Assembly: GCA_003349915.1 (NCBI GenBank)
Contig: QFXE01000016.1
Span: 1 to 63,946 of the forward strand
From: an endosymbiont of Escarpia spicata
Lineage (GTDB): Bacteria > Pseudomonadota > Gammaproteobacteria > Chromatiales > Chromatiaceae
Reading direction: 5' to 3'
DNA length: 63,946 bases
Positions within the stretch are counted from its first letter, which is position 1; the number at the start of each line of letters is the position of its first letter. The translations under genes and the position numbers were made by a program. Shown piece by piece: positions 1-63,946 of this stretch. Below the pieces are notes generated by a model, which ran no database searches, had not been told where the DNA came from, and was given only the letters and a program-made list of their open reading frames with translations.

Positions 1-2
1 GA

Positions 3-200
3 GCGGCTCCCTATCCCGATTGGAAATTGCATGGATTTGCTGATCTGGATCATCAATCGACCTCATTTAATGTTAGATGTCAGAAAAGAGGAGAAAATCA
101 TCCATACTATGAACAGGCGATAGATTCCTGGGAAAAGGGTCAATACAAGAACAGGAGAGAGTCGTTGATTGCGGGTAAACACGGACGGGATTTCACCTGA
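3..200 (+). CDS. 3' end of an unknown gene (partial)
   Basis: The reading frame is open from the window edge to a TGA at 198-200 and gives about 65 residues with ordinary, non-repetitive composition (ends GKHGRDFT). Both other forward frames are closed earlier or look less protein-like. I recognise no domain. The gene begins outside the window, so neither size nor function can be judged. It may be an unrelated frame that happens to stay open. Confidence 0.4.
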   Translation, partial: AAPYPDWKLHGFADLDHQSTSFNVRCQKRGENHPYYEQAIDSWEKGQYKNRRESLIAGKHGRDFT

Positions 201-230
201 GGACTATAAGAATTTAGAAAAAATCAGGCG

Positions 231-689
231 GTGTTCCTCGGGAGCGGGAACGTGAAGCAGGATCGGGAAGCTGCTAAAGCCGAGGTATTGAAGGAGCGAT
301 TAAAGGATTCATTGTTACACTCATCCGACTATCGTTATATTCATCGGTTACATTGCGTATTGTTGGTGGACAATGGCCTGGACTTTGACCAGGTTGCTGA
401 ATGTTTTGATGAAAATCCACGCTCGATTGAACGCTGGGTACAGCAATTCAAGCAGCAGGGCGAGGAGGGGCTGCTTGATGAGAAGCGGCGTGGTCGCCCA
501 TCTACGTTGGATGCAGGAACGCTCGCGGCCCTCGGCAGGGCGATCAAGCGCCATCCAAGGGAGTTTGGTTTTTTCAAGGCGCGTTGGGATAGCCATCTGC
601 TGCAGAACCACCTGCAATCCAGATACCACATCAAGCTGGGGTTACGTCAATGCCAGCGGATATTCAATAAATTGAAAAGTGGGAAGTAA
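231..689 (+). CDS. Orphan IS630-type helix-turn-helix protein (transposase N-terminal half)
   Basis: A 152-residue protein whose middle (about residues 40-110) is a helix-turn-helix of the winged type found at the N terminus of IS630-family transposases: a helix around VAECFDENPRSIERWVQQF, then the GEEGLLDEKRRGRPS linker typical of that family. The DDE catalytic half is absent. In split IS630 elements a second ORF should follow, but a palindromic repeat and a DUF3179 gene follow instead. It starts at a GTG (231 or 252; the latter has GGGAGCGGGAAC just upstream). It could be a remnant of an insertion sequence or a domesticated DNA-binding protein; the intact frame does not decide this. Confidence 0.6.
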   Translation: MFLGSGNVKQDREAAKAEVLKERLKDSLLHSSDYRYIHRLHCVLLVDNGLDFDQVAECFDENPRSIERWVQQFKQQGEEGLLDEKRRGRPSTLDAGTLAALGRAIKRHPREFGFFKARWDSHLLQNHLQSRYHIKLGLRQCQRIFNKLKSGK

Positions 690-693
690 GTAG

Positions 694-746
694 TGGATCA
701 GAGCGTAGGGTGCGCTGTGCGCACCCTACGTTCTTCGCTTGATCCA
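694..746. repeat. REP-like palindrome, family A
   Basis: A perfect hairpin arm pair, cgtagggtgcgc / gcgcaccctacg (704-730), sits inside an outer inverted pair tggatca / tgatcca. The same GTAGGGTGCGC core recurs at about 6513, 6634, 51081 and 51140 in this window, always between genes. Lack of a T-run argues against a simple terminator. Confidence 0.8.
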
Positions 747-831
747 GCCTACAGATTCCTGTAATGAATCCACCAGTATCCCTCCGGCGTATCTCTACAT
801 ATCCCAAATAATAGAGAGCGTCTTCATTTCA

Positions 832-1794
832 ATGGCTGGTCTGGTATCGATAAAACAAACCTCTTTTATCCTATTTTCGTTGGGTATGCTCATACTGACT
901 CAATGTTCGGGTAGCGAAAACAATGGCTTCAATCTGAGAGATGCGCTGATACCGGTCGATGAAATCTATCATGGCGGTCCGGCAAAGGATGGTATCCCTG
1001 CCATCGATAATCCTCGATTTCAACATGCTGACGAGGCGGTGAATCTCCGCTCGGAGATGCGGGTGCTGGGTATCAGCCGAAACGGGGTGAGCAAGGCCTA
1101 TCCCGTTTCGATTCTCAATTGGCACGAGATCGTCAATGACCGGATTGGCGGCGAACCAGTGGTGATAACCTACTGTCCATTGTGTGGCAGCGGGGTGGCC
1201 TATTCCGCCAGGACGGGGGGGAGCGTTTTGCATTTTGGCGTATCTGGTCTGCTCTACAATAGCGACGTGCTGCTCTATGACCGTGAAACTGAATCCCTCT
1301 GGTCGCAGTTAAAACATCAGGCGATATCGGGAAAGAAGAAGGGCACCCGATTGAAGATGCTGACTTTGGAACATACGACTTGGGGACGCTGGTTGGAACT
1401 GCATCCCGAAACCCTGGTGCTTTCAGAAGATACCGGCTATCTGCGGAGCTATGGGGTCGATCCCTATGCGGGTTACGAGAATGATGAGGGTCTCTATTTT
1501 CCGGTTTCCAATCCTGATCCACGCTATCACCCCAAGGCCCGTATTATTGGGCTGGAGGTCGATGGTGCCTGGAAGGCCTATCCCTTTTCGGAGTTGGACA
1601 AGGCCGGTGGGCGGATCACGGATCACTTTGCCGGGAGTGACTACATAATCAGCTACGATCGCCAGAGCCGTTCTGCCTGGGTGGAGGATCATCAAGGTGG
1701 CCAGGTGCCTGTTGTTTCAACCTTCTGGTTTGCCTGGACGGCGTTCCATTCTCAGAGTCATGTCTATGTTTCCAGTCCCGAGACGGAGCGTTGA
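832..1794 (+). CDS. DUF3179 family lipoprotein
   Basis: The protein contains the DUF3179 hallmark: a C-P-L-C-G-S motif following a long beta-rich stretch (EPVVITYCPLCGSGVAY), with the family's LWSQ and DPYAGYEN segments further on. The function of DUF3179 proteins is not established. The frame is open from 739, but the ATG at 832 is preferred because it gives a clean lipoprotein signal peptide (hydrophobic stretch then LTQC). That predicts an exported, lipid-anchored protein of about 320 residues. It stands alone between a palindromic repeat and a membrane protein gene. Confidence 0.8.
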   Translation: MAGLVSIKQTSFILFSLGMLILTQCSGSENNGFNLRDALIPVDEIYHGGPAKDGIPAIDNPRFQHADEAVNLRSEMRVLGISRNGVSKAYPVSILNWHEIVNDRIGGEPVVITYCPLCGSGVAYSARTGGSVLHFGVSGLLYNSDVLLYDRETESLWSQLKHQAISGKKKGTRLKMLTLEHTTWGRWLELHPETLVLSEDTGYLRSYGVDPYAGYENDEGLYFPVSNPDPRYHPKARIIGLEVDGAWKAYPFSELDKAGGRITDHFAGSDYIISYDRQSRSAWVEDHQGGQVPVVSTFWFAWTAFHSQSHVYVSSPETER

Positions 1795-1868
1795 TATTTA
1801 TCATGGCTGTCCATCGAGTGGGGTGATCGAATGAGACACGACTTTAATCAATCTCCCGTTCGCTGCCC

Positions 1869-2501
1869 ATGTGTATCACCGTACTCTCGAAAAACTCTGC
1901 TAACGCCCGGCCTAAATCCAGGATTTGGCAATGGCTGACCCGAACGCCTTTGCGGCTCCTGGGCAGCGCCAGCGTGATTTTTCTGCTGTTGGCCGCTGGA
2001 GACTATCTGTCGGGTGAAACGGCGCCTGTCTGGCAGGGTAACAATCTGCTGTTCGGCATCGCGCCACTTCCGTTTTTCGGTTATCTGTTGCAGCGCTATC
2101 CCGAATGGCTGAAGCGTTCGCCGGTTCCCTATGTCCGCTACGGGGCGCTCTTCTTTCTCTTTGCCGCAGCACAGGCCGTTTTCCATATCTCCCGGCAGAC
2201 TGGTGGCGAACCGGGTTTGTTCTATCTCGCGCTGCTGGCGGTTGCTTGGTACCTCGCTATCACCACCCTGATTGGAATCTACCGCTTCGCACTGGATAGC
2301 CATCGTACATCTGAGGGCTGGATCAATGGTCTGCTCTATGTCGGCGCGGTGGGACTGCTGCTCTCTGGATTAGGGCTGATACTGGGGGAACTCGCGCTGT
2401 CGAATGCCGGTTTCTGGCTGGGGTTGGGGGGATGGCTGCTGCCGTCGTTGCTGCTTGTTGCTCTCCGCCCGTTTTTGCGGCCGGGTCAAGGGAGTCTCTG
2501 A
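1869..2501 (+). CDS. Multi-spanning membrane protein, unknown (weak NnrS resemblance)
   Basis: A 210-residue protein with about six hydrophobic segments, the first near residues 28-45. The order of features (a 'W..NNLLFG' segment followed by a glycine-rich helix) resembles the first half of NnrS, a 12-helix haem/copper membrane protein linked to nitric oxide stress, but it is about half the expected length and I see no conserved histidine pattern to confirm this. It could be a truncated NnrS relative or an unrelated small membrane protein. No operon partner is evident; parC starts 236 bases downstream. Confidence 0.55.
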   Translation: MCITVLSKNSANARPKSRIWQWLTRTPLRLLGSASVIFLLLAAGDYLSGETAPVWQGNNLLFGIAPLPFFGYLLQRYPEWLKRSPVPYVRYGALFFLFAAAQAVFHISRQTGGEPGLFYLALLAVAWYLAITTLIGIYRFALDSHRTSEGWINGLLYVGAVGLLLSGLGLILGELALSNAGFWLGLGGWLLPSLLLVALRPFLRPGQGSL

Positions 2502-2737
2502 ACAAGTCATGGACCTACAGCTTGCGGCTGAAATACGCTGCTTTTTCGTTGGAAATCTTCGCAATAGCTGGCTATTACGTGCGATTCCCGCCTCAAATCA
2601 GCGCATTTCATCTCACAACCTGAACGGCCCAGACTTATTCAGAGGCTCCCAAGCGCTACATATTCCCTAAGCGCTCCACTTTCCGTATTATCCTCAGGCA
2701 ATTTTTGGGCGGATATGCCCGCAACTGAATTGCCTCC

Positions 2738-4990
2738 ATGAGCGACACCATCGATTCAACCCTTGAGGGTGTGGAACAGGTTCCCCTCGGCGACTTTACC
2801 GAAAAGGCGTATCTGGACTACTCCATGTACGTTATTCTCGACCGCGCGCTGCCCCACATCGGTGACGGTCTCAAGCCGGTGCAGCGGCGCATCGTCTATG
2901 CAATGTCGGAACTCGGCCTGAGCGCCACCGCGAAGTTCAAGAAGTCCGCCCGTACCGTGGGCGATGTGCTCGGCAAATTCCACCCTCACGGTGACAGCGC
3001 CTGCTACGAGGCGATGGTGCTGATGGCGCAGAATTTTTCCTATCGCTACCCGTTGGTGGACGGCCAGGGCAACTGGGGTTCTCCGGATGATCCCAAGTCG
3101 TTCGCCGCCATGCGCTATACGGAATCGCGCCTCACGCCCTATGCCCAGGTGCTGCTTGCGGAACTGGGTCAGGGAACCGTGGAGTGGGAGCCCAATTTTG
3201 ACGGCACCCTGAAGGAACCCTCTCTGCTGCCTGCGCGTCTGCCCAACGTGCTGTTGAACGGCGCGTCCGGTATCGCGGTAGGTATGGCGACCGATATCCC
3301 GCCGCACAATTTGCGGGAGGTTGCCAGCGCCTGTATCCATCTGCTGGAGACGCCGAAGGCGACCCTCGAGGATCTGATGGTCTATGTCAAAGGGCCGGAC
3401 TATCCCACCGATGCGGAGATCATTACCCCGCGGGCAGACCTGCGCAAGATGTATGAAACCGGCAACGGATCGATTCGTATGCGTGCCCGGTTTGAGCGGG
3501 AACATGGCGACATCATCGTTACCGCACTGCCGCACCAGGTCTCCGGCTCGCGCATCATGGAGCAGATCGCCCAGCAGATGCAGACGAAAAAACTGCCGAT
3601 GGTGGAGGATCTGCGGGATGAGTCGGATCATGAAAACCCCACCCGGCTGGTGATCATTCCCCGTTCGAACCGGGTCGATGTGCCGCGCCTTATGTCCCAT
3701 CTCTTCGCCACCACAGACCTGGAACGCACCTATCGGGTCAATGTCAATCTGATCGGAACCAACGGGCGGCCGGCGGTGAAGGATCTCCGTACCTTGCTGG
3801 CGGAGTGGCTGGCTTTCCGTACAGCGACCGTCACGCGGCGTCTGCAGTATCGTCTGGATCAGGTGCTGGATCGTCTGCACATCCTCGAAGGTCTGATGAT
3901 CGCCTACCTCAATATCGATGAGGTGATTGCGATTATCCGCCATGAGGACGATCCCAAGGCGGAGCTGATGAGCCGTTTCGGCCTCTCCGACCGCCAGGCC
4001 GAGGCGATCCTCAATCTGCGCCTGCGCCATCTGGCAAAGCTGGAGGAGATCAAGATCCGCGGTGAGCAGGAGGCACTGGAGACTGAGCGGGAGTGGCTGG
4101 AGAAGACGCTGAACTCGAAACAGCGCATGCGTACCCTGATCCGCAAGGAGATCCAGGCCGACGCGGAAAAATATGGTGACGAGCGGCGCTCTCCCATCGT
4201 CGAGCGTGAAACAGCGGAAGCGCTGGACGAAACCGAACTGACGCCCAGTGAAGCGGTGACCGTGATCCTCTCGGAGAAGGGGTGGGGACGGGCCGCCAAA
4301 GGACACGATATCGATCCGGCCGGACTCAACTACAAGGCAGGGGACAGCTACCTTGCCTCCGTTCGGCTGCGCAGTAATCAGTCGGCCATTTTTATTGACT
4401 CCAGCGGTCGCAGTTACTCTCTTCTGGCGCATACGCTACCCTCCGCCCGCAGTCAGGGCGAGCCACTGACAGGGCGTTTCTCACCCCCGGGTGGATCGGT
4501 GTTTTCCGCCGTGTTGGGCGGGGATCCCAAGGTTTGGTATCTGCTGGCTTCCGATGCGGGTTACGGCTTTCGGGTACAGATGAAAGCCATGTTTGCCAAG
4601 AATAAGGCGGGCAAGTCGATGCTCACGCTGCCCAAGGGGGCGAAAGTGTTGCCGCCGGTTGTGTTGGAAAATCCTGCAACAGACCGGGTGGTTGCCGTGA
4701 CCAACGAAGGCCGCATGCTGGTTTTTCCTGTTGCCGAACTGCCGGAGCTTTCCCGGGGCAAGGGAAACAAGATCATCGGCATTCCCGGCAAGCGTGTGGA
4801 GTCGCGGCAGGAGTTTGTCGTGGCGCTCACTGTGGTGCCGGAGGGCGGCCATCTCAAGGTTTGTGCCGGGAAACGCCATATCACCCTCAAACCTGCTGAT
4901 CTGGACAGCTACCAGGGAGAGCGGGGGCGGCGTGGCAACAAGCTGCCGAGAGGTTTTCAGAGAGTTGACAGCCTCCAGCTGCCGGCTTAA
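2738..4990 (+). CDS. parC: DNA topoisomerase IV subunit A
   Basis: The 750-residue protein is full length for ParC and begins with the family's [15 protein letters not shown] and [17 protein letters not shown] segments. The catalytic tyrosine lies in the [14 protein letters not shown] segment near residue 125. The quinolone-resistance region around [12 protein letters not shown] is ordinary. The C-terminal beta-pinwheel region contains degenerate RGKGNKI-type blades, as in ParC rather than GyrA, which has a longer GyrA-box domain. With ParE (not in this window) it decatenates daughter chromosomes. It is convergent with nhaD, separated only by a palindromic repeat. Confidence 0.96.
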
Positions 4991-5005
4991 AACAATGCGC
5001 GTTAT

Positions 5006-5036
5006 GTAGGTTGGGTTAGCGCAGCGTAACCCAACA
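5006..5036. repeat. REP-like palindrome, family B, shared with the nhaD stop
   Basis: The arms gttgggtta / taacccaac form a hairpin (core gttgggttagcgcagcgtaa). It lies between the convergent ends of parC and nhaD, and the nhaD stop codon (complement of 5016-5018) is inside the left arm, so the last residues of NhaD are encoded by the repeat. It may also act as a bidirectional terminator, though there is no T-run. Confidence 0.75.
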
Positions 5037-6431
5037 AAATGTGTAACGTCCGTAGGACTGTCCCATCAGCGCGATCCCGGCCGCGGAGCCGATCGAGAGC
5101 AGACTGCCGCCAATGCCGGTAGTGAGGGTAACAGTGAGCCAGTCTCCGAGCGCCATTTGCGGATTCATCGCCAGTACTGCGAACATCGTCGGGGTATTTT
5201 CCACCACGGCGGAATAGAAGCCGACCATCAGATTGGCAACGTCCGTGCCCCACTGGCCATACATCACTGCCTCGGCCATTGAGAGCCAGCCGATATAGGC
5301 AAGTCCCCCCACGCTGAGTGCGATGCCGTAGAGGAACAGGATAGCGTCCCACTCAGCGCGCGATATGCGCTGAAAAACGTCGAACGGTGTTTTCTTCAGG
5401 CTGGGCAGCGGACCGCCGATCCACTCCTCTTCACCGGTGAGTTCCTCGTTATTGTGGCTCTTTTTGAGGTAGTAGCCGAAAAACTGCAGATAGGCGAGTC
5501 CGGTCATCATGCCGATGACCGGCGGCAGTTGTAGCAGGGTTTCAAACGTCACGCTGGTGGCTATGGTGAGCAGAAATAACAACAGAATCACAGTGCCGCC
5601 CCGGAGCATGTCTATTTTTTCGACTCTGCTTTTGGGTGTGCCATGTGGGATGGCGCGGGAGAGCAGGAGGGCGGTCAACAGATAGCCGGTCAGTGCCGGG
5701 ATCAGCAGATTGTAGAAGGACCAGAAATCGAGCGGCCCCTGGCTGGTGATGATCTGGTGCTGCCAGATTACCAGCGTGGTGAGATCTCCAAAAGGACTGA
5801 AGACGCCGCCGGCGTTGGCGGCTACCACCACATTGACACAGGCAAGCGAGGTGAACCTGACCTCCTTGCGGCCAAGGGCAAAGACCACAGCGCCCATCAG
5901 CAGAGCGGTGCTCAGATTGTCGAGTAGCGGGGAGAGGACGAAGGTGGTGAGGCCGGTCAACCAGAAGAGTGAGCGGTAGGTGTAGCCGCGTTCGGCCACC
6001 CAGGTTCGCAGGGCAGCGAACACGCGTCGTTCGTTCATGGCGTTGATGTAGGTCATCACCACCAGCAGAAACAGCATCAGCTCAGCATATTTGAGCAGAT
6101 AGTCCCGGACCGCTGCTTCAGCTCCGGGGGCAAGCCCCAGGTGTGTTTCGCTCCAGGCGATGAGTCCCCAGATAAGCCCTGCCGACAGCAGCATGGGCTT
6201 GGATTTCCGCATTTCGATGAACTCTTCGAAGGTCACCGCGAGAATGGCTAGGACGAAAATAGCCATGGCGGCCAATCCAGGCCACTGAAGCGCAAGGTTT
6301 TCTGCGGTGGGAGATTGCATGGCCCACGCAGGGGCGCTGAACGCAGGTAGCGTCAGGATCAGCAGAAAGCGGATAGGGTTGTGCCGGTACAAAATGGTGA
6401 ACTCTCGAATACGACTCAAACCGTCTGCCAT
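5016..6431 (-). CDS. nhaD: NhaD-type Na+/H+ antiporter
   Basis: A polytopic membrane protein of 471 residues with the NhaD signature: the FVLSPLLDNLSTALLMGA segment and the later FYSAVVENTPTMFA segment, both carrying the acidic/polar residues expected for Na+ exchange in the NhaD/ArsB-like fold. NhaD proteins are common in marine and haloalkaliphilic bacteria. The longer frame reaches 6536, but its extra N terminus is encoded by a repeat, so I take the ATG at 6429-6431 (MADGLSRIREF). That precedes a hydrophobic stretch ending APAWA, which may be a cleavable signal. The C-terminal residues come from repeat family B. Confidence 0.9.
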   Translation of the reverse strand: MADGLSRIREFTILYRHNPIRFLLILTLPAFSAPAWAMQSPTAENLALQWPGLAAMAIFVLAILAVTFEEFIEMRKSKPMLLSAGLIWGLIAWSETHLGLAPGAEAAVRDYLLKYAELMLFLLVVMTYINAMNERRVFAALRTWVAERGYTYRSLFWLTGLTTFVLSPLLDNLSTALLMGAVVFALGRKEVRFTSLACVNVVVAANAGGVFSPFGDLTTLVIWQHQIITSQGPLDFWSFYNLLIPALTGYLLTALLLSRAIPHGTPKSRVEKIDMLRGGTVILLLFLLTIATSVTFETLLQLPPVIGMMTGLAYLQFFGYYLKKSHNNEELTGEEEWIGGPLPSLKKTPFDVFQRISRAEWDAILFLYGIALSVGGLAYIGWLSMAEAVMYGQWGTDVANLMVGFYSAVVENTPTMFAVLAMNPQMALGDWLTVTLTTGIGGSLLSIGSAAGIALMGQSYGRYTFCWVTLR

Positions 6432-6512
6432 TATTAGAAATTTCGCATTGACTGTACAGCCTCCTCCTAAATAGTGCCCGTCCGCACCATTGATTTCCGT
6501 TACTGTTATTCT

Positions 6513-6534
6513 GGTGCGCATGGCGCACCCTACC
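6513..6534. repeat. REP-like palindrome, family A
   Basis: Core ggtgcgcatggcgcacc followed by ctacc, an inverted copy relative to the one at 6634. The stretch just to its left (ccgcaccattgatttcc) looks like a degraded partner copy, as in the paired arrangement at 51081-51161. Confidence 0.7.
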
Positions 6535-6633
6535 AAGTGAATTAAACGCTGCTCTTCATCTTCTCAGGATGGATTGAACTACGAAACTTGAGTTGCCTCA
6601 GTGCTCTTTGGGATCTTCTCAGAGAGGTAAAGA

Positions 6634-6660
6634 GCGTAGGGTGCGCCGCGCGCACCATGA
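6634..6660. repeat. REP-like palindrome, family A
   Basis: gcgtagggtgcgc / gcgcacc with a CG-rich loop, followed by atgattt, the same flank seen at 51081-51110. It lies in the spacer upstream of tRNA-Leu. Confidence 0.7.
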
Positions 6661-6734
6661 TTTCTGAATCACGGTTGGAGACTTATTGGTTCTATCGGTA
6701 TAATGAACGGTTGGAAATTCCATTGATGGAAAAA

Positions 6735-6820
<86 letters not shown>

Positions 6821-6953
6821 AATTCAGTCCTGTCGCTGATCCGGGAGTCGTGCGCCTTTAATCGGGAACCGGCCACCGGGCGGCGGTGTGACGTTGTAAT
6901 TACCTAACTGTTTTGAAAATCATTGGCAGTTCAGTCTGCAGGAGAAGAGATAG

Positions 6954-8246
6954 ATGCAAGTTTCGGTTGAATCGGGTGAAGGTTTCGAGCGGCGAGTAAC
7001 CGTGGAACTGCCTGCTGAACAGGTTGAACAGGAGGTGACCAAGCGCCTGAAACAGATCGGCCGGACTGCCAAGGTGGATGGTTTTCGTCCAGGTAAGGTG
7101 CCGATGGGTATGCTGCGCCGTCAGTATGGTGGCCACGTACTGCAGGAAGTCTATGGCGAACTGATCGAGACCAGCTACAGGGATGCGATCCTCCAGGAGG
7201 GCCTGCACCCTGCCGGTCAGCCCAAGATCGAACCGAAAACCTCCGATGATGAGAGTGTCTTCTCCTACGTCGCAACGCTGGAAGTCATGCCGGTGATCGA
7301 CTCGCCGAAGGTAGAGGGTACCCTCAAGCGGCCGGTTGCGGATGTAGCCGACAGCGACGTGGATGAGATGATCGAAAAACTGCGGGGCCAGCGTGTCACC
7401 TGGAGTCCGGTCGAACGTGCTGCTGCTGATGGCGATCAGGTAAAGATCAACTTCAAGGGCGTCATGGACGGAGAGGCCTTCGAAGGCGGCAGTGCTGACG
7501 ATGTGCCTCTGGTACTGGGCTCCAACTCCATGATCGATGGCTTCGAGAGTGGTCTTGTCGGTGCGGAAAAGGGCGGCAGCCTCACCCTGGAGCTCAAATT
7601 CCCTGAAGATTACCGGGTGGAAGAGCTGGCAGGAAAGCCGGTAACCTTCGAGGTAGAGATCAATGAGGTGGCTGAATCTGAGCTGCCTGAGGTGAATGAT
7701 GATTTTGCCAAGGAGTTCGGTGCTGTAGAGGGCGTCGATAAGTTGAAGGGCGATATTCGGGAGAATATGGAGCGCGAACTCGAACAGCGCATCAAGGCCA
7801 GGATCAAGAGTCAGGCCATGGATCTGCTGGTGGAAAGCAATAGCACTGAAGTGCCGGGGGCGCTGGTCGACGAGGAGATAACCGCGTTGCAGGAACAGAC
7901 CCGAAACCGCATGTCCACCGGTGTGCCGGGTTCCTCCATGGAGCTGCCCCGTGAGATGTTCGAAGAGCAGGCGAAACGGCGGGTGATCCTGGGGCTGCTG
8001 ATTGCGGAGATCATCAAGCAGAATGAGATACAACTGGACGCCGATCGTGTTCGCAAGACCATTGAGGAGTATGCGGCCAGTTATGAAAAACCTGAAGAGG
8101 TAGTCGAGCACTACTATGGCAACCACGAGCAGTTGGCTGCCGTGCAGAATGTGGTGCTGGAGGATCAGGTGGTTGACTGGGTGCTGGAAAATGCCCAGGT
8201 CGAAGTTGAAAGCACCTCGTTTTCCGCCCTGACCGACGAGGGCTGA
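6954..8246 (+). CDS. tig: Trigger factor, ribosome-bound chaperone and prolyl isomerase
   Basis: The 430-residue protein has the three trigger factor parts in order: an N-terminal ribosome-binding domain with the signature GFRPGKVP (residues about 43-50, family GFRxGKxP), a central FKBP-type prolyl isomerase domain (about 150-245, with VKINFKGVMDGEAFEGG), and a long helical C-terminal chaperone arm. It begins at an ATG preceded by AGGAGAAGAGATAG. It heads the block tig-clpP-clpX-lon, the usual gammaproteobacterial order, and handles nascent chains at the ribosome exit. Confidence 0.96.
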   Translation: MQVSVESGEGFERRVTVELPAEQVEQEVTKRLKQIGRTAKVDGFRPGKVPMGMLRRQYGGHVLQEVYGELIETSYRDAILQEGLHPAGQPKIEPKTSDDESVFSYVATLEVMPVIDSPKVEGTLKRPVADVADSDVDEMIEKLRGQRVTWSPVERAAADGDQVKINFKGVMDGEAFEGGSADDVPLVLGSNSMIDGFESGLVGAEKGGSLTLELKFPEDYRVEELAGKPVTFEVEINEVAESELPEVNDDFAKEFGAVEGVDKLKGDIRENMERELEQRIKARIKSQAMDLLVESNSTEVPGALVDEEITALQEQTRNRMSTGVPGSSMELPREMFEEQAKRRVILGLLIAEIIKQNEIQLDADRVRKTIEEYAASYEKPEEVVEHYYGNHEQLAAVQNVVLEDQVVDWVLENAQVEVESTSFSALTDEG

Positions 8247-8353
8247 GGCGAAAAGTGGGGTTGTTCCGCCGCTGGAATTGGGTGGTTGGGGTAATTCGGC
8301 TGGGTTGACAAGTAAGCTAAGATTTTCCGATAGGGCTAAAGGAATCAGGTGAT

Positions 8354-9007
8354 ATGACCGATACACACCACATGGGTGGTCTTGAAACGCAGAATCTGGG
8401 GTTGGTGCCGATCGTTGTCGAACAGACAGCGCGCGGCGAGCGTTCGTACGATATCTACTCCAGGCTCCTCAAGGAGCGGGTGATTTTTCTGGTGGGGCCC
8501 GTCGAAGACCACATGGCCAACCTGGTGGTGGCTCAGTTGCTCTTTCTGGAATCGGAGAATCCCGACAAGGATATTCACCTCTACATCAATTCACCGGGCG
8601 GCTCGGTGACAGCGGGGCTGTCGATCTACGACACCATGCAGTTTATCAAGCCGGACGTGAGCACCATGTGTATTGGCCAGGCCGCCAGTATGGGTGCGCT
8701 GCTGTTGACGGGCGGCGCTAAAGGCAAGCGTCACTGTCTGTCCAATTCGCGCATGATGATTCATCAGCCGCTGGGTGGTTTTCAGGGCCAGGCCACGGAT
8801 ATCGAGATCCACGCCAAAGAGATCCTGCTGTTGCGCGAGCGACTGAACACCATCATGGCAGAACACACGGAGCAGTCGTTGCAGAAGATTGGTGAAGATA
8901 CAGAGCGGGACAATTTCATGGGCGGAGAGGAAGCAGTTGCCTATGGGTTGATCGATCATGTGCTGGAGAATCGTTCCGGACAGGCAGGAGAGAAGAGTGA
9001 AGATTGA
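8354..9007 (+). CDS. clpP: ATP-dependent Clp protease proteolytic subunit
   Basis: A 217-residue protein with the ClpP serine protease triad in its normal settings: Ser in [12 protein letters not shown], His in MMIHQPLGG, and Asp in the TERDNFMGG segment. The N terminus ([23 protein letters not shown]) is typical of the propeptide/processing region. It forms the tetradecameric chamber that works with ClpX, encoded 175 bases downstream. Confidence 0.96.
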
Positions 9008-9182
9008 TCGGCTGGATGGCTTGAAAACCGGACCTCGATGCCAAGTTGACTAGATAAAGGCTGACATACCTGACTAGCCCTGTTACAAGATCCGGGGGCT
9101 TGTTAAAAGGGTGCAGTAGGATAAGATTGGAATGACCGGCTTTGAAGGCAAAGCAGGGTGTCCTCGCAGGAGATAGAGTGAT

Positions 9183-10463
9183 ATGAGTGGTGACAATAAC
9201 GGCAAAAATGACGACGGCAAGCTGCTGTATTGTTCATTTTGCGGCAAAAGTCAGCATGAAGTACGGAAGTTGATAGCAGGTCCTTCGGTCTTCATCTGCG
9301 ATGAGTGCGTGGATCTCTGCAACGACATCATCCGTGAAGAGATGCAGGAGGTTGGCGAAAAAACCTCTGACAAGCTGCCGAAACCTCATGAGATCAATGA
9401 AACCCTCAATCAATATGTGATTGGGCAGCGCCGCGCCAAAAAAGTCCTCGCTGTGGCGGTCTACAACCACTACAAGCGGTTGGAGTCTATCGGTAAGGAC
9501 AGCGACATCGAGCTGGCCAAGTCCAATATCCTGCTGATTGGCCCCACCGGCTCCGGCAAGACGTTGCTGGCCGAGACCCTGGCCCGACTGCTGAATGTTC
9601 CATTTACCATCGCAGATGCAACCACGCTGACAGAGGCGGGTTATGTGGGTGAGGATGTCGAAAATATCATCCAGAAACTGCTGCAGAAATGCGATTACGA
9701 TGTGGAGAAGGCCCAGACAGGCATTGTCTATATCGATGAAATCGACAAGATCTCACGCAAATCGGACAATCCTTCGATTACCCGCGATGTCTCCGGCGAA
9801 GGTGTGCAACAGGCGTTGTTGAAGTTGATCGAGGGAACCGTTGCCTCGGTGCCACCTCAGGGTGGGCGCAAGCATCCCCAGCAGGAGTTTCTGCAGGTCG
9901 ACACGTCCAATATTCTGTTTATCGTCGGCGGTGCATTTTCCGGCCTGGAGAAGGTGATCAGGGATCGCTTCGAAAAAGGCGGCATTGGCTTTTCAGCCGA
10001 GGTGCGCAGTAAGGATGAGACTCGCTCGATTGGTGAAATCATCGTCGATGTGGAGCCGGAAGACCTGATCAAGTATGGCTTGATTCCCGAGTTTGTGGGA
10101 CGGTTGCCGGTGGTTGCCACGCTCCAGGAACTGGATGAAGAGTCACTGGTCAGGATTCTCACCGAGCCCAAGAATGCCTTGACCAAACAGTACAGCAAAC
10201 TATTCGAAATGGAGGGCTGTGATCTCGAGATTCGGGAGGATGCCCTGGCTGCCATCGCCCGCAAGGCGATGGAGCGCAAGACCGGTGCCAGGGGATTGCG
10301 TACCATCCTCGAGCAGGTATTGCTCGACACCATGTACGATCTGCCCTCCATGGATGAAGTGACCAAGGTCGTGGTGGATGAGTCAGTGATAACCGGTGAG
10401 TCCGAGCCGCTGATGCTCTACGAGAGTGGAGAGCAGCAACAGATTGCCGCCTCTTCTGACTGA
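9183..10463 (+). CDS. clpX: Clp protease ATP-binding subunit ClpX
   Basis: A 426-residue AAA+ unfoldase. The N-terminal zinc-binding domain carries four cysteines (CSFCGKS... CDECVDLC, residues about 17-41). The AAA+ core has Walker A GPTGSGKT, Walker [11 protein letters not shown] and the pore loop region with YVGEDVE. An RKH-type segment ([10 protein letters not shown]) is present. It has a strong ribosome site (GGAGATAGAG) upstream. Confidence 0.97.
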
Positions 10464-10477
10464 GATACCTCATTTTT

Positions 10478-10516
10478 TGCCGGGCAGGCCTTGAAGTTCT
10501 GCCCGGCAGCCCCAAT
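10478..10516 (+). promoter_or_regulatory. Hairpin overlapping a possible sigma32 (heat-shock) promoter upstream of lon
   Basis: tgccgggcag / ctgcccggca form a hairpin after clpX. It contains CTTGAA (10490-10495), a 14-base spacer, then CCCCAAT (10510-10516), close to the sigma32 consensus CTTGAA / CCCCATNT. lon is classically heat-shock controlled, which supports the reading, but the -10 half is imperfect and lies about 220 bases before the lon start. It may simply be a weak terminator stem. Confidence 0.35.
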
Positions 10517-10739
10517 CCTCCTGAACATGCACCGGGATAACCCTGGCCTGATCAGCCGACTGATCTCCCTGTATTTTAGATGTAATCATTAGCTATTTGC
10601 GTAGCAGGAATATAAAAATCGAGGCGGGAGTGCCTATTTATATTAAGGGTGGGCCGTTGTTGCATCACTCCGGATTTATACCAATACTTAACCAAACGGC
10701 CCTTTGTTATTCATTAGGTCGTAGAGGAATAGAGCCGTT

Positions 10740-13184
10740 ATGGGTCAAGAACAGAAGAGTTCAGCAATGATCGAAGATCCTATGAATAGTGTCCCCGTCC
10801 TGCCGCTGCGGGATGTGGTTGTTTACCCTCACATGGTGATCCCGCTCTTTGTGGGGCGTGATAAATCGATCCAGGCGCTGGATGCCGCCATGGCCAGTAA
10901 CAAGCAGATTTTGCTGGCTGCCCAGAAGAGCGCCGATGTGGACGATCCCGGTATCGACGACATGTACGATATTGGAACCCTGGCAAATATCCTGCAACTG
11001 CTTAAACTTCCTGACGGTACGGTTAAGGTTCTGGTCGAAGGGGGAGAGCGAGCCGGGATCACCCGGTTTGTCGATACCGAAGCGTATTTTACCGCCGAAC
11101 TTGAGACCCTTGGAGACGCACTGGAGCTGGATGCCCGGGAGACCGAGGTGCTGATGCGATCGGCCACCGGCCTTTTCGATCAATATGTGAAACTCAACAA
11201 AAAGGTGCCGCCGGAGGTGTTGACCTCCCTGACCAGCATTGATGACCCCAGTCGCCTGGCAGATACGATTGCGGCGCATATGTCGTTGAAGCTGGAAGAG
11301 AAACAGCAGGTCCTGGAGATGGCGGACGTGCGTGTGCGCCTGGAACATCTGATGGGCCTGATGGAGGGTGAGAACGATATCCTGCAGATGGAAAAGCGTA
11401 TCCGTGGCCGCGTCAAGCGCCAGATGGAGAAGAACCAGCGCGAGTACTATCTGAATGAACAGATGAAGGCGATCCAGAAAGAGTTGGGTGATCTTGACGA
11501 GGCGCCCAACGAGATAGAGGATCTGGCTAAAAAGATCGAATCGGTAGGGATGACCAAAGAGGCCAAAAGCAAGGCCCAGGCCGAATTGAACAAACTCAAG
11601 CTGATGTCACCCATGTCAGCGGAAGCCACCGTGGTTCGCAACTACATCGATACCCTGGTAGGGCTACCCTGGAAAAAACGTTCCAAGATTCGTAATGATA
11701 TCGACTCCGCCGAGAGTGTATTGGATGAAGATCACTACGGACTGGAAAAGGTCAAGGAGCGCATTCTGGAGTACCTGGCGGTACAGCAGCGTGTACGCAA
11801 ATTGAAGGGGCCAATCTTGTGCCTGGTTGGACCTCCCGGTGTAGGCAAGACGTCGCTGGGACAGTCCATCGCCCGCGCCACCAATCGGAAGTTTACCCGT
11901 ATGGCCCTGGGCGGTGTGCGGGATGAAGCCGAAATTCGTGGCCATCGGCGCACCTATATCGGTGCCTTGCCGGGCAAGATCATCAACAATCTGAGCAAAG
12001 TGAAAGCCAGAAATCCTCTCTTTCTGCTCGATGAGATCGACAAGATGGCGCAGGATTTTCGTGGTGATCCGGCATCGGCGTTGCTTGAGGTGCTGGATCC
12101 TGAGCAGAATCATACCTTCAACGACCACTATCTCGAAGTCGATTTCGATCTCTCCGAAGTGATGTTCGTGGCAACAGCCAATACCCTGAACATCCCGGCG
12201 GCGCTGTTGGACAGAATGGAAGTGATTCGTCTCTCCGGTTATACCGAAGATGAGAAAGTCAATATAGCCGAACGATATCTGGTCGGAAAACAGATGGAGA
12301 ACAATGGCCTCAAACCTGATGAGGTGGTGATTCGGGAGAGCGCCATTCGCGATATCGTGCGTTACTACACCCGTGAGGCAGGCGTACGTAACCTGGAGCG
12401 TGAGATTGCCAAGATCTGCCGCAAGGTGGTGAAGGAGATTCTGCTGAAGAAGCCTAAAGGTAAGATTACAGTCACGCCAAAACGGTTGGAGCAGTATCTC
12501 GGTGTCCAGCGTTTTCGCTATGGACGCAAGGATGAACATGATGAGATCGGTCAGGTCACAGGGCTTGCCTGGACAGAAGTGGGCGGTGAGCTACTGCAAC
12601 TTGAGGCGGCACTGATGCCCGGCAAGGGACGGCTCAGCCACACCGGACAGCTGGGCGATGTGATGCAGGAGTCGATACAGGCGGCTATGACGGTTGTTCG
12701 CAGCCGGGCAGATGGCCTGGGACTTGAGCCCGAGTTTCATCAGAAGTATGACGTGCATATCCACGTTCCGGAAGGGGCGACGCCAAAGGATGGTCCCAGT
12801 GCGGGTGTTGGGATGTGCACCTCTCTGGTGTCCGCATTGACCCGAATCCCGGTGCGAGCCGATGTGGCGATGACCGGCGAGATCACTCTGCGGGGGGAAG
12901 TGCTACCCATTGGGGGTTTGAAGGAAAAACTGCTGGCCGCGCTTCGTGGCGGTATCACCACTGTGATTATTCCGGAAGAGAATGAGCGGGATCTGGTGGA
13001 GATGCCAAAAAATATTAAACAGAATCTTGAGATCAAGCCGGTTCGCTGGATCGATGAGGTGCTGCAGATAGCGTTGACAGAGATGCCCAAGCCTCTGAAT
13101 CGAGAGGAGGCGCCCGTGGCCGGGAAGGGTGCGGTCAACGATGAAAATGCGCAAAAAAAAGGCGCCGACCTGACAAAACACTAA
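10740..13184 (+). CDS. lon: ATP-dependent Lon protease
   Basis: An 814-residue LonA protease. The N-terminal substrate domain starts at [20 protein letters not shown]. The AAA+ domain has Walker [10 protein letters not shown] and Walker [12 protein letters not shown]. The proteolytic domain has the catalytic serine in GPSAGVG and the lysine in the following [12 protein letters not shown] segment. It degrades misfolded and regulatory proteins in the cytoplasm. The frame starts at 10740 ([13 protein letters not shown]), slightly longer than usual; the second Met at residue 10 is an alternative. Confidence 0.96.
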
Positions 13185-13201
13185 ACTTGGCCAAATTAAG
13201 C

Positions 13202-13227
13202 GGGAACCGTGGTTATAAAGCGGTTCC
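13202..13227 (+). terminator. Possible lon terminator hairpin
   Basis: ggaaccg / cggttcc stem followed by tgttgctt. The T-run is poor, so it may be an inefficient terminator between lon and the hupB promoter. Confidence 0.4.
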
Positions 13228-13233
13228 TGTTGC

Positions 13234-13262
13234 TTGACAGGCCAATGAGCAGCCGGTATAAA
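13234..13262 (+). promoter_or_regulatory. sigma70 promoter of hupB
   Basis: TTGACA (13234-13239), a 17-base spacer, and TATAAA (13257-13262): an almost ideal housekeeping promoter, about 90 bases before the HU start. A highly expressed nucleoid protein plus two tRNAs downstream fit a strong promoter. Confidence 0.85.
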
Positions 13263-13353
13263 ATCCCGGCGATTGCATGCTCCAGGTAAGGAGTCATAAC
13301 AGATATTTTTCGACGACGGTGTAATCCGGAGTCAGCCAAAGGGGAAATGATTT

Positions 13354-13626
13354 ATGAACAAGGCCGAATTGATAGACGCTATGGCGGATGCCGCTGATAT
13401 TTCCAAAGCAGCGGCAGGTCGTGCGTTGGATGGCATGGTTGATGCCGTTACCGGAGCCATGAAAAGTGGTGATCAGGTCTCTCTGATTGGGTTTGGTACC
13501 TTCTCTGTGAAGGCACGCGCTGCTCGCCAGGGCCGTAACCCACAGACCGGTGAGACCATTCAGATCAAGGCATCCAACATTCCTTCGTTCAAGGCTGGTA
13601 AAGCGTTGAAGGATGCCGTAAACTAG
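13354..13626 (+). CDS. hupB: DNA-binding protein HU (beta type)
   Basis: A 90-residue HU-family protein: [19 protein letters not shown] start, the [22 protein letters not shown] arm region and the KIKASN-like tail ([19 protein letters not shown]). It bends and compacts DNA as a dimer. The position after lon is the standard hupB location. AAAGGGGAAATG-type ribosome site upstream. Confidence 0.95.
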
Positions 13627-13640
13627 CGCGCCTTCATGTT

Positions 13641-13716
13641 GGGTGCTTAGCTCAGCTGGGAGAGCATCGCCCTTACAAGGCGAGGGTCGGGGGTTCGATC
13701 CCCTCAGCACCCACCA
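13641..13716 (+). tRNA. tRNA-Val (anticodon UAC)
   Basis: Acceptor arms gggtgct / agcaccc pair; anticodon loop cttacaa reads TAC; T loop gttcgatc; CCA encoded. 76 bases. Confidence 0.97.
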
Positions 13717-13721
13717 TATCT

Positions 13722-13798
13722 GGAGCGGTAGTTCAGTTGGTTAGAATACCGGCCTGTCACGCCGGGGGTCGCGGGTTCGAGTCCCGTCCGCTCCGCCA
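13722..13798 (+). tRNA. tRNA-Asp (anticodon GUC)
   Basis: Acceptor arms ggagcgg / ccgctcc pair; anticodon loop ctgtcac reads GTC; T loop gttcgag; CCA encoded. It lies five bases after tRNA-Val and was probably cotranscribed with it and hupB. Confidence 0.97.
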
Positions 13799-13811
13799 AT
13801 ATCGAAGCAAA

Positions 13812-13840
13812 CGCGGGGTATCATCTGATACCCCGTTTTT
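13812..13840 (+). terminator. Rho-independent terminator after the tRNA pair
   Basis: cggggtatca / tgataccccg stem with a two-base loop and then TTTTT. It ends the hupB/tRNA transcript before ppiD. Confidence 0.9.
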
Positions 13841-13872
13841 GTATCCACTTTAGCATTCAACGATAAGCCGAT

Positions 13873-15780
13873 ATGTTACAGGCAATTAGGGATAAGGCTC
13901 AGGGCTGGTTTGCCTGGGGCATCGTCATTCTCATTAGTATTCCTTTCGCTCTTTGGGGTATCCAGGAGTATCTGGGTGTTGGCGCCGAGCCGGTAGTGGC
14001 AAGCGTCAACGGAGCGGAGATCACCGAGCGTGAACTCAATGGCCGTTACGAAAATTTCCGCCAGGATTTACGCAAACGCCTTGGTGCCTCCTACCGCCCG
14101 GAACTGTTCGATGACGAACGCATGCGTAAGGAAGTGCTGCAGGACATGATCCGTAGCGAGGTCATCCTGCAGGCATCCTACGATATGGGGCTTCGCGCGG
14201 GTGATCAGCTGGTAAGCTCGGCGATTCTCGGCATACCCTCGTTCCAGAAGAACGGCCGCTTTGACCAGGAGACCTTCGAGCGGGCTGTGAGACTGCAGGG
14301 TACCAGCGCGGCGGGATTTGAAGAGCGAATCCATCGCATTCTGCTTTCGGAGCAGTTATCACAAGCGGTCAACGGCACTGCATTTGTTACTGACTTCGAA
14401 CTTAAAGAGAAGATTCGTTTGCAGGATCAGGCGCGCGAATTTGCCTTTTTTGCGGTGCCCAGGACGAAATTTGCCTCGGATGAAGCTATCTCCGATGAAT
14501 CTGTCCAAGCTTACTACAAAAACCATCAGGAGAGCTATCGCGTCCCTGAGCAGGTAAAGCTCGAATATATATTGCTCGACGCAGACTCCCTCAGTGCAAC
14601 GATTGAGGCGGACGAAGAAGTCTTGCACGGCTATTACGACGATCATCTGGACAATTACGGTCGTCCCGAACAGCGTCGCGCCAGCCATATCCTGGTTCTG
14701 GTTGGGGCTTCTGGTGATGAGAGCGAAGTTGACGCAGCTCGCAAGAAAATCGAAGCGTTGAAAGTGCGTGCTGAACAGGGTGAGGACTTTGCTGAATTGG
14801 CGAAGAGTGCATCACAGGATCCCGGCTCTGCGGCCAATGGCGGCGATCTCGGCTTTTTCGGCAAGGGTATCATGGATCCCGCTTTTGAAGCGGCCACCTA
14901 TGCATTGCAAGATGGAGAGTTAAGCGCGCCTGTACGCAGTGCCTTCGGTTTTCATCTTATTAAACTCACCGGTATCAAGGCGGGTGATGTTAAATCTTTT
15001 GAAGAAGTCAGGGATGAGGTTACCAAGGCCTATAAACGGGGTGAGGCTGAGCGTATCTATTATGAGTATGCAGAGCGGCTTGCAGACCTCAGCTACGAAG
15101 ATCCCAGCAGTCTGCAACCCGTGTCAACCACGCTTGGGCTGGATATCAAGAAGAGTGATTGGATCGGTCGTGAGGGTGGGGCAGGTATACTCGCTTTTCC
15201 CAAACTGCTCGGTGCTGCATTCAGCGAGGATGTTCTGAATGAACACAACAATAGTGAGCTGATTGAACTGGATCAGAATCAGTCGGTGGTGCTGCGCGTT
15301 CTTGATCACAAAGAGGCCTCTTACCGGGCGATTGATGAGGTAAAGGCAACGATTATTGCAGCAATCCGCAATGAGCAAGCCGAGACGCTGGCGAAAGCAG
15401 AGGCGGAGAGACTCGTCGGACGATTGAAGGCTGGAGAGACGATTGATGCTGTGGCGGGTGAATTTGAGCTTAAGAAGCCCGGTGCTGTGAAAAGACGTGG
15501 TACAGAGGTTCCGTTGAAATTGCTGGCTCAGGTGTTTCGTGCGCCTAAACCTGCACCGGGTGAGGTTGTGTCGGGTGTAACCCGGCTTGGTGATGGCGAT
15601 TTCGCTGTCTTTAGCCTGTCTGCAGTGGTGGAAGGTTCCGTAGATTCGCTTGACGAGGTGCGAATCGTTCAGGAAAAACGCACTTTGAGCAGTTTTTACG
15701 GAAGACAGTCCTTTGATGATCTTGTAAAGGATCTGCGAAAGCGGGCGGAAATCACATTGACTCAATATGAGAGCGAATAG
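13873..15780 (+). CDS. ppiD: Periplasmic folding chaperone PpiD (SurA/PpiC family)
   Basis: A 635-residue protein with one N-terminal membrane anchor (about residues 12-32, FAWGIVILISIPFALWG), a SurA-N-like chaperone region, and one parvulin domain (about 265-375, starting RRASHILVLV and ending FGFHLIKL). It resembles the PpiD domain plan. PpiD sits at the Sec translocon and assists outer-membrane and periplasmic proteins. The parvulin domain is often catalytically weak in this family. It follows hupB as in other gammaproteobacteria. Confidence 0.92.
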   Translation: MLQAIRDKAQGWFAWGIVILISIPFALWGIQEYLGVGAEPVVASVNGAEITERELNGRYENFRQDLRKRLGASYRPELFDDERMRKEVLQDMIRSEVILQASYDMGLRAGDQLVSSAILGIPSFQKNGRFDQETFERAVRLQGTSAAGFEERIHRILLSEQLSQAVNGTAFVTDFELKEKIRLQDQAREFAFFAVPRTKFASDEAISDESVQAYYKNHQESYRVPEQVKLEYILLDADSLSATIEADEEVLHGYYDDHLDNYGRPEQRRASHILVLVGASGDESEVDAARKKIEALKVRAEQGEDFAELAKSASQDPGSAANGGDLGFFGKGIMDPAFEAATYALQDGELSAPVRSAFGFHLIKLTGIKAGDVKSFEEVRDEVTKAYKRGEAERIYYEYAERLADLSYEDPSSLQPVSTTLGLDIKKSDWIGREGGAGILAFPKLLGAAFSEDVLNEHNNSELIELDQNQSVVLRVLDHKEASYRAIDEVKATIIAAIRNEQAETLAKAEAERLVGRLKAGETIDAVAGEFELKKPGAVKRRGTEVPLKLLAQVFRAPKPAPGEVVSGVTRLGDGDFAVFSLSAVVEGSVDSLDEVRIVQEKRTLSSFYGRQSFDDLVKDLRKRAEITLTQYESE

Positions 15781-16049
15781 GTTATTCCACCCAAAGGATC
15801 GGATCAGGAGAGGTTCTGATTCTTCGGTTGATTAGCCGTTACGGAAACAATCCGGACTGAAACAGCAGCGGCGGATTTGCTTGTTTCCCAATGTGCTACA
15901 ATTCCGCTGTACGGGAGGACACGCAGCAGTATCGTCCGGATAGTGGATGTTTCTGTTTGTGTGTTTATTTTTACCAGCGGGATGATCCGTGGTGATTGTT
16001 GATCTCTTCGGCTATTCAAAGACTATTAAAGATAACAAGGAGAACTGTG

Positions 16050-16322
16050 ATGTCCAAAGGGCAAAGTTTACAAGACCCTTTTTTGAACGCGCTGCGGAAA
16101 GAACGAGTGCCGGTCTCCATTTTTCTGGTGAATGGCATCAAGCTCCAGGGACAGATCGAATCGTTTGACCAGTTTGTCGTACTACTCAAAAATAGTGTGA
16201 GCCAGATGGTCTACAAACATGCCATTTCGACGGTGGTTCCTGCAAGGAACGTTCGTATCCAGCACAATGAGAACGGCACAACGCCTGTAGATCAGCCGGC
16301 GTCGTCTGCGGGTAATTTTTGA
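16050..16322 (+). CDS. hfq: RNA chaperone Hfq
   Basis: A 90-residue Hfq: [20 protein letters not shown] start, Sm1 motif with [22 protein letters not shown] and the Sm2 motif [10 protein letters not shown]. The frame is open from 15996, but the ATG at 16050 has an AAGGAGAACTG ribosome site and matches the family start. Hfq pairs small RNAs with mRNAs. First gene of the hfq-hflX-hflK-hflC block. Confidence 0.97.
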
Positions 16323-16423
16323 TTTTTTCTACACCAAAAAAGGCCGTGCAGGCTGTTTTTAGGTGATTGCCCGGTGCTTCCTCCAGACCCTATATCACAC
16401 AGTAAGGTCTGTATCCGCCGTTT

Positions 16424-17707
16424 ATGTTTGAACGTCCCAAGTCCGGAGAACGTGCAGTTCTGGTACACATCGATCTGGGTGGCGTAAGTGACCCCGATGA
16501 AATTGACGAGTTCACTGAACTGGCCGTTTCCGCTGGCGCTGATCCGGTGGAATTTATCACCGGCAGTCGGCGCAGCCCGGATCCCCGTCTGTTTGTCGGC
16601 CGCGGCAAAGGGGATGAGATCAAAGATGTTGTGTCGGGGACCAACGCAGAGTTGGTTATCTTCAATCACACCCTCTCTCCCAGTCAGGAAAGAAATCTCG
16701 AGCGGGAGTTCGGCTGCCGTGTGGTGGACCGGACGGGTCTGATTCTTGATATCTTTGCCCAACGTGCCCGTTCGTTCGAAGGCAAGCTGCAGGTCGAGTT
16801 GGCCCAACTGCGGCATCTCACAACGCGACTGGTTCGGGGCTGGACCCACCTGGAACGGCAGAAGGGCGGTATCGGTCTGCGCGGGCCGGGTGAAACTCAA
16901 CTTGAGACAGATCGGCGATTGCTCAATCAGCGTATCGACCAGATCAACCGGCGGTTGGCCCGGGTGGAATCCCAGCGGGCTCAGGGGCGACGTGGGCGGG
17001 CGCGGGCCGACATTCCCACGGTTTCGCTGGTGGGTTATACCAATGCGGGAAAGTCTACCCTCTTCAATACCCTGGTTGGATCGGGTGTTTATGCAGCGGA
17101 TCAGCTATTCGCCACCCTCGACCCGACGTTGCGGCGACTGGAGCTGAAGGGGGAAGGCTCCATTGTGCTGGCAGATACCGTGGGGTTTATCAGTAACCTG
17201 CCCCACGATCTGGTTGCGGCCTTCAAATCCACTTTGCAGGAGACGACGGAGGCTTCACTGCTGCTCCATGTGGTGGATGCTGCCAGCCATCAACGGGATA
17301 TGTGTCTGGCCGAAGTGAATAACGTATTGCGGCAGATTGGTGCCGATGAGATCAGGCAGATCGAAATATACAACAAAATCGATCTGTTGGAGAGTGTGAC
17401 GCCTCGCATCGACCGCGACGACGAAGGCAATGTGCTGCGGGTTTGGCTCTCTGCCAAGACCGGCGCTGGGCTTGATCTGCTGTTACAGGCGCTGGCTGAA
17501 TCTTTCAGACAAGCGCATGTACAGCAACGGGTGGTACTCGATGCAGGGGATGGACGCCTGCATGCAATACTCCACCAACGTGCCGAGGTTTTGTTGGAAA
17601 TTGGCACCGATGCTGGTGGTTGGGAGATGGAGTTCTCTATCGCAAAGCGGGAGTTTGCACGTCTTTTGAAAGAAGAACCTATGTTTGAATTGCGGATTCA
17701 AACCTAG
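16424..17707 (+). CDS. hflX: Ribosome-associated GTPase HflX
   Basis: A 427-residue protein: an HflX N-terminal ATP-binding-like domain with GGIGLRGPGETQLETD linker, then a G domain with G1 GYTNAGKST, G3 DTVGF and G4 NKID. HflX splits stalled or stressed ribosomes. It follows hfq by about 100 bases, as in Escherichia coli. It is followed by a perfect 18-base inverted repeat before hflK. Confidence 0.95.
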   Translation: MFERPKSGERAVLVHIDLGGVSDPDEIDEFTELAVSAGADPVEFITGSRRSPDPRLFVGRGKGDEIKDVVSGTNAELVIFNHTLSPSQERNLEREFGCRVVDRTGLILDIFAQRARSFEGKLQVELAQLRHLTTRLVRGWTHLERQKGGIGLRGPGETQLETDRRLLNQRIDQINRRLARVESQRAQGRRGRARADIPTVSLVGYTNAGKSTLFNTLVGSGVYAADQLFATLDPTLRRLELKGEGSIVLADTVGFISNLPHDLVAAFKSTLQETTEASLLLHVVDAASHQRDMCLAEVNNVLRQIGADEIRQIEIYNKIDLLESVTPRIDRDDEGNVLRVWLSAKTGAGLDLLLQALAESFRQAHVQQRVVLDAGDGRLHAILHQRAEVLLEIGTDAGGWEMEFSIAKREFARLLKEEPMFELRIQT

Positions 17708-17708
17708 C

Positions 17709-17760
17709 GCTCTATCAATGTAATAATTACGGTTCAGCGCAGTTATTACATTGATAGAGC
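17709..17760. repeat. Perfect 18-base inverted repeat between hflX and hflK
   Basis: gctctatcaatgtaataa (17709-17726) and its exact complement (17743-17760) enclose a 16-base loop. It could form a strong RNA hairpin, but no T-run follows, and the arms are AT-rich rather than terminator-like. It may be a small mobile palindrome, an operator, or a processing site separating hflX from hflKC. Confidence 0.8.
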
Positions 17761-17991
17761 ACTAATTATCTTCGTTCCCCTGGGTCCGGCAGGCTGGTAG
17801 AATGCCAGCCAGACTATTGAAGTGCGTGGTAGGTATGAGTATCGGTGGAAGTGGCCTGTGCTGCTTTTTTCCTGATTTCATAAGCTATCGTCTTGAATTT
17901 ATTTTATTTCGCCCCGATGTAAGGGTTTCAGACACGCTGTCTGGAACAGAGTGCGGCGAACGTTTTTCTGCTGATATATTTGGAGTGGCTG

Positions 17992-19146
17992 ATGGCCTGG
18001 AATGAACCGGGTGGTGGTAAAAAAGATCCCTGGAGTGGTAAAGGTGGCGACCAGGGTCCACCGGATCTGGATGAAGTGGTAAAGAAACTTCAGGATAAGT
18101 TCGGTGGTATGTTTGGCGGCGGGGGCGGCAAGTCCAACGGCTCGGATTCCGGCGGTGGGATCAGTGGTCCCGGCGGTGTGGGTATCGGGGCGATTGCTCT
18201 GGTCCTGCTGGTGATATGGATGGCTACCGGCATCTACATCATCGAACCGGCTGAACGTGGCGTGATCTTGCGTTTTGGCGCTTATTCCGAGACGACTCAA
18301 CCGGGGCCTCACTGGCATATCCCCTATCCGATTGAAGAGGTCTACAAGGTCAATGTCGATCAGATTACCTCATTCCGGCATAAGGCGACGATGCTGACGC
18401 GTGATGAGAATATCGTGGATATCGAGCTGACGGTGCAGTCCCGTATCCAGGACGCAGGGGACTATCTGTTCCAGGATCAGAATCCGGAGAAGACTATTCG
18501 TGACGCCATCGAGACATCGGTGCGCGAAGTCATCGGTAAAAGCGATCTCGATTTCATCATGACCGAAGGGCGTAGCAAAGTTGCAGCTGACATCAAACTC
18601 AAAGCGCAAAATATGCTTAACTTCTATAAGACCGGTCTTGAGATCACCAGTGTGAACACCCAACCGGCCAAGCCGCCGGAGCAGGTGAAGAGCGCCTTCG
18701 ATGATGCCATCAAGGCTCGCGAGGACAAGGAACGACTGGAAAACAAAGCGGAGGCCTACGCCAACGAGATCGTGCCACAGGCACGTGGTGAAGCGGCACG
18801 CAAGATAGCGGACGGCAAAGCCTACCGGGACCGTGTCATCGCCGAGGCGGAAGGTGAGGTCAGTCGCTTTCTGGCAGTACTGAAAGAGTATGAAAAAGCA
18901 CCCAGGGTTACCCGGGAGCGTCTCTACATCGACGCAGTTGAAACTGTACTCAGCCAAAGCAGCAAGGTCATGCTGGATACCAAAGAGGGCAACAGCCTGA
19001 TGTATCTGCCGTTGGACAAGATGATGGGTGGGACCGACACGGGCTATCAATCCGGCGGTCGTGGCGGTTACACGTCTGAGGCGGCCAGAAAGCAGGCGCC
19101 GGCAACAGAAACCCGTGACCAGAGCCGTGGCAGGAGGGTGCGTTAA
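17992..19146 (+). CDS. hflK: FtsH modulator HflK (SPFH/band 7)
   Basis: A 384-residue protein starting MAWNEPGGG (ATG 17992, with TGGAG upstream; the frame opens slightly earlier). A Gly-rich N terminus, one membrane anchor (about residues 60-80), then a band-7/SPFH domain (residues about 80-290, with ERGVILRFG) and a helical region. With HflC it forms a membrane cage that modulates the FtsH protease. Its TAA overlaps the hflC ATG by one base, showing translational coupling. Confidence 0.95.
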   Translation: MAWNEPGGGKKDPWSGKGGDQGPPDLDEVVKKLQDKFGGMFGGGGGKSNGSDSGGGISGPGGVGIGAIALVLLVIWMATGIYIIEPAERGVILRFGAYSETTQPGPHWHIPYPIEEVYKVNVDQITSFRHKATMLTRDENIVDIELTVQSRIQDAGDYLFQDQNPEKTIRDAIETSVREVIGKSDLDFIMTEGRSKVAADIKLKAQNMLNFYKTGLEITSVNTQPAKPPEQVKSAFDDAIKAREDKERLENKAEAYANEIVPQARGEAARKIADGKAYRDRVIAEAEGEVSRFLAVLKEYEKAPRVTRERLYIDAVETVLSQSSKVMLDTKEGNSLMYLPLDKMMGGTDTGYQSGGRGGYTSEAARKQAPATETRDQSRGRRVR

Positions 19147-20012
19147 TGAAAAACATTAAACTGTTGATTCCACTGATTGCCGTGGTTGCGGTTGGTGTTT
19201 ACGCTTCGACATTTATCATCAACCAGTGGGAAATGGCACTCAAGCTGCGACTGGGTGAGATCGTCGACAGCGACTATGAGCCGGGTCTGCACTGGATGGT
19301 GCCGGTGTTGAACAATGTGAAGAAGTTCGACGGCCGTATCCAGACCCTGGATGCCAGGCCCGAGCGTTTTCTGACCGTCGAGAAGAAAGACGTTATCGTA
19401 GACTCTTTCGCCAAGTGGCGTATCTCCAATGTTGCGCAGTTCTTCCGTTCTACCGGTGGCAGCGATGCCAAGACCTCTCGTCTGTTGGCGGAGCGTATCA
19501 ATACCAGTCTGCGTAATGAGTTTGGTAAACGGACCATTCAGGAGGTTATCTCCGGTGATCGTACCGAGATAATGGCGCTTCTGACCAAGGACTCAGACGC
19601 CAAGGCGGCTGAGTTGGGCGTCGAGATCCTCGATGTGCGCGTCAAGCAGATTGACTTGCCGCCGGAAGTGAGTGAATCCGTCTATGAGCGTATGCGTGCC
19701 GAACGCGAGCGGGTGGCCAGGGATCTGCGGGCGAAGGGTGGCGAGGCATCGGAGAGAATTCGTGCCGAAGCGGATCGGGAGCGGGTGGTTATAGTTGCCG
19801 ATGCCTATCGTGAAGCGGAGCAGTTGCGAGGCGAGGGTGATGGTAAGTCGGCAGAGATCTATGCCAAGGCCTATGAGCAGGATTCCGAGTTCTATGCCTT
19901 CTATCGCAGCCTGAATGCTTATAAGAACAGCTTCAATAACCGATCCGATGTGATGGTGTTGCAGCCGGACTCTGATTTTTTCCGCTATCTTAAGAACCGC
20001 CAAGGGGAATAG
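19146..20012 (+). CDS. hflC: FtsH modulator HflC (SPFH/band 7)
   Basis: A 288-residue partner of HflK: an N-terminal membrane anchor (residues 5-25) followed by a band-7 domain, with typical HflC segments VPVLNNVKKFDGRIQTLDA, the RTIQEVISGDRTEI helix and the C-terminal DSEFYAFYRSLNAYKN. The start codon is fused to the hflK stop (taatg). Confidence 0.95.
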   Translation: MKNIKLLIPLIAVVAVGVYASTFIINQWEMALKLRLGEIVDSDYEPGLHWMVPVLNNVKKFDGRIQTLDARPERFLTVEKKDVIVDSFAKWRISNVAQFFRSTGGSDAKTSRLLAERINTSLRNEFGKRTIQEVISGDRTEIMALLTKDSDAKAAELGVEILDVRVKQIDLPPEVSESVYERMRAERERVARDLRAKGGEASERIRAEADRERVVIVADAYREAEQLRGEGDGKSAEIYAKAYEQDSEFYAFYRSLNAYKNSFNNRSDVMVLQPDSDFFRYLKNRQGE

Positions 20013-20043
20013 ACAAGACTCTCTGGCTTTGGGACAATGAGCG

Positions 20044-20104
20044 GCGATCCACTGAGAAGATGCAGTGGATCGCCAGACAGGACCGGGATGATCCCGGTTT
20101 TTTT
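20044..20104 (+). terminator. Hairpin plus Rho-independent terminator after hflC
   Basis: A first stem (gcgatccact / agtggatcgc, 20045-20073) is followed by a second stem accgggat / atcccggt (20082-20098) running into seven T (20098-20104). The second is a canonical terminator, so hisZ probably has some independent transcription. Confidence 0.85.
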
Positions 20105-20115
20105 ATGGAAAACAG

Positions 20116-20301
20116 ATGTGGCACGATTTGTGGGTTGCGCTGGCCTTGCTGCTGGTAATCGAAGGTATTTGGCCTTTCATCAATCCGGACGGCATGCGTA
20201 GAATGATGGCGGCTATCGCACAGCAGGAGAGCCGTTCCCTGCGGGTCAGCGGCTTTATCAGCATGCTCTGCGGAGTAGCCCTGCTCTATCTGGTAAATTG
20301 A
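20116..20301 (+). CDS. DUF2065 small membrane protein
   Basis: A 61-residue protein with two hydrophobic helices flanking INPDGMRRMMAAIAQQ, the DUF2065 signature. Function unknown. It lies between hflC and hisZ in many gammaproteobacteria and here ends in TGA that overlaps the hisZ start ATG, indicating coupling. Confidence 0.9.
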   Translation: MWHDLWVALALLLVIEGIWPFINPDGMRRMMAAIAQQESRSLRVSGFISMLCGVALLYLVN

Positions 20302-21491
20302 TGAAACCGATGGAAAACGAGCGCTGGATACTGCCTGACGGCATTGAAGAAGTACTCCCCCCGGAGGCGGGCGTTATCGAACGCAAGCGCCGGGAACTGC
20401 TGGATCTGTACCATAGCTGGGGTTATGAGTTCGTTATCCCGCCGTTTGTCGATTTTCTCGACTCCCTGCTGACCGGTACCGGCAGCGATCTCGATCTGCA
20501 GACCTTCAAGCTCACAGACCAGTTGAGTGGTCGCATGATGGGGGTGCGCGCCGATATCACGCCTCAGGCGGCGCGTATGGATGCCCATCATTTCAGCAGT
20601 GAAGAACCGAACAGGCTCTGCTATCTGGGTACCGTTCTGCACACCCGCAGTGATGGTTTTGCCGGTACCCGCAGCCCGCTGCAGATTGGTGCCGAGCTTT
20701 ACGGCCATGCCGGCGTCGAGAGCGATATCGAAATCCTGCGTTTGATGATGAAGACCCTGGAGATGACCGGGGTGCAAAACGTCTATCTCGATCTCGGCCA
20801 CGTCGGCATCTTCAAAGGTCTGGCCAGACAAGCGGGATTGAACAGACATCAGGAGGCCGCGCTATTTGATGTCTTGCAGCGCAAGGCGTTGCCTGAAATC
20901 AATGAGTTGCTGCACACCTTCGAACTGGACGAAAGCCACGCCGCCATGCTCTCCAAGCTGGCTGAACTCAACGGTGATGGCGCGCTTGCCGAGGCAGCTG
21001 AAGCCTTGCAGGCTGCGGATGAGCCGGTGCGCGAAGCCTTGGCTTATCTTACCAAAATGGCGGAACAGATCGCGGTTTGGCTGCCCAATGTCCCGGTGCA
21101 TTTCGATCTGGCGGAGCTTCGTGGTTACCATTTTCATACAGGGGTGGTGTTTGCCGCCTTTGTGCCTGAGCGCGGCAAAGAGATTGCCCGAGGTGGTCGT
21201 TACGACCATATCGGCAAGGTTTTCGGTAGGGCGCGGCCTGCGACAGGATTCAGCACCGATCTCAAGACATTGATGTTGATGGCGGGTCAGGAGAGGGACA
21301 TTCTGGATGAGCCTGCTATCTTTGCGCCCTGGTCCGGAGACCTGGTGCTGCGAGAGAAGATTACCTTTCTGCGGGCGGCGGGACGACGCGTTATCTGCGC
21401 CCTGCCCGGACAACAGGGTGGAGCCAGGGAGATGGGCTGCAGTGAAGTGCTGCGTTTGGATGGGGATAGCTGGGAACTGCATCCGGTTTGA
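20301..21491 (+). CDS. hisZ: ATP phosphoribosyltransferase regulatory subunit HisZ
   Basis: A 396-residue protein related to the catalytic core of class II aminoacyl-tRNA synthetases (HisRS-like): WILPDGIEEVLPPEA start, motif 2 area with MMGVRADITPQAARM, and motif 3-like GGRYD. HisZ has no tRNA charging role; it activates the short form of HisG in histidine synthesis. Start ATG 20301 overlaps the preceding stop; a second ATG at 20310 is possible. Next to purA as usual. Confidence 0.92.
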   Translation: MKPMENERWILPDGIEEVLPPEAGVIERKRRELLDLYHSWGYEFVIPPFVDFLDSLLTGTGSDLDLQTFKLTDQLSGRMMGVRADITPQAARMDAHHFSSEEPNRLCYLGTVLHTRSDGFAGTRSPLQIGAELYGHAGVESDIEILRLMMKTLEMTGVQNVYLDLGHVGIFKGLARQAGLNRHQEAALFDVLQRKALPEINELLHTFELDESHAAMLSKLAELNGDGALAEAAEALQAADEPVREALAYLTKMAEQIAVWLPNVPVHFDLAELRGYHFHTGVVFAAFVPERGKEIARGGRYDHIGKVFGRARPATGFSTDLKTLMLMAGQERDILDEPAIFAPWSGDLVLREKITFLRAAGRRVICALPGQQGGAREMGCSEVLRLDGDSWELHPV

Positions 21492-21518
21492 TTTCCCGCA
21501 GCCAGCTGCAATGATCCT

Positions 21519-21547
21519 GTAGGAGCGGCGCCCCGCCGCTCCTACAA
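21519..21547. repeat. REP-like palindrome, family D
   Basis: tgtaggagcggcg / cgccgctcctaca with a short cc loop, between hisZ and purA. The first ten bases (TGTAGGAGCG) also occur at the start of the radical SAM gene at 32427 on the minus strand. Confidence 0.8.
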
Positions 21548-21656
21548 TTTAATCAATGCTCCCGGTCTTGAGGGACCGTGAGATCGTATGGCCGGAACAA
21601 CAGAACTGTTTTCCGGTGAATGAAAAGCGGGTATAAAACCCGACTACTAGGTTTGA

Positions 21657-22964
<1,308 letters not shown>

Positions 22965-22995
22965 ACAGGAGACCGGCAAGCATTTCCGTACAAAT

Positions 22996-23087
22996 CCGTA
23001 GGCCTGATCAAGCGTAGCGGATCAGGCAGACAAATTGGAAGCACAGACTGTGTTTGCCGGTTCCGCAAGTTTGAACCGGCCTACGGT
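22996..23087. repeat. REP-like composite palindrome, family C
   Basis: Two hairpins, gcctgatc / gatcaggc and gccggttc / gaaccggc, are bracketed by cgtaggcc and ggcctacg. A related unit (gcccgatc / gatcgggc then ctacgg) lies at 51201-51232. Confidence 0.75.
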
Positions 23088-23108
23088 TACATACGGTTCA
23101 ACTCCCCC

Positions 23109-24488
23109 ATGACACCTCGAAAACAACGCCTGCCATATTGCAAGGACAGCGCGTTGTTATTCGAGTCGATCCGCAATCTCCCCTGGCCGGTCTTTCTCGA
23201 CAGCGCCTATCCAATGACGTCGCAGGGGCGTTACGATATCCTCGCCGCCGATCCCACTGTGAGGCTGGTAACGCGTGGGGAGAAAACAGAGATACATACC
23301 CGCAACGATTCCACGGTTTCCAACCAGGATCCGTTGCAACTGCTCTATCGTTATCTTGCGCCCGGTGGAAAAACTCCTGACACTGATCTGCCCTTCACAG
23401 GTGGCGCCATCGGCTGGTTTGCCTATGATCTGGCGCGTCGGTTCGAAAAACTGCCGGTATTGGCGGAAGATACCGATGGCCTGCCCGAGATGGTTATCGG
23501 CATCTACGACTGGGCGGTGGTCATCGATCATCAAGCTGAGAGTAGCTGGCTTGTGGGGCAGTGCAGGGATGCGGCAACCGGAGAGAACTGGGATCGGTTG
23601 GTCGATGAATTGAGCAGACCCTCAAATGTCACATCCGGGCCCTTTCATGTGACGGAAATCCGCTCAAATCTGACGGAGAGGGCCTACCATGACGCTTTTC
23701 AGCGCATCCAGCGTTACATCCGCAATGGTGATTGCTATCAGGTCAACTTTGCCCAGCGTTTCGATGCAGAGGTGCAGGGTGAGCCCTGGGATGTGTATAA
23801 ACGTCTGCGCAAGGTCAATCCGGCGCCATTCTGTGCCTACCTGGAGTCTCCCTACGCTGCAATTATGAGCTCTTCGCCTGAGCGTTTTCTGCATCTCACG
23901 GGACGGCATGTGGAGACTCGTCCCATCAAAGGCACGGCACCACGCCATGAAAATCCCGGCGAAGACCATATGTCTCTGGTGAAACTGAAAAACAGTGAAA
24001 AGGATCGGGCCGAAAACCTGATGATTGTCGACCTGCTGCGCAACGATATCGGTAAGGTCTGTGCGACGGGCAGTGTCGAGGTGAGCCGCCTGTTTGAGAT
24101 CGAGAGCTTTGCCCGAGTCCACCACCTGGTCAGTACGGTCGAAGGGGAACTTGCTGATGGGGAGAACGCACTCACCCTGCTGCGGGCTTGTTTTCCCGGT
24201 GGTTCCATTACCGGTGCCCCCAAGTTGCGGGCGATGGAGATCATCGAGGAACTCGAACCACAACGGCGAGGCGTCTATTGCGGAGCCATTTGCTATATCG
24301 GCTTCAATGGCGATATGGATACCAATATCGCAATCAGGACGTTGTTGCAGAGAGGCAACGGCCTGCAGTTCAGCGCGGGTGGCGGCATCATCGCGGATTC
24401 CACCGCTGAAGCGGAATATCAGGAGACCTATGACAAGGCGGCAGCGCTGTTTGAATTGCTTAAGGAACCTTTGAAACCGGGTATTTGA
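23109..24488 (+). CDS. pabB: Aminodeoxychorismate synthase component I
   Basis: A 459-residue chorismate-binding enzyme that, with a glutamine amidotransferase (PabA, not here), makes the folate precursor aminodeoxychorismate. It carries the family motif PIKGTAPR, the conserved NLMIVDLLRNDIGKV and the C-terminal GGSITGAPKLRAMEIIEELE and FSAGGGIIADS. PIKGT (rather than the PIAGT of anthranilate synthase) favours PabB. Its TGA abuts the stop of the convergent regulator gene (tgatca). Confidence 0.93.
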   Translation: MTPRKQRLPYCKDSALLFESIRNLPWPVFLDSAYPMTSQGRYDILAADPTVRLVTRGEKTEIHTRNDSTVSNQDPLQLLYRYLAPGGKTPDTDLPFTGGAIGWFAYDLARRFEKLPVLAEDTDGLPEMVIGIYDWAVVIDHQAESSWLVGQCRDAATGENWDRLVDELSRPSNVTSGPFHVTEIRSNLTERAYHDAFQRIQRYIRNGDCYQVNFAQRFDAEVQGEPWDVYKRLRKVNPAPFCAYLESPYAAIMSSSPERFLHLTGRHVETRPIKGTAPRHENPGEDHMSLVKLKNSEKDRAENLMIVDLLRNDIGKVCATGSVEVSRLFEIESFARVHHLVSTVEGELADGENALTLLRACFPGGSITGAPKLRAMEIIEELEPQRRGVYCGAICYIGFNGDMDTNIAIRTLLQRGNGLQFSAGGGIIADSTAEAEYQETYDKAAALFELLKEPLKPGI

Positions 24489-25898
24489 TCAGGCATTGCT
24501 GATCGTGGTCGACTCCTCATCTTCATCGATTTCACCTGCGGGTGAGACGAGTTGGAACTGATTGATCATGCGCCGCAGTCGCGGTCTTGAAACCCCCAAA
24601 ATTTCACAGGCCCGGCCCTTGTGCCACTGGGTGGCGTTCAGGACACGTGCCACATGCGCCATCTCCATCTCTTCCAGACTCCACTCGTCCATCGGTTTCT
24701 CTTTGGAATCCCGGGCGGTTGCTGCCGTGCCGCAGCAACTGATGTTGTCGGGTAGCAGATCACGAGTGATGTTGTCACCGGGGGATAGGGCGACGCACTT
24801 CATCAGCAGATTTTCCAACTCACGCACATTGCCCGGCCATTGGTAGGACTCGAGACATTGGAGTACATCCTTGGAGATGTGAGTGACATTTCTGCGCAGC
24901 TCCTTGTTGATACGGCCGAGCAGTGTCTGGATGAGATCCATCAGATCCTCCTTGCGATCACGCAGCGGCGGCAGATGGACATTCACCACCTGCAGGCGAT
25001 AGAAGAGATCCTCCCTGAAGTTTCCCCGTTTCACCTGCTCACTCAGGTCGAGATTGGTGGCGGTGATGACTCTTGCATCGGTGGTTTGCGGCATCTTGGC
25101 GCCGAGCGGGGTGAACTCCTTGTATTGCAGCACCCGAAGCAGTTTTGCCTGCATTGAAGGGGAGAGTTCTCCTACCTCATCGAGAAAGATTGTGCCTCCC
25201 CTGGCCAGGGCAAACTTACCCTCCTGGCGATTGACCGCACCGGTAAAGGCGCCTTTCTCATGTCCGAACATATCGGATTCGAGCAGGGTTTCCACCAGTG
25301 CGGCACAGTTGATTGCCACAAACGGACCCTCGGGGTTTTCGCTGGAACGGTGGACGGCGCGCGCCACCAACTCCTTGCCGGTGCCGGACTCACCAGTGAT
25401 CAATACCGTGGCCGGACTTTTGGCCACCAGTCCGATGGTCTTGAAAACCTCTTTCATAGCTCGGCTTCTGCCCACCATAGTGAGTGGGTTACTGCCTTTT
25501 GGTGGTGCTTCAGTTGGTACCAGATCCTCTGTGCCATCACGGAAGGCAAGCAGTTTTTCGATGGCCGCTTCCAGTTCGTCAATATCGAGGGGTTTGTGGA
25601 TATAGTCATCGGCACCCTTCTGCATCGCCTCGATGGTACTCTCCATGTCATGGAAAGCAGTGATCATGATGACATGAGTCACTGGGAAACGTTTTTTGAA
25701 CTCTGGCAGTCCTTCGAGGCCTGAGATCCCCGGCATGCGGATGTCGAGGATCACCAGTTCCGGCGTGTCGGCATCAGCCTGCGCCAGTCCACTCTCCACG
25801 CTGTGAGCAACCTTGACATCGTATCCCTGGGTTTGCAGATGCAGTTGCAGCGTGCGACAGCTTGCAGCGTCGTCATCCACGATGAGTATTTTGCTCAT
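24489..25898 (-). CDS. NtrC-family sigma54-dependent response regulator
   Basis: A 469-residue regulator in three parts. Receiver domain (residues 1-120) has the phosphoacceptor D52 in LVILDIRMPG. The AAA+ domain (about 145-380) has Walker A GESGTGKE and the sigma54-contact loop GAFTGA. A Fis-type helix-turn-helix closes the protein (about 415-450, RACEILGVSRPRLRRMI). It overlaps the kinase gene upstream by four bases (ATGA), so the two form a two-component pair. Likely targets are the three sigma54-type promoters at 38125, 38558 and 45206; that link is inference. Confidence 0.93.
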   Translation of the reverse strand: MSKILIVDDDAASCRTLQLHLQTQGYDVKVAHSVESGLAQADADTPELVILDIRMPGISGLEGLPEFKKRFPVTHVIMITAFHDMESTIEAMQKGADDYIHKPLDIDELEAAIEKLLAFRDGTEDLVPTEAPPKGSNPLTMVGRSRAMKEVFKTIGLVAKSPATVLITGESGTGKELVARAVHRSSENPEGPFVAINCAALVETLLESDMFGHEKGAFTGAVNRQEGKFALARGGTIFLDEVGELSPSMQAKLLRVLQYKEFTPLGAKMPQTTDARVITATNLDLSEQVKRGNFREDLFYRLQVVNVHLPPLRDRKEDLMDLIQTLLGRINKELRRNVTHISKDVLQCLESYQWPGNVRELENLLMKCVALSPGDNITRDLLPDNISCCGTAATARDSKEKPMDEWSLEEMEMAHVARVLNATQWHKGRACEILGVSRPRLRRMINQFQLVSPAGEIDEDEESTTISNA

Positions 25899-28510
25899 GA
25901 TGTTGTTACCTCCACCGGCCGATTGCCGACCATCTCCGGTGATTGTGGTGTTGTCGGTATGATAATGGAGAGGCAGGTGCCATTGGGCTCGTTGGGATGT
26001 AGCTCGATGGTTCCGTGGTGCTGGCCGACGATGCGTTTGACGATGGCCAGTCCCAGTCCTGTTCCTTGTGCGCGAGTGGTGTAGAAGGCCTCGAAGACCT
26101 TGGTCCGATCAATGCTGTTGATACCGCAGCCGTTGTCGCATATCTCTATGCGTAAGCCCGTTCCCTTGGCGCCGAGTTCCACCATTGCCTCAATAGCAAT
26201 CTTTGGATTCTCTACACCATCCGTGGCTTGCGCAGCGTTCACGATCAGGTTGGAAAAAACCTGCCGCAGTTTATTGGCATCACCGAATATGGTTGGCAGA
26301 CCAGGCTGATAGAAGGTCTGCAGCTTTACATTATGTTCTTCGATTTTGCGCTGAGCGAGTCCCACTGCGGTGTCGATAACCTTCTCCAGGGAGATCCATT
26401 CAGGGGTTATGGCATCGGGACGGGAGTAGGTAAGCATGTCCGACAGAATCTCTTCCATATATCGAACCTGGCTCAGTGATATCTGGCGCAGTTCGTTGAC
26501 CTTGTCATCGTCGGCTACGTCCGGCTGCTTTCCCAGGATCTGCAGGGTCATCTTTATGGAGGAGAGTGGGTTGCGCAGATCGTGGGCAATCATGCTTGCC
26601 ATGCGGCCCATCGCTGCCAGGGTCTGGGAGCTGGCCAGCTCCCGGTTGCGGGTTTCGACCTCCTGCTCCAGCCTTTTGCGCTCGGTGATATCCTCTTTCA
26701 CCGCCAGGTAGTTGGTGATTTCGCCATTCGTATCGCGGATGGCAGAGATGACTGCGGCCTCCCAGTAGAGCTCACCATTCTTGCGCCGGTTGTGGAACTC
26801 TCCCCGCCATTCTCCCCCATGTGAGATTGCCTGCCATAATGCTTCGTATTCGCTGTTCGAAGTCTCCCCGGATTTCAACAGGCTTGGGTACTCTCCGACG
26901 ACCTCATCCTGCAGGTAGCCGGTCACTTCGCTGAACTTCGGGTTTACATATTCGATCTTTCCCTGGCGATCAGTGATCAGCACGATACTGGGACTCTGCT
27001 CAACGGCCATAAAAAGTTTGTGCAGTTCATTCTCTGCATGGCGTTTTTCCGTGATGTCCTCACCGATGCCGGTGACGCCGATAACCTCGCCTTCGGCATC
27101 GTAGGATAGAGTGTTGTTCCAGGTAATGAGTCGTTGGCTGCCGGACTTTGTTTTTACCTGGGTTTCGAGATGGGTGGGGAAGTCTTCCGGGTTGGCCATT
27201 CTCTCCAGTACTTGCCTGACGTTTTGGTCGTTATCCTGAGGCGCAAATTTCTCCACCCAGTTTTCACCAACCACCTCATGGCGTTGCCAGCCGGTCAGGG
27301 ATAAAAAGTGATTGTTGCAGAAACGGATATTGCCGGATCTGTCCAGCGCCACTGCGGCCAGCTCAATATTTTCCAGGGTATGACGGAACCGCTGTTCGTA
27401 TTCACTTTGTGCCTCGGCACGACGGTGGCGGAGGTGGGAGTAGGCGAGAAAGGCGGAACCGATCCCGATCAACATGAAGGTGGCGAGATACAAGGCAAGG
27501 TGCGTGCGCAGAAACAACGGCATGCTTGAGTAGATTTCGCTGGGCGGTACTCTGGAGATGATTTTCCAATAATTATCCCGTCTGAGTTCGCTTTGTCTGA
27601 CTGAGCCGATTGAAGTTGCAGAGGTCTCCAGTGCAGCCTGGTTAGGATGCACCGTGGCAAAGGTAAACAGACCATCCCCCAACTCGAACTGGCCTGAGTT
27701 AAAGGCGCTGATCTGTTTCCAGGCAACGGGGTGTCTTTTGCCAAACGTGGCATCATTTCCCAGCATAAACCCCCAGTTATCCCGGGAGACCGGACTGCTG
27801 AGCCAATATCCTTCGTTGTTTACCAGCTCAATATGTTCGCCAATATTTGCGGCTGCATGGGTAAAGTTGTCGATCAGACGATCACCGAGAAAGTTCAACA
27901 GGAGGATGCCGCGTTTGTTGCCTTGGACATCAAAAACCGGAGCGGCGAATCGCATTACCGGTTTCAAAGGGTATTCAATCTTCCCTGCTTCTATATTCAA
28001 GTCGAGTGGTGAAACGTAGATGCTGCCCGATGCCAGCTGAGAGGCTTCCTGAAAATAGTAACGTGTGGCCTTGTTCTGTAATTCTGCAATGGGAATGGCA
28101 GCCGGATTGCCGTCGTTGAAATTGATCCGCACCACCGCCATGCCCTGCTCGTCGAGGAAGCGTATCTGATCATAGAGCCGTTTTTTCTCCGCAAAGACCA
28201 GAAATTCCAGGCCGATCTGCTCACGCATGGTCGAAAGATCCATCTGAAAGATCTTTTGCCGTTCGATATGTTCCACCAGAAAAAGCAGATCGCCGACCAC
28301 TGCGCTGATATCGCTGGCGATCATGCGGCGCGCAAGTCCGACATTGAGTGTTTCACTCGATTCCCGGCTCACCCGCTCGGTAGTGTAGAGCGTGTAATAG
28401 TGCATGAACCCCACCACGACCAATACCAGCAGCAGCGGCACAAAAATCTGCAGGAACCCTTTTACCAGGCTCAATCGGGAGAGTGGCGAAGGTGGGGGGC
28501 TTAGCGGCAT
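25895..28510 (-). CDS. Membrane sensor histidine kinase with periplasmic sensor and two PAS domains
   Basis: An 871-residue kinase. Membrane helix 1 spans about residues 18-40, then a roughly 290-residue periplasmic sensing region resembling double Cache domains (contains MRFAAPVFDVQGNKRGILLLN), helix 2 about 340-362, two PAS domains (about 380-500 and 505-630), a HisKA domain with the phosphoacceptor H643 in AHDLRNPLSS, and a HATPase domain with N box NLIVNAAQA, DNGCGI and GTGLGLAI. It is cotranscribed with the sigma54 regulator. Its ligand is unknown; the periplasmic location suits a small oxyanion, redox or organic signal. Confidence 0.92.
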   Translation of the reverse strand: MPLSPPPSPLSRLSLVKGFLQIFVPLLLVLVVVGFMHYYTLYTTERVSRESSETLNVGLARRMIASDISAVVGDLLFLVEHIERQKIFQMDLSTMREQIGLEFLVFAEKKRLYDQIRFLDEQGMAVVRINFNDGNPAAIPIAELQNKATRYYFQEASQLASGSIYVSPLDLNIEAGKIEYPLKPVMRFAAPVFDVQGNKRGILLLNFLGDRLIDNFTHAAANIGEHIELVNNEGYWLSSPVSRDNWGFMLGNDATFGKRHPVAWKQISAFNSGQFELGDGLFTFATVHPNQAALETSATSIGSVRQSELRRDNYWKIISRVPPSEIYSSMPLFLRTHLALYLATFMLIGIGSAFLAYSHLRHRRAEAQSEYEQRFRHTLENIELAAVALDRSGNIRFCNNHFLSLTGWQRHEVVGENWVEKFAPQDNDQNVRQVLERMANPEDFPTHLETQVKTKSGSQRLITWNNTLSYDAEGEVIGVTGIGEDITEKRHAENELHKLFMAVEQSPSIVLITDRQGKIEYVNPKFSEVTGYLQDEVVGEYPSLLKSGETSNSEYEALWQAISHGGEWRGEFHNRRKNGELYWEAAVISAIRDTNGEITNYLAVKEDITERKRLEQEVETRNRELASSQTLAAMGRMASMIAHDLRNPLSSIKMTLQILGKQPDVADDDKVNELRQISLSQVRYMEEILSDMLTYSRPDAITPEWISLEKVIDTAVGLAQRKIEEHNVKLQTFYQPGLPTIFGDANKLRQVFSNLIVNAAQATDGVENPKIAIEAMVELGAKGTGLRIEICDNGCGINSIDRTKVFEAFYTTRAQGTGLGLAIVKRIVGQHHGTIELHPNEPNGTCLSIIIPTTPQSPEMVGNRPVEVTTS

Positions 28511-28809
28511 TGTTGATCCAGATAGAGACGCAACCGTTCCATGTAACTGTCGATGGGCTCTTCGCTCTCTCTGGGTACCAGAAATGTCAGCCGGGCCGCT
28601 TTGATATAGGGCGTGCGTTCTGTGATCACCCGGCGTGCCAAAGTCAGGGTCTCCTGGGGGTTTTCACAGTGTCTGGGCAGGGTGATGTTGCGTGCATACC
28701 ACTGCGCGCTTGCCGATATGACCAGCAGGATCGCCAATACCGCGGCGATCAGCCGCCAGAGTCTGAATTCGCTTTTTGTCTCCTGCATGGGTAAGGACGT
28801 GTTGTTCAT
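28501..28809 (-). CDS. Small membrane-anchored protein, unknown
   Basis: A 102-residue protein with one hydrophobic helix (about residues 20-38) and a short periplasmic tail with two cysteines (one in RHCENPQE and a terminal QQC). It starts three bases after the hemY-type gene and overlaps the kinase start by 10 bases, so it is embedded in that operon. No known domain. It may be an accessory of the sensor or of the oxidase. The start could also be the Met at residue 8. Confidence 0.7.
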   Translation of the reverse strand: MNNTSLPMQETKSEFRLWRLIAAVLAILLVISASAQWYARNITLPRHCENPQETLTLARRVITERTPYIKAARLTFLVPRESEEPIDSYMERLRLYLDQQCR

Positions 28810-28812
28810 TGC

Positions 28813-30231
28813 TTAGTGGGCGACTGCCGGATTAATGTGAGTAGTGGGTTCCCGACTGGCCGATTGCCTCCTGCTGTTGAGTATACGCTGGGCTGTAATA
28901 GCGCCCTGAATGATGCGGTCCCTGGCCGAAACCCCATCAAGATAGTTTGCTGCCAGATGGAGGCCGCGATGTTTGCCCAATTGAGATCTGACCGATTCGG
29001 CGCGCTCATAGTAGTGTCCGTGATAGAGCGGCAATGCCTGTGCATGCTGTACGCTACGGACATATTCCGGTTCACCGGTCACTCCCACCAGCTGCCGCAG
29101 ATCCTGCAGTGTGTTGCCGACCATCTGCTGTTCACTCCAACTGCAACGATGGGGGTGGCGGGCACCGCCGATATAACTGGTGAGCAGCACCTTACCTTCC
29201 GGAGCCCGGTCCGGAAAAAGTGTACTCATCCATATATTGCCATTGAAACTGAGCTGTTCCTGACGGGGGGCGAGAAATCCCGTTCCATCCAACGGATGCG
29301 CGATGCTATCTCGCGTCATGCCCAGATGGAGCACCGTCAACGGCGCATACTCGATTCCCTGCAGCAATTTCCCAAGCTCCCCGTTTATGGAATTTAGAAG
29401 GTTCGCGGCAGTGGGTGCCGGCGTGCTTATAACAACCTGTTTGAAACGGCGGGTGATCTCGATGCCTTGACTGTTCACTCCGGTAACGCGCCAACCGTCC
29501 TTGTCTGCGGGTTCAATATCCACCGCTTTGAACTCTTTGCGCGTGTTGATGGCTGGGTGTGCCGCCATCTGTTTCGTCAATTGTGCCATACCGCCAAAGA
29601 ATGAAAATGCCTCGGCTATGTTAGCGCGGCCTTTTTTATGCAGTACCCGGTTGATAAACATTCCGCTGGTGAAACTGCCATAGCGGCGTTCCAGATCAGT
29701 CAGTCGAGGCAGTACGGCCCAGGCGTTTGCCTTGTCGGGATCGGAGGCCAGGGTGCCGGCGATGAAAGGGTCCATCACCTTTTCCAGAATCTCGTTGCCC
29801 AAACGGCGCCTGATGAACTCACTCACAGTCTCCCGTTCGTGCCCCCCTTTGGCAACCAGCAACTCTGTCGCCATACGTAGCTTGCCCCTTAGGCTCCACA
29901 TGGATGATGCCAACAGGGCGGGCAGTTTCATGGGGACCGGTCGAAGCTCACCTTTATGTACCACATAGCGACGCATATCGGTGCCGCGTGAAATCTTCTT
30001 GTCGGACAGGCCCGATGCCTCAACCAACTGATCCACTTCCTGGTGAAAGTTCATCAGAATACCGGCGGCATCCTCGGTCAGATAACCGGATTCACTGTGA
30101 CTGCGAATCTTGCCGCCCATGCGTGGTGCTGCATCCCAGACCTCGGGCCGGGCGCCTCCCTCGGCCAACCACCAAGCAGTGGAGAGGCCGGAGATACCGC
30201 CGCCGATGATTAGAATATTCGCTTCGCACAT
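28813..30231 (-). CDS. hemY: HemY-type protoporphyrinogen/coproporphyrinogen oxidase (FAD)
   Basis: A 472-residue flavoprotein of the amine-oxidase-like PPOX family. The FAD-binding fingerprint GGGISGLSTAWWL lies at the N terminus, followed by PRMGGKIRSHSESGY. The middle holds VMDPFIAGTLASDPDKANAWAVLPRL, typical of HemY/HemG-type PPOX (PFVAGVYAGDP...), and the C terminus has GLHLAANYLDGVSARDRI. It oxidises a porphyrinogen to the porphyrin in haem synthesis. ATG 30229-30231 is preferred to a TTG six bases upstream. Its place between a NirJ/AhbD-like radical SAM gene and a kinase pair suggests haem supply for this locus rather than housekeeping. Confidence 0.88.
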   Translation of the reverse strand: MCEANILIIGGGISGLSTAWWLAEGGARPEVWDAAPRMGGKIRSHSESGYLTEDAAGILMNFHQEVDQLVEASGLSDKKISRGTDMRRYVVHKGELRPVPMKLPALLASSMWSLRGKLRMATELLVAKGGHERETVSEFIRRRLGNEILEKVMDPFIAGTLASDPDKANAWAVLPRLTDLERRYGSFTSGMFINRVLHKKGRANIAEAFSFFGGMAQLTKQMAAHPAINTRKEFKAVDIEPADKDGWRVTGVNSQGIEITRRFKQVVISTPAPTAANLLNSINGELGKLLQGIEYAPLTVLHLGMTRDSIAHPLDGTGFLAPRQEQLSFNGNIWMSTLFPDRAPEGKVLLTSYIGGARHPHRCSWSEQQMVGNTLQDLRQLVGVTGEPEYVRSVQHAQALPLYHGHYYERAESVRSQLGKHRGLHLAANYLDGVSARDRIIQGAITAQRILNSRRQSASREPTTHINPAVAH

Positions 30232-30355
30232 AATCAAAAATAGGTAAAAGGCTAAAGGTCAAAGGAGGCCGTGCCAGCGGGAAGGCCAGACTTTGTTGTG
30301 ACTGCTGTTGCCAGAAAAAAGTGTTTGCATTGGGCAGTTCCCGGTACACACTTGA

Positions 30356-30390
30356 TTTAACCTTTAACCTTTAACCTTTAACCTTTAACC
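30356..30390. repeat. Tandem heptamer (TTTAACC) x5
   Basis: Five exact copies of tttaacc lie between the hemY-type and radical SAM genes; the last base is shared with the radical SAM stop codon. Looser copies of the word (ggctaaaggtcaaagg) lie at about 30250, and aggttaaaggctaaag lies at the end of the trihaem cytochrome gene near 44115. Confidence 0.95.
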
Positions 30391-32432
30391 TATTCTTTCA
30401 ATTCCCGCCGCATCTTCTCGATCAGATCCCGCCCCAGCGTACCGAGTCCGCTGCTGTCCGGGTTCTGGTGGCTTTCGACGTATTCGCGAATCTCGGCGAA
30501 ACGCCTGGCGGCCTGTTCGTTGTCCTTGAGACGGGGCATGCGTTCTCTGGCGATCTCGAAGGCGTCGAAATCAAGGGTCTTCATATCGAACCCTTTCATG
30601 CGTCTGACTGCCCGCATCATGGCGCGGTTGCGGAATCGGGTCAGGTCGTCGCTGGTAATCACCTCAAGGCCTTCCCGGCGGGCGGCGAACTCGGCGGCCT
30701 TTTTGATGCCGGCACGGACGAATTCGGGGGCGGATTTTACCCGTTCAAGCGCTTCAGGATTCCATTCAACGCCTGCCATCAGGGTATCCAGTACCTTGAT
30801 GACATCCTCGACGGCCACGCGTTGTGCACGGCGGCGTTTCACCTCTCTTTCCACTGCGGCTTCCATCGAGGGCTGGACGAAGAGGCTGACCTGGGGCCCG
30901 CGGTCGGACAGGGCTATTTTCAGCAGGTGCTCTGCTTCTTCATCCCAGGGGAAGGCGCGCCTGGGTTCGTCTTCATCCTCCAGGCGTTGCAGAAGCTTCA
31001 TGTTGACTTCCAGCCGCCCCTCGTTGCGCGCGACGTCTTCTGCCACCTGGCGGACGCCTTCCTGCAGGAAAGGGGGCATGGTGTCGAGATGGGTTTGTGC
31101 CTCAGACGTCCAGGGCAGGGGAGGCGCATCGCTGATGGGTTGCGCTCCTGCCTCGGCGATGGAACTGACGTTGCCTGGTGGACGGGAGGGCATGCTGTTT
31201 TTGAAGCGATTTTTCGCCAAAGTCGCCATATGTTCCGGGGTGACCACAGTTTCCCCCAGTTTCCGCACATGCTCTTCAGCCCGTTTGCGTACCATTTTGC
31301 GTAGAAAAGCGGGAACGCGGGAGAGCCGCTTTTCCGCTTCGGACGACCAGGACACATCATCGGTTATTGCGGGGACCAATGGCTGGATTATCGGCTTGCC
31401 TTCCGGCTGGTAGGAGCACCAGGGGTCTGCATCCATCAGGCTCCCGCCTAGGGCCTTGGGTCGCGCACGGCAGCCGGTGCAGAGTTGCTGGTACTCACAT
31501 TTGCCGCACTTGCCGCCCAGGTTAGGATGGGTAAGCTGGGCGAAGGTGGGGGAGTTATCCCAGATCTGCCAGAAAGGCGTCTCCCGGATAGTTCCCTCTT
31601 CATCTGGGATGTAGGGGCAGGCGGTGACGCCACCTTCCGGGGTGATGCGGCAGTAGTGAATGCCTGCAAGGCAGCCGCCGCCCTCGTATCCCTGGGCACG
31701 GGTCAAAGGGGATTCCGGGTCGAGCTGGTAGGCGATGCGCTTGTAGTGGGGTGCGCAGCGTGCGCGGATGATCAGGTCACTGGTGGCGGCTTGGGCCTCT
31801 ACCAGTTGTTTCAACACGGCTTCGTAACGTTGCGGGGTGATGTCGCTCATCGACTCGCCACGGCCGGTGCAGACCAGGAAGAAGATGTTCAGTACATGGG
31901 CGCCGGCGGCCCGGCTGAAGTCGATCATGCCCTGGACCTCGTGGGCATTCTGTTCGGTGACCGAGAAGTGGACCTGGAAAGGCAGATCGAACTTGCGGCA
32001 GGCCTCCATGCCGGCGAGGGTCTTCTCCCAACTGCCGGGGCAGCGCCGAAAGCCGTCGTGTTGGGCGGGGTCCAGGGAGTCGAGACTGATGCCCAAACCC
32101 ATGGCGCCTGCGGCCTTCAGCTGCTGCACCCGGCTTTCGTTGAGTAAAACACCGTTGGTGCCGACCACGATGGAGAGTCCCAGTGCACTGCCGTGGTTTA
32201 CCAGTTTCTCCAGATCCCGACGCAGCAGGGGTTCGCCGCCGGTGAGCACCACCATGGTCTCGTTGCTGCGGCTGGCGATCTCATCCAGCAGTCCCTCAAC
32301 CTCGTGGGTGGTGAGTTCATTCGAGCCTCCGCTATCCCTAGTTTCGGCGTCCATGTAGCAGTGGTCGCAGGCCAGGTTGCATCGGCGGGTGAGGTTGACT
32401 GCAAGAAGGAAGAGGTCGCTCCTACAAGTCAT
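30390..32432 (-). CDS. NirJ/AhbD-like radical SAM-SPASM protein with C-terminal PCP_red-type repeats
   Basis: A 680-residue protein. Residues about 10-370 are a radical SAM enzyme: the [4Fe-4S]/SAM cysteines are C18, C22 and C25 (CNLACDHC), GGEPLLR follows, and a SPASM-type cysteine cluster (GGCLAG, TACPY, CGKCEYQQLCTGCRA) ends the domain. FFLVCTGRGESMSDITPQRYE recalls NirJ and AhbD, which alter propionate side chains of tetrapyrroles. Residues about 395-640 hold about four repeats of a 45-50 residue unit (W, A, L, then VP.F.R...). These match the small 'protochlorophyllide reductase 57 kD' (PCP_red) domain. It starts two bases after the universal-stress gene. The substrate is unknown; a tetrapyrrole is inference. 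Confidence 0.85.
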   Translation of the reverse strand: MTCRSDLFLLAVNLTRRCNLACDHCYMDAETRDSGGSNELTTHEVEGLLDEIASRSNETMVVLTGGEPLLRRDLEKLVNHGSALGLSIVVGTNGVLLNESRVQQLKAAGAMGLGISLDSLDPAQHDGFRRCPGSWEKTLAGMEACRKFDLPFQVHFSVTEQNAHEVQGMIDFSRAAGAHVLNIFFLVCTGRGESMSDITPQRYEAVLKQLVEAQAATSDLIIRARCAPHYKRIAYQLDPESPLTRAQGYEGGGCLAGIHYCRITPEGGVTACPYIPDEEGTIRETPFWQIWDNSPTFAQLTHPNLGGKCGKCEYQQLCTGCRARPKALGGSLMDADPWCSYQPEGKPIIQPLVPAITDDVSWSSEAEKRLSRVPAFLRKMVRKRAEEHVRKLGETVVTPEHMATLAKNRFKNSMPSRPPGNVSSIAEAGAQPISDAPPLPWTSEAQTHLDTMPPFLQEGVRQVAEDVARNEGRLEVNMKLLQRLEDEDEPRRAFPWDEEAEHLLKIALSDRGPQVSLFVQPSMEAAVEREVKRRRAQRVAVEDVIKVLDTLMAGVEWNPEALERVKSAPEFVRAGIKKAAEFAARREGLEVITSDDLTRFRNRAMMRAVRRMKGFDMKTLDFDAFEIARERMPRLKDNEQAARRFAEIREYVESHQNPDSSGLGTLGRDLIEKMRRELKE

Positions 32433-32434
32433 GT

Positions 32435-34618
32435 TTAACCGCTCCTGCGATCATTCGGATCGAGGTGGAATACACCACGTTCGGCCCACTCAGCCTTCAC
32501 TGCGTCCACTGCATCGTGATCGACCCGGTCGAGTCCTTGCCGCCGGGTCCAGCCTTCGATCTCTTTCACCAGCATGCCCTGAACCATCTCAGGTGCCTTT
32601 GCAATGCGCTCACGGGCATCTTTGTTCCAGGGCATTGTCTCCTCTACGGTTGCTGAACCTTGAGTGAAGGTCTGCATGACCTGGCCCAGGAAGTCGGCGT
32701 CGATCTGTTTTATATCGCTCTGACCGGCAATGGTTTCGGCAGCTTTTACCGTCATGTCGCGGCAGTAGCCCGCGGGAACATTGGCGAGCATTGCTTCCGC
32801 ATCACTGTTCCAGACCAGCTTGGTTTCCGGGACAGCGGGTTTTAGCTCGGGTACGGGTTGCACCAGTTCGGCAAAGGGGCAAGCACTCTTTTTCTCTGTC
32901 GCCGGGGTCGAGGGTTGAGCATCGCCTTGCATTGCCGACGCCATAGCATCCCGGGCTTTTGCCAGACCCGCCTCGGCGGTTTGCAGGGAGATCTCACTGA
33001 GTCCCTGGTCACTGGCATAGGCTTCGATGCGCTGTTTTGATGCGTCCCGCATGAAACCTTCCGGAACCCGCATCAGACGGGCCAGTGCGGCGGCCTGCCA
33101 GTGAAGGGCCGAGGCAGAGTGTTCTTTACCTTGGCCCTCGGCCCTCGGCCCTTGGTCCTCGATAAAGGGGCGGATATGGTCAGCCGCCACGATTCGGTGA
33201 CCCTCCCCCCGTGCCTTCTTCTCCGCCCGCATGCTCAGGTTGCCCCGCAGACTGAGGTCATCCACCGTGAGCAGCAACTGTTTGGCCTGGTCGTCCCAAC
33301 GCATGACCTCTTCGGTAGGGGGTTTGCGTTTAAGCTCACCATTATCGTAGGCCTCGACGATCTCGGACATTGCCTGTTCGGCGTGTCCCGGCATCAGCTG
33401 GGCGGTAGCCTCTTCAACGATGCTTTCGGTGATGACCGTATGGCCGTGCTCCTGGGCGTAGCGCAGGATCGCCATGCGTGCCATATTGCGTACGAAGGAG
33501 GGAACACGCTCCATGCGGAGCTCGGCTTCATTCGTCCATGAGGTGGTGACCTCGGCGATGCGCTCCACCGGTGGACGGTACTCCCGCTGGCTCAACAATG
33601 CGGCGCAATCCACGTCGTGGAGCAGGGCCTCGGCATTGCCGCCGATATCGAGTTCGTCGTCGGCGTGGATGCCGAGCTTGCCGATCACCAGCAGTGAGGG
33701 CTGCTCCAGTTTCAGATAACGGTTGATGACGTCATGTGGCTTGCCGTCGAGCAGTTTGATCTCCACTGGCATGCCTTGGTCGGCAGCGATGTTCCGCGCC
33801 ACTTCGAGATGGCCCTGGTAGATCTTCGCCAGACCGGAGTCGATGATCTCTTCGTGCAGTTTCTCCTGCTCCTGGAAACGGAACACCTTGCCTGCCTCCT
33901 CGGAGAGCACACCTGCGATACGATTGAAGGCAACATAGTGGTAGTAAGGATCGAAGGCGGAGATCACCTTCACCGGTACATCCCACTCCTTGCTCAGGGC
34001 GAGGGCGGTGAGCAGGCCGCCGTAGGAACGGGTGGAACCGTCCACTGCGACAACGATGGGGCCTTTTTTGATGGACTTTTGAGGATCCTTGATGACCAGC
34101 ATGTCGATGTCGCAACGTCTTGCGACGCGCTGGCAAACAGTGCCGAGCCGGCTGCCCTTGACGGCGCCCAGGCCCAGTGCACCCATTACCAGCAGGTCGT
34201 AGTCCCCGCTGTTGGTCTCACGTACCAGCTCCCGGTAGTTCTTGCCTTCCAGGGCGCGGCGTTTGAGTTCGATGTCCTGTTTTAACGTCTCCTTTTCCAC
34301 CTGGTCCATGTAAGAATCGGTGATGATAGAGAGGCCCCGTGTGATCAGGTCGTCATGCACGTCCCGCTGACGTTCCAGCTCCTCTTCTTCGCGAAACTGT
34401 TCCGGCAGACCTCCCTCCATCTGGCGGAAACGCACATCGTGCAGTTTGGCCGCATAGACGTGGGCGGCAGTCAGAGCGCTGTTCCAGATGCCAGCCAGAC
34501 TAACCGCCTCGGCAATGCTGCGGTTTGAATGGTCGGAAGAGTCCACTGCGAGGAGGATGGAGTCGTAGGTGGGCAATGTTACTGGTGCAGAGGAGCTGGC
34601 TTGAGTTTGTGCGGACAT
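32435..34618 (-). CDS. Tandem universal stress protein with about five PCP_red-type repeats
   Basis: A 727-residue protein. Two Usp domains (about residues 17-170 and 170-320) have the fold's SILLAVDSSDHS and PIVVAVDGSTRS starts and nucleotide-loop regions (VMGALGLGAVKGSRLG; VIGKLGIHA). The C-terminal half contains about five W...A...L..VP.F/M repeats similar to the PCP_red domain, separated by low-complexity linkers (about 480 and 560-600). This architecture is unusual and is shared with the radical SAM protein two bases downstream, so the two probably bind the same partner or cofactor. Not a housekeeping UspA. Confidence 0.82.
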   Translation of the reverse strand: MSAQTQASSSAPVTLPTYDSILLAVDSSDHSNRSIAEAVSLAGIWNSALTAAHVYAAKLHDVRFRQMEGGLPEQFREEEELERQRDVHDDLITRGLSIITDSYMDQVEKETLKQDIELKRRALEGKNYRELVRETNSGDYDLLVMGALGLGAVKGSRLGTVCQRVARRCDIDMLVIKDPQKSIKKGPIVVAVDGSTRSYGGLLTALALSKEWDVPVKVISAFDPYYHYVAFNRIAGVLSEEAGKVFRFQEQEKLHEEIIDSGLAKIYQGHLEVARNIAADQGMPVEIKLLDGKPHDVINRYLKLEQPSLLVIGKLGIHADDELDIGGNAEALLHDVDCAALLSQREYRPPVERIAEVTTSWTNEAELRMERVPSFVRNMARMAILRYAQEHGHTVITESIVEEATAQLMPGHAEQAMSEIVEAYDNGELKRKPPTEEVMRWDDQAKQLLLTVDDLSLRGNLSMRAEKKARGEGHRIVAADHIRPFIEDQGPRAEGQGKEHSASALHWQAAALARLMRVPEGFMRDASKQRIEAYASDQGLSEISLQTAEAGLAKARDAMASAMQGDAQPSTPATEKKSACPFAELVQPVPELKPAVPETKLVWNSDAEAMLANVPAGYCRDMTVKAAETIAGQSDIKQIDADFLGQVMQTFTQGSATVEETMPWNKDARERIAKAPEMVQGMLVKEIEGWTRRQGLDRVDHDAVDAVKAEWAERGVFHLDPNDRRSG

Positions 34619-34630
34619 AGATAAAAAGGA

Positions 34631-34678
34631 GGCAGGTTACAGGTCGCAGGATTCAGGATGTGTCACCTGTAACCTGCC
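34631..34678. repeat. 14-base inverted repeat between two genes of the minus-strand operon
   Basis: ggcaggttacaggt (34631-34644) and acctgtaacctgcc (34665-34678) are exact complements with a 20-base loop. It lies between the 38-residue ORF and the Usp gene and may tune downstream expression or mark a repeat insertion. Confidence 0.85.
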
Positions 34679-34683
34679 ACCTT

Positions 34684-34800
34684 TCAGTTATTAAGAAACC
34701 AGTAGACGACGATGGCTCCGATCACCAATGCATTGATGATCCCGGCAACGATGGCGAGATAGTCGAGCGGCGCCAGGTTCAGCCGTTTTGAAAATGTCAT
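34684..34800 (-). CDS. 38-residue single-span membrane peptide
   Basis: Read on the minus strand from ATG 34798-34800: begins MTFSKRLNLAPLDYLAI and ends WFLNN. There is one hydrophobic helix (about residues 13-35), positive N terminus, and a good ribosome site (GGAG seven or eight bases upstream). It lies between the cupredoxin-like gene and the Usp gene, in the same direction. Tiny single-span proteins are typical accessory subunits of membrane oxidases (CydX/CcoQ-like role). No sequence family recognised, so the role is inference. Confidence 0.65.
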   Translation of the reverse strand: MTFSKRLNLAPLDYLAIVAGIINALVIGAIVVYWFLNN

Positions 34801-34857
34801 AGTCCGGTCTCCATGGGAGACTGCCGGAATAGGTTATCCGACAGTCTCCCCAAGGTT

Positions 34858-35589
34858 TTACTTGAAGGTGAAGTCCGCGTTGGCGGTGCCGCCGGCGGTA
34901 ACCTCAACCTTGGATTTCAGGTCCTTCAGGGTGCCGTGCCAGGCCTTGATGGTGTATTTGCCCGGGGGTACATTGTCGATACTGAAAGTGCCGTCTTCCG
35001 CTACCTTGGCGTAGTAGGGGTTCTTGGCGACGAAGACGAAACCATGCATGAAATCATGTGCGTCACACTCAACCTTCATGGCGGATCCGCGTTTCAGCTT
35101 GACCGTTTTGGTGACGGTGTTGGGTTCGGGCTGACTTACGTTGAAGACGGTTTTCTTGGTGCGTCCGATGATCTCGTAGGTGTGGATATTATGCAGGATA
35201 GGATCCTGATTGACGGCTGCGATCTTGGTTTCGTTCTTCATTACCTGCAGGAAGGGTTTGAACTCACAACCCTTCTGATCCAGGACTGCATTGGAGATCG
35301 AGGCGTCGAAGGCCTTGCCTGTTTTGACCTTGTCCAGATAGACAACTGTGTCCATCAGTGAGCCGTTGTTGACTCGAACGTAGTCGATCTCGCGAGTGCC
35401 TGTGCCGCAGACATCGTTGTCTTTGGAAATCTTGTAGGTTTTGGGTGCTTTGTCCTTACCGGCAAAACTCACTTTGCCGGTGATGGTACCGCCGTTGCTG
35501 ACGGAGACCTCTTTGTATTTAGCGGCCTGTCCAGCGACAGGCAGGGCGCAGAGGCCGGCCAGACTGAGGGCGATGATCAACTTCTTCAT
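34858..35589 (-). CDS. Periplasmic cupredoxin-like protein with carboxypeptidase-regulatory-like fold
   Basis: A 243-residue exported protein: signal peptide at 1-22 (ends GQAA), beta-rich body, and a copper-site-like pattern H133/H136 (ILHNIHTY) and C175, H178, M181/H182 (ECDAHDFMHGF). The end (GTFSIDNVPPGKYTIKAWHG) is a carboxypeptidase-regulatory-like/transthyretin motif. Relatives are often labelled 'methylamine utilization protein'. It may carry electrons to or from the cytochromes across the divergent promoter region. Strong ribosome site AGGAGAG. Confidence 0.78.
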   Translation of the reverse strand: MKKLIIALSLAGLCALPVAGQAAKYKEVSVSNGGTITGKVSFAGKDKAPKTYKISKDNDVCGTGTREIDYVRVNNGSLMDTVVYLDKVKTGKAFDASISNAVLDQKGCEFKPFLQVMKNETKIAAVNQDPILHNIHTYEIIGRTKKTVFNVSQPEPNTVTKTVKLKRGSAMKVECDAHDFMHGFVFVAKNPYYAKVAEDGTFSIDNVPPGKYTIKAWHGTLKDLKSKVEVTAGGTANADFTFK

Positions 35590-35658
35590 TGTGCTGACTC
35601 TCCTAGTGTTAAACAGCGATGTGACATTACTCGCTCGGTGTTATAGAAAAAATGCAAC

Positions 35659-38088
35659 TCAAGCCGCCTGTTGCGACCGGTCGTTGGAGGATATAAACAG
35701 CTCTTCGAGCATCTCGATGACAAACCGGCGTTCAGCGCTTGAATCGACAGTTTCCAGTTGGCTGAGCAGCCTCTCGGCGCTGCCTTGGATATCGACGGAA
35801 CGCAGCAGTTTGCCGATATTCCGGGCTTGGGCTCCGGCACCGAGAAAACCTGTGTCGATTAACTGCTCCACTATCTCGGTTTTGGACTCGCCGAGTCCCT
35901 CAAGGTTCAGTAACTGAACGATGCCTTTGGCCGCAGCCATCCGCACACTGAATTCCGTATCCTCCAGAGCACTGCTGAGTTTGCGCAGGATGGTTTTGGG
36001 GGAGACGGGTTTGACCACCATGTGGCCGGCTTTTTCGGGGTCGTCACCGCTGATGCTCAATTCAACCAAAGCGGAGATGGCTTCGGTACGCAAGGTAGTC
36101 TGTGGGTCATTCAGGACGTCAAGTAGCGGCAGCATGGCTGCCTTGTTGTGCAGCAGACCCATTGCGCGGGCACAGGCCACTCTTTGGTCTTCGTCGCCAA
36201 GACCCAACTGGGTTGTCAGGGAGCCGAAGGCGTTCATCAGGCTCCCAAGTCCGGGGTGCAGGCGCGCGGTTTCCGCGATGGCCAGTGCGGCTTCATAACG
36301 CAGTACGCCATTATCCGCGTTGAGGGCCTGGATCAGTCCTGCTGCCGAGGCATCGTCGGTATTACCGATGAGCACGCGCACACCGAGGCGGCGGACATCG
36401 TCTTCGATGCTGATCTTGCGACGGCCGCGGGTCATCCGTTCGCCGACGCGCTTGTTCTCTTCCACGACCTCAAGGAAATCCTCGATCTCCTGTTCGAACT
36501 CGACCTCGGGTTCCGGCAGTGCCTCGTGGACTCCGAAGGTAACCTCCGCATTGTCCAGGGCGATGGCATCGAGGGTGGAGACTGCAGCATTTACTTCGCC
36601 AGGCTCCACAGAGCGGCCAGGGACCTCCGGCAGCACCAGGGATTCGCTATCTGCCAACTCGGTTCCCGTCTCCGCATTTAGAACATCGGGTGTCTCGGTT
36701 ACGGTATCTTCGGCTTTGCGATCCTGCTCTTTTATCGGAGTGGGATCGAACTCCACTGCCTGACTGACCTTCTGCGGTGTTTCCTGTGGTGAGAGTTCCA
36801 GTTCGCCGGCGATGACAGCAAGCACGATGTCGAGGGGACGTTGCAATGCTTCTGTTGTCTCTTCCTCAGTTGTCGGGATGGCGTCGAGCGCCGTCAAGGC
36901 GTCGAGGGCGGCAAGGCGTACCGGTTGTTCCTTGTCGGCGATCGCCTCCTTGAGCAGATCGATGGTGTCGGCGTTGAGTATGCCGATATGGCCTATGGCA
37001 AGGGTGGCCTGCCGTCGAACCATACTGTATAGATTTTTGTTACGCACGGTGGCGATAAGCGTGTCCAGCGAAGCCGGGTCTCCATTGACACCCAAAAGGT
37101 CACAGGCAGATGCTGCAGTGTCATAGATTTTGTCCGTGAGTGAGTCCGCCACCGCAGCGAGGCTCTCTTCATCCAGGGATCGGGGCTGGATCAAACTGCT
37201 CAGTGTGGTGGCGACGATTGCACGTACCAGACTGCTGGGGTCGCTGAGTAGGGGAGTGATCTCGGCGATAATGTCCATATCGGCAGAGCTGGATTTCGTC
37301 AGGCGGTTGCAGGCTTCTATGGCCGCAGAGCGAACATCGTCTTCAGGGTCTCGCAGCAGCAGGAGCAGAGCGGGCAGATAACGATGGGCATCGATATCGG
37401 CCAGGGCTGTGGCAGCGGCCGCACGGACTTCCGGTGATTCGTCGCGCAGGGCCTGCCCCAGGGCTTTGGTGACCTCGGGGTTACCTGAATGTCCCAATGC
37501 ACGGGCGGCACGGCGGCGTTGCATGATGGAACCGTTCGCCAGCAGTTCGAGTAGCGCGGTGATGCCGCTCTCTTTGATATTGGCCAGGGCAGCGAAAATT
37601 TCCGGGTCGATGTCCTGGGATGTTTCATCCTCCATGATCTGCAGCAGGGTGCCGGTGGCATCTTCGACGCCGAAATTCCCCAAGGCCTCAACCGCAGCGA
37701 GTTGTATGTCCCACCATCTATCCCAATCGTCTTCCCATTCGATTCTATCGGGTCGATCTACCGCAACCTTTTTCAGGATGGTGACTGCGTCCTCTGAGCC
37801 GAGTTGGCCCAGGGCAGTGGTCACAGCGGTACAGACTTCACCGCTCTCTTCGTTCTCCAGGGATTTAATCAGTGCCGGTACAGCCTGCTGGTCACCGATC
37901 CTTCCCAATGCTTCGGCGGCATCCACGCAGGCATCTATGTCCTCATCCGTCAGCTGTTTGATCAGGGCCTCCACGGCACTTCTGCTGCCCAGGGTTCCCA
38001 GGGTGCGGGCGGCATAGCAGCGGTCCGCCTCATCACCTGTCTTGAGGAGGTCTGTCAGAGACTGTTCGGTCTTTTCTTTCATATTCAT
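35659..38088 (-). CDS. Large HEAT/PBS-lyase-type repeat protein
   Basis: An 809-residue cytoplasmic protein made of helical HEAT repeats, about eleven in residues 5-420 (AARTLGTLGSRSAVEALIKQL; AAEALGRIGDQQAVPALIKSL and so on) and four to five more in 580-790. An acidic, low-complexity linker (about 430-560) separates the blocks. No signal peptide. HEAT repeats of this E/Z type occur in bilin lyases and in assembly scaffolds. As first gene of the minus-strand set, opposite the bd-like operon, it probably aids assembly of the cytochrome complex; this is inference. Start is ATG 38088, with an in-frame ATG two codons on. Confidence 0.85.
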   Translation of the reverse strand: MNMKEKTEQSLTDLLKTGDEADRCYAARTLGTLGSRSAVEALIKQLTDEDIDACVDAAEALGRIGDQQAVPALIKSLENEESGEVCTAVTTALGQLGSEDAVTILKKVAVDRPDRIEWEDDWDRWWDIQLAAVEALGNFGVEDATGTLLQIMEDETSQDIDPEIFAALANIKESGITALLELLANGSIMQRRRAARALGHSGNPEVTKALGQALRDESPEVRAAAATALADIDAHRYLPALLLLLRDPEDDVRSAAIEACNRLTKSSSADMDIIAEITPLLSDPSSLVRAIVATTLSSLIQPRSLDEESLAAVADSLTDKIYDTAASACDLLGVNGDPASLDTLIATVRNKNLYSMVRRQATLAIGHIGILNADTIDLLKEAIADKEQPVRLAALDALTALDAIPTTEEETTEALQRPLDIVLAVIAGELELSPQETPQKVSQAVEFDPTPIKEQDRKAEDTVTETPDVLNAETGTELADSESLVLPEVPGRSVEPGEVNAAVSTLDAIALDNAEVTFGVHEALPEPEVEFEQEIEDFLEVVEENKRVGERMTRGRRKISIEDDVRRLGVRVLIGNTDDASAAGLIQALNADNGVLRYEAALAIAETARLHPGLGSLMNAFGSLTTQLGLGDEDQRVACARAMGLLHNKAAMLPLLDVLNDPQTTLRTEAISALVELSISGDDPEKAGHMVVKPVSPKTILRKLSSALEDTEFSVRMAAAKGIVQLLNLEGLGESKTEIVEQLIDTGFLGAGAQARNIGKLLRSVDIQGSAERLLSQLETVDSSAERRFVIEMLEELFISSNDRSQQAA

Positions 38089-38124
38089 CGAATACCCGTC
38101 TGGGATGGAGATCCCCCTATGCGA

Positions 38125-38141
38125 AGCAAGAGCTGTACCAA
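38125..38141 (-). promoter_or_regulatory. sigma54 (-24/-12) promoter candidate for the HEAT-protein operon
   Basis: Minus-strand sequence TTGGTACAGCTCTTGCT matches the sigma54 consensus YTGGCACGRNNNTTGCW at all but two specified positions and has the exact GG-N10-GC spacing. The predicted start lies about 26 bases before the HEAT gene ATG, normal geometry. Confidence 0.65.
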
Positions 38142-38557
38142 CATGAGCCGATCCTTAACTGTCTGAGTTAGCGCTGGAATTGTGATGGATGAAAAATGAA
38201 GACTAAACGATACGTTCAAACAGGTCTAATAACGCAGGCATGATTGAACACTTTGTGCTGTTTTGGGTGATATCCCCTGTTCCACATTGGTTTTATGAGG
38301 GGGAACAAGAGATTATTAGGATTGGCGTTTACGCATGAGGGGGTTGAAACGAATGGTACATACCGGTTTTATTGAGTGAAAGAAATGTTCAGATTGTTTA
38401 GTGAGACTCCTTAATGGAAATAGTAAAAATCGAAGCGGCCTGTACGGCCAGTGCTTGGCCGCGTACCGCCAATTCATGGAATGAATACAAGGGATTAGGG
38501 TTGTATGAATCTGCAGGGTAAATCCGGACCATTATCGGTCCGGCTTGTGGTTGCCAC
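38142..38557. other. Divergent regulatory region, no gene seen
   Basis: About 400 bases between two back-to-back sigma54-type promoters. It contains several short inverted repeats that could be activator sites, such as ccggacc/ggtccgg (38524-38543), attcat/atgaat (38473-38487), and tgttcc/ggaaca around 38278-38309. A 65-residue minus-strand frame (38398-38595) is not convincing as a gene. Confidence 0.5.
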
Positions 38558-38574
38558 TTGGCCTGGATTTTGCA
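38558..38574 (+). promoter_or_regulatory. sigma54 (-24/-12) promoter candidate for the bd-like/cytochrome operon
   Basis: TTGGCCTGGATTTTGCA matches the sigma54 consensus except at two positions, with GG at 38560-38561 and GC at 38572-38573 (ten bases between). The predicted start is near 38585, about 40 bases before the first small gene. The first eight bases are identical to the candidate at 45206. Confidence 0.72.
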
Positions 38575-38626
38575 ATCAGTGCCTGGAATAAGCACTTTTC
38601 ATCAATTGCGGCCAAAGGTGCAGCTA

Positions 38627-38794
38627 ATGTCCGATCCAGAGAAAATCAACGAATCTGAAAGAAAGGAGGGCACAGATGTGTCCGTGCACTCCAATTGGGG
38701 GCCGAAGCTGTTTGTTGGGGTGCTGATCGGTATCCTGCTGTTTTTCTACTGGTTGCTGATCTACTCGGGCGGCGTCACAGTGCATCACGGTTAA
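38627..38794 (+). CDS. 55-residue single-span membrane protein
   Basis: MSDPEKINESERKEGTDV start, then one helix (about residues 27-48, FVGVLIGILLFFYWLLIYSGG) and a short HH tail. The frame is open earlier, but the ATG at 38627 falls downstream of the sigma54 start and fits. First gene of the bd-like operon; likely a small structural subunit. Confidence 0.72.
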   Translation: MSDPEKINESERKEGTDVSVHSNWGPKLFVGVLIGILLFFYWLLIYSGGVTVHHG

Positions 38795-38805
38795 AGGGTG
38801 GAAAA

Positions 38806-38958
38806 ATGAGTGAAGAAAATAAGATTGGTGGTGCGGCACTGCTGGTCATCTGGATTGCTGCGCTGGCCATCTCCCTGGTGGCATTCTACGGCCTGGATCA
38901 TCTGATTATGAACATGCAGGGGCTGCCCCTGAATGCTGACCTGACCCCGGCGGGTTGA
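38806..38958 (+). CDS. 50-residue single-span membrane protein
   Basis: MSEENKIGGAALLVIWIA start with one helix at about 9-28 and a short tail ending TPAG. It starts 12 bases after the preceding small gene and ends 24 bases before the bd-like gene, so the three are clearly one unit. The longer upstream frame overlaps its neighbour and is rejected. Confidence 0.72.
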   Translation: MSEENKIGGAALLVIWIAALAISLVAFYGLDHLIMNMQGLPLNADLTPAG

Positions 38959-38981
38959 ACGGGTAGGGGAGAGAGAAAAAG

Positions 38982-40889
38982 ATGAGGTCGAACAGACAAC
39001 AATCGATACGTCGAAACGGTTTTTCAAACGGTCTTGGTTGGCTGCTGTCCCTGTTGGCAGTTCTGCTTGTATTTGGCGTAACCCCTGTTTTTGCGGATAT
39101 GGGGATGGGTGGTGCCGAACAGCGCATCGCACCGATCGGCCGGGTCCATATTGAAGGTCAGGATTTTGTTCCCGTAGCGGATAGTGTGGCCAGTGGGGCG
39201 GAAGAGCCGGAACAAATCGCGGCACCCCGGACGAGTCGCAAGGACTACCCGAATATCGGCGTCAGCAGCCGGGCAGTGGTCTGGATCCTGGCCCAGTTAC
39301 ACCTCTTTTTCGGCGCCTTGGTGTTGGCGGTGCCTCTTTTTGTCCTGGTGATCGAACTGGTGGGGGTGATGACTGGCGATGAGCGCTACGACAGCATGGC
39401 CCATGAGTTTATGAAGATCAGCCTTACCGGCTTCTCCATCACCGCCATCTTCGGTGGCTCTCTGGCGTTGGCGCTGTTCCTGCTCTATCCCGATTTCATG
39501 GGTTACATGATGCACGTCTTCGGTGCCCAGTGGTTGGTCTACGCAGGGCTGTTTTTCCTCGAGAGCTTCTTCCTCTACACCTACTATTATGGCTGGAACG
39601 CCATGCGTTACGGCAACCTGAAGTGGGTGCACCTGAGTCTTGGCCTGCTGCTCAATGGCGCGGGCATGACCATCATGGTGATCTCCAACTCCTGGGCCAC
39701 CTTTATGATGGCACCTTCAGGGGTCAATGAGGTCGGCGTGGTGGTAGGCAATATTTGGGAGGTGATGAAGGGACCGCTGTGGAACCCGATCAACCTGCAT
39801 CGGTTTATTGCCAACATCGGTTTCGGTGGTGCCGTTGTCGGGGCCTATGCCGCATACAAGTTCCTGAGCACAAAGGATATGGAGAAGCGGGCCCACTACG
39901 ACTGGATGGGCTACACCTCCAACTTCATCGCTATCCTTGCCTTCCTGCCGTTGCCTTTCGCTGGATACTGGCTGATGGCGGAGATCTACGCCTACTCCCA
40001 GCAGATGGGCATCACTGCCATGGGTGGTATCCTGGCCTGGCTCTTCATCGTGCAGGCGGTGCTGATCGGTACCATCCTGCTGGCGGGCAACTACTACCTT
40101 TGGGCGGGCATGTCTCGGACCGAAGGTTCCAAACGCTACAAGCCTTTCATTGGCTTTATCGCTTTCGTACTGGTGGTTTGTTTCCTGACTTGGGTTACCC
40201 CCCACACCCTGATACTGTCTGCGTCGGAGATCGCGCAGCTGGGAGGCAGCCACCACCATATCCTCGGGCCCCTGGGCATCATGCCGGCGAAGAATATCGC
40301 TGTTAACCTGATGTTGATAGTGACCTTTCTCTCGTTCCAGCTCTATCGCCGTTCCGACAAGGTGGCGACCGTCTCCTGGGCGCCTATCGGCAATGCGCTG
40401 ATGGTGGCGATCTATGTGGTGGCGATCGTCAACATCATCTTCCTCGGTGTCTATTTCGGCTACTTCAGCAATACGGTCTACAAGGTGGGTTCGTCGGTGG
40501 CCCAGGTGAGTTCGACCCTGGTGGTGATTATTGCGGGTATCGTCATTGACAGCCTGATGTTCAAAAATGCCAAGACCCTGCCTTCACACTGGGGCAGGAT
40601 TCCAGATCGAGCCCAGTACGCCCTGTTTGCCCTGCCGATTGCCTTTACCTGGCTGATGGGACTGATGGGTTATGTGCGCTCTTCGGTGAAGACCCATTGG
40701 CATGTCTATACGGTGATGAAGGACAACTCGCCGGACAATTTTATTCCCACCATTGGTTATGCCGGCAACATGATCACCATTGTGACCGTACTGTTCCTGT
40801 TGTTTGTGCTGTTTATGTTCTGGGTTGCCAGCCTTAGTGGAACCAAACAAGCCAAACCGGAAACTGTGACTGAAGGAGGGGTGGCATGA
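38982..40889 (+). CDS. Cytochrome bd ubiquinol oxidase subunit I-like membrane protein
   Basis: A 635-residue protein with an N-terminal segment ending PVFADM (membrane anchor or signal), an approximately 60-residue periplasmic stretch, and about 12-14 helices. Residues 100-300 align by eye with CydA: H107 (LHLFFGAL) at the haem b595 histidine, E194 (FFLES) at the second conserved glutamate, and H273 (INLHRF) at the b558 histidine. The first CydA glutamate (IEG) is absent here (VYAG), and no canonical Q-loop GRQPW is seen. So it is a bd-like haem b protein, perhaps not a true oxygen reductase; related 'bd-like' proteins occur in Nitrospira. It overlaps the next gene by four bases. Confidence 0.8.
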   Translation: MRSNRQQSIRRNGFSNGLGWLLSLLAVLLVFGVTPVFADMGMGGAEQRIAPIGRVHIEGQDFVPVADSVASGAEEPEQIAAPRTSRKDYPNIGVSSRAVVWILAQLHLFFGALVLAVPLFVLVIELVGVMTGDERYDSMAHEFMKISLTGFSITAIFGGSLALALFLLYPDFMGYMMHVFGAQWLVYAGLFFLESFFLYTYYYGWNAMRYGNLKWVHLSLGLLLNGAGMTIMVISNSWATFMMAPSGVNEVGVVVGNIWEVMKGPLWNPINLHRFIANIGFGGAVVGAYAAYKFLSTKDMEKRAHYDWMGYTSNFIAILAFLPLPFAGYWLMAEIYAYSQQMGITAMGGILAWLFIVQAVLIGTILLAGNYYLWAGMSRTEGSKRYKPFIGFIAFVLVVCFLTWVTPHTLILSASEIAQLGGSHHHILGPLGIMPAKNIAVNLMLIVTFLSFQLYRRSDKVATVSWAPIGNALMVAIYVVAIVNIIFLGVYFGYFSNTVYKVGSSVAQVSSTLVVIIAGIVIDSLMFKNAKTLPSHWGRIPDRAQYALFALPIAFTWLMGLMGYVRSSVKTHWHVYTVMKDNSPDNFIPTIGYAGNMITIVTVLFLLFVLFMFWVASLSGTKQAKPETVTEGGVA

Positions 40890-41713
40890 CCGTCTTCTTC
40901 AAAACCATTGGATTCAGTATCGGTCTGGCCCTGGTCTTCACCCTGGTGACCCAGCTGCTGCCACAGGTGGAGGGCGAAGCGCCGGTGGAAACGAAGGTCG
41001 ATCTGGCTTCTCTGACCATGGACGACTTTGTTGCCATGGGTGAGGATCTGTTCATGAACAAGGGTACCTGCACCCTCTGTCACAAGCCGCCGCCTATCGG
41101 GCGTGCTCCTGACATCCAGAGCATGGATATGGTGAGTACCTCGTCCGAACGTCTCGCCGATGAGCGTTATCAGGGTGAGTCGAAAGACGCGGCGGATTAT
41201 ATCCTTGAATCGATGATTGATCCGAGTAAGTTCGTAGTCGCCGGTTGGGGTAAAAAGGGCTCCAACGACACCGTCTCGCCAATGCCCGCCGTCGACAAAG
41301 CGCCGATCCAGCTTTCAGCGATGGAGATGGATGCGATCATCGCCTATCTGCAGGCGAAGGATGGCAATGAGGTGACCATATCCCTGCCGTCACCGGAGGC
41401 GGCTGCGGAAGTTGTCGCTGCAGCACCGGCAGCTGGTGGAGTTGCGCCAGCACCAGCGGCCACTGCTGAGGAGGCACTGGGTAAATATGCCTGCAGCGCC
41501 TGTCATGCGATGGACTCTGAGGATCCCCTGGTGGGTCCGGGGCTGGCAACCGTGGGGGCGCGTCTGAGTGAGACGGAGATACGTCAGAGCATTGTTGATC
41601 CTGCTGCAGTAATAACGGAGGGTTTTCCTCCGGCGATGCCAGCAGACTTTGCGGAGAAGATGACGGTTAGAGAGCTGGAGATGCTCGTGCAGCATCTGGC
41701 GGAGAAAAAATAA
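40886..41713 (+). CDS. Membrane-anchored dihaem cytochrome c
   Basis: A 275-residue protein with an N-terminal helix (residues 5-27), and two c-type haem sites C62-TL-C65-H66 and C203-SA-C206-H207. An Ala/Pro/Glu-rich linker (about 165-195) joins the haem domains, the second having the M-containing tail of small class I cytochromes (PPAMPADF). ATG overlaps the bd-like gene (ATGA) and its stop overlaps the next start (TAATG), so the three are coupled. Periplasmic electron carrier for the complex. Confidence 0.85.
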   Translation: MTVFFKTIGFSIGLALVFTLVTQLLPQVEGEAPVETKVDLASLTMDDFVAMGEDLFMNKGTCTLCHKPPPIGRAPDIQSMDMVSTSSERLADERYQGESKDAADYILESMIDPSKFVVAGWGKKGSNDTVSPMPAVDKAPIQLSAMEMDAIIAYLQAKDGNEVTISLPSPEAAAEVVAAAPAAGGVAPAPAATAEEALGKYACSACHAMDSEDPLVGPGLATVGARLSETEIRQSIVDPAAVITEGFPPAMPADFAEKMTVRELEMLVQHLAEKK

Positions 41714-44121
41714 TGAAGAGCTTTAGGATTCCGGCTTTCCTGCAGGCGCTGCTGATCATTGCAGCAGCCTATCTGGTGTTCAAGTTCGGTTTTCCGCCGC
41801 TGCTGTCACAGACGCTGATGATCCAGTACATGATTATCACCATCATTGGTGTGCTGCTCTATTTCTCTTTCGACGACGAGCGCTGGGCAGAGTTCCAGGC
41901 ACCGGTTCTTGCCACCCTGCGCAACGATAATCTGTCGGTGGTTCGCTGGTTCTTCCTTATCGCCGTTCCTCTGGTGGTGGGTTATACCGTCTATGGCATG
42001 GTGAAGCCGAGCAATGATGCTCCGGTGGAGTTGCGTCAGGTACATCCCGCTCCCCCCGCCTCGGTCAAGGTTTTTGGTAAAAGTTTCGATCTTGCGACAC
42101 TGGAAAACCCCATTCGAGAGGATATTCTTAAGACCCTCGCCAGCGACAAGGAGGCGGGCTGGGACAAATACCAGACGGCGGTAAGTGCCGGGCGCGACGT
42201 CTACTATCAGAACTGCTTCTATTGTCACGGCGATCTGCTGGACGGTCAGGGTCACTATGGATCCGGATTCAATCCACAGCCGATCAACTTCCAGGATCCG
42301 ACCGTCATCCCCCAGTTGCAGGAGGCCTTCCTCTTTTGGCGCATCACTACGGGTGGTCCCGGTCTGCCGAAGGAGGGTACCCCCTGGAACTCAGCCATGC
42401 CGGTGTGGCATGAGATGTTGAGTGAGCAGGATGTGTGGAACGTCATCACCTTCCTCTTCGACTATAACGGCCAGGTTCCGCGGATCTGGGACCCGGAGAT
42501 CTCCCGGGTTGTGACCGGCATGAAGGACGAGGTGCTGGCCAAACGCAAGGAGATTAAGGGCAAAGACCTTTACAAGTTCCGTTGCGAGGTCTGCCACGGA
42601 GAGCAGGGCGCCGGAGACGGCGTGGCTGCGGAGTTGATGTATCCGAAACCACGGGATTTCACCCTGGCTCTATTTAAATACAAGACCTCTCCAGGCACTC
42701 TGTTGCCGCTGGATGATGATCTGTTCAACACCATCAAAAACGGCCTGACAGGAACAGGCATGCCGGGTTGGGCATCGCTGATGAGTGATGAGCAGATCCG
42801 CAGCCTGATCCCGGTAATCAAGGGTTTCGATATCACCGCCGCCTGGGCGCCGGATGATGCGGAGGATGAGTCCTTCGATGACGATGGTCACTATATCAAG
42901 ACCGATTTTCGCCAGACTGCAGAAGTTGAACCACTGGGCGGCCAGATCCCCTACTCAGAGGAGTCGGTAGCCAAGGGGCGCGACGCTTTTATCAAATCCT
43001 GCAAGGAGTGCCACGGCGAAGCGGGCAGGGGCAATATCGTCTCCGGCAAGAAACTGGAGGACGATTGGGGTTTCCGCATCTGGCCGCGGGATCTGACCAA
43101 ACCCTGGACCTGGCGCGCTACTCAGTCCACTGAGTCTGCTGAGAAGGAGCGGGATGCCACCGTCAAGGCGATCTATACCCGTCTCTCCATCGGTATTCCC
43201 GGTACGCCGATGCCGGCTCACCGCGCAGTGGAGGAGGGCAACAAGGATCCAGTCAGTTTGGAGGATCGCTGGCACATCTCCAATTTCGTCTACAGTCTGC
43301 GTGATACAACGGTGCAGCCCAAAGATGGTGCGGTGGTAACCGGCACCAAGGTAAGTGGCGGAGTGCCGACCTCGCTGGATGATGAGCGTTGGAATGGCGC
43401 AGACGCGGTTACCTTGAGTCTGGTGCCTAACATCATCAAGGAAGAGCGCCTGTTCATACCGCTAAATGATGCAGTGACCGTACGCGCCATCTATAACGAG
43501 AAGGAGATTGCCTTTCTGCTTGAAGTGGATGATCGTACCGAAAGCCGTCCCGGCATCGAATACTTCACAGATCTGCAGGACGAGAACAAGGAGATGCACG
43601 CCGATGCGGTGGCGATCCAGTTCCCCATGGAGGCTGCTTATATGTCGGTGCCGATGGTGGAGAAGCCCCTCTATCGACATGGCGACAAGCGTCACCACAC
43701 TACCATCTGGTACTGGAATGCGGGCAGTGTCGAGCCTAAACGGGATGCCAGTGCTGTGCTGATGGAAGGTGTCGGCCCGAACAAACGCCCCAAGCTGCGT
43801 GAGGCGGACGGTACCTTTAGCGCGGCCGGTGAGTGGAAAGATGGTAAGTGGCGTGTCATCATGACGCGTCCGCGCAGTGGCGGTGCGATTTGGGATATCG
43901 ATTTTGTTGAGGGTCAGTTCATGCCCATCTCCTTCGCCAACTGGGACGGCAGTAACGGCGAGGTGGGATCCAAACACACCCTAAGCACCTGGTACTGGCT
44001 CTTCCTGCCGCCGGAGTTCGACTATCAGCGGGTCTATGGACTCCCGGCAGGCATTGCCCTGTTGGTTTTCCTTGCTGGCCTGATGTTGGTTAGGTCGCAA
44101 CAGAAAAAGGTGAAAGGTTAA
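41713..44121 (+). CDS. Trihaem cytochrome c fused to an ethylbenzene-dehydrogenase-type haem b domain
   Basis: An 802-residue protein. Three N-terminal membrane helices (about 10-30, 37-52, 78-98) lead to three c-type haem sites, C168-FY-C171-H172, C291-EV-C294-H295 and C430-KE-C433-H434. Residues about 550-770 resemble the haem b-binding gamma subunit of ethylbenzene/DMS dehydrogenase-type molybdoenzymes (AVAIQFPME, then WKDGKWRVIMTRPR), and one helix near 780 anchors the C terminus. A fusion of these two parts suggests an electron conduit across the membrane surface; the function is not established. Confidence 0.83.
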   Translation: MKSFRIPAFLQALLIIAAAYLVFKFGFPPLLSQTLMIQYMIITIIGVLLYFSFDDERWAEFQAPVLATLRNDNLSVVRWFFLIAVPLVVGYTVYGMVKPSNDAPVELRQVHPAPPASVKVFGKSFDLATLENPIREDILKTLASDKEAGWDKYQTAVSAGRDVYYQNCFYCHGDLLDGQGHYGSGFNPQPINFQDPTVIPQLQEAFLFWRITTGGPGLPKEGTPWNSAMPVWHEMLSEQDVWNVITFLFDYNGQVPRIWDPEISRVVTGMKDEVLAKRKEIKGKDLYKFRCEVCHGEQGAGDGVAAELMYPKPRDFTLALFKYKTSPGTLLPLDDDLFNTIKNGLTGTGMPGWASLMSDEQIRSLIPVIKGFDITAAWAPDDAEDESFDDDGHYIKTDFRQTAEVEPLGGQIPYSEESVAKGRDAFIKSCKECHGEAGRGNIVSGKKLEDDWGFRIWPRDLTKPWTWRATQSTESAEKERDATVKAIYTRLSIGIPGTPMPAHRAVEEGNKDPVSLEDRWHISNFVYSLRDTTVQPKDGAVVTGTKVSGGVPTSLDDERWNGADAVTLSLVPNIIKEERLFIPLNDAVTVRAIYNEKEIAFLLEVDDRTESRPGIEYFTDLQDENKEMHADAVAIQFPMEAAYMSVPMVEKPLYRHGDKRHHTTIWYWNAGSVEPKRDASAVLMEGVGPNKRPKLREADGTFSAAGEWKDGKWRVIMTRPRSGGAIWDIDFVEGQFMPISFANWDGSNGEVGSKHTLSTWYWLFLPPEFDYQRVYGLPAGIALLVFLAGLMLVRSQQKKVKG

Positions 44122-44180
44122 AGGCTAAAGTGGCGATCCCATTTCTCCTCATCTTTATGCATTCGCAGGAGTGATTTTTT

Positions 44181-44780
44181 ATGATTCAACGGATGGTCTC
44201 CATCTTTCTCTTTCTCATGTTTCTTCCCATTGTGACTCAGGCCGGGGGAGAGGCGCCGCGTGAGGATGAGGTTCTGGATCAGAGCGGGGCTCCGGCTGGC
44301 GGTGATTTCACCCTCAATTCTGCTGCTGGGCCGGTTTCAACCAGTGATCTCAGAGGCAAGGTCATACTGCTCTATTTCGGTTACACCAAGTGCCCGGATG
44401 TCTGTCCCACGTCACTCTCCCTGGCAACCCAGGCCCTGAACGAATTGAGTGGAGAAGAGTTGAAATCGCTGACATCGATCTTTGTCAGTGTCGATCCCCA
44501 ACGCGATACGGTGGAGCAACTGAAAGAGTACGTGGAGTACTTCCATGAGAGCTTTCTCGGGGTAACCGGCAGTGAGGAGAAGGTGGCCGAGGTGGCTAAG
44601 ATGTACGGGGCTCAGTATTACCAGGTGGAACTGGAAGGCTCGGCTTTTGGATATTCGGTGAATCACTCCGCCGCAACCTACCTGATAGCGCCGGATGGAC
44701 AATTACGTTTTATCTTTCCCCACGAGACGCCGCCGCAAGTGATGCTTGAAGGAATACGCTATCTGATGGCCGGCAACTGA
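44181..44780 (+). CDS. SCO1/SenC family copper chaperone
   Basis: A 199-residue exported protein: signal peptide (1-22), thioredoxin-like fold with the copper ligands C71, C75 (CPDVCP) and H162 (VNHSAAT), and the VDPQRDT motif. SCO proteins deliver copper or keep cysteines reduced for haem-copper oxidases; here no haem-copper oxidase is nearby, so it may serve the cupredoxin-like protein or c-type haem assembly. A terminator follows. Confidence 0.9.
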   Translation: MIQRMVSIFLFLMFLPIVTQAGGEAPREDEVLDQSGAPAGGDFTLNSAAGPVSTSDLRGKVILLYFGYTKCPDVCPTSLSLATQALNELSGEELKSLTSIFVSVDPQRDTVEQLKEYVEYFHESFLGVTGSEEKVAEVAKMYGAQYYQVELEGSAFGYSVNHSAATYLIAPDGQLRFIFPHETPPQVMLEGIRYLMAGN

Positions 44781-44801
44781 AGGCATACAGATCCACATGC
44801 T

Positions 44802-44825
44802 AAGCCGCCGCAAGGCGGTTTTTTT
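44802..44825 (+). terminator. Rho-independent terminator after the SCO gene
   Basis: Stem ccgcc / ggcgg with gcaa loop, flanked by aag and tt, followed by at least five T. It closes the bd-like/cytochrome operon, so the idr genes need their own promoter. Confidence 0.9.
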
Positions 44826-45205
44826 GTGTCTGGTATTTGCTCAAAACGCTATTCGGGCAAACGCCAAAAGCGTAGGGGAGACCAACCAAGCCCGTACAGT
44901 CGGTGAATCCACCGCAGAACGTCTTGATCAGCCCTACCCATTTGCACGGATTATTGAAAAGTTACTTAATAATAACGTAACAAATTGAATTATTAGAAAA
45001 ATATTGAATTTTTTGAGTGGTTTTGCTGGGCGGAAACTATTCTCAAGTGGGCAGTGTTTCTCTTGAACAATTTGATCGAAGTGAGGGTGGCAATGTCGCC
45101 AGGATAGAACAATTCATTCAGGATGCCTCAGAAAACAAATTGATATGAATCAATAAGTTTTTTCTAACCCCACGTAACTACAGGTATTTATTTTTTGCCT
45201 GTTGT
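44826..45205. other. Leader region of the idr operon, no gene seen
   Basis: About 380 bases, AT-rich from 44990. A 63-residue frame begins inside the terminator and is not credible. The short inverted repeat tggc/gcca around 45095 (tggcaatgtcgcca) may be an activator site. Confidence 0.5.
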
Positions 45206-45222
45206 TTGGCCTGAAAAATGCA
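45206..45222 (+). promoter_or_regulatory. sigma54 (-24/-12) promoter candidate for the idr operon
   Basis: TTGGCCTGAAAAATGCA has GG at 45208-45209 and GC at 45220-45221 with ten bases between, three mismatches to the consensus. It lies about 105 bases before idrP1. It shares its first eight bases with the 38558 site. Confidence 0.62.
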
Positions 45223-45325
45223 GTAAATGAGGTCGAATTGGACTATCGGTATTCATATTGGTTCCGTTGTCCTGATTCTCGAGTTGGAATACCGATAAAT
45301 GAAGAATTGACCTGGAGGAAATCCA

Positions 45326-46432
45326 ATGGGTGTACGAGTCAAAACCGGACATACTCTTCTGGCGGCAGCGCTGGGGCTGGGTATGGCTTTCGGTGCGCAA
45401 GCCGGCAAGTATCCCGACATCACGTCTTTGCCTGATCTGAAGATCAATGCGGCCAAGGCTGAGTTGGGAAAGCGACTTTTTTTCGATCGCCGTATCTCGG
45501 GTGATGCAGGCATAGCCTGCTCAGATTGTCACAAACCTGAAAACGGCTATGCGCATCCCGATGCGCTGTCCCCGGGTTATCCCGGTAATGGACATTTTCG
45601 CAACAGCCCCAGCGTGATCAACGCTGTACACAAAAAAGTCTGGATGCATGACGGTCGTTTGGGTACAAACCTCAATGACGTAACCCGTGAAATGCTCACG
45701 GAAGATTACATCATGAATATGGACATGCGGGTCATGCAGGAGCGTGCGAAGCAGGATCCAAAATATGTTCAGATGTTCAAGGATGCCGGATATGGCGAAC
45801 CATCCAACGGTTCGATACGTAAGGCAATCCCGGAATACCTGAAGACCCTGACCTCCGTGAATGCCCCCATCGACACCGGCAAGATGTCTGCCTCCGCCAA
45901 GCGTGGTCAGAAGCTCTTCGAAGGTAAGGCTGGATGCATCCAGTGCCACAACGGTCCGCTAGCCACCGATGGCAAGGCATACAATACTGGTGTGCCGGAG
46001 AACTTCGATATTTTCCTCGACCCCATGAACCATCATGCCTTCATCGCCTTCGCCATGTTTCAGGGTATCGAAGACTACATGAACCTAAAGCGCGATCCTG
46101 GTTATTACAATATCACCATGGATGCTGCTGATACGGGCAGGTTCGTGACCCCGAGCCTGCGTGAACTGAAGTACTCCGCACCCTACATGCACAACGGCAT
46201 GATCAAGAGTCTCTATGATGTGGTTGGCTTCTACAACAGGGGTGGCGGCAAAGACAGCCGCAAGGACTCCCGTCTCAAGCCTTTGAAGTTGGGTAAGCAG
46301 GATATCAAAGACCTGGTTGCCTTCCTCGAGTCTATGTCGGGTGATCCTCTGACCAGCGGTCAGCACGTCTGGAAAGATCCCTATCCTGCTGAGTATCCGG
46401 TTATCGAAAACTGGACTCAGGTCAAGAACTAA
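45326..46432 (+). CDS. idrP1: Dihaem cytochrome c peroxidase-like protein (IdrP1-like)
   Basis: A 368-residue exported protein of the MauG/CcpA family. Signal peptide 1-26 (ends GAQA). Haem sites C65-SD-C68-H69 and C204-IQ-C207-H208. The segments KRLFFDRRISGDAGIACSDC and SLRELKYSAPYMHNG are family hallmarks. A strong TGGAGGAAA ribosome site precedes the ATG. First gene of idrP1-idrP2-idrB-idrA. In iodate reducers (Pseudomonas sp. SCT, Denitromonas) two such peroxidases accompany IdrAB and are thought to remove a toxic reduced iodine intermediate or peroxide. Confidence 0.85.
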   Translation: MGVRVKTGHTLLAAALGLGMAFGAQAGKYPDITSLPDLKINAAKAELGKRLFFDRRISGDAGIACSDCHKPENGYAHPDALSPGYPGNGHFRNSPSVINAVHKKVWMHDGRLGTNLNDVTREMLTEDYIMNMDMRVMQERAKQDPKYVQMFKDAGYGEPSNGSIRKAIPEYLKTLTSVNAPIDTGKMSASAKRGQKLFEGKAGCIQCHNGPLATDGKAYNTGVPENFDIFLDPMNHHAFIAFAMFQGIEDYMNLKRDPGYYNITMDAADTGRFVTPSLRELKYSAPYMHNGMIKSLYDVVGFYNRGGGKDSRKDSRLKPLKLGKQDIKDLVAFLESMSGDPLTSGQHVWKDPYPAEYPVIENWTQVKN

Positions 46433-46449
46433 ACGTCGAGGAGACAGCG

Positions 46450-47688
46450 ATGAGTAATGTAATACAGACTCCGACCCTGTTGGCCGCTGCCATCACGACG
46501 GCACTGCTGGCAGGTTGTGCTGGCCAGGCGACTTCGGAATCCACTGCTGCACCTGCAGCTGAAAAGTCGATGGCTGCAGCACCTATGGCGATGGCCGGTC
46601 CTGCGCCTCTGGCGCCTCTGGGTGAACCCCCGATCCCGCCGGATAATCTGCAGAGTCCTGCAAAAATCGAACTGGGAAAAATCCTCTTTTTTGATCCCCG
46701 TTTGGGTGGTGATGCTTCCACTGGTTGCTCCACCTGCCATGAGCCGGATCAGGGCTGGGCTTGGGCAGAGGACTTCTCCCGTGGTTATCCCGGTACCGTC
46801 CACTGGCGTAACAGTCAGACCATTATCAATAGTGCCTACTTTCCCCGCCAATTCTGGGCAGGTTCCGCCTCTTCCAATGAGTCGCAGGCAAGGGGTGCAG
46901 CCAGAGGTGGTGTAGCCGGCAACGGCGAGGCCGACATCATGGAAGCGCGTCTCAGGGTGATTCCTGAATATGTGGAACGTTTCCGCGAGGCATTCGGCAC
47001 CCAGTGGCCTATCGTTCGGGACGCATGGCGAGCAATCGCTTCCTTTGAACGTACTCTGGTACAGCGTGATACTCCCCTGGACAAGTATCTCCTGGGTGAC
47101 AAGAGCGCGCTGGATGCAGATCAACTCAAGGGTAAGGAAATTTTTGAAGGTAAAGGTGGTTGTATCCAGTGCCATAATGGCGCTATCACCTCTGACCAGG
47201 ATTTCCATAATATTGGAATCCCGCCGAACAAGCGTTGGGAGGAGGACGGACTGGCACAGATCACCTTCCGTTTCGAGCAGTATGCGAAGGGACAGACCCA
47301 GGAGGGCTACCGCAAAGCCAAGTCCGATTGGGGCTTCTACTACCGTTCCAAGAATGCATGGGATAAGGGAAAGTTCCGTACCGCCCCTCTGCGTTACCTG
47401 AAATACACCGCACCCTATATGCACAATGGTGTCTTCTATACCCTGGAAGAGGTGGTTGATTTCTATGACCGCGGTGGTTTCGACGAAGATGGCCGTACCA
47501 CGCTGTTCCCAGAGAACAAGAGTTCGCTTATCAAGCCACTTGGTCTGACTGACGATGAAAAGGGCGCCCTCATAGCGTTCCTCGAATCCATGTCCGGCGA
47601 AGAGATGTTGATGGATAAACCTGCGATGCCCGAATACGCACCGCTGTTTACCCTGGCAGAGCTTGAAGCGGCACAGGAGGCAAAATAA
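46450..47688 (+). CDS. idrP2: Dihaem cytochrome c peroxidase-like lipoprotein (IdrP2-like)
   Basis: A 412-residue MauG-family paralogue of the preceding protein with a lipobox (LLAGC, lipidated C23), an Ala/Pro-rich linker, and haem sites C93-ST-C96-H97 and C238-IQ-C241-H242. It shares the RTAPLRYLKYTAPYMHNG segment with its neighbour. Its last base overlaps idrB's ATG (TAATG). Lipidation would keep it at a periplasmic membrane face. Roles as for idrP1. Confidence 0.85.
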   Translation: MSNVIQTPTLLAAAITTALLAGCAGQATSESTAAPAAEKSMAAAPMAMAGPAPLAPLGEPPIPPDNLQSPAKIELGKILFFDPRLGGDASTGCSTCHEPDQGWAWAEDFSRGYPGTVHWRNSQTIINSAYFPRQFWAGSASSNESQARGAARGGVAGNGEADIMEARLRVIPEYVERFREAFGTQWPIVRDAWRAIASFERTLVQRDTPLDKYLLGDKSALDADQLKGKEIFEGKGGCIQCHNGAITSDQDFHNIGIPPNKRWEEDGLAQITFRFEQYAKGQTQEGYRKAKSDWGFYYRSKNAWDKGKFRTAPLRYLKYTAPYMHNGVFYTLEEVVDFYDRGGFDEDGRTTLFPENKSSLIKPLGLTDDEKGALIAFLESMSGEEMLMDKPAMPEYAPLFTLAELEAAQEAK

Positions 47689-48257
47689 TGTCTGATATCA
47701 AGAAAAAAGACGAGACTGCAGCAGATCACGGTAAGTGTATGCTCAATCGTCGTCAGTTCCTGATGTACAGTGGGTCCGCGGCTGCCGCGGCCAGCACTGT
47801 TTCAATCAGTCTGTTCCCAGGCCAAGCCGCTGCAAAGGCCCGCGTCGTGGGTTATCCCCGTAAGAAGATTGGCCAGCTCAGTGCCCTTAAGGACAATCAG
47901 CCGGTGAACTTCACCTATCCTGATGACGGTGCTATTAACTTGCTGGTCAAGATGGGCGGAGTGAAGGCCGGTGGCGGTGTTGGTGATCAGCGTGACGTGG
48001 TGGCCTTCAGCTACCTCTGCACCCACCAGGGCGGCAACATGATCGGCAAGTACCAGGCGGTGGGTAACCATCGTGTACTGGGCCAGTGCCCGCTGCATCT
48101 CTCGACCTACGATCTGACGCGTCACGGCATCATCGTTTCCGGACAGGCATACCAGAGCGTGCCTCAGGTCTTGCTGGAAGTTGACGGCGACGATATCTAT
48201 GCCGTCGGTATGATGGGCCTGATCTTTGGCCGTAACGAAAACCTGCTGGAATCCTGA
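47688..48257 (+). CDS. idrB: Rieske iron-sulfur subunit (IdrB/AioB type)
   Basis: A 189-residue protein with a Tat signal (R21-R22-QF in LNRRQFLMYSG, then a hydrophobic stretch to GQAAAKA) and a Rieske cluster motif C111-TH113 ... C134-PLH137. It is the arsenite-oxidase/iodate-reductase small subunit. The Tat signal would export the large subunit too, which has none. Overlaps idrP2 and is 15 bases before idrA. Confidence 0.9.
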   Translation: MSDIKKKDETAADHGKCMLNRRQFLMYSGSAAAAASTVSISLFPGQAAAKARVVGYPRKKIGQLSALKDNQPVNFTYPDDGAINLLVKMGGVKAGGGVGDQRDVVAFSYLCTHQGGNMIGKYQAVGNHRVLGQCPLHLSTYDLTRHGIIVSGQAYQSVPQVLLEVDGDDIYAVGMMGLIFGRNENLLES

Positions 48258-48272
48258 GGAGGAGAATAGACA

Positions 48273-50973
48273 ATGGCAACTAAATATTACCTCCCTGAGG
48301 ATCATGCACCGCTACCACCGAAAAATGCGGACGTGAAGACCACCTGCTGCGACTACTGCATCGTCGCCTGTGGATACAAGGTCTATCGTTGGCCGGTAGG
48401 TACTCCGGATGGCGGTCCGAAGGCATCTGAGAATGCCTTCAATACCGATTTTCCGTCCGGTCCTCTACAGGCTTGGGTGGCACCTACTCAGCACAACGTG
48501 GTGATGCATGAAGGGCGTCCTCACAATGTGGTTATCATCCCGGATAAGGATGCCAAGGTCGTCAATATCGGCGGTGATTCCTCCATCCGTGGTGGCTGTA
48601 TTGCGCAGAAGTGCTACAACCCCAACAAACCGACCAACGACCGTCTGACGTCACCTCTGGTGCGGATCAACGGAACGCTGCAGCCGGTGAGCTGGGACTT
48701 CGCCCTCGATATTGCGGCCAATGTGGGTAACCATGTTCTCAAAGAGCATGGTGCCAACGCATACAGTGTGAAGACCTTCTCTTATCAGTTCTTCGAGAAC
48801 ACCTATGCGGTGAAGAAGTTTGCCCGCCGTTCCATCAAGACAGCGGCTTTCACCTTCCATGACACGCCTTCCGATGTGACCTCCACTCCCGGTTTCCGGG
48901 ATGCGGGTTTTGACAACTTCGGTCCGGCCTATAAGGACTGGGGGGATGCAGAGGTCCTGGTGATCTGCGGTACCGACCCGTATGAAACCAAGACCATGAT
49001 CTTCACCCAGTTCATCAAGCCTGCTATCGACCGTGGTCAAAAGACCATCTGGTTGAACGTGCGTGAGACTGCTGGTTTGGCATATGCCAAGAGCAAGGGT
49101 GACGATCAGACTATCCATCTGCAGATCAATCCCGGTACCGATACCCCGGTACTCGGCGCCATCTCCCGTATCATTCTGGAGAATGGTTGGGAAGATAAGG
49201 ATTGGATCAAGCACTGGGTCAACGACAAATGGGGCTCCAGCTCCGGTTTCGGCCAGGGCACACGTAACACCCCATGGCAGTGGCGCACCACCTGGGGCAA
49301 GTTCCAGACCAATGGTGTCTACGGCAAGAAGGGTTACAAGGCCTGGGTCATGTCCCGCAAGGAGCATGAGCCAGAGGTCGCAGCCAAGATCGCCGGCGTC
49401 GATGTAAACGATCTCTATAAAGCGGCCAAGTGGTTGACTGGTGGTGGCGGTGATCGTCCCAAGGCATCCTTCGGTATCGAGAAGGGCTTCTACTGGTCGA
49501 ACAACACCGGCAACACCAACGCCATCTCTTCTCTGGCAACTATCTGCGGTGCAGGCGGTCGTCCAGGTCAGATGGTTGGTCGTTTCGGTGGTCATCAGCG
49601 TGGTGGCGCAGGCGGTGGTAGCTATCCCCGTAACCGCTCACCTGAGAAGGTGCCGGGCCGTCGCCGCCGCTCCCTTGATACGGATCGTTGGCTCTATTCA
49701 GGTCACACCCGTATGGCGCACGTCATCGGTACCACCTGGATTCAGGCGATGGCCGGTGCAAACGGTCTGCACGCCAAGTTCGAGGAGTTGACGACCAACA
49801 ACCCGAACCAGGTCCTCCTGGGACAAGGATGAGATCATCGAGACCCTCAAGGCGCGTGCCGATTCCGGTGGTACTGTTGTGATCAATCAGGATATCTACC
49901 TGCGCGATCCCATCGGTGCACGTTTTGCGGATATCGTCTTCCCTGCGTCGACCTGGGGTGAAGAGGATTTTGCCCGCGCCAACGGTGAGCGTCGCATCCG
50001 TCTCTATCAGAAGTTCTACGATGCACCCGGTGACGCCAAGCCTGACTGGTGGATCATTTCACGGCTGGCCCAGAAGATGGGCTTCAAGGGTTATGACTGG
50101 AAAGATTCCAACCAGGTTTGCGAAGAGTCTTCCCGCTCCAGTCGTGGTAACCGCAAGGCATATCACATGATAAAGATCGCTGCCCATAAAGAGGGTAAGA
50201 CTCTGCATCAAAAGCTGGCGGAACTCGGTACCGAGGGTATCCAGGGTCCGACCTTCTACAATTACGATACCGGCGAATTACTCGGTACGGTGCGCCTGCA
50301 CAATACTCAGTGTACGCAGGAGAAGTTGGTGAAGGAGGGACGCACCAAGGGTGCCAACATGATCAACAAGAAGGGATCTCACTTCAATTCCCAGACTGGT
50401 CGTGTAAACATCCAGAAACACCCCTGGAGTCTATATGCTGACTACTGGGAGTGGATGAGCCCGAAAGAAGACGAGCTGTGGCATACCAACGGTCGTATCA
50501 ACGAGATCTGGCAGTCCGGCTTTGATGATATCGAACGTCGTGCCTACATCACCCAGCGTTGGCCGGAGAATTTCACCGAGATCCATCCGGATGATGCCGC
50601 TTCCCGCGGTATCGAGTCGGGTGATCGGGTGATGCTCTTCTCCAACAGGGTGCCGGTGCATAAGAACACCATCAAGGGTGTTCACGGCAAAGACTTCCAG
50701 TTCTCTGAACTGATGAAGAACGGCCATATCGCACTGGAGAAAGGTGCTACCACCGCTATCGCTATCGTAACCCCAGCGGTGAAGGAGGGGACTTTGTACT
50801 CCTACTTCATCACTGAAAAGCAGGCATCCAATGCACTGCAGGGCCGCGTGGTGGATAACATCAGTGGTAACTACAACTATAAGCTCGGTGTGTGCAAGAT
50901 TAAGAATCATGGGCCGTCTGAGTATAAGAAAGAGTTCCGCAGCATGTCTTTCGCACCGCGAAACATCGTCTGA
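48273..50973 (+). CDS. idrA: Molybdopterin oxidoreductase, iodate-reductase/AioA type, frameshifted
   Basis: The two frames 48273-49832 (519 residues) and 49879-50973 (364) together make a full-length large subunit of about 899 residues. Cysteines C26, C29 and C33 (CDYCIVACGYKVYRW) bind a 3Fe-4S cluster as in AioA. Later segments (SQFFENTYAVKKF; WGEEDFARANGERRIRLY; KDSNQVCEES; GTEGIQGP) match the AioA/IdrA family. The two frames differ by one base: around 49810-49820 removing one c from ggtcctcctggg gives ...NPNQVLWDKDEIIETL.... No homopolymer run explains this, so it may be a sequencing error or a real mutation. No export signal; hitchhikes on IdrB. IdrA versus AioA assignment rests on the P1/P2 neighbours. 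Confidence 0.85.
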
Positions 50974-51002
50974 TAACTCAGTAACACTTTAGTAATGGAT
51001 TA

Positions 51003-51030
51003 AAGCGGGGCTTCGGCCCCGCTTTTTTTT
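51003..51030 (+). terminator. Rho-independent terminator after idrA
   Basis: aagcgggg / ccccgctt stem with a cttcgg loop, then eight T. It closes the idr operon. Confidence 0.95.
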
Positions 51031-51080
51031 GCCGGCGTAGTTCCTGATCCATTACAGCCAACGAATGAATGTAGCTAGGA

Positions 51081-51161
51081 TGTAGGGTGCGCTGTGCGCA
51101 CCATGATTTAGCGTACATACCGTGATTAGGGCTTGTTTTGGTGCGCATGGCGCACCCTACA
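51081..51161. repeat. Paired REP-like palindromes, family A
   Basis: gtagggtgcgctgtgcgcacc at 51081-51102 and an inverted copy, ggtgcgcatggcgcacc plus ctaca, at 51140-51161. The same pairing and internal flank (atgattt) occur near 6513-6660, so the unit is probably a bipartite REP element. Confidence 0.8.
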
Positions 51162-51200
51162 AATCCTGATTGTATTTATTGAAGGATTACCAGTGCGACC

Positions 51201-51235
51201 GCCCGATCCGTTACGCTTGATCGGGCCTACGGTCG
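51201..51235. repeat. REP-like palindrome, family C
   Basis: gcccgatc / gatcgggc with a ten-base loop, followed by ctacggtc. Related to the composite at 22996-23087. Confidence 0.7.
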
Positions 51236-51283
51236 GGGCAGTTGAGGTTGAAAGGGGCTGAGCAGATGCCACTTTTAGGCCAG

Positions 51284-54200
51284 TCAGAGTTCGAACTCAT
51301 CCAATGATCTGGGTTCGCCAACCCCATAACCTTGAGCATAATCCACATTGAGTACACGAAGCTGAAGCAGCGTGGCCTCATCTTCAGCCCATTCGGCAAT
51401 TGTCTTCAGGCCGAGGATATGTCCGATCTGATTAATCGACTCCACCATGGCGTAGTCAACCGGATCCTTGGCCATATTGCGTACGAAACTGCCGTCAATT
51501 TTCAGATAGTCGACGGGCAGGTCCTTGAGATAGGTGTAGGAAGAGAGGCCGGTGCCGAAGTCATCCAGCGCAAAAGAGCAGCCCAGTGATTTCAGGCGCT
51601 CGATCAGATGTTGTGCCCGATCCAGGTTTGCCACGGCTGCGGTTTCAGTGATCTCGAAACAGATGGCATGGTGTGGGATGTCCCAGTCCTTGAAGAGTCG
51701 CTCAAGATAGTTGAGGAATCCTTCGTCAGTCAATGAAGTGCCGGAAAGATTGATGGCAAATAGAAAGTGTCCCTTCTCAGGGTGCATTTCTGACCAGTGC
51801 CTGAGATTTTCACCCTGAGTCGAGAAGAGTTGATTGATTATCCAGCGATCGATGGCCGGCATCAGAATGTATCTTTCGGCAGCAGGAATAAAGTTATCTG
51901 GGATGATCAGTTCTCCCGCTTCACCAAACATCCGGACCAATACTTCGTAGTGCCGCTTTCCGGTGTCGCCAACCGAAACGATAGGCTGAGCATAGAGATG
52001 GAAACGCCCCTCATTCAGCGCCTGGTTGATGTCAGCAACCAGATGCATATCACCATGATGACGAATCAGTTCCGCATCACCACTGTGATAGATATGCAGG
52101 CGATTACGACCTTGTTCCTTTGCCATGTGGCAGGCAACATCCGCCGTGCTCAATATACTTGATGTGCTCTCTTCCATTGGGCTGAACCCGGAAAGCCCAA
52201 TACTGACCGCGACATCGAAAGAACGATCCTCCCAGGTAAAAAGGAAGTTGCGGATGGTCTGTAACAGATTGCTGCAGATTGTCTCGGCACGTTCCATACT
52301 GCAGTTGGAGAGCAGGACCCCAAATTCATCGCCGCCGACACGCCCAATCAACTCGAATTTCTTCAACTGTGATTTGGTGATAATGGCCAGTTGTTGCAGC
52401 AACTCATCGCCGGCTTTGTGGCCGCAGGTATCGTTGATCAGTTTGAATTGATCGACATCCATGAAGCAGAGTACATGATGCTCCTTTGGTGTTTTCTTCA
52501 CGGAAATGAGTACGGCCAGTCGTCGTTCGAATTCAGCGCGATTGAGCAGGCCGGTGAGTACATCGTGCTGTGCCAGATAGGTTAGCCTTTCGTGAGCTTG
52601 GTGTGATTCCGAAATATCTTGTATCAGCGTGACGTAGTGAGTCTGATCATCAAGCTCAAGGCGACTGATTGAGAGTCTTACCGGCAGGTTGCTACCGTCT
52701 TTGCGTACGCCAACGAGTTCACGGGCATTGCTATCAGGAGAGAGTCCCAGGGTATCGAGAATGTTTGTGCTGGAAGCGTGTGCCTGTTTTTGTGAAAACA
52801 GCTGACCGATATTGCTGCCGAGGATATCCTCTTCGAGATAGCCGAACATCATCTCAGCCGCAGGGTTAAAAAGTTGTACGATACCGGCAGTATCGAACAT
52901 GATGATGCCTTCGACGGCAGCCTCGATGATGCCTTGCAACTTTTGTTCATTATCCCTCAGGGCACGCAGAGATTTCTCACGTTCTGTGACGTCGGTAATT
53001 ATCAGGTAGAGCAGGGTGTTGCCGTCTGTTCCGGTGGGATTGACCTGGATCTCAACATCATGCTTGGTGCCTGAGGCACTGGTGTGAAGTTCCTGGTAGC
53101 TGGAGATGTTGCCTTGGCTTATGGCGTTCAGTTGTTTGCGCAGTTGACTGGCGGATCGATTGTTCAGTCTGCTGTAGTTCATCTTTTTCAGGTCGATGAT
53201 CGAATGACCGTAAAGCCTGGCTGCGGCGCTATTTGCTTCGATGATCTTGCCGCTCTTGGCGTCCAGGATCAGCTTGATGGCCTGATTGACTTCGAACATC
53301 TGGCGGTAGCGTGACTCCTTTTCGGACAGTACCTCCATAGCACGTACCTGTTCTGTAATATTGCTGGCGGTACCGGTTGCGCCAATGTAAGAACCGTTTT
53401 CATCGATGACAGGCAGGGCGTTGAATCTTAGGTGTACCTCGCGTCCGTCACCTGAGTTGAGGCGTGTTATGTGGTTGTTCCAGGGAGTCCCCTTCAGCAG
53501 TTCGCGAATCGACTTGAACTGCGTTTTGAGTTCATTGTCCGGTATCATCTCCACCAGAGGCCGGCCAATTAACTCCTCCTGAGAATAGCCGAGGATTGGC
53601 CAGGCGGCATCGTTGATTTGTGTGATATAGCCTTTGTTGTCTATGTTCCAGATCAGATCCTCCGATGTCTCCAGCAAGTCGCGATACCGTTGTTCGGTGA
53701 CTTCCCTTTCTGACTCCTCTTTGCGGGCTTTGCGATACAAAATGAGGGAGAGGGCAAAGAATCCCAGCAGAATAGATATCCCTACAAGCGAAATTTCTGC
53801 GAATTTGTTAGAGAACAGGGATGGGGTAAAGCTATTTGCCAATATCCAACCAATACCTGGAACTTCAGCTGTAATGGCCTTCTGTTTGGGGTTGTCCACA
53901 GGATCGTCAGGATTCAACGGATAGAGGTTTAGTGTGTGCCCATAGACCTGGTGGGTGGCAAGCAGCCGACAGATCGCCTTGCAACGGAAGGCGACAAAAA
54001 AGATACCGCGGTTTCCCTTCTTCCCGCTCCAGGGAACCATGATGTCGTATTGATAGCTGTTGTTACTGAGCCTTCTGATTATTGTGGCTTGCTGTCTGCC
54101 TTGTGCGAACTGCTTGAAGTCGAAGAGTCTTTGATCGTCGAGCGTCGCCAAAGGGTCGTCAAGCAGCGAAACACCTTCATGATCCGCCAGCATAAAACCT

Positions 54201-54523
54201 TCTGTATCGGGGAAGTGTAGTTTGATGCGTTGACGGGTGCGATTGTACTGCTCGTCGGATAAGGGATCATCAGCCAGGTCGGAGAGAAGTTGAGTCTCCT
54301 GCAGGATAAACAGCGCTACGCTGGTGTGGATTTCCCGTAACCGGAGAGCAATCTCTCGGGCACCATCCGTGACTTGGGTTTCCGCCAGCTGTTTATGAAA
54401 CGTGTGAAAGTTCTGATACTCACGAACACCCAGGGCGAGCAGAATCAATGCTGCAGCCATGTTGGCAAACAGCAGAAATGTCAGCGGATGATTTGTTCGC
54501 CTTGAAAGCTTTTCCAACGTCAT
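51284..54523 (-). CDS. PAS-GGDEF-EAL cyclic di-GMP turnover protein
   Basis: A 1079-residue membrane protein. Helix 1 at about 15-33, a periplasmic sensing region (about 35-240), helix 2 (about 245-263), three PAS-type domains (about 285-400, 405-525, 530-660), GGDEF at 730-734 in RVGGDEFGVLL, and an EAL domain starting with E860-VL (YEVLVR). EAL metal and catalytic residues look present (NLSG, ETETA-type ITETAA, DDFGTG, KIDGSF). It may both make and break cyclic di-GMP. It lies next to but opposite the idr operon; no evidence it belongs to it. Confidence 0.9.
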   Translation of the reverse strand: MTLEKLSRRTNHPLTFLLFANMAAALILLALGVREYQNFHTFHKQLAETQVTDGAREIALRLREIHTSVALFILQETQLLSDLADDPLSDEQYNRTRQRIKLHFPDTEGFMLADHEGVSLLDDPLATLDDQRLFDFKQFAQGRQQATIIRRLSNNSYQYDIMVPWSGKKGNRGIFFVAFRCKAICRLLATHQVYGHTLNLYPLNPDDPVDNPKQKAITAEVPGIGWILANSFTPSLFSNKFAEISLVGISILLGFFALSLILYRKARKEESEREVTEQRYRDLLETSEDLIWNIDNKGYITQINDAAWPILGYSQEELIGRPLVEMIPDNELKTQFKSIRELLKGTPWNNHITRLNSGDGREVHLRFNALPVIDENGSYIGATGTASNITEQVRAMEVLSEKESRYRQMFEVNQAIKLILDAKSGKIIEANSAAARLYGHSIIDLKKMNYSRLNNRSASQLRKQLNAISQGNISSYQELHTSASGTKHDVEIQVNPTGTDGNTLLYLIITDVTEREKSLRALRDNEQKLQGIIEAAVEGIIMFDTAGIVQLFNPAAEMMFGYLEEDILGSNIGQLFSQKQAHASSTNILDTLGLSPDSNARELVGVRKDGSNLPVRLSISRLELDDQTHYVTLIQDISESHQAHERLTYLAQHDVLTGLLNRAEFERRLAVLISVKKTPKEHHVLCFMDVDQFKLINDTCGHKAGDELLQQLAIITKSQLKKFELIGRVGGDEFGVLLSNCSMERAETICSNLLQTIRNFLFTWEDRSFDVAVSIGLSGFSPMEESTSSILSTADVACHMAKEQGRNRLHIYHSGDAELIRHHGDMHLVADINQALNEGRFHLYAQPIVSVGDTGKRHYEVLVRMFGEAGELIIPDNFIPAAERYILMPAIDRWIINQLFSTQGENLRHWSEMHPEKGHFLFAINLSGTSLTDEGFLNYLERLFKDWDIPHHAICFEITETAAVANLDRAQHLIERLKSLGCSFALDDFGTGLSSYTYLKDLPVDYLKIDGSFVRNMAKDPVDYAMVESINQIGHILGLKTIAEWAEDEATLLQLRVLNVDYAQGYGVGEPRSLDEFEL

Positions 54524-54549
54524 GAACCGCTCGTTATTGGTCGAACCCC

Positions 54550-56217
54550 TTAGTTTGAGATTCGCTTGTATTTAATGCGATGTGGTTGGTCGGCATCCGC
54601 CCCCAAACGGCGTTTACGGTCTGCCTCGTAGTCAGCATAGTTGCCTTCGAACCAGACTGCATCAGATTCGCCTTCAAACGCCAGGATGTGGGTTGCGATA
54701 CGATCCAGGAACCAGCGGTCATGACTGATCACAACAGCACAGCCTGGGAATGTGAGTAGCGCCTGTTCCAGTGCGCGCAGGGTCTCCACGTCCAGATCAT
54801 TGGTCGGCTCGTCGAGCAGCAGCAGGTTGCCGCCGCTTTTCAGCAGCTTGGCCAGATGGACACGATTGCGTTCACCACCGGAGAGGTCACCGATACGTTT
54901 CTGTTGATCGGAGCCCTTGAAATTGAAGCGGCTGACATAGGCGCGGGACTGGGTTTCGTAACGATCCACAGTAATGATGTCCTGGCCGTCCGAGATCTCT
55001 TCCCAAACGGTTTTGTCGTCATCGAGTGCATCCCGGCTCTGATCGACATGGGATATCTCGACGCTGTCGCCGATGCGCAGCTCGCCGCCATCCGGTGTCT
55101 CCTGTCCTGTGAGCATGCGGAACAGGGTCGTCTTACCCGCCCCGTTGGGGCCGATGATGCCGACGATACCGCCTTTCGGCAGATTGAAGTTGAGGTCGTC
55201 ATAGAGCGTCCTGTCGCCATAGGACTTTTTCAGGCTTTCAGCCTCTATGACCAAGTCGCCCAGTCTCGGCCCTGGCGGGATGTAGATCTCGTTGGTTTCA
55301 TTGCGTTGCTGGAAGTCCTGGGATTGCAGTTCGTCGAAACGTTGCAGGCGGGCCTTGCTCTTTGCGTGGCGGCCTTTTGGATTGGAGCGTACCCACTCCA
55401 GCTCCTGTTTCATTGCCTTGACTTTGGCGGCCTCCTGCTTCTGCTCCAGTTCGAGACGCTGCTCTTTCTGCTCCAGCCAGGAGGAGTAGTTACCCTCCCA
55501 GGGGATGCCATGGCCACGGTCCAGTTCCAGAATCCAGCCGGCAACATTGTCGAGAAAGTAGCGGTCATGGGTGACGGCAACAACAGTACCGTTGTATTCG
55601 TGCAGGAAGCGCTCCAGCCAGGCAACCGACTCTGCGTCGAGGTGGTTGGTGGGTTCGTCGAGCAGCAGCATGTCCGGGTGTTCCAGCAACAAACGGCAGA
55701 GCGCAACGCGGCGGCGTTCACCACCGGAGAGCTTGCTCACATCCGCGTCCCAGGGCGGCAGCCGCAGGGCGTCTGCGGCAACTTCCAGTTGGCGTTCGAT
55801 ATTGTGGCCGTCCGCAGCATGGATAATGTTCTCCAGTTCTGCCTGCCGTTTGGCCAGGGCATCGAAGTCGGCATCGGGTTCCGCATAGGCGGCATAGACC
55901 GTATCCAACTCTGCCAACGCCTCCTTCAGATGGCTCAGCGCCCCCTCAACGTTACCACGCACGTCTTTGGTTTCATCGAGTTTGGGTTCCTGGGACAGAT
56001 AACCGATCTTGATGCCTGGCTGGGGGCGTGCTTCACCCTCGAATTCCGTATCCAAACCGGCCATGATCCTCAAAACCGTCGATTTACCCGCCCCGTTGAG
56101 GCCGAGCACTCCGATCTTTGCGCCGGGAAAAAAGGAGAGGGAGATATCTTGGATGATGACGCGTTTGGGTGGGACGATCTTGCCCACCCGGTTCATGGTG
56201 TAGATGTACTGGGCCAT
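54550..56217 (-). CDS. ettA: Energy-dependent translational throttle protein EttA (ABC-F)
   Basis: A 555-residue cytosolic ABC-F ATPase with two ABC domains: Walker [10 protein letters not shown] near 39 and GPNGAGKTT near 354, signature motifs [16 protein letters not shown] and [16 protein letters not shown]. Starts [19 protein letters not shown], the EttA N terminus. Binds the ribosomal E site and gates the first peptide bonds according to ADP/ATP ratio. Confidence 0.95.
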
Positions 56218-56385
56218 TGTGTGATTCAGCTTCTTTGTGACAAACAGAGACGAAATTTAACAAGCATTCTCTCACAATCGATCAGCTTGCTCATCCAATT
56301 GTGCAGTGCCCATAAGAAATAAATGACTTTGGTCAACCGATAGCAGAGATCTGCGTTATTCCTTGATGAACAGAGAGGAATTCAG

Positions 56386-57732
56386 ATGTCATTCTACACA
56401 CCCTTTTTTCTACTGATCTGCCTGCCCGGTATGTTACATGCCATGTCGTTCGATGAGGCGAGACACCTGCTTCAACGAAGTGGCTTTGGCGGTACAACCG
56501 TGCAGATTGAACAGCTGGCTGGTGTAACCCATAAATCGGCGGTGGAGCAGTTGGTGGCGGCTGCTGATACCGCCATCATCCTGGCGCCGCCTGGATGGGT
56601 CGATACCCTACCCCCCGAGCGCCGGTATCTTCGTAGTTTGAATGATGCTGAGAAAAAGATGCTGCGTAAACAGTGGCGGCAGCGCAGTATTGCACTTCAG
56701 GCCTGGTGGGTGCGGCAGATGTTGGCATCCGAATCGCCTCTGGCGGAACGTATGGTGCTCTTTTGGCATAACCACTTTACCTCTTCGATGAAGAAGGTGA
56801 AGTGGGTTCCGCTGATTTTCAGGCAGCATGAGACGGTGCGCAGACATGCATTGGGTGATTTTCGTGATCTGCTGCAGGCGATGGCCCGGGATCCGGCAAT
56901 GCTGCGTTATCTCGATGGCGTGGTAAATCGGCGGGAGAGTCCAAATGAAAACTTTGCACGGGAACTGCTGGAACTCTTTACCCTGGGTGAAGGTTACTAC
57001 ACAGAAGCGGATATCAAGGCTGCGGCCAGGGCGTTTACCGGCTGGAGCATCGATCGTCGCAGCGGTAAATTCCGCTACTACAGCCGCTGGCACGATGATG
57101 GAGAGAAGCTGTTTCTAGGCAGAAGAGGCCGTTTTGATGGTGATGACATTCTGCGCATTCTGCTTGATCACCCCAGAACCGCGATTACCATTACAGACAA
57201 ACTCTGGCGTGAGTTCATTTCACCTACGCCTGACCCGTATGAGATCAAACGATTGGCAAAGCTTTTCAGGGGGAGTGACTATCAGTTGCGCCCTTTGTTA
57301 AAAGCGCTCTTCAATACCGCCCAATTTCGTGCCGGTGAGAATCGTGGAGGCCTGATCAAATCACCGGTTGAACTGTTGATTGGCACCCTGCATCAGTTGG
57401 AAATCAGTGTGGAGAGTGGGCGCTTGCTGGCGCTGGCGAGTCGCCGTCTCGGCCAGGATCTGTTCAATCCGCCCAACGTCAAAGGTTGGCCTGGTGGAGG
57501 GTACTGGATCAATACCGACACACTGTTGCAGCGTTGCTGGATGATGCAGCGCCTGACGGCGGAAGACTCTCACCTGCGTAAAAAGATAACGAGCAGCATG
57601 GCGGACACAACCTTATCTGAATTGGAACGCCTGCTGTTGCCGTTTCCGTCATTCAGCGCGCAGTTGCAGAGTGACGATCCCTATCAAGGTCTCACCGCGT
57701 TATTGACCGAACCCGGCTATCAGTTGAAGTGA
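56386..57732 (+). CDS. DUF1800 family exported protein
   Basis: A 448-residue protein with an N-terminal signal (residues 1-18) and DUF1800 features: EARHLLQRSGFGGTT, ERMVLFWHNHFTSS, NENFARELLELFTLGEGYYTEADI and WPGGGYWINTDTLLQR. Function unestablished; it is nearly always followed by DUF1501, as here. Confidence 0.88.
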   Translation: MSFYTPFFLLICLPGMLHAMSFDEARHLLQRSGFGGTTVQIEQLAGVTHKSAVEQLVAAADTAIILAPPGWVDTLPPERRYLRSLNDAEKKMLRKQWRQRSIALQAWWVRQMLASESPLAERMVLFWHNHFTSSMKKVKWVPLIFRQHETVRRHALGDFRDLLQAMARDPAMLRYLDGVVNRRESPNENFARELLELFTLGEGYYTEADIKAAARAFTGWSIDRRSGKFRYYSRWHDDGEKLFLGRRGRFDGDDILRILLDHPRTAITITDKLWREFISPTPDPYEIKRLAKLFRGSDYQLRPLLKALFNTAQFRAGENRGGLIKSPVELLIGTLHQLEISVESGRLLALASRRLGQDLFNPPNVKGWPGGGYWINTDTLLQRCWMMQRLTAEDSHLRKKITSSMADTTLSELERLLLPFPSFSAQLQSDDPYQGLTALLTEPGYQLK

Positions 57733-57741
57733 GGTGCTGAG

Positions 57742-58910
57742 ATGAACCGAAGAGATTTTCTCAGACTTGTGGCTGCCGCGCCGGTATGGGGTGTGCCGCC
57801 GGTCTGGAGTCGTCAGGAAAAGCCGGTCTTTGGCCGGACGCTGCTGTTACTGGAGTTGAATGGAGGCAATGATGGGATCAATACCCTGATCCCCTATCGT
57901 GAGTCCACATACTATCGACAGAGACCGAAACTGGCAGTGCCAGTGGATCAGGTTCTTCAACTCAATGAGCGGACTGGTATGCATCCGGCGCTTGAACCCC
58001 TGATGCCATTGTGGGATGCGGGGGAGATGGCATGGATACAGGGATTGGGTTATCCGCAGCCTAACCGCTCGCATTTTCGTTCCATTGCGATCTGGGATAG
58101 TGCATCAGCCAGCGATGAGGTCAAGAGTGAAGGTTGGTTGAGTCCTGTGGTGAAGACGTTGCCATTACGTGATGAAAAACCACTGGATGGTATAGTGATC
58201 GGACGTAATAGCGGACCATTGGCAGGGGAGGGGATGAGATGAGGGTGGTTTCCCTCTCAGACGTCGATGTGTTTTTACGGCGAGCCGCCTCCGTTAAGCC
58301 GATTGGTCAAATACCGGGTAACCCGCCCTTGCAACATATCCTGCAAGTGCAGCGGGAGATTGGCCATGCCGTAGCCGCGCTGCAGGAGCGCTTGACGGTG
58401 CAGACACAGAGCCTTGTTGATCGCTTCCCCAACAGCCGCTTAGGCCGCGATCTTGCCCTCGCAGCACGACTTATTGTCAGCAGAGTGGATGTGCCTGTCA
58501 TTAAAGTATCCCAGAGCGGATATGACACCCACAGTCATCAGTCCGCCAAACATCGCCGTCTGCTCACCGAGTTGGCGCAGGGACTCGCTGCATTTCGGTC
58601 GGCTTTGACCGATTCAGGGGACTGGAACCGCACACTGGTAATGAGCTATGGAGAGTTTGGACGCCGGCTGGCAGAGAATGCCAGTGCAGGTACGGATCAT
58701 GGAACCGCTACGCCATACTTCGTGCTCGGCGGAGCAGTAAAACCAGGCCTGTATGGTGAGACGCCCTCTCTCACACCGCTCGATGGAGGGGATCTAAGAT
58801 TTACTGTCGATCTTCGGCGCTACTATGGGACGGTGGCTTCGAAATGGTTTTGCGTGTCGGGTGCCGGGATTGTCGGAGAGAGTCATGATCCCTTGGGTTT
58901 TCTCCTTTGA
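57742..58910 (+). pseudogene. DUF1501 protein split by a 5-base tandem duplication
   Basis: Two frames, 57742-58242 and 58239-58910, together make a typical DUF1501 protein with a Tat-like RRDFLRL start, NDGINTLIPYR, and later MSYGEFGRRLAENASAGTDHGTA. The join is ggg-atgag-atgag-ggtgg at 58231-58245: the second atgag (58239-58243) is an extra five bases. One copy restores ...GPLAGEGMRVVSLSDVD. The stop and new ATG overlap (ATGA), so limited restart is possible. Pairs with the DUF1800 gene before it. Confidence 0.85.
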
Positions 58911-59156
58911 CACCAGCACTTTTTTCAATCGCTACCCGGTAGAGAAAGAGAATAGCACTAAGCGCCTGATTCTGAATCGATGCTGCAAGATTTTATCGAC
59001 GGCAAGATGAGACAGAAAGGTTTCAATCTCTTTGGTGCCCATCTGCTCGGGGTAGCGCTTACAGTGATAAAGGATAAAACGATGGATCCAGTCGACGTAT
59101 GCCTGTTCAGTCCGAATACTATAGTATAGTGTTACCTCTGATTTTATCTCGAACAC
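58911..59156 (-). pseudogene. Fragment of an integron integrase-like tyrosine recombinase
   Basis: Minus strand, residues YYSIRTEQAYVDWIHRFILYH and IETFLSHLAVDK match the N-terminal SAM-like domain of IntI-type integrases. Then the frame shifts, and the other frame gives AASIQNQALSAILFLYR, which continues the same family. So about 70 N-terminal residues remain, with a one-base frameshift, and the catalytic core is missing, cut where the DUF1501 gene ends. Confidence 0.75.
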
Positions 59157-59333
59157 GATCCAGCAGACGGGTTTACCTTCCTTAGCCTTGATGTATTTCC
59201 CTATTTCCTATAGTTAATCTATATTATGCTGATGGGAAGTAAAATTAACAATTTGAAATTATTCTGGCGGATTAGGCGCCAGTTTTGACGTGTTTTATTA
59301 CGTCGTTTAGGACGCCTATATAGTAAGCAGCTA
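59157..59333. other. Short AT-rich spacer, no gene seen
   Basis: AT-rich spacer between the integrase fragment and the chimeric ORF. No gene or clear hairpin seen apart from short inverted words. Confidence 0.4.
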
Positions 59334-59672
59334 ATGACCCGTATCCGAGTAGCAACAAGTCTCGATCGTGAAGATGTTCGCGAGATCCATTTGTGTGCCT
59401 TCCCTGAAGCCGATGGTGCAGTGGTTGGCCACATAGCCTTTAGTCCTGTAACTGTGGAATATTTCTCTAAATATTCACTAAATATTGAAGAGATGATAAA
59501 AGAACTCAATCCCAAGCTACGGGGCTGGTCCAACTGGGTTTATTCCAGTTCGCCTGATGATTATACTTCAACGACAAAGGTTACTGATAAGCCCGTGGGG
59601 AAGGTCATCGGTAATCTATATCGGGGAGAGCTCGACTTACGGTTTGACGAGGGGACAAAGGGAAATGATTAG
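59334..59672 (+). pseudogene. Deleted GNAT acetyltransferase fused to a group II intron maturase scrap
   Basis: Residues 1-42 look like a GNAT N terminus (RIRVATSLDREDVREIHLCAFP) joined in frame to GAVVGHIAFSPVTV, with the intervening 30-40 residues missing. Then EEMIKELNPKLRGWSNW resembles the maturase-specific domain of group II intron reverse transcriptases. The tail is unplaced. This looks like debris fused by deletion, not a functional protein. The intron attribution rests on a short motif only. Confidence 0.5.
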
Positions 59673-59791
59673 CTGTACTGGGCATCAAGCGGGGCGCTTA
59701 AAGAGCATTGGTAGGCATCGTATGCCGAATTCACCAATGCAGCGGCCATGCACTGAGGTTCTACTCTACTGGGCGCAAACAATATAATAAT

Positions 59792-60427
59792 ATGACACTA
59801 GAACCAACACCAACACTTATAGAAAATTTATACTGGATAACATTACTTGCGGTTATTGTTTCGTCAGCTTCAGGTGTTCTTAAAGCTGGTTTTAAACAAT
59901 TTGATTTGTTCGGTGTAATTATTATTGCAATTGCCACAGGATTAGGAGGCGGTTCATTACGTGACATGCTTCTTGGCCGAGATGTATTCTGGATCAATGA
60001 TCAAATATTTTTTATTGCATCGCTTGGTAGCGCAGTCACTGTTTTTGTAGCGGCCAGACTAATAGTCGTTTCACCCAAATATTTCTTAGTTGCTGATGCT
60101 GCGGGTTTAGCTACTTTTGGCGTTGCCGGAACATTGGTTTCACTTATGGTTGGAGCTCCCCCTCTTATTGCAAGTTTTATGGGAGTAATGACAGGAACTA
60201 TGGGAGGTATTTTTCGTGATATATTATGTAACGAAACTCCTGTCGTGTTTCTAAGCCCGCTTTATGCGACAGTATCCTGGGTTGGTTCTTTGCTCTTTAT
60301 CGGTCTCTTGCATTTCGACCAAGAGATAACGGTAGCAGCAATTATTTCTGGATTAAGTATATTTATATCACGGCTGCTGGCTATGTATTTTAATATCAGC
60401 CTGCCTAGATTTCGCTTCAAGTCTTGA
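59792..60427 (+). CDS. TRIC/YicG-family membrane protein
   Basis: A 211-residue protein with seven hydrophobic helices in two similar halves, each with a GGGSLRDMLLG / GGIFRDILCN motif, the signature of the TRIC-like bacterial family (UPF0126, YicG-like; cation channel-like fold). The ATG at 59792 is chosen since upstream frame residues come from unrelated sequence. Lower GC and looser codon use than the core genes suggest transfer. Confidence 0.85.
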   Translation: MTLEPTPTLIENLYWITLLAVIVSSASGVLKAGFKQFDLFGVIIIAIATGLGGGSLRDMLLGRDVFWINDQIFFIASLGSAVTVFVAARLIVVSPKYFLVADAAGLATFGVAGTLVSLMVGAPPLIASFMGVMTGTMGGIFRDILCNETPVVFLSPLYATVSWVGSLLFIGLLHFDQEITVAAIISGLSIFISRLLAMYFNISLPRFRFKS

Positions 60428-60987
60428 AGCGGCTACACAAAAAATGCGAATACTTGTCAGTAATGCGTCTAACATATATGAGCCGACCCCCTGTCAATAG
60501 GCAATAGAAAACCTGCTCTTTAACAATTCAGGAGAAACTATGTTGTGCCATATGGATTACTGCTTAGGCTTCATGGCTGGATTCTGCCCAAACACATATT
60601 GAGAGTCTGGCTGCTTTTTAGCAGTACGGCTACTAGAAATGTATTCAGTTCACCTTATACAAATTACCGCCCCATTTTACTCCGCTCTGTATAAAATGGC
60701 CAGTTAGCAAGAGCGTTGAGGTTGTAGAAAAACCTCTGAATAAGATATTTCTAGAATCTAAGGCCATTTATGATGTTTTAGAGTGATTTCATAAGTTGCG
60801 TGTTGTAGTAAGTGTATAGCGCCTGAAATTGATTCAGTGTAAAGGGTTATGCGCTATCAATGAAAGTGATACATTTTGATGGAATCGCTGAAGTCCTCAT
60901 TTTTAAGGTTTTTCTACAGTCTCGTTAGCTTGGTGCATGCTAAAAAGAAGCAGAAAGATCGAGAGTCTAATTCCCTAGGAGATGGGC
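60428..60987. other. Non-coding stretch with a MITE-like element
   Basis: 560 bases with no convincing gene. It contains the inverted repeat pair described at 60723-60918 and AT-rich sequence. Confidence 0.6.
60723..60918. mobile_element. MITE-like element with 13-base terminal inverted repeats
   Basis: TGTAGAAAAACCT at 60723-60735 and its exact complement at 60906-60918 bracket about 170 non-coding bases. The terminal sequence resembles those of some IS elements. No transposase, so it would be a non-autonomous derivative. No clear target-site duplication seen. Confidence 0.5.
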
Positions 60988-61714
60988 GTGAAACATTCAA
61001 TAGACTTTTCGGGTAAGACTGTCGTTGTAATGGGTGGAACCAGTGGTATCAATTTTGGCATCGCAGATGCATTCGCTGCCAAGCGGGCGCGAGTCGCTGT
61101 GGCTAGTCGCTCGCAAAACAAGATTGACGTGGCCGTCGAGAAACTGTTGGGTTATGGTGGCGAGGCCATAGGGTTCAGTGCCGATGTAAGAGATGTCGAC
61201 GCTGTCAAGGCTGCATTGGTCGGTGCGTATGAAGCATTTGGTGCCATAGATGTGCTAGTGTCAGGTGCGGCAGTCCGCGTATCCGTACCTGAATAAGCCT
61301 GGTGCTTCGATCATCAATATTTCCGCGCCCCAGGCTTTTGTCCCGATGGAACATCAGGTTCACGTCTGTGCCGCGAAGGCTGGCGTCGATATGGTTACTC
61401 GAGTTCTAGCAATGGAGTGGGGGCCTGAGGGCATACGGATCAATTCCGTCGTGCCCGGGCCGATCGCGGGAACAGAGGGCATGAAGCGTTTGACACCCAC
61501 TCCAGAACTTCAGAAAGCTGTAACAGATTCAGTTCCGCTAGGTCGGTTGGGTACACCAATGGACATCGCTAATACTGTTATGTACTTGGCTTCTCCTCTG
61601 GCGGGATATGTTACCGGTGCTGTTATACCTGTCGATGGCGGCTGGTCGCTAGGGGGTGCAAGTGTACTTGGAGCCAGTATGGTGAAAACTGCCGAGAAGA
61701 GGGGTGTTGATTAA
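60988..61714 (+). pseudogene. Short-chain dehydrogenase/reductase with an internal deletion and frameshift
   Basis: N-terminal half (to about 61262) has a Rossmann GGTSGINFGIA-type motif; the frame then ends at 61296, while a C-terminal half in another frame (61265-61714) holds YPYLNKPGASIINISAPQAF, VHVCAAKAGVDM, and VDGGW. About 35-40 residues usually present between VLVSGAA and AYPYL are missing. Family resembles 2,4-dienoyl-CoA reductase. The start is GTG 60988, with AGGAG six bases upstream; the ATG at 60982 is too close to it. Confidence 0.72.
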
Positions 61715-61750
61715 AATAACAAGGTTTCGCGTTACTTTCCAAGACTATGG

Positions 61751-61827
61751 GCCTAACGATCGCTTTAAGACCTACCTCGTGGCAGGTCCCTTGCGCGTTC
61801 CTCTGTGGCTCAGGCAAGTCATTAGGC
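61751..61827 (+). repeat. attC-like site candidate
   Basis: GCCTAAC (61751-61757) matches the R-box of integron attC sites, and ATTAGGC (61821-61827) is its complement with one mismatch (GTTAGGC). In between, acctacc/ggcaggt form an inner arm. Length 77 bases is typical. Just downstream begins a lipoprotein gene, as in a cassette. Only one site is seen, with one mismatch. Confidence 0.35.
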
Positions 61828-61863
61828 AATACAAATGTAATCTGTAAACATAAGGAGTGTTTT

Positions 61864-62352
61864 ATGAGGATCAAATCGTTTATTTTTATAGCTGTTGTAA
61901 CAACTTTTTTGTCAGGTTGCGCATCTGTCCCAATGGGATCAATTGAAGAAGATGCAGATAGAAAAAAGTTCGCCTTGCCCTCACAAGGCATGTCAGGATT
62001 GTATGTTTATAGAAATTCAAATTTTGGTGCCGCACTAAAAAAAGCAATCTACGTAGATGGCCAGTTTATTGGCGAAAGTGCGCCAATGACCTATTTTTAT
62101 AAAGAAGTTAAAGCTGGACAACACACTATATCTACACAATCAGAATTCAGTAATAACGATTTTGATTTAAACACCAAAAGCAACACGAATTACTTTTTAC
62201 GCCACTATATTAAAATGGGGGTTTTTGTGGGAGGTGCAAATATAGAAATAATGTCTGAAGAAGAAGGCAAAAAAGGTGTTCAAGAGTGCAAGCTAGCAAA
62301 AGAGTTAAATGAAAAACCAAAAGTAGAGAAAGAAGATGTGGTTAATTTTTAA
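61864..62352 (+). CDS. DUF2846-type lipoprotein
   Basis: A 162-residue AT-rich protein with a lipoprotein signal (SGC at about residues 18-20; LSGCASVP) and a DUF2846-like body (SGLYVYRNSNFGAALKKAIYVDGQFIGESAPMT). AAGGAGTGTTTT precedes the ATG at 61864. The frame opens earlier, but only this start gives a lipobox at the right place. Function unknown. Confidence 0.78.
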   Translation: MRIKSFIFIAVVTTFLSGCASVPMGSIEEDADRKKFALPSQGMSGLYVYRNSNFGAALKKAIYVDGQFIGESAPMTYFYKEVKAGQHTISTQSEFSNNDFDLNTKSNTNYFLRHYIKMGVFVGGANIEIMSEEEGKKGVQECKLAKELNEKPKVEKEDVVNF

Positions 62353-62773
62353 TGCGTTCAACTTATAAATAATACCTAGCAATCACATCAAATCGCTGCG
62401 ACGCTTCTTGCGTCGCGTGATTTATGTGAGTGGTCAGGCATTTAAGAAACTTCATTTCATGGAAATATCTTTAATCTTAATACTTGATATTTCGCAATCA
62501 TTTTGAGCGTTGCCATATTATGTTTTTTTTAAGCGGTATCTGGATGTTAGTGAAAGAGGTGGGCCAGTTTGGCTCTTGGCACGATACTTAATTCGGCGAA
62601 AGTGAAGCTCGTCCACTTCTATACAATCAGCTTGTAACCAGAATGTTTTTAGCTGACGCTTTGTTAGCATTCATAATGGCAGTAATACAAAATATACTTT
62701 AAGCAAAAAGGGTAGCTTACTTCATGAGAAGTCAAGACGTTAAGGATGTGATATCTAGAATGTGGAGCTTTAT
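62353..62773. other. Non-coding spacer with an imperfect hairpin
   Basis: A 47-base imperfect hairpin (62383-62429), core gcgacgc / gcgtcgc with a ttctt loop, outer arms tcacat / atgtga. Not a clean terminator (no T-run). No gene seen. Confidence 0.5.
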
Positions 62774-63706
62774 ATGATGAAAGTAAAAAATAATTCGAAT
62801 ATTATATTGTTAATATTGCTGCTTTTGTTTTCTAGCGGTCTATTTGCCAAGGAAATAAAAGGAAGTTCTGTCATTCAGGGTGCCTTTGGAATGAAATTGG
62901 GAGAAATGTATTTGGGGCAAGAGACCACCCAAAAGGATATAATACAGTGGAAATTCCCACCCTCAATAAAATCCCCATATTTTGAAAAATATTACTTTTG
63001 GACTTCACCATTAAGTAAGCGTGTTATAGGGATCTCTGCGATAAGTGATCCAATAAAAGGTGGCACAGGAATAGGAGAATATGATTGCCAAAGACGCGCA
63101 GAAGAAATAGTTTCAATTTTGAGAACAAAATATGGAGAGTTATGGGAAAGAAATTTTAGTCCAACACCAATTTTATTTGGACGTGATAGTTCAAGTCATT
63201 ACTCTTTTTATAAAAGATACCAGAAAGATAATGCCTATATAGAGCTGGCCTGTTTAGTCGATGTTTCCGAGTTGAGCGTAACTTATTCTACTGCAGATTT
63301 TAGGGAAGAACATGCCAATAATAAGTGTGAGCTAATTGGCAATATGTTTTATAAGGACTATACCGTTGAGTATATAGATAACAATTATAAACGCAAAACA
63401 GATAACCTTATATTTTATAATAATTTTGTATCTATTTATTCTCATAGGTATCTGAGTGAGCGTAATAAAAATAATTTTTTTTATTCTAAGTGGGTACATA
63501 TATATGACGGAAAGGAGTATCTTCCTGTGCCAAAAAATATGCTGGAATGGGCGAAGGGAATGAGCAAATGTAGGACTGATGATATCCCCAGGGTTCACTT
63601 GTCCATAAGATATGGATCTAGTGAAATTGAAAATTTATCCATAAAAGAGCTTGATAGTATTCAAAAAGGCAAAGCATTGAATAACCCAAAAGCCAAGGGG
63701 CTTTAG
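62774..63706 (+). CDS. Exported protein of unknown function
   Basis: A 310-residue, strongly AT-rich protein: Met-Met start (62774 or 62777; GGAG seven bases upstream), a signal peptide (to about LFAKEIKG), then no domain I recognise. Cysteines are few (three or four), so disulfides are possible. It looks like a recently acquired cassette-type gene. No neighbour suggests a function. Confidence 0.6.
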   Translation: MMKVKNNSNIILLILLLLFSSGLFAKEIKGSSVIQGAFGMKLGEMYLGQETTQKDIIQWKFPPSIKSPYFEKYYFWTSPLSKRVIGISAISDPIKGGTGIGEYDCQRRAEEIVSILRTKYGELWERNFSPTPILFGRDSSSHYSFYKRYQKDNAYIELACLVDVSELSVTYSTADFREEHANNKCELIGNMFYKDYTVEYIDNNYKRKTDNLIFYNNFVSIYSHRYLSERNKNNFFYSKWVHIYDGKEYLPVPKNMLEWAKGMSKCRTDDIPRVHLSIRYGSSEIENLSIKELDSIQKGKALNNPKAKGL

Positions 63707-63946
63707 AAATTCTAATTTATTAATAAAATCTTTATTTATAAATTAGCAATAATAGGGGACGCACCACGTTTCCCCTACTGTTCGGAAAATCGCATGCCGG
63801 AATCTGTGCAGAGATGCAGGGTGACTGGTGTCCTACTGCGATGGCATCGGAGAAAATCATGGGACAATTACGCACACGACCCATTGCAGCCCACATCATC
63901 CCGGTCTTATTGTTGATCCTTGGGTTGCGGCGTTTTTCAAGATAGT
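63707..63946. other. Edge region resembling the flank of a REP-associated transposase
   Basis: ggggacgcaccacgtttcccc (63757-63777) is an imperfect palindrome of a type often found beside Y1/REP-associated transposases. A 34-residue frame (63841-63945) runs to the edge but is not supported. The next gene would start past the window. Confidence 0.3.

Follow-up and report, generated by a model that had tools for sequence, protein, structure and literature searches.

Five adjoining genes in the window (the whole stretch of 63,946 nucleotides that was analysed, from a relative of tubeworm symbionts) are predicted to specify a 'bd-like' membrane complex, a kind found in nitrite-oxidising and anammox bacteria with nitrite oxidoreductase (NXR) genes. 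They are conserved as a unit and lie between a tetrapyrrole-type operon and an idrP2-P1-B-A cluster (iodate reductase type). With close to even confidence, we favour a complex that moves electrons from quinone to the periplasm, probably contains a tailored haem, and serves periplasmic molybdoenzymes of high potential (Idr in this genome, NXR in nitrite oxidisers). The original prediction had suggested periplasmic electron acceptors, which the adjoining idr genes now favour; it had also called the complex undescribed-looking, which has to be withdrawn, the module being in print for Nitrospina (PMC3578206) and Nitrospira (PMC6606698) in the parts of these papers available.

All five genes are on the forward strand and overlap or stand less than 25 bases apart, with a SCO gene 59 bases further on, as had been noted at first (successive spacings of 5, 23, -4, -1 and 59 bases). 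The first two encode single-span peptides of 55 aa (38627..38794, one hydrophobic segment at residues 28-46) and 52 aa (38800..38958, hydrophobic segment at 11-29), neither with a Pfam match, and the third encodes a CydA-related, bd-like membrane protein of 635 aa (38982..40889; Pfam Cyt_bd_oxida_I, E 7e-21, residues 96-350). Next come a 275-aa dihaem cytochrome c (40886..41713; Pfam cytochrome c match, two CXXCH motifs), a relative of Kuenenia Kustd1711 (PDB 7zs0, E 3.5e-16), and an 802-aa trihaem cytochrome c with four hydrophobic spans (41713..44121; Pfam cytochrome stretches, three CXXCH motifs) fused to an EbdC/NxrC-type haem b domain of the alt_NxrC type (EB_dh, 2e-17, above the cut-off). 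Pfam content and CXXCH counts bear out the composition originally proposed. The SCO1/SenC family protein (44181..44780, forward strand; Pfam SCO1-SenC, 3e-42; motif CPDVC) is accessory in this lineage.

A check of 80 homologous loci found the five-gene block conserved elsewhere: the dihaem gene is next after the bd-like gene in all 77 loci with room for it, the trihaem/EbdC gene follows in 61 of 62, and relatives of the 55-aa peptide (upstream of the bd-like gene) and of the 52-aa peptide are present in 44/74 and 51/74 loci with room, respectively. At Nitrospinota, delta and G229 loci the trihaem c/EB_dh part is split, with forms of about 254 and 510 aa, and the bd-like relatives of Nitrospinota, Nitrospirae and delta show 57-61% identity in the best segment. 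A plasmid search with the bd-like protein gave no match. SCO is present in only 8 of 47 bd-like loci, which makes it a weak candidate for a core copper chaperone of the complex. The same three blocks (module, idr and tetrapyrrole-type operon) recur in a different order in two alphaproteobacterial genomes.

In the bd-like subunit, the haem ligand equivalents first proposed (H107, E194 and H273) are invariant among 76 aligned sequences, as are H217 and M434; the comparison of conserved residues also took in the long bd-like paralogues. The TM1 histidine H19 and the glutamate E107 of canonical E. coli CydA have their counterparts in H107 and E194, and H273 pairs with the haem b558 histidine in one alignment and is one helical turn off in two others. 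As had been claimed, the subunit lacks the first CydA glutamate: an invariant tyrosine (Y187) holds the position of E. coli E99. The claimed absence of the Q-loop is upheld by the structure model, in which this region is largely helical (with a low-confidence stretch at 339-347); E. coli K252 and E257, the quinol residues of the Q-loop, both pair with Gly in one alignment, weak in that region. No Asp or Glu was found in any of the 76 sequences at 543-569, the helix expected to bring the carboxylate that, as E445 in E. coli, ligates the second haem of the active site; the counterpart of E445 is L561 or S567, depending on which of two alignments is used. Because the alignments to CydA disagree and are unreliable in the C-terminal half (one further alignment covers the N-terminal part only), no ligand was assigned there. 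As judged from alignment and model, the canonical d-haem-site and Q-loop features have been lost. The five genes include none for a cytochrome b or a Rieske protein (the one Rieske protein nearby is of the IdrB/AioB type), and Pfam content, the alignment to CydA and the lack of Asp or Glu at 543-569 rule out a normal cytochrome bd or bc1 complex, in agreement with the original prediction. A CydB partner was absent from the ten proteins scanned with Pfam at the locus. The best fold match of the bd-like protein is CydA, followed by ActF/ActC-type chains; the latter match may be just an echo of CydA's own resemblance to ActF/ActC, and was left out of the class assignment.

The main alternative, possible but in our judgement rather unlikely, is that the complex is an OR-N-type oxygen reductase that oxidises cytochrome c, its CydA-like subunit having an oxygen site fed with electrons by the periplasmic c haems. 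Within the cytochrome bd superfamily, the OR-N family is reportedly the subject of Murali et al. (2021). Two papers, in the passages available, class bd-like proteins from Nitrospinota and Nitrospirales among the putative oxygen reductases of the OR-N family (PMC10839748, PMC12342949), and that family, by its description, has in common with the complex here a CydA homologue without a quinol site and linked c cytochromes. The invariant H107, E194, H217 and M434 agree with such an enzyme, but Y187 stands at the E. coli E99 position, and the helix expected to carry the carboxylate haem ligand has no carboxylate (0/76 sequences). A tailored haem would have its parallel in haem d, and many host lineages of the relatives appear, from their names, to have aerobic members; however, the genome has a single CydA-family match, with neither the second bd-like subunit that has been proposed for CydAA' nor a canonical CydA found, and the module is also reported from anammox bacteria in the available part of PMC6606698.

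Divergent from the five genes and upstream of them, an operon on the reverse strand encodes a HEAT-repeat protein with bilin-lyase-like repeats (35659..38088), which recurs with the bd-like module, a protein with a USP domain and PCP_red repeats (32435..34618), a radical SAM/SPASM protein with PCP_red repeats (30390..32432; CX3CX2C at 18) and a protoporphyrinogen oxidase of the HemY type (28813..30237; TIGR00562, 239.8 bits, cut-off 97.85); a carboxypeptidase-regulatory-like protein of 243 aa is encoded on the same strand (34858..35589). A histidine kinase and an NtrC-type response regulator (24489..28510, reverse strand) perhaps belong to the island: the regulator is 52-59% identical to regulators near the bd-like modules L053, L067 and L091, and the kinase is related to those near L053 and L067. 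Neither this operon nor the idr cluster on the other flank had been part of the first reading.

The radical SAM protein scores 306 for NirJ2 and 298 for AhbD (cut-off 500), and because both scores are under the cut-offs the tailoring reaction is a guess. Among 210 genomes of the order, the PCP_red gene (that with the USP domain) is present in 35 of the 36 bd-like genomes, including all four without IdrA, and it was found in one of six genomes with IdrA and without bd-like, counts that are inflated by co-inheritance of the linked island. In Nitrospinota PCP_red accompanies bd-like in 70/70 genomes, a sample that discriminates little, PCP_red being nearly universal there (73/77). Exceptions are G010 (69% complete), G629 and G729, with bd-like and no PCP_red match, and G001, G029 and G226, with PCP_red and no bd-like. 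A first count found no PCP_red near alphaproteobacterial idr-linked loci, which for G231 (holding locus L086) was an effect of short flanks. The operon might instead be a mere extra haem b route or serve the c cytochromes, the bd-like complex having ordinary haem b; the HemY-type oxidase above its cut-off and the resemblance of the radical SAM part to the haem b synthase AhbD speak for this, yet we regard it as unlikely, as the PCP_red gene tracks bd-like and not idr alone, and PF08369 is present in only one of 14 named control genomes, a phototroph.

Downstream of the module, on the forward strand, two dihaem peroxidases of the idrP2 type (45326..46432; CCP_MauG, 2e-31; two CXXCH) and the idrP1 type (46450..47688; CCP_MauG, 5e-38; two CXXCH) directly precede an idrB-type Rieske subunit with a Tat signal (47688..48257) and an idrA-type molybdopterin subunit (48273..50973; Rieske_3 and Molybdopterin), an order that matches an Azonexus plasmid. 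The idrA frame is broken near 49.8 kb into two pieces (48273-49832 and 49879-50973) while the bd-like module is intact, a point against the favoured role; in the four genus mates that have the gene it is an open frame of 901 aa. Arsenite oxidase was ruled out as the identity of these genes, despite IdrB passing the NCBIfam cut-off for the arsenite-oxidase small subunit, by the peroxidases (idrP types were absent from the stretches around AioA at 5/5 loci), the gene order and the tree, in which a 100/100 branch splits 5 AioA rows from all 23 Idr rows (genus mate G005 stands for the window, and the Idr rows are known from sequence alone).

IdrA is present in 32 of the 36 bd-like genomes (210 genomes of the order), and at 22 of 47 bd-like loci with room no idr is in reach. 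Conversely, idr occurs without the module in five genomes of genus g81 (96-100% completeness), in 6/12 of the Roseovarius family, and in the plasmid stretches covered for Vibrio and Azonexus. Neither idr nor the module therefore needs the other. No common partner enzyme was found at the 22 non-idr loci, and ten neighbour proteins scanned from six of them included no molybdoenzyme, so the notion of one gate for several molybdoenzymes rests on idr and the published NXR clusters. The reverse direction, in which proton motive force pushes electrons from a high-potential periplasmic donor to quinone for carbon fixation, has been proposed for Nitrospira and Nitrospina, where the module accompanies NXR genes (PMC6606698, PMC3578206, available parts), but is improbable here, IdrAB being a reductase according to the accessible part of PMC8692401 and low-potential donors being expected in a sulfur-oxidising relative (judged from lineage).

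In the favoured quinone-to-periplasm reading, the CydA-like subunit would contain low-spin haem b and one or more additional haems, the latter probably a tailored tetrapyrrole that the PCP_red, radical SAM, protoporphyrinogen oxidase and HEAT proteins make or insert. The quinone pool would supply the electrons, with their site of entry elsewhere than in the Q-loop (it counts against this reading that the Q-loop residues are gone and that no quinone site was identified), and they would move on to the c haems and the EbdC-type haem on the periplasmic side; the nearest solved relative of the dihaem subunit works at about +350 mV. The end acceptor would be a high-potential periplasmic enzyme, here IdrAB with its peroxidases and in nitrite oxidisers NXR (possibly in reverse). 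If electrons are handed on to IdrAB, the module would be the membrane partner which one published idr cluster was said to lack. A broader and more speculative proposal, to which we give perhaps a third of our belief, is that bd-like complexes carry an undescribed haem type from this dedicated gene set (PCP_red repeats, radical SAM, protoporphyrinogen oxidase) and act quite generally as the electron gate in the membrane for periplasmic molybdoenzymes of high potential (iodate reductase in the case of marine proteobacteria, NXR in that of anammox bacteria and nitrite oxidisers).

What bd-like proteins do in nitrite oxidisers and anammox bacteria was called 'enigmatic' in a paper of 2013 (PMC3578206) and had still not been determined according to one of 2019 (PMC6606698), as far as the available text of both papers goes. 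A known kind of module is now tied to a different molybdoenzyme and a tetrapyrrole-type gene set across several classes and phyla, and its setting between haem-tailoring-like and iodate-reductase-type genes gives concrete clues to the role of such complexes. The question of function becomes one for spectroscopy and genetics, open to study in marine proteobacteria that can be cultured, and the module is a candidate partner for iodate respiration on the quinol side, where one has been missing.

Among known systems, Alternative complex III has in common the suggested role of quinol:cytochrome c oxidoreductase and the ActF/ActC-type chains that are second to CydA in fold, but Pfam recognised no further ACIII-type gene among the five. 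The idrABP1P2 clusters (PMC8692401, PMC11445184, PMC10989891) share the P2-P1-B-A order, the Rieske Tat signal and the dihaem peroxidases, whereas here they are joined to the bd-like module and the tailoring operon; no such link was found in the accessible parts of the idr literature, and our literature search found no account of the module in a setting with both. The closest counterparts are the modules of bd-like protein, c cytochromes and alt_NxrC in Nitrospira, Nitrospina and anammox bacteria; the sections available describe lost Q-loop and quinol residues for Nitrospina already in 2013 (PMC3578206) and the bd-like/alt_NxrC cluster for Nitrospira (PMC6606698). As in that module, the cluster here combines a bd-like protein, c cytochromes and an EB_dh-type haem b protein, the CydA-like half is kept, and extra membrane helices appear to replace the Q-loop. 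A CydA-like N-terminal half and the lack of a Q-loop are common to Nitrospira moscoviensis bd-like_3/alt_NxrC_2 and to the NXR-cluster bd-like proteins of Nitrospina gracilis and Kuenenia; the clusters of all three likewise have c-type cytochromes together with a haem b protein of the EbdC/NxrC type that also bears c haems, and Kustd1711 of the Kuenenia nxr cluster is related to the dihaem protein here. In contrast to these nitrite-oxidiser and anammox clusters, the present one is gammaproteobacterial and lies beside idr instead of NXR, its cytochrome and EbdC parts are fused in one 802-aa trihaem protein, and it has two small peptides and SCO in addition.

Five genes on the forward strand (38627-44121) form the bd-like module, with spacings of 5, 23, -4 and -1 bases and a SCO gene 59 bases further on, in agreement with the original prediction that the five overlap or lie within 25 bases of each other and that SCO follows at 59. 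Domain and motif scans likewise recovered the predicted parts: two single-span peptides, a CydA-related (bd-like) membrane protein of 635 aa, a dihaem cytochrome c, and a trihaem cytochrome c of 802 aa that carries three CXXCH motifs and an ethylbenzene-dehydrogenase-type (EbdC-type) haem b domain and has four hydrophobic spans. Scanning genome contigs with the bd-like protein matched at least 585 stretches, 558 of which encode a relative; the best 80 of these 558 were kept. Among the 80, the closest named relative is from a Lamellibrachia endosymbiont (98%), which would make the host a relative of vestimentiferan symbionts, and the other near matches would, by their names, belong to Sedimenticolaceae. 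The block, whose presence elsewhere had been left to be checked, is conserved: the dihaem gene comes next in all 77 loci with room for it, and 61 of 62 then have the EbdC-type gene. Bd-like copies of greater length (about 700-750 aa; L162, L171, L164, L165, L068, L088, L091 and L092) occur in some alphaproteobacterial, gammaproteobacterial, Nitrospinota and Nitrospirae genomes, with the conserved residues largely unchanged and, beside some, cytochromes of their own.

Downstream lie genes that read as idrP2, idrP1, idrB and idrA (45326-50973, forward strand), in the order idrP2-P1-B-A reported for iodate reducers (PMC10989891, available text). The frame of idrA (48273-50973) is broken near 49.8 kb into pieces of 519 and 364 aa in different frames; in four genus mates it is intact (901 aa). 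The cluster may be annotated automatically as arsenite oxidase, because the idrB product (47688-48257) exceeds the NCBIfam cut-off for the arsenite oxidase small subunit (113.7 vs 95.65). Further along the window, genes for DUF1800 (56386-57732) and DUF1501 (58239-58910) proteins lie near each other.

The module shows linkage to the idr cluster. Of the 210 genomes of the order, IdrA (at least 49% identity to the 519-aa piece) was called in 38 and bd-like in 36, with both in 32 (Fisher 2e-27; counted by genus 16, 16 and 15), and bd-like is absent from all 16 genomes whose sole matches are weak and AioA-like. Among the best 80 of 558 loci, 47 have at least 9.4 kb downstream, and 25 of these have two or more of P2, P1 and B there on the module strand; no idr is in reach in the other 22. 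The latter, together with idr without bd-like in six genomes of the order (one 40% complete, five from one genus) and six of the 248 in the family of locus L086, named Roseovarius (IdrA 12, bd-like 7, both 6), counts against a fixed partnership. In a tree with 49 labelled loci, a single proteobacterial clade holds all cases of idr linkage, a pattern that requires 9 changes. Genome G229, in which a split module, regulators and idrP2-P1-B-A lie together, appears to be a case apart: its IdrA clusters with the plasmid types of Azonexus and Thiothrix, and its bd-like protein is 45% identical. IdrA is present twice in genome G114 (contig C111; 56684, 69170), the copies some 12 kb from each other and bd-like ~8 kb from the second, and the 1.7-Mb megaplasmid of Vibrio sp. 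THAF190c (L125) has idrP2-P1-B-A relatives and no bd-like match (the plasmid table holds no genes there). In an alphaproteobacterial locus with the module and no idr (L053, 15234-19595), the genes that come next encode a 504-aa protein lacking a Pfam match and one of 926 aa that carries a cytochrome c domain close to the C-terminus, possibly another client enzyme.

Divergently upstream of the module runs a tetrapyrrole-type, putative tailoring operon encoding a HEAT protein, a carboxypeptidase-regulatory-like protein, USP+PCP_red, radical SAM/SPASM+PCP_red and protoporphyrinogen oxidase, beyond which lie a histidine kinase and an NtrC-type regulator. PCP_red, named from the 57 kD subunit of protochlorophyllide reductase, was found in only one of 14 named control genomes (Synechococcus). 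Of the order's 210 genomes, 38 encode the USP+PCP_red protein, including 35 of the 36 with bd-like and all four with bd-like and no IdrA; of the six with IdrA and no bd-like, only one does, and there a stop interrupts the match. The 35 genomes have the two genes on the same contig in 28 cases (starts at most 7.3 kb apart in 27) and on different contigs in seven. In Nitrospinota (77 genomes), bd-like of any subclade occurs in 70, none of which lacks PCP_red, PCP_red in 73 and neither in four (Fisher 3e-05). Class-wide (293 genomes), 12 have bd-like, 17 PCP_red and 10 both; G629 and G729 have bd-like alone, and the seven with PCP_red alone comprise five with proteins of 539-645 aa, which by length and score may be BchB, and two with proteins of 84 and 96 aa. 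The operon directly follows idrA, its gene order unchanged, in two of three alphaproteobacterial genomes inspected; in the third (G299), HEAT and the 243-aa homologue come after idrA, with the PCP_red genes ahead of idr. The tie might reflect shared inheritance of an island, but it survives rearrangement, and we therefore favour a functional link over mere neighbourhood. In G001, of the same genus, the USP+PCP_red gene is present and bd-like and IdrA matches are absent, a pattern that would fit loss of the module.

Beyond the observed parts, conservation and linkage, we propose that the tailoring operon would make a special tetrapyrrole for the bd-like subunit or insert it there, that electrons would be exchanged between quinone and the module's periplasmic haems, and that Idr would be one client. 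A literature search of partial coverage found no published link of idrA or iodate with cytochrome bd or bd-like proteins, nor any of the module with PCP_red or other tetrapyrrole-type genes, nitrite oxidisers included, although Murali et al. 2021 or Lucker et al. 2010 may have noted part of this. The main alternative, drawn from the accessible parts of PMC10839748 and PMC12342949, is that the module is an oxygen reductase of the OR-N family of the cytochrome bd superfamily; counting against it are the altered site of the bd-like protein, the module's published presence in anammox bacteria, and the genome search, in which the window's bd-like gene was the single CydA-family match.

The original prediction called the complex undescribed-looking, but its kind is already in print, as far as the available text of the sources goes. 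Nitrospina bd-like has lost the Q-loop and gained three extra helices (PMC3578206), and the closest solved structure to the dihaem protein (7zs0, E 3.5e-16) is Kustd1711, a protein from the Kuenenia nxr cluster, with potentials close to +350 mV (PMC11791136). Given these matches and the Nitrospira description, the module is of a known kind whose role is not settled in print. In Nitrospira, bd-like_3 comes with a pair of c cytochromes and with a two-haem alt_NxrC, an EbdC/NxrC-type haem b protein (PMC6606698), an arrangement resembled by the Nitrospinota, deltaproteobacterial and some alphaproteobacterial loci, in which two proteins of about 254 and 510 aa take the place of the 802-aa one.
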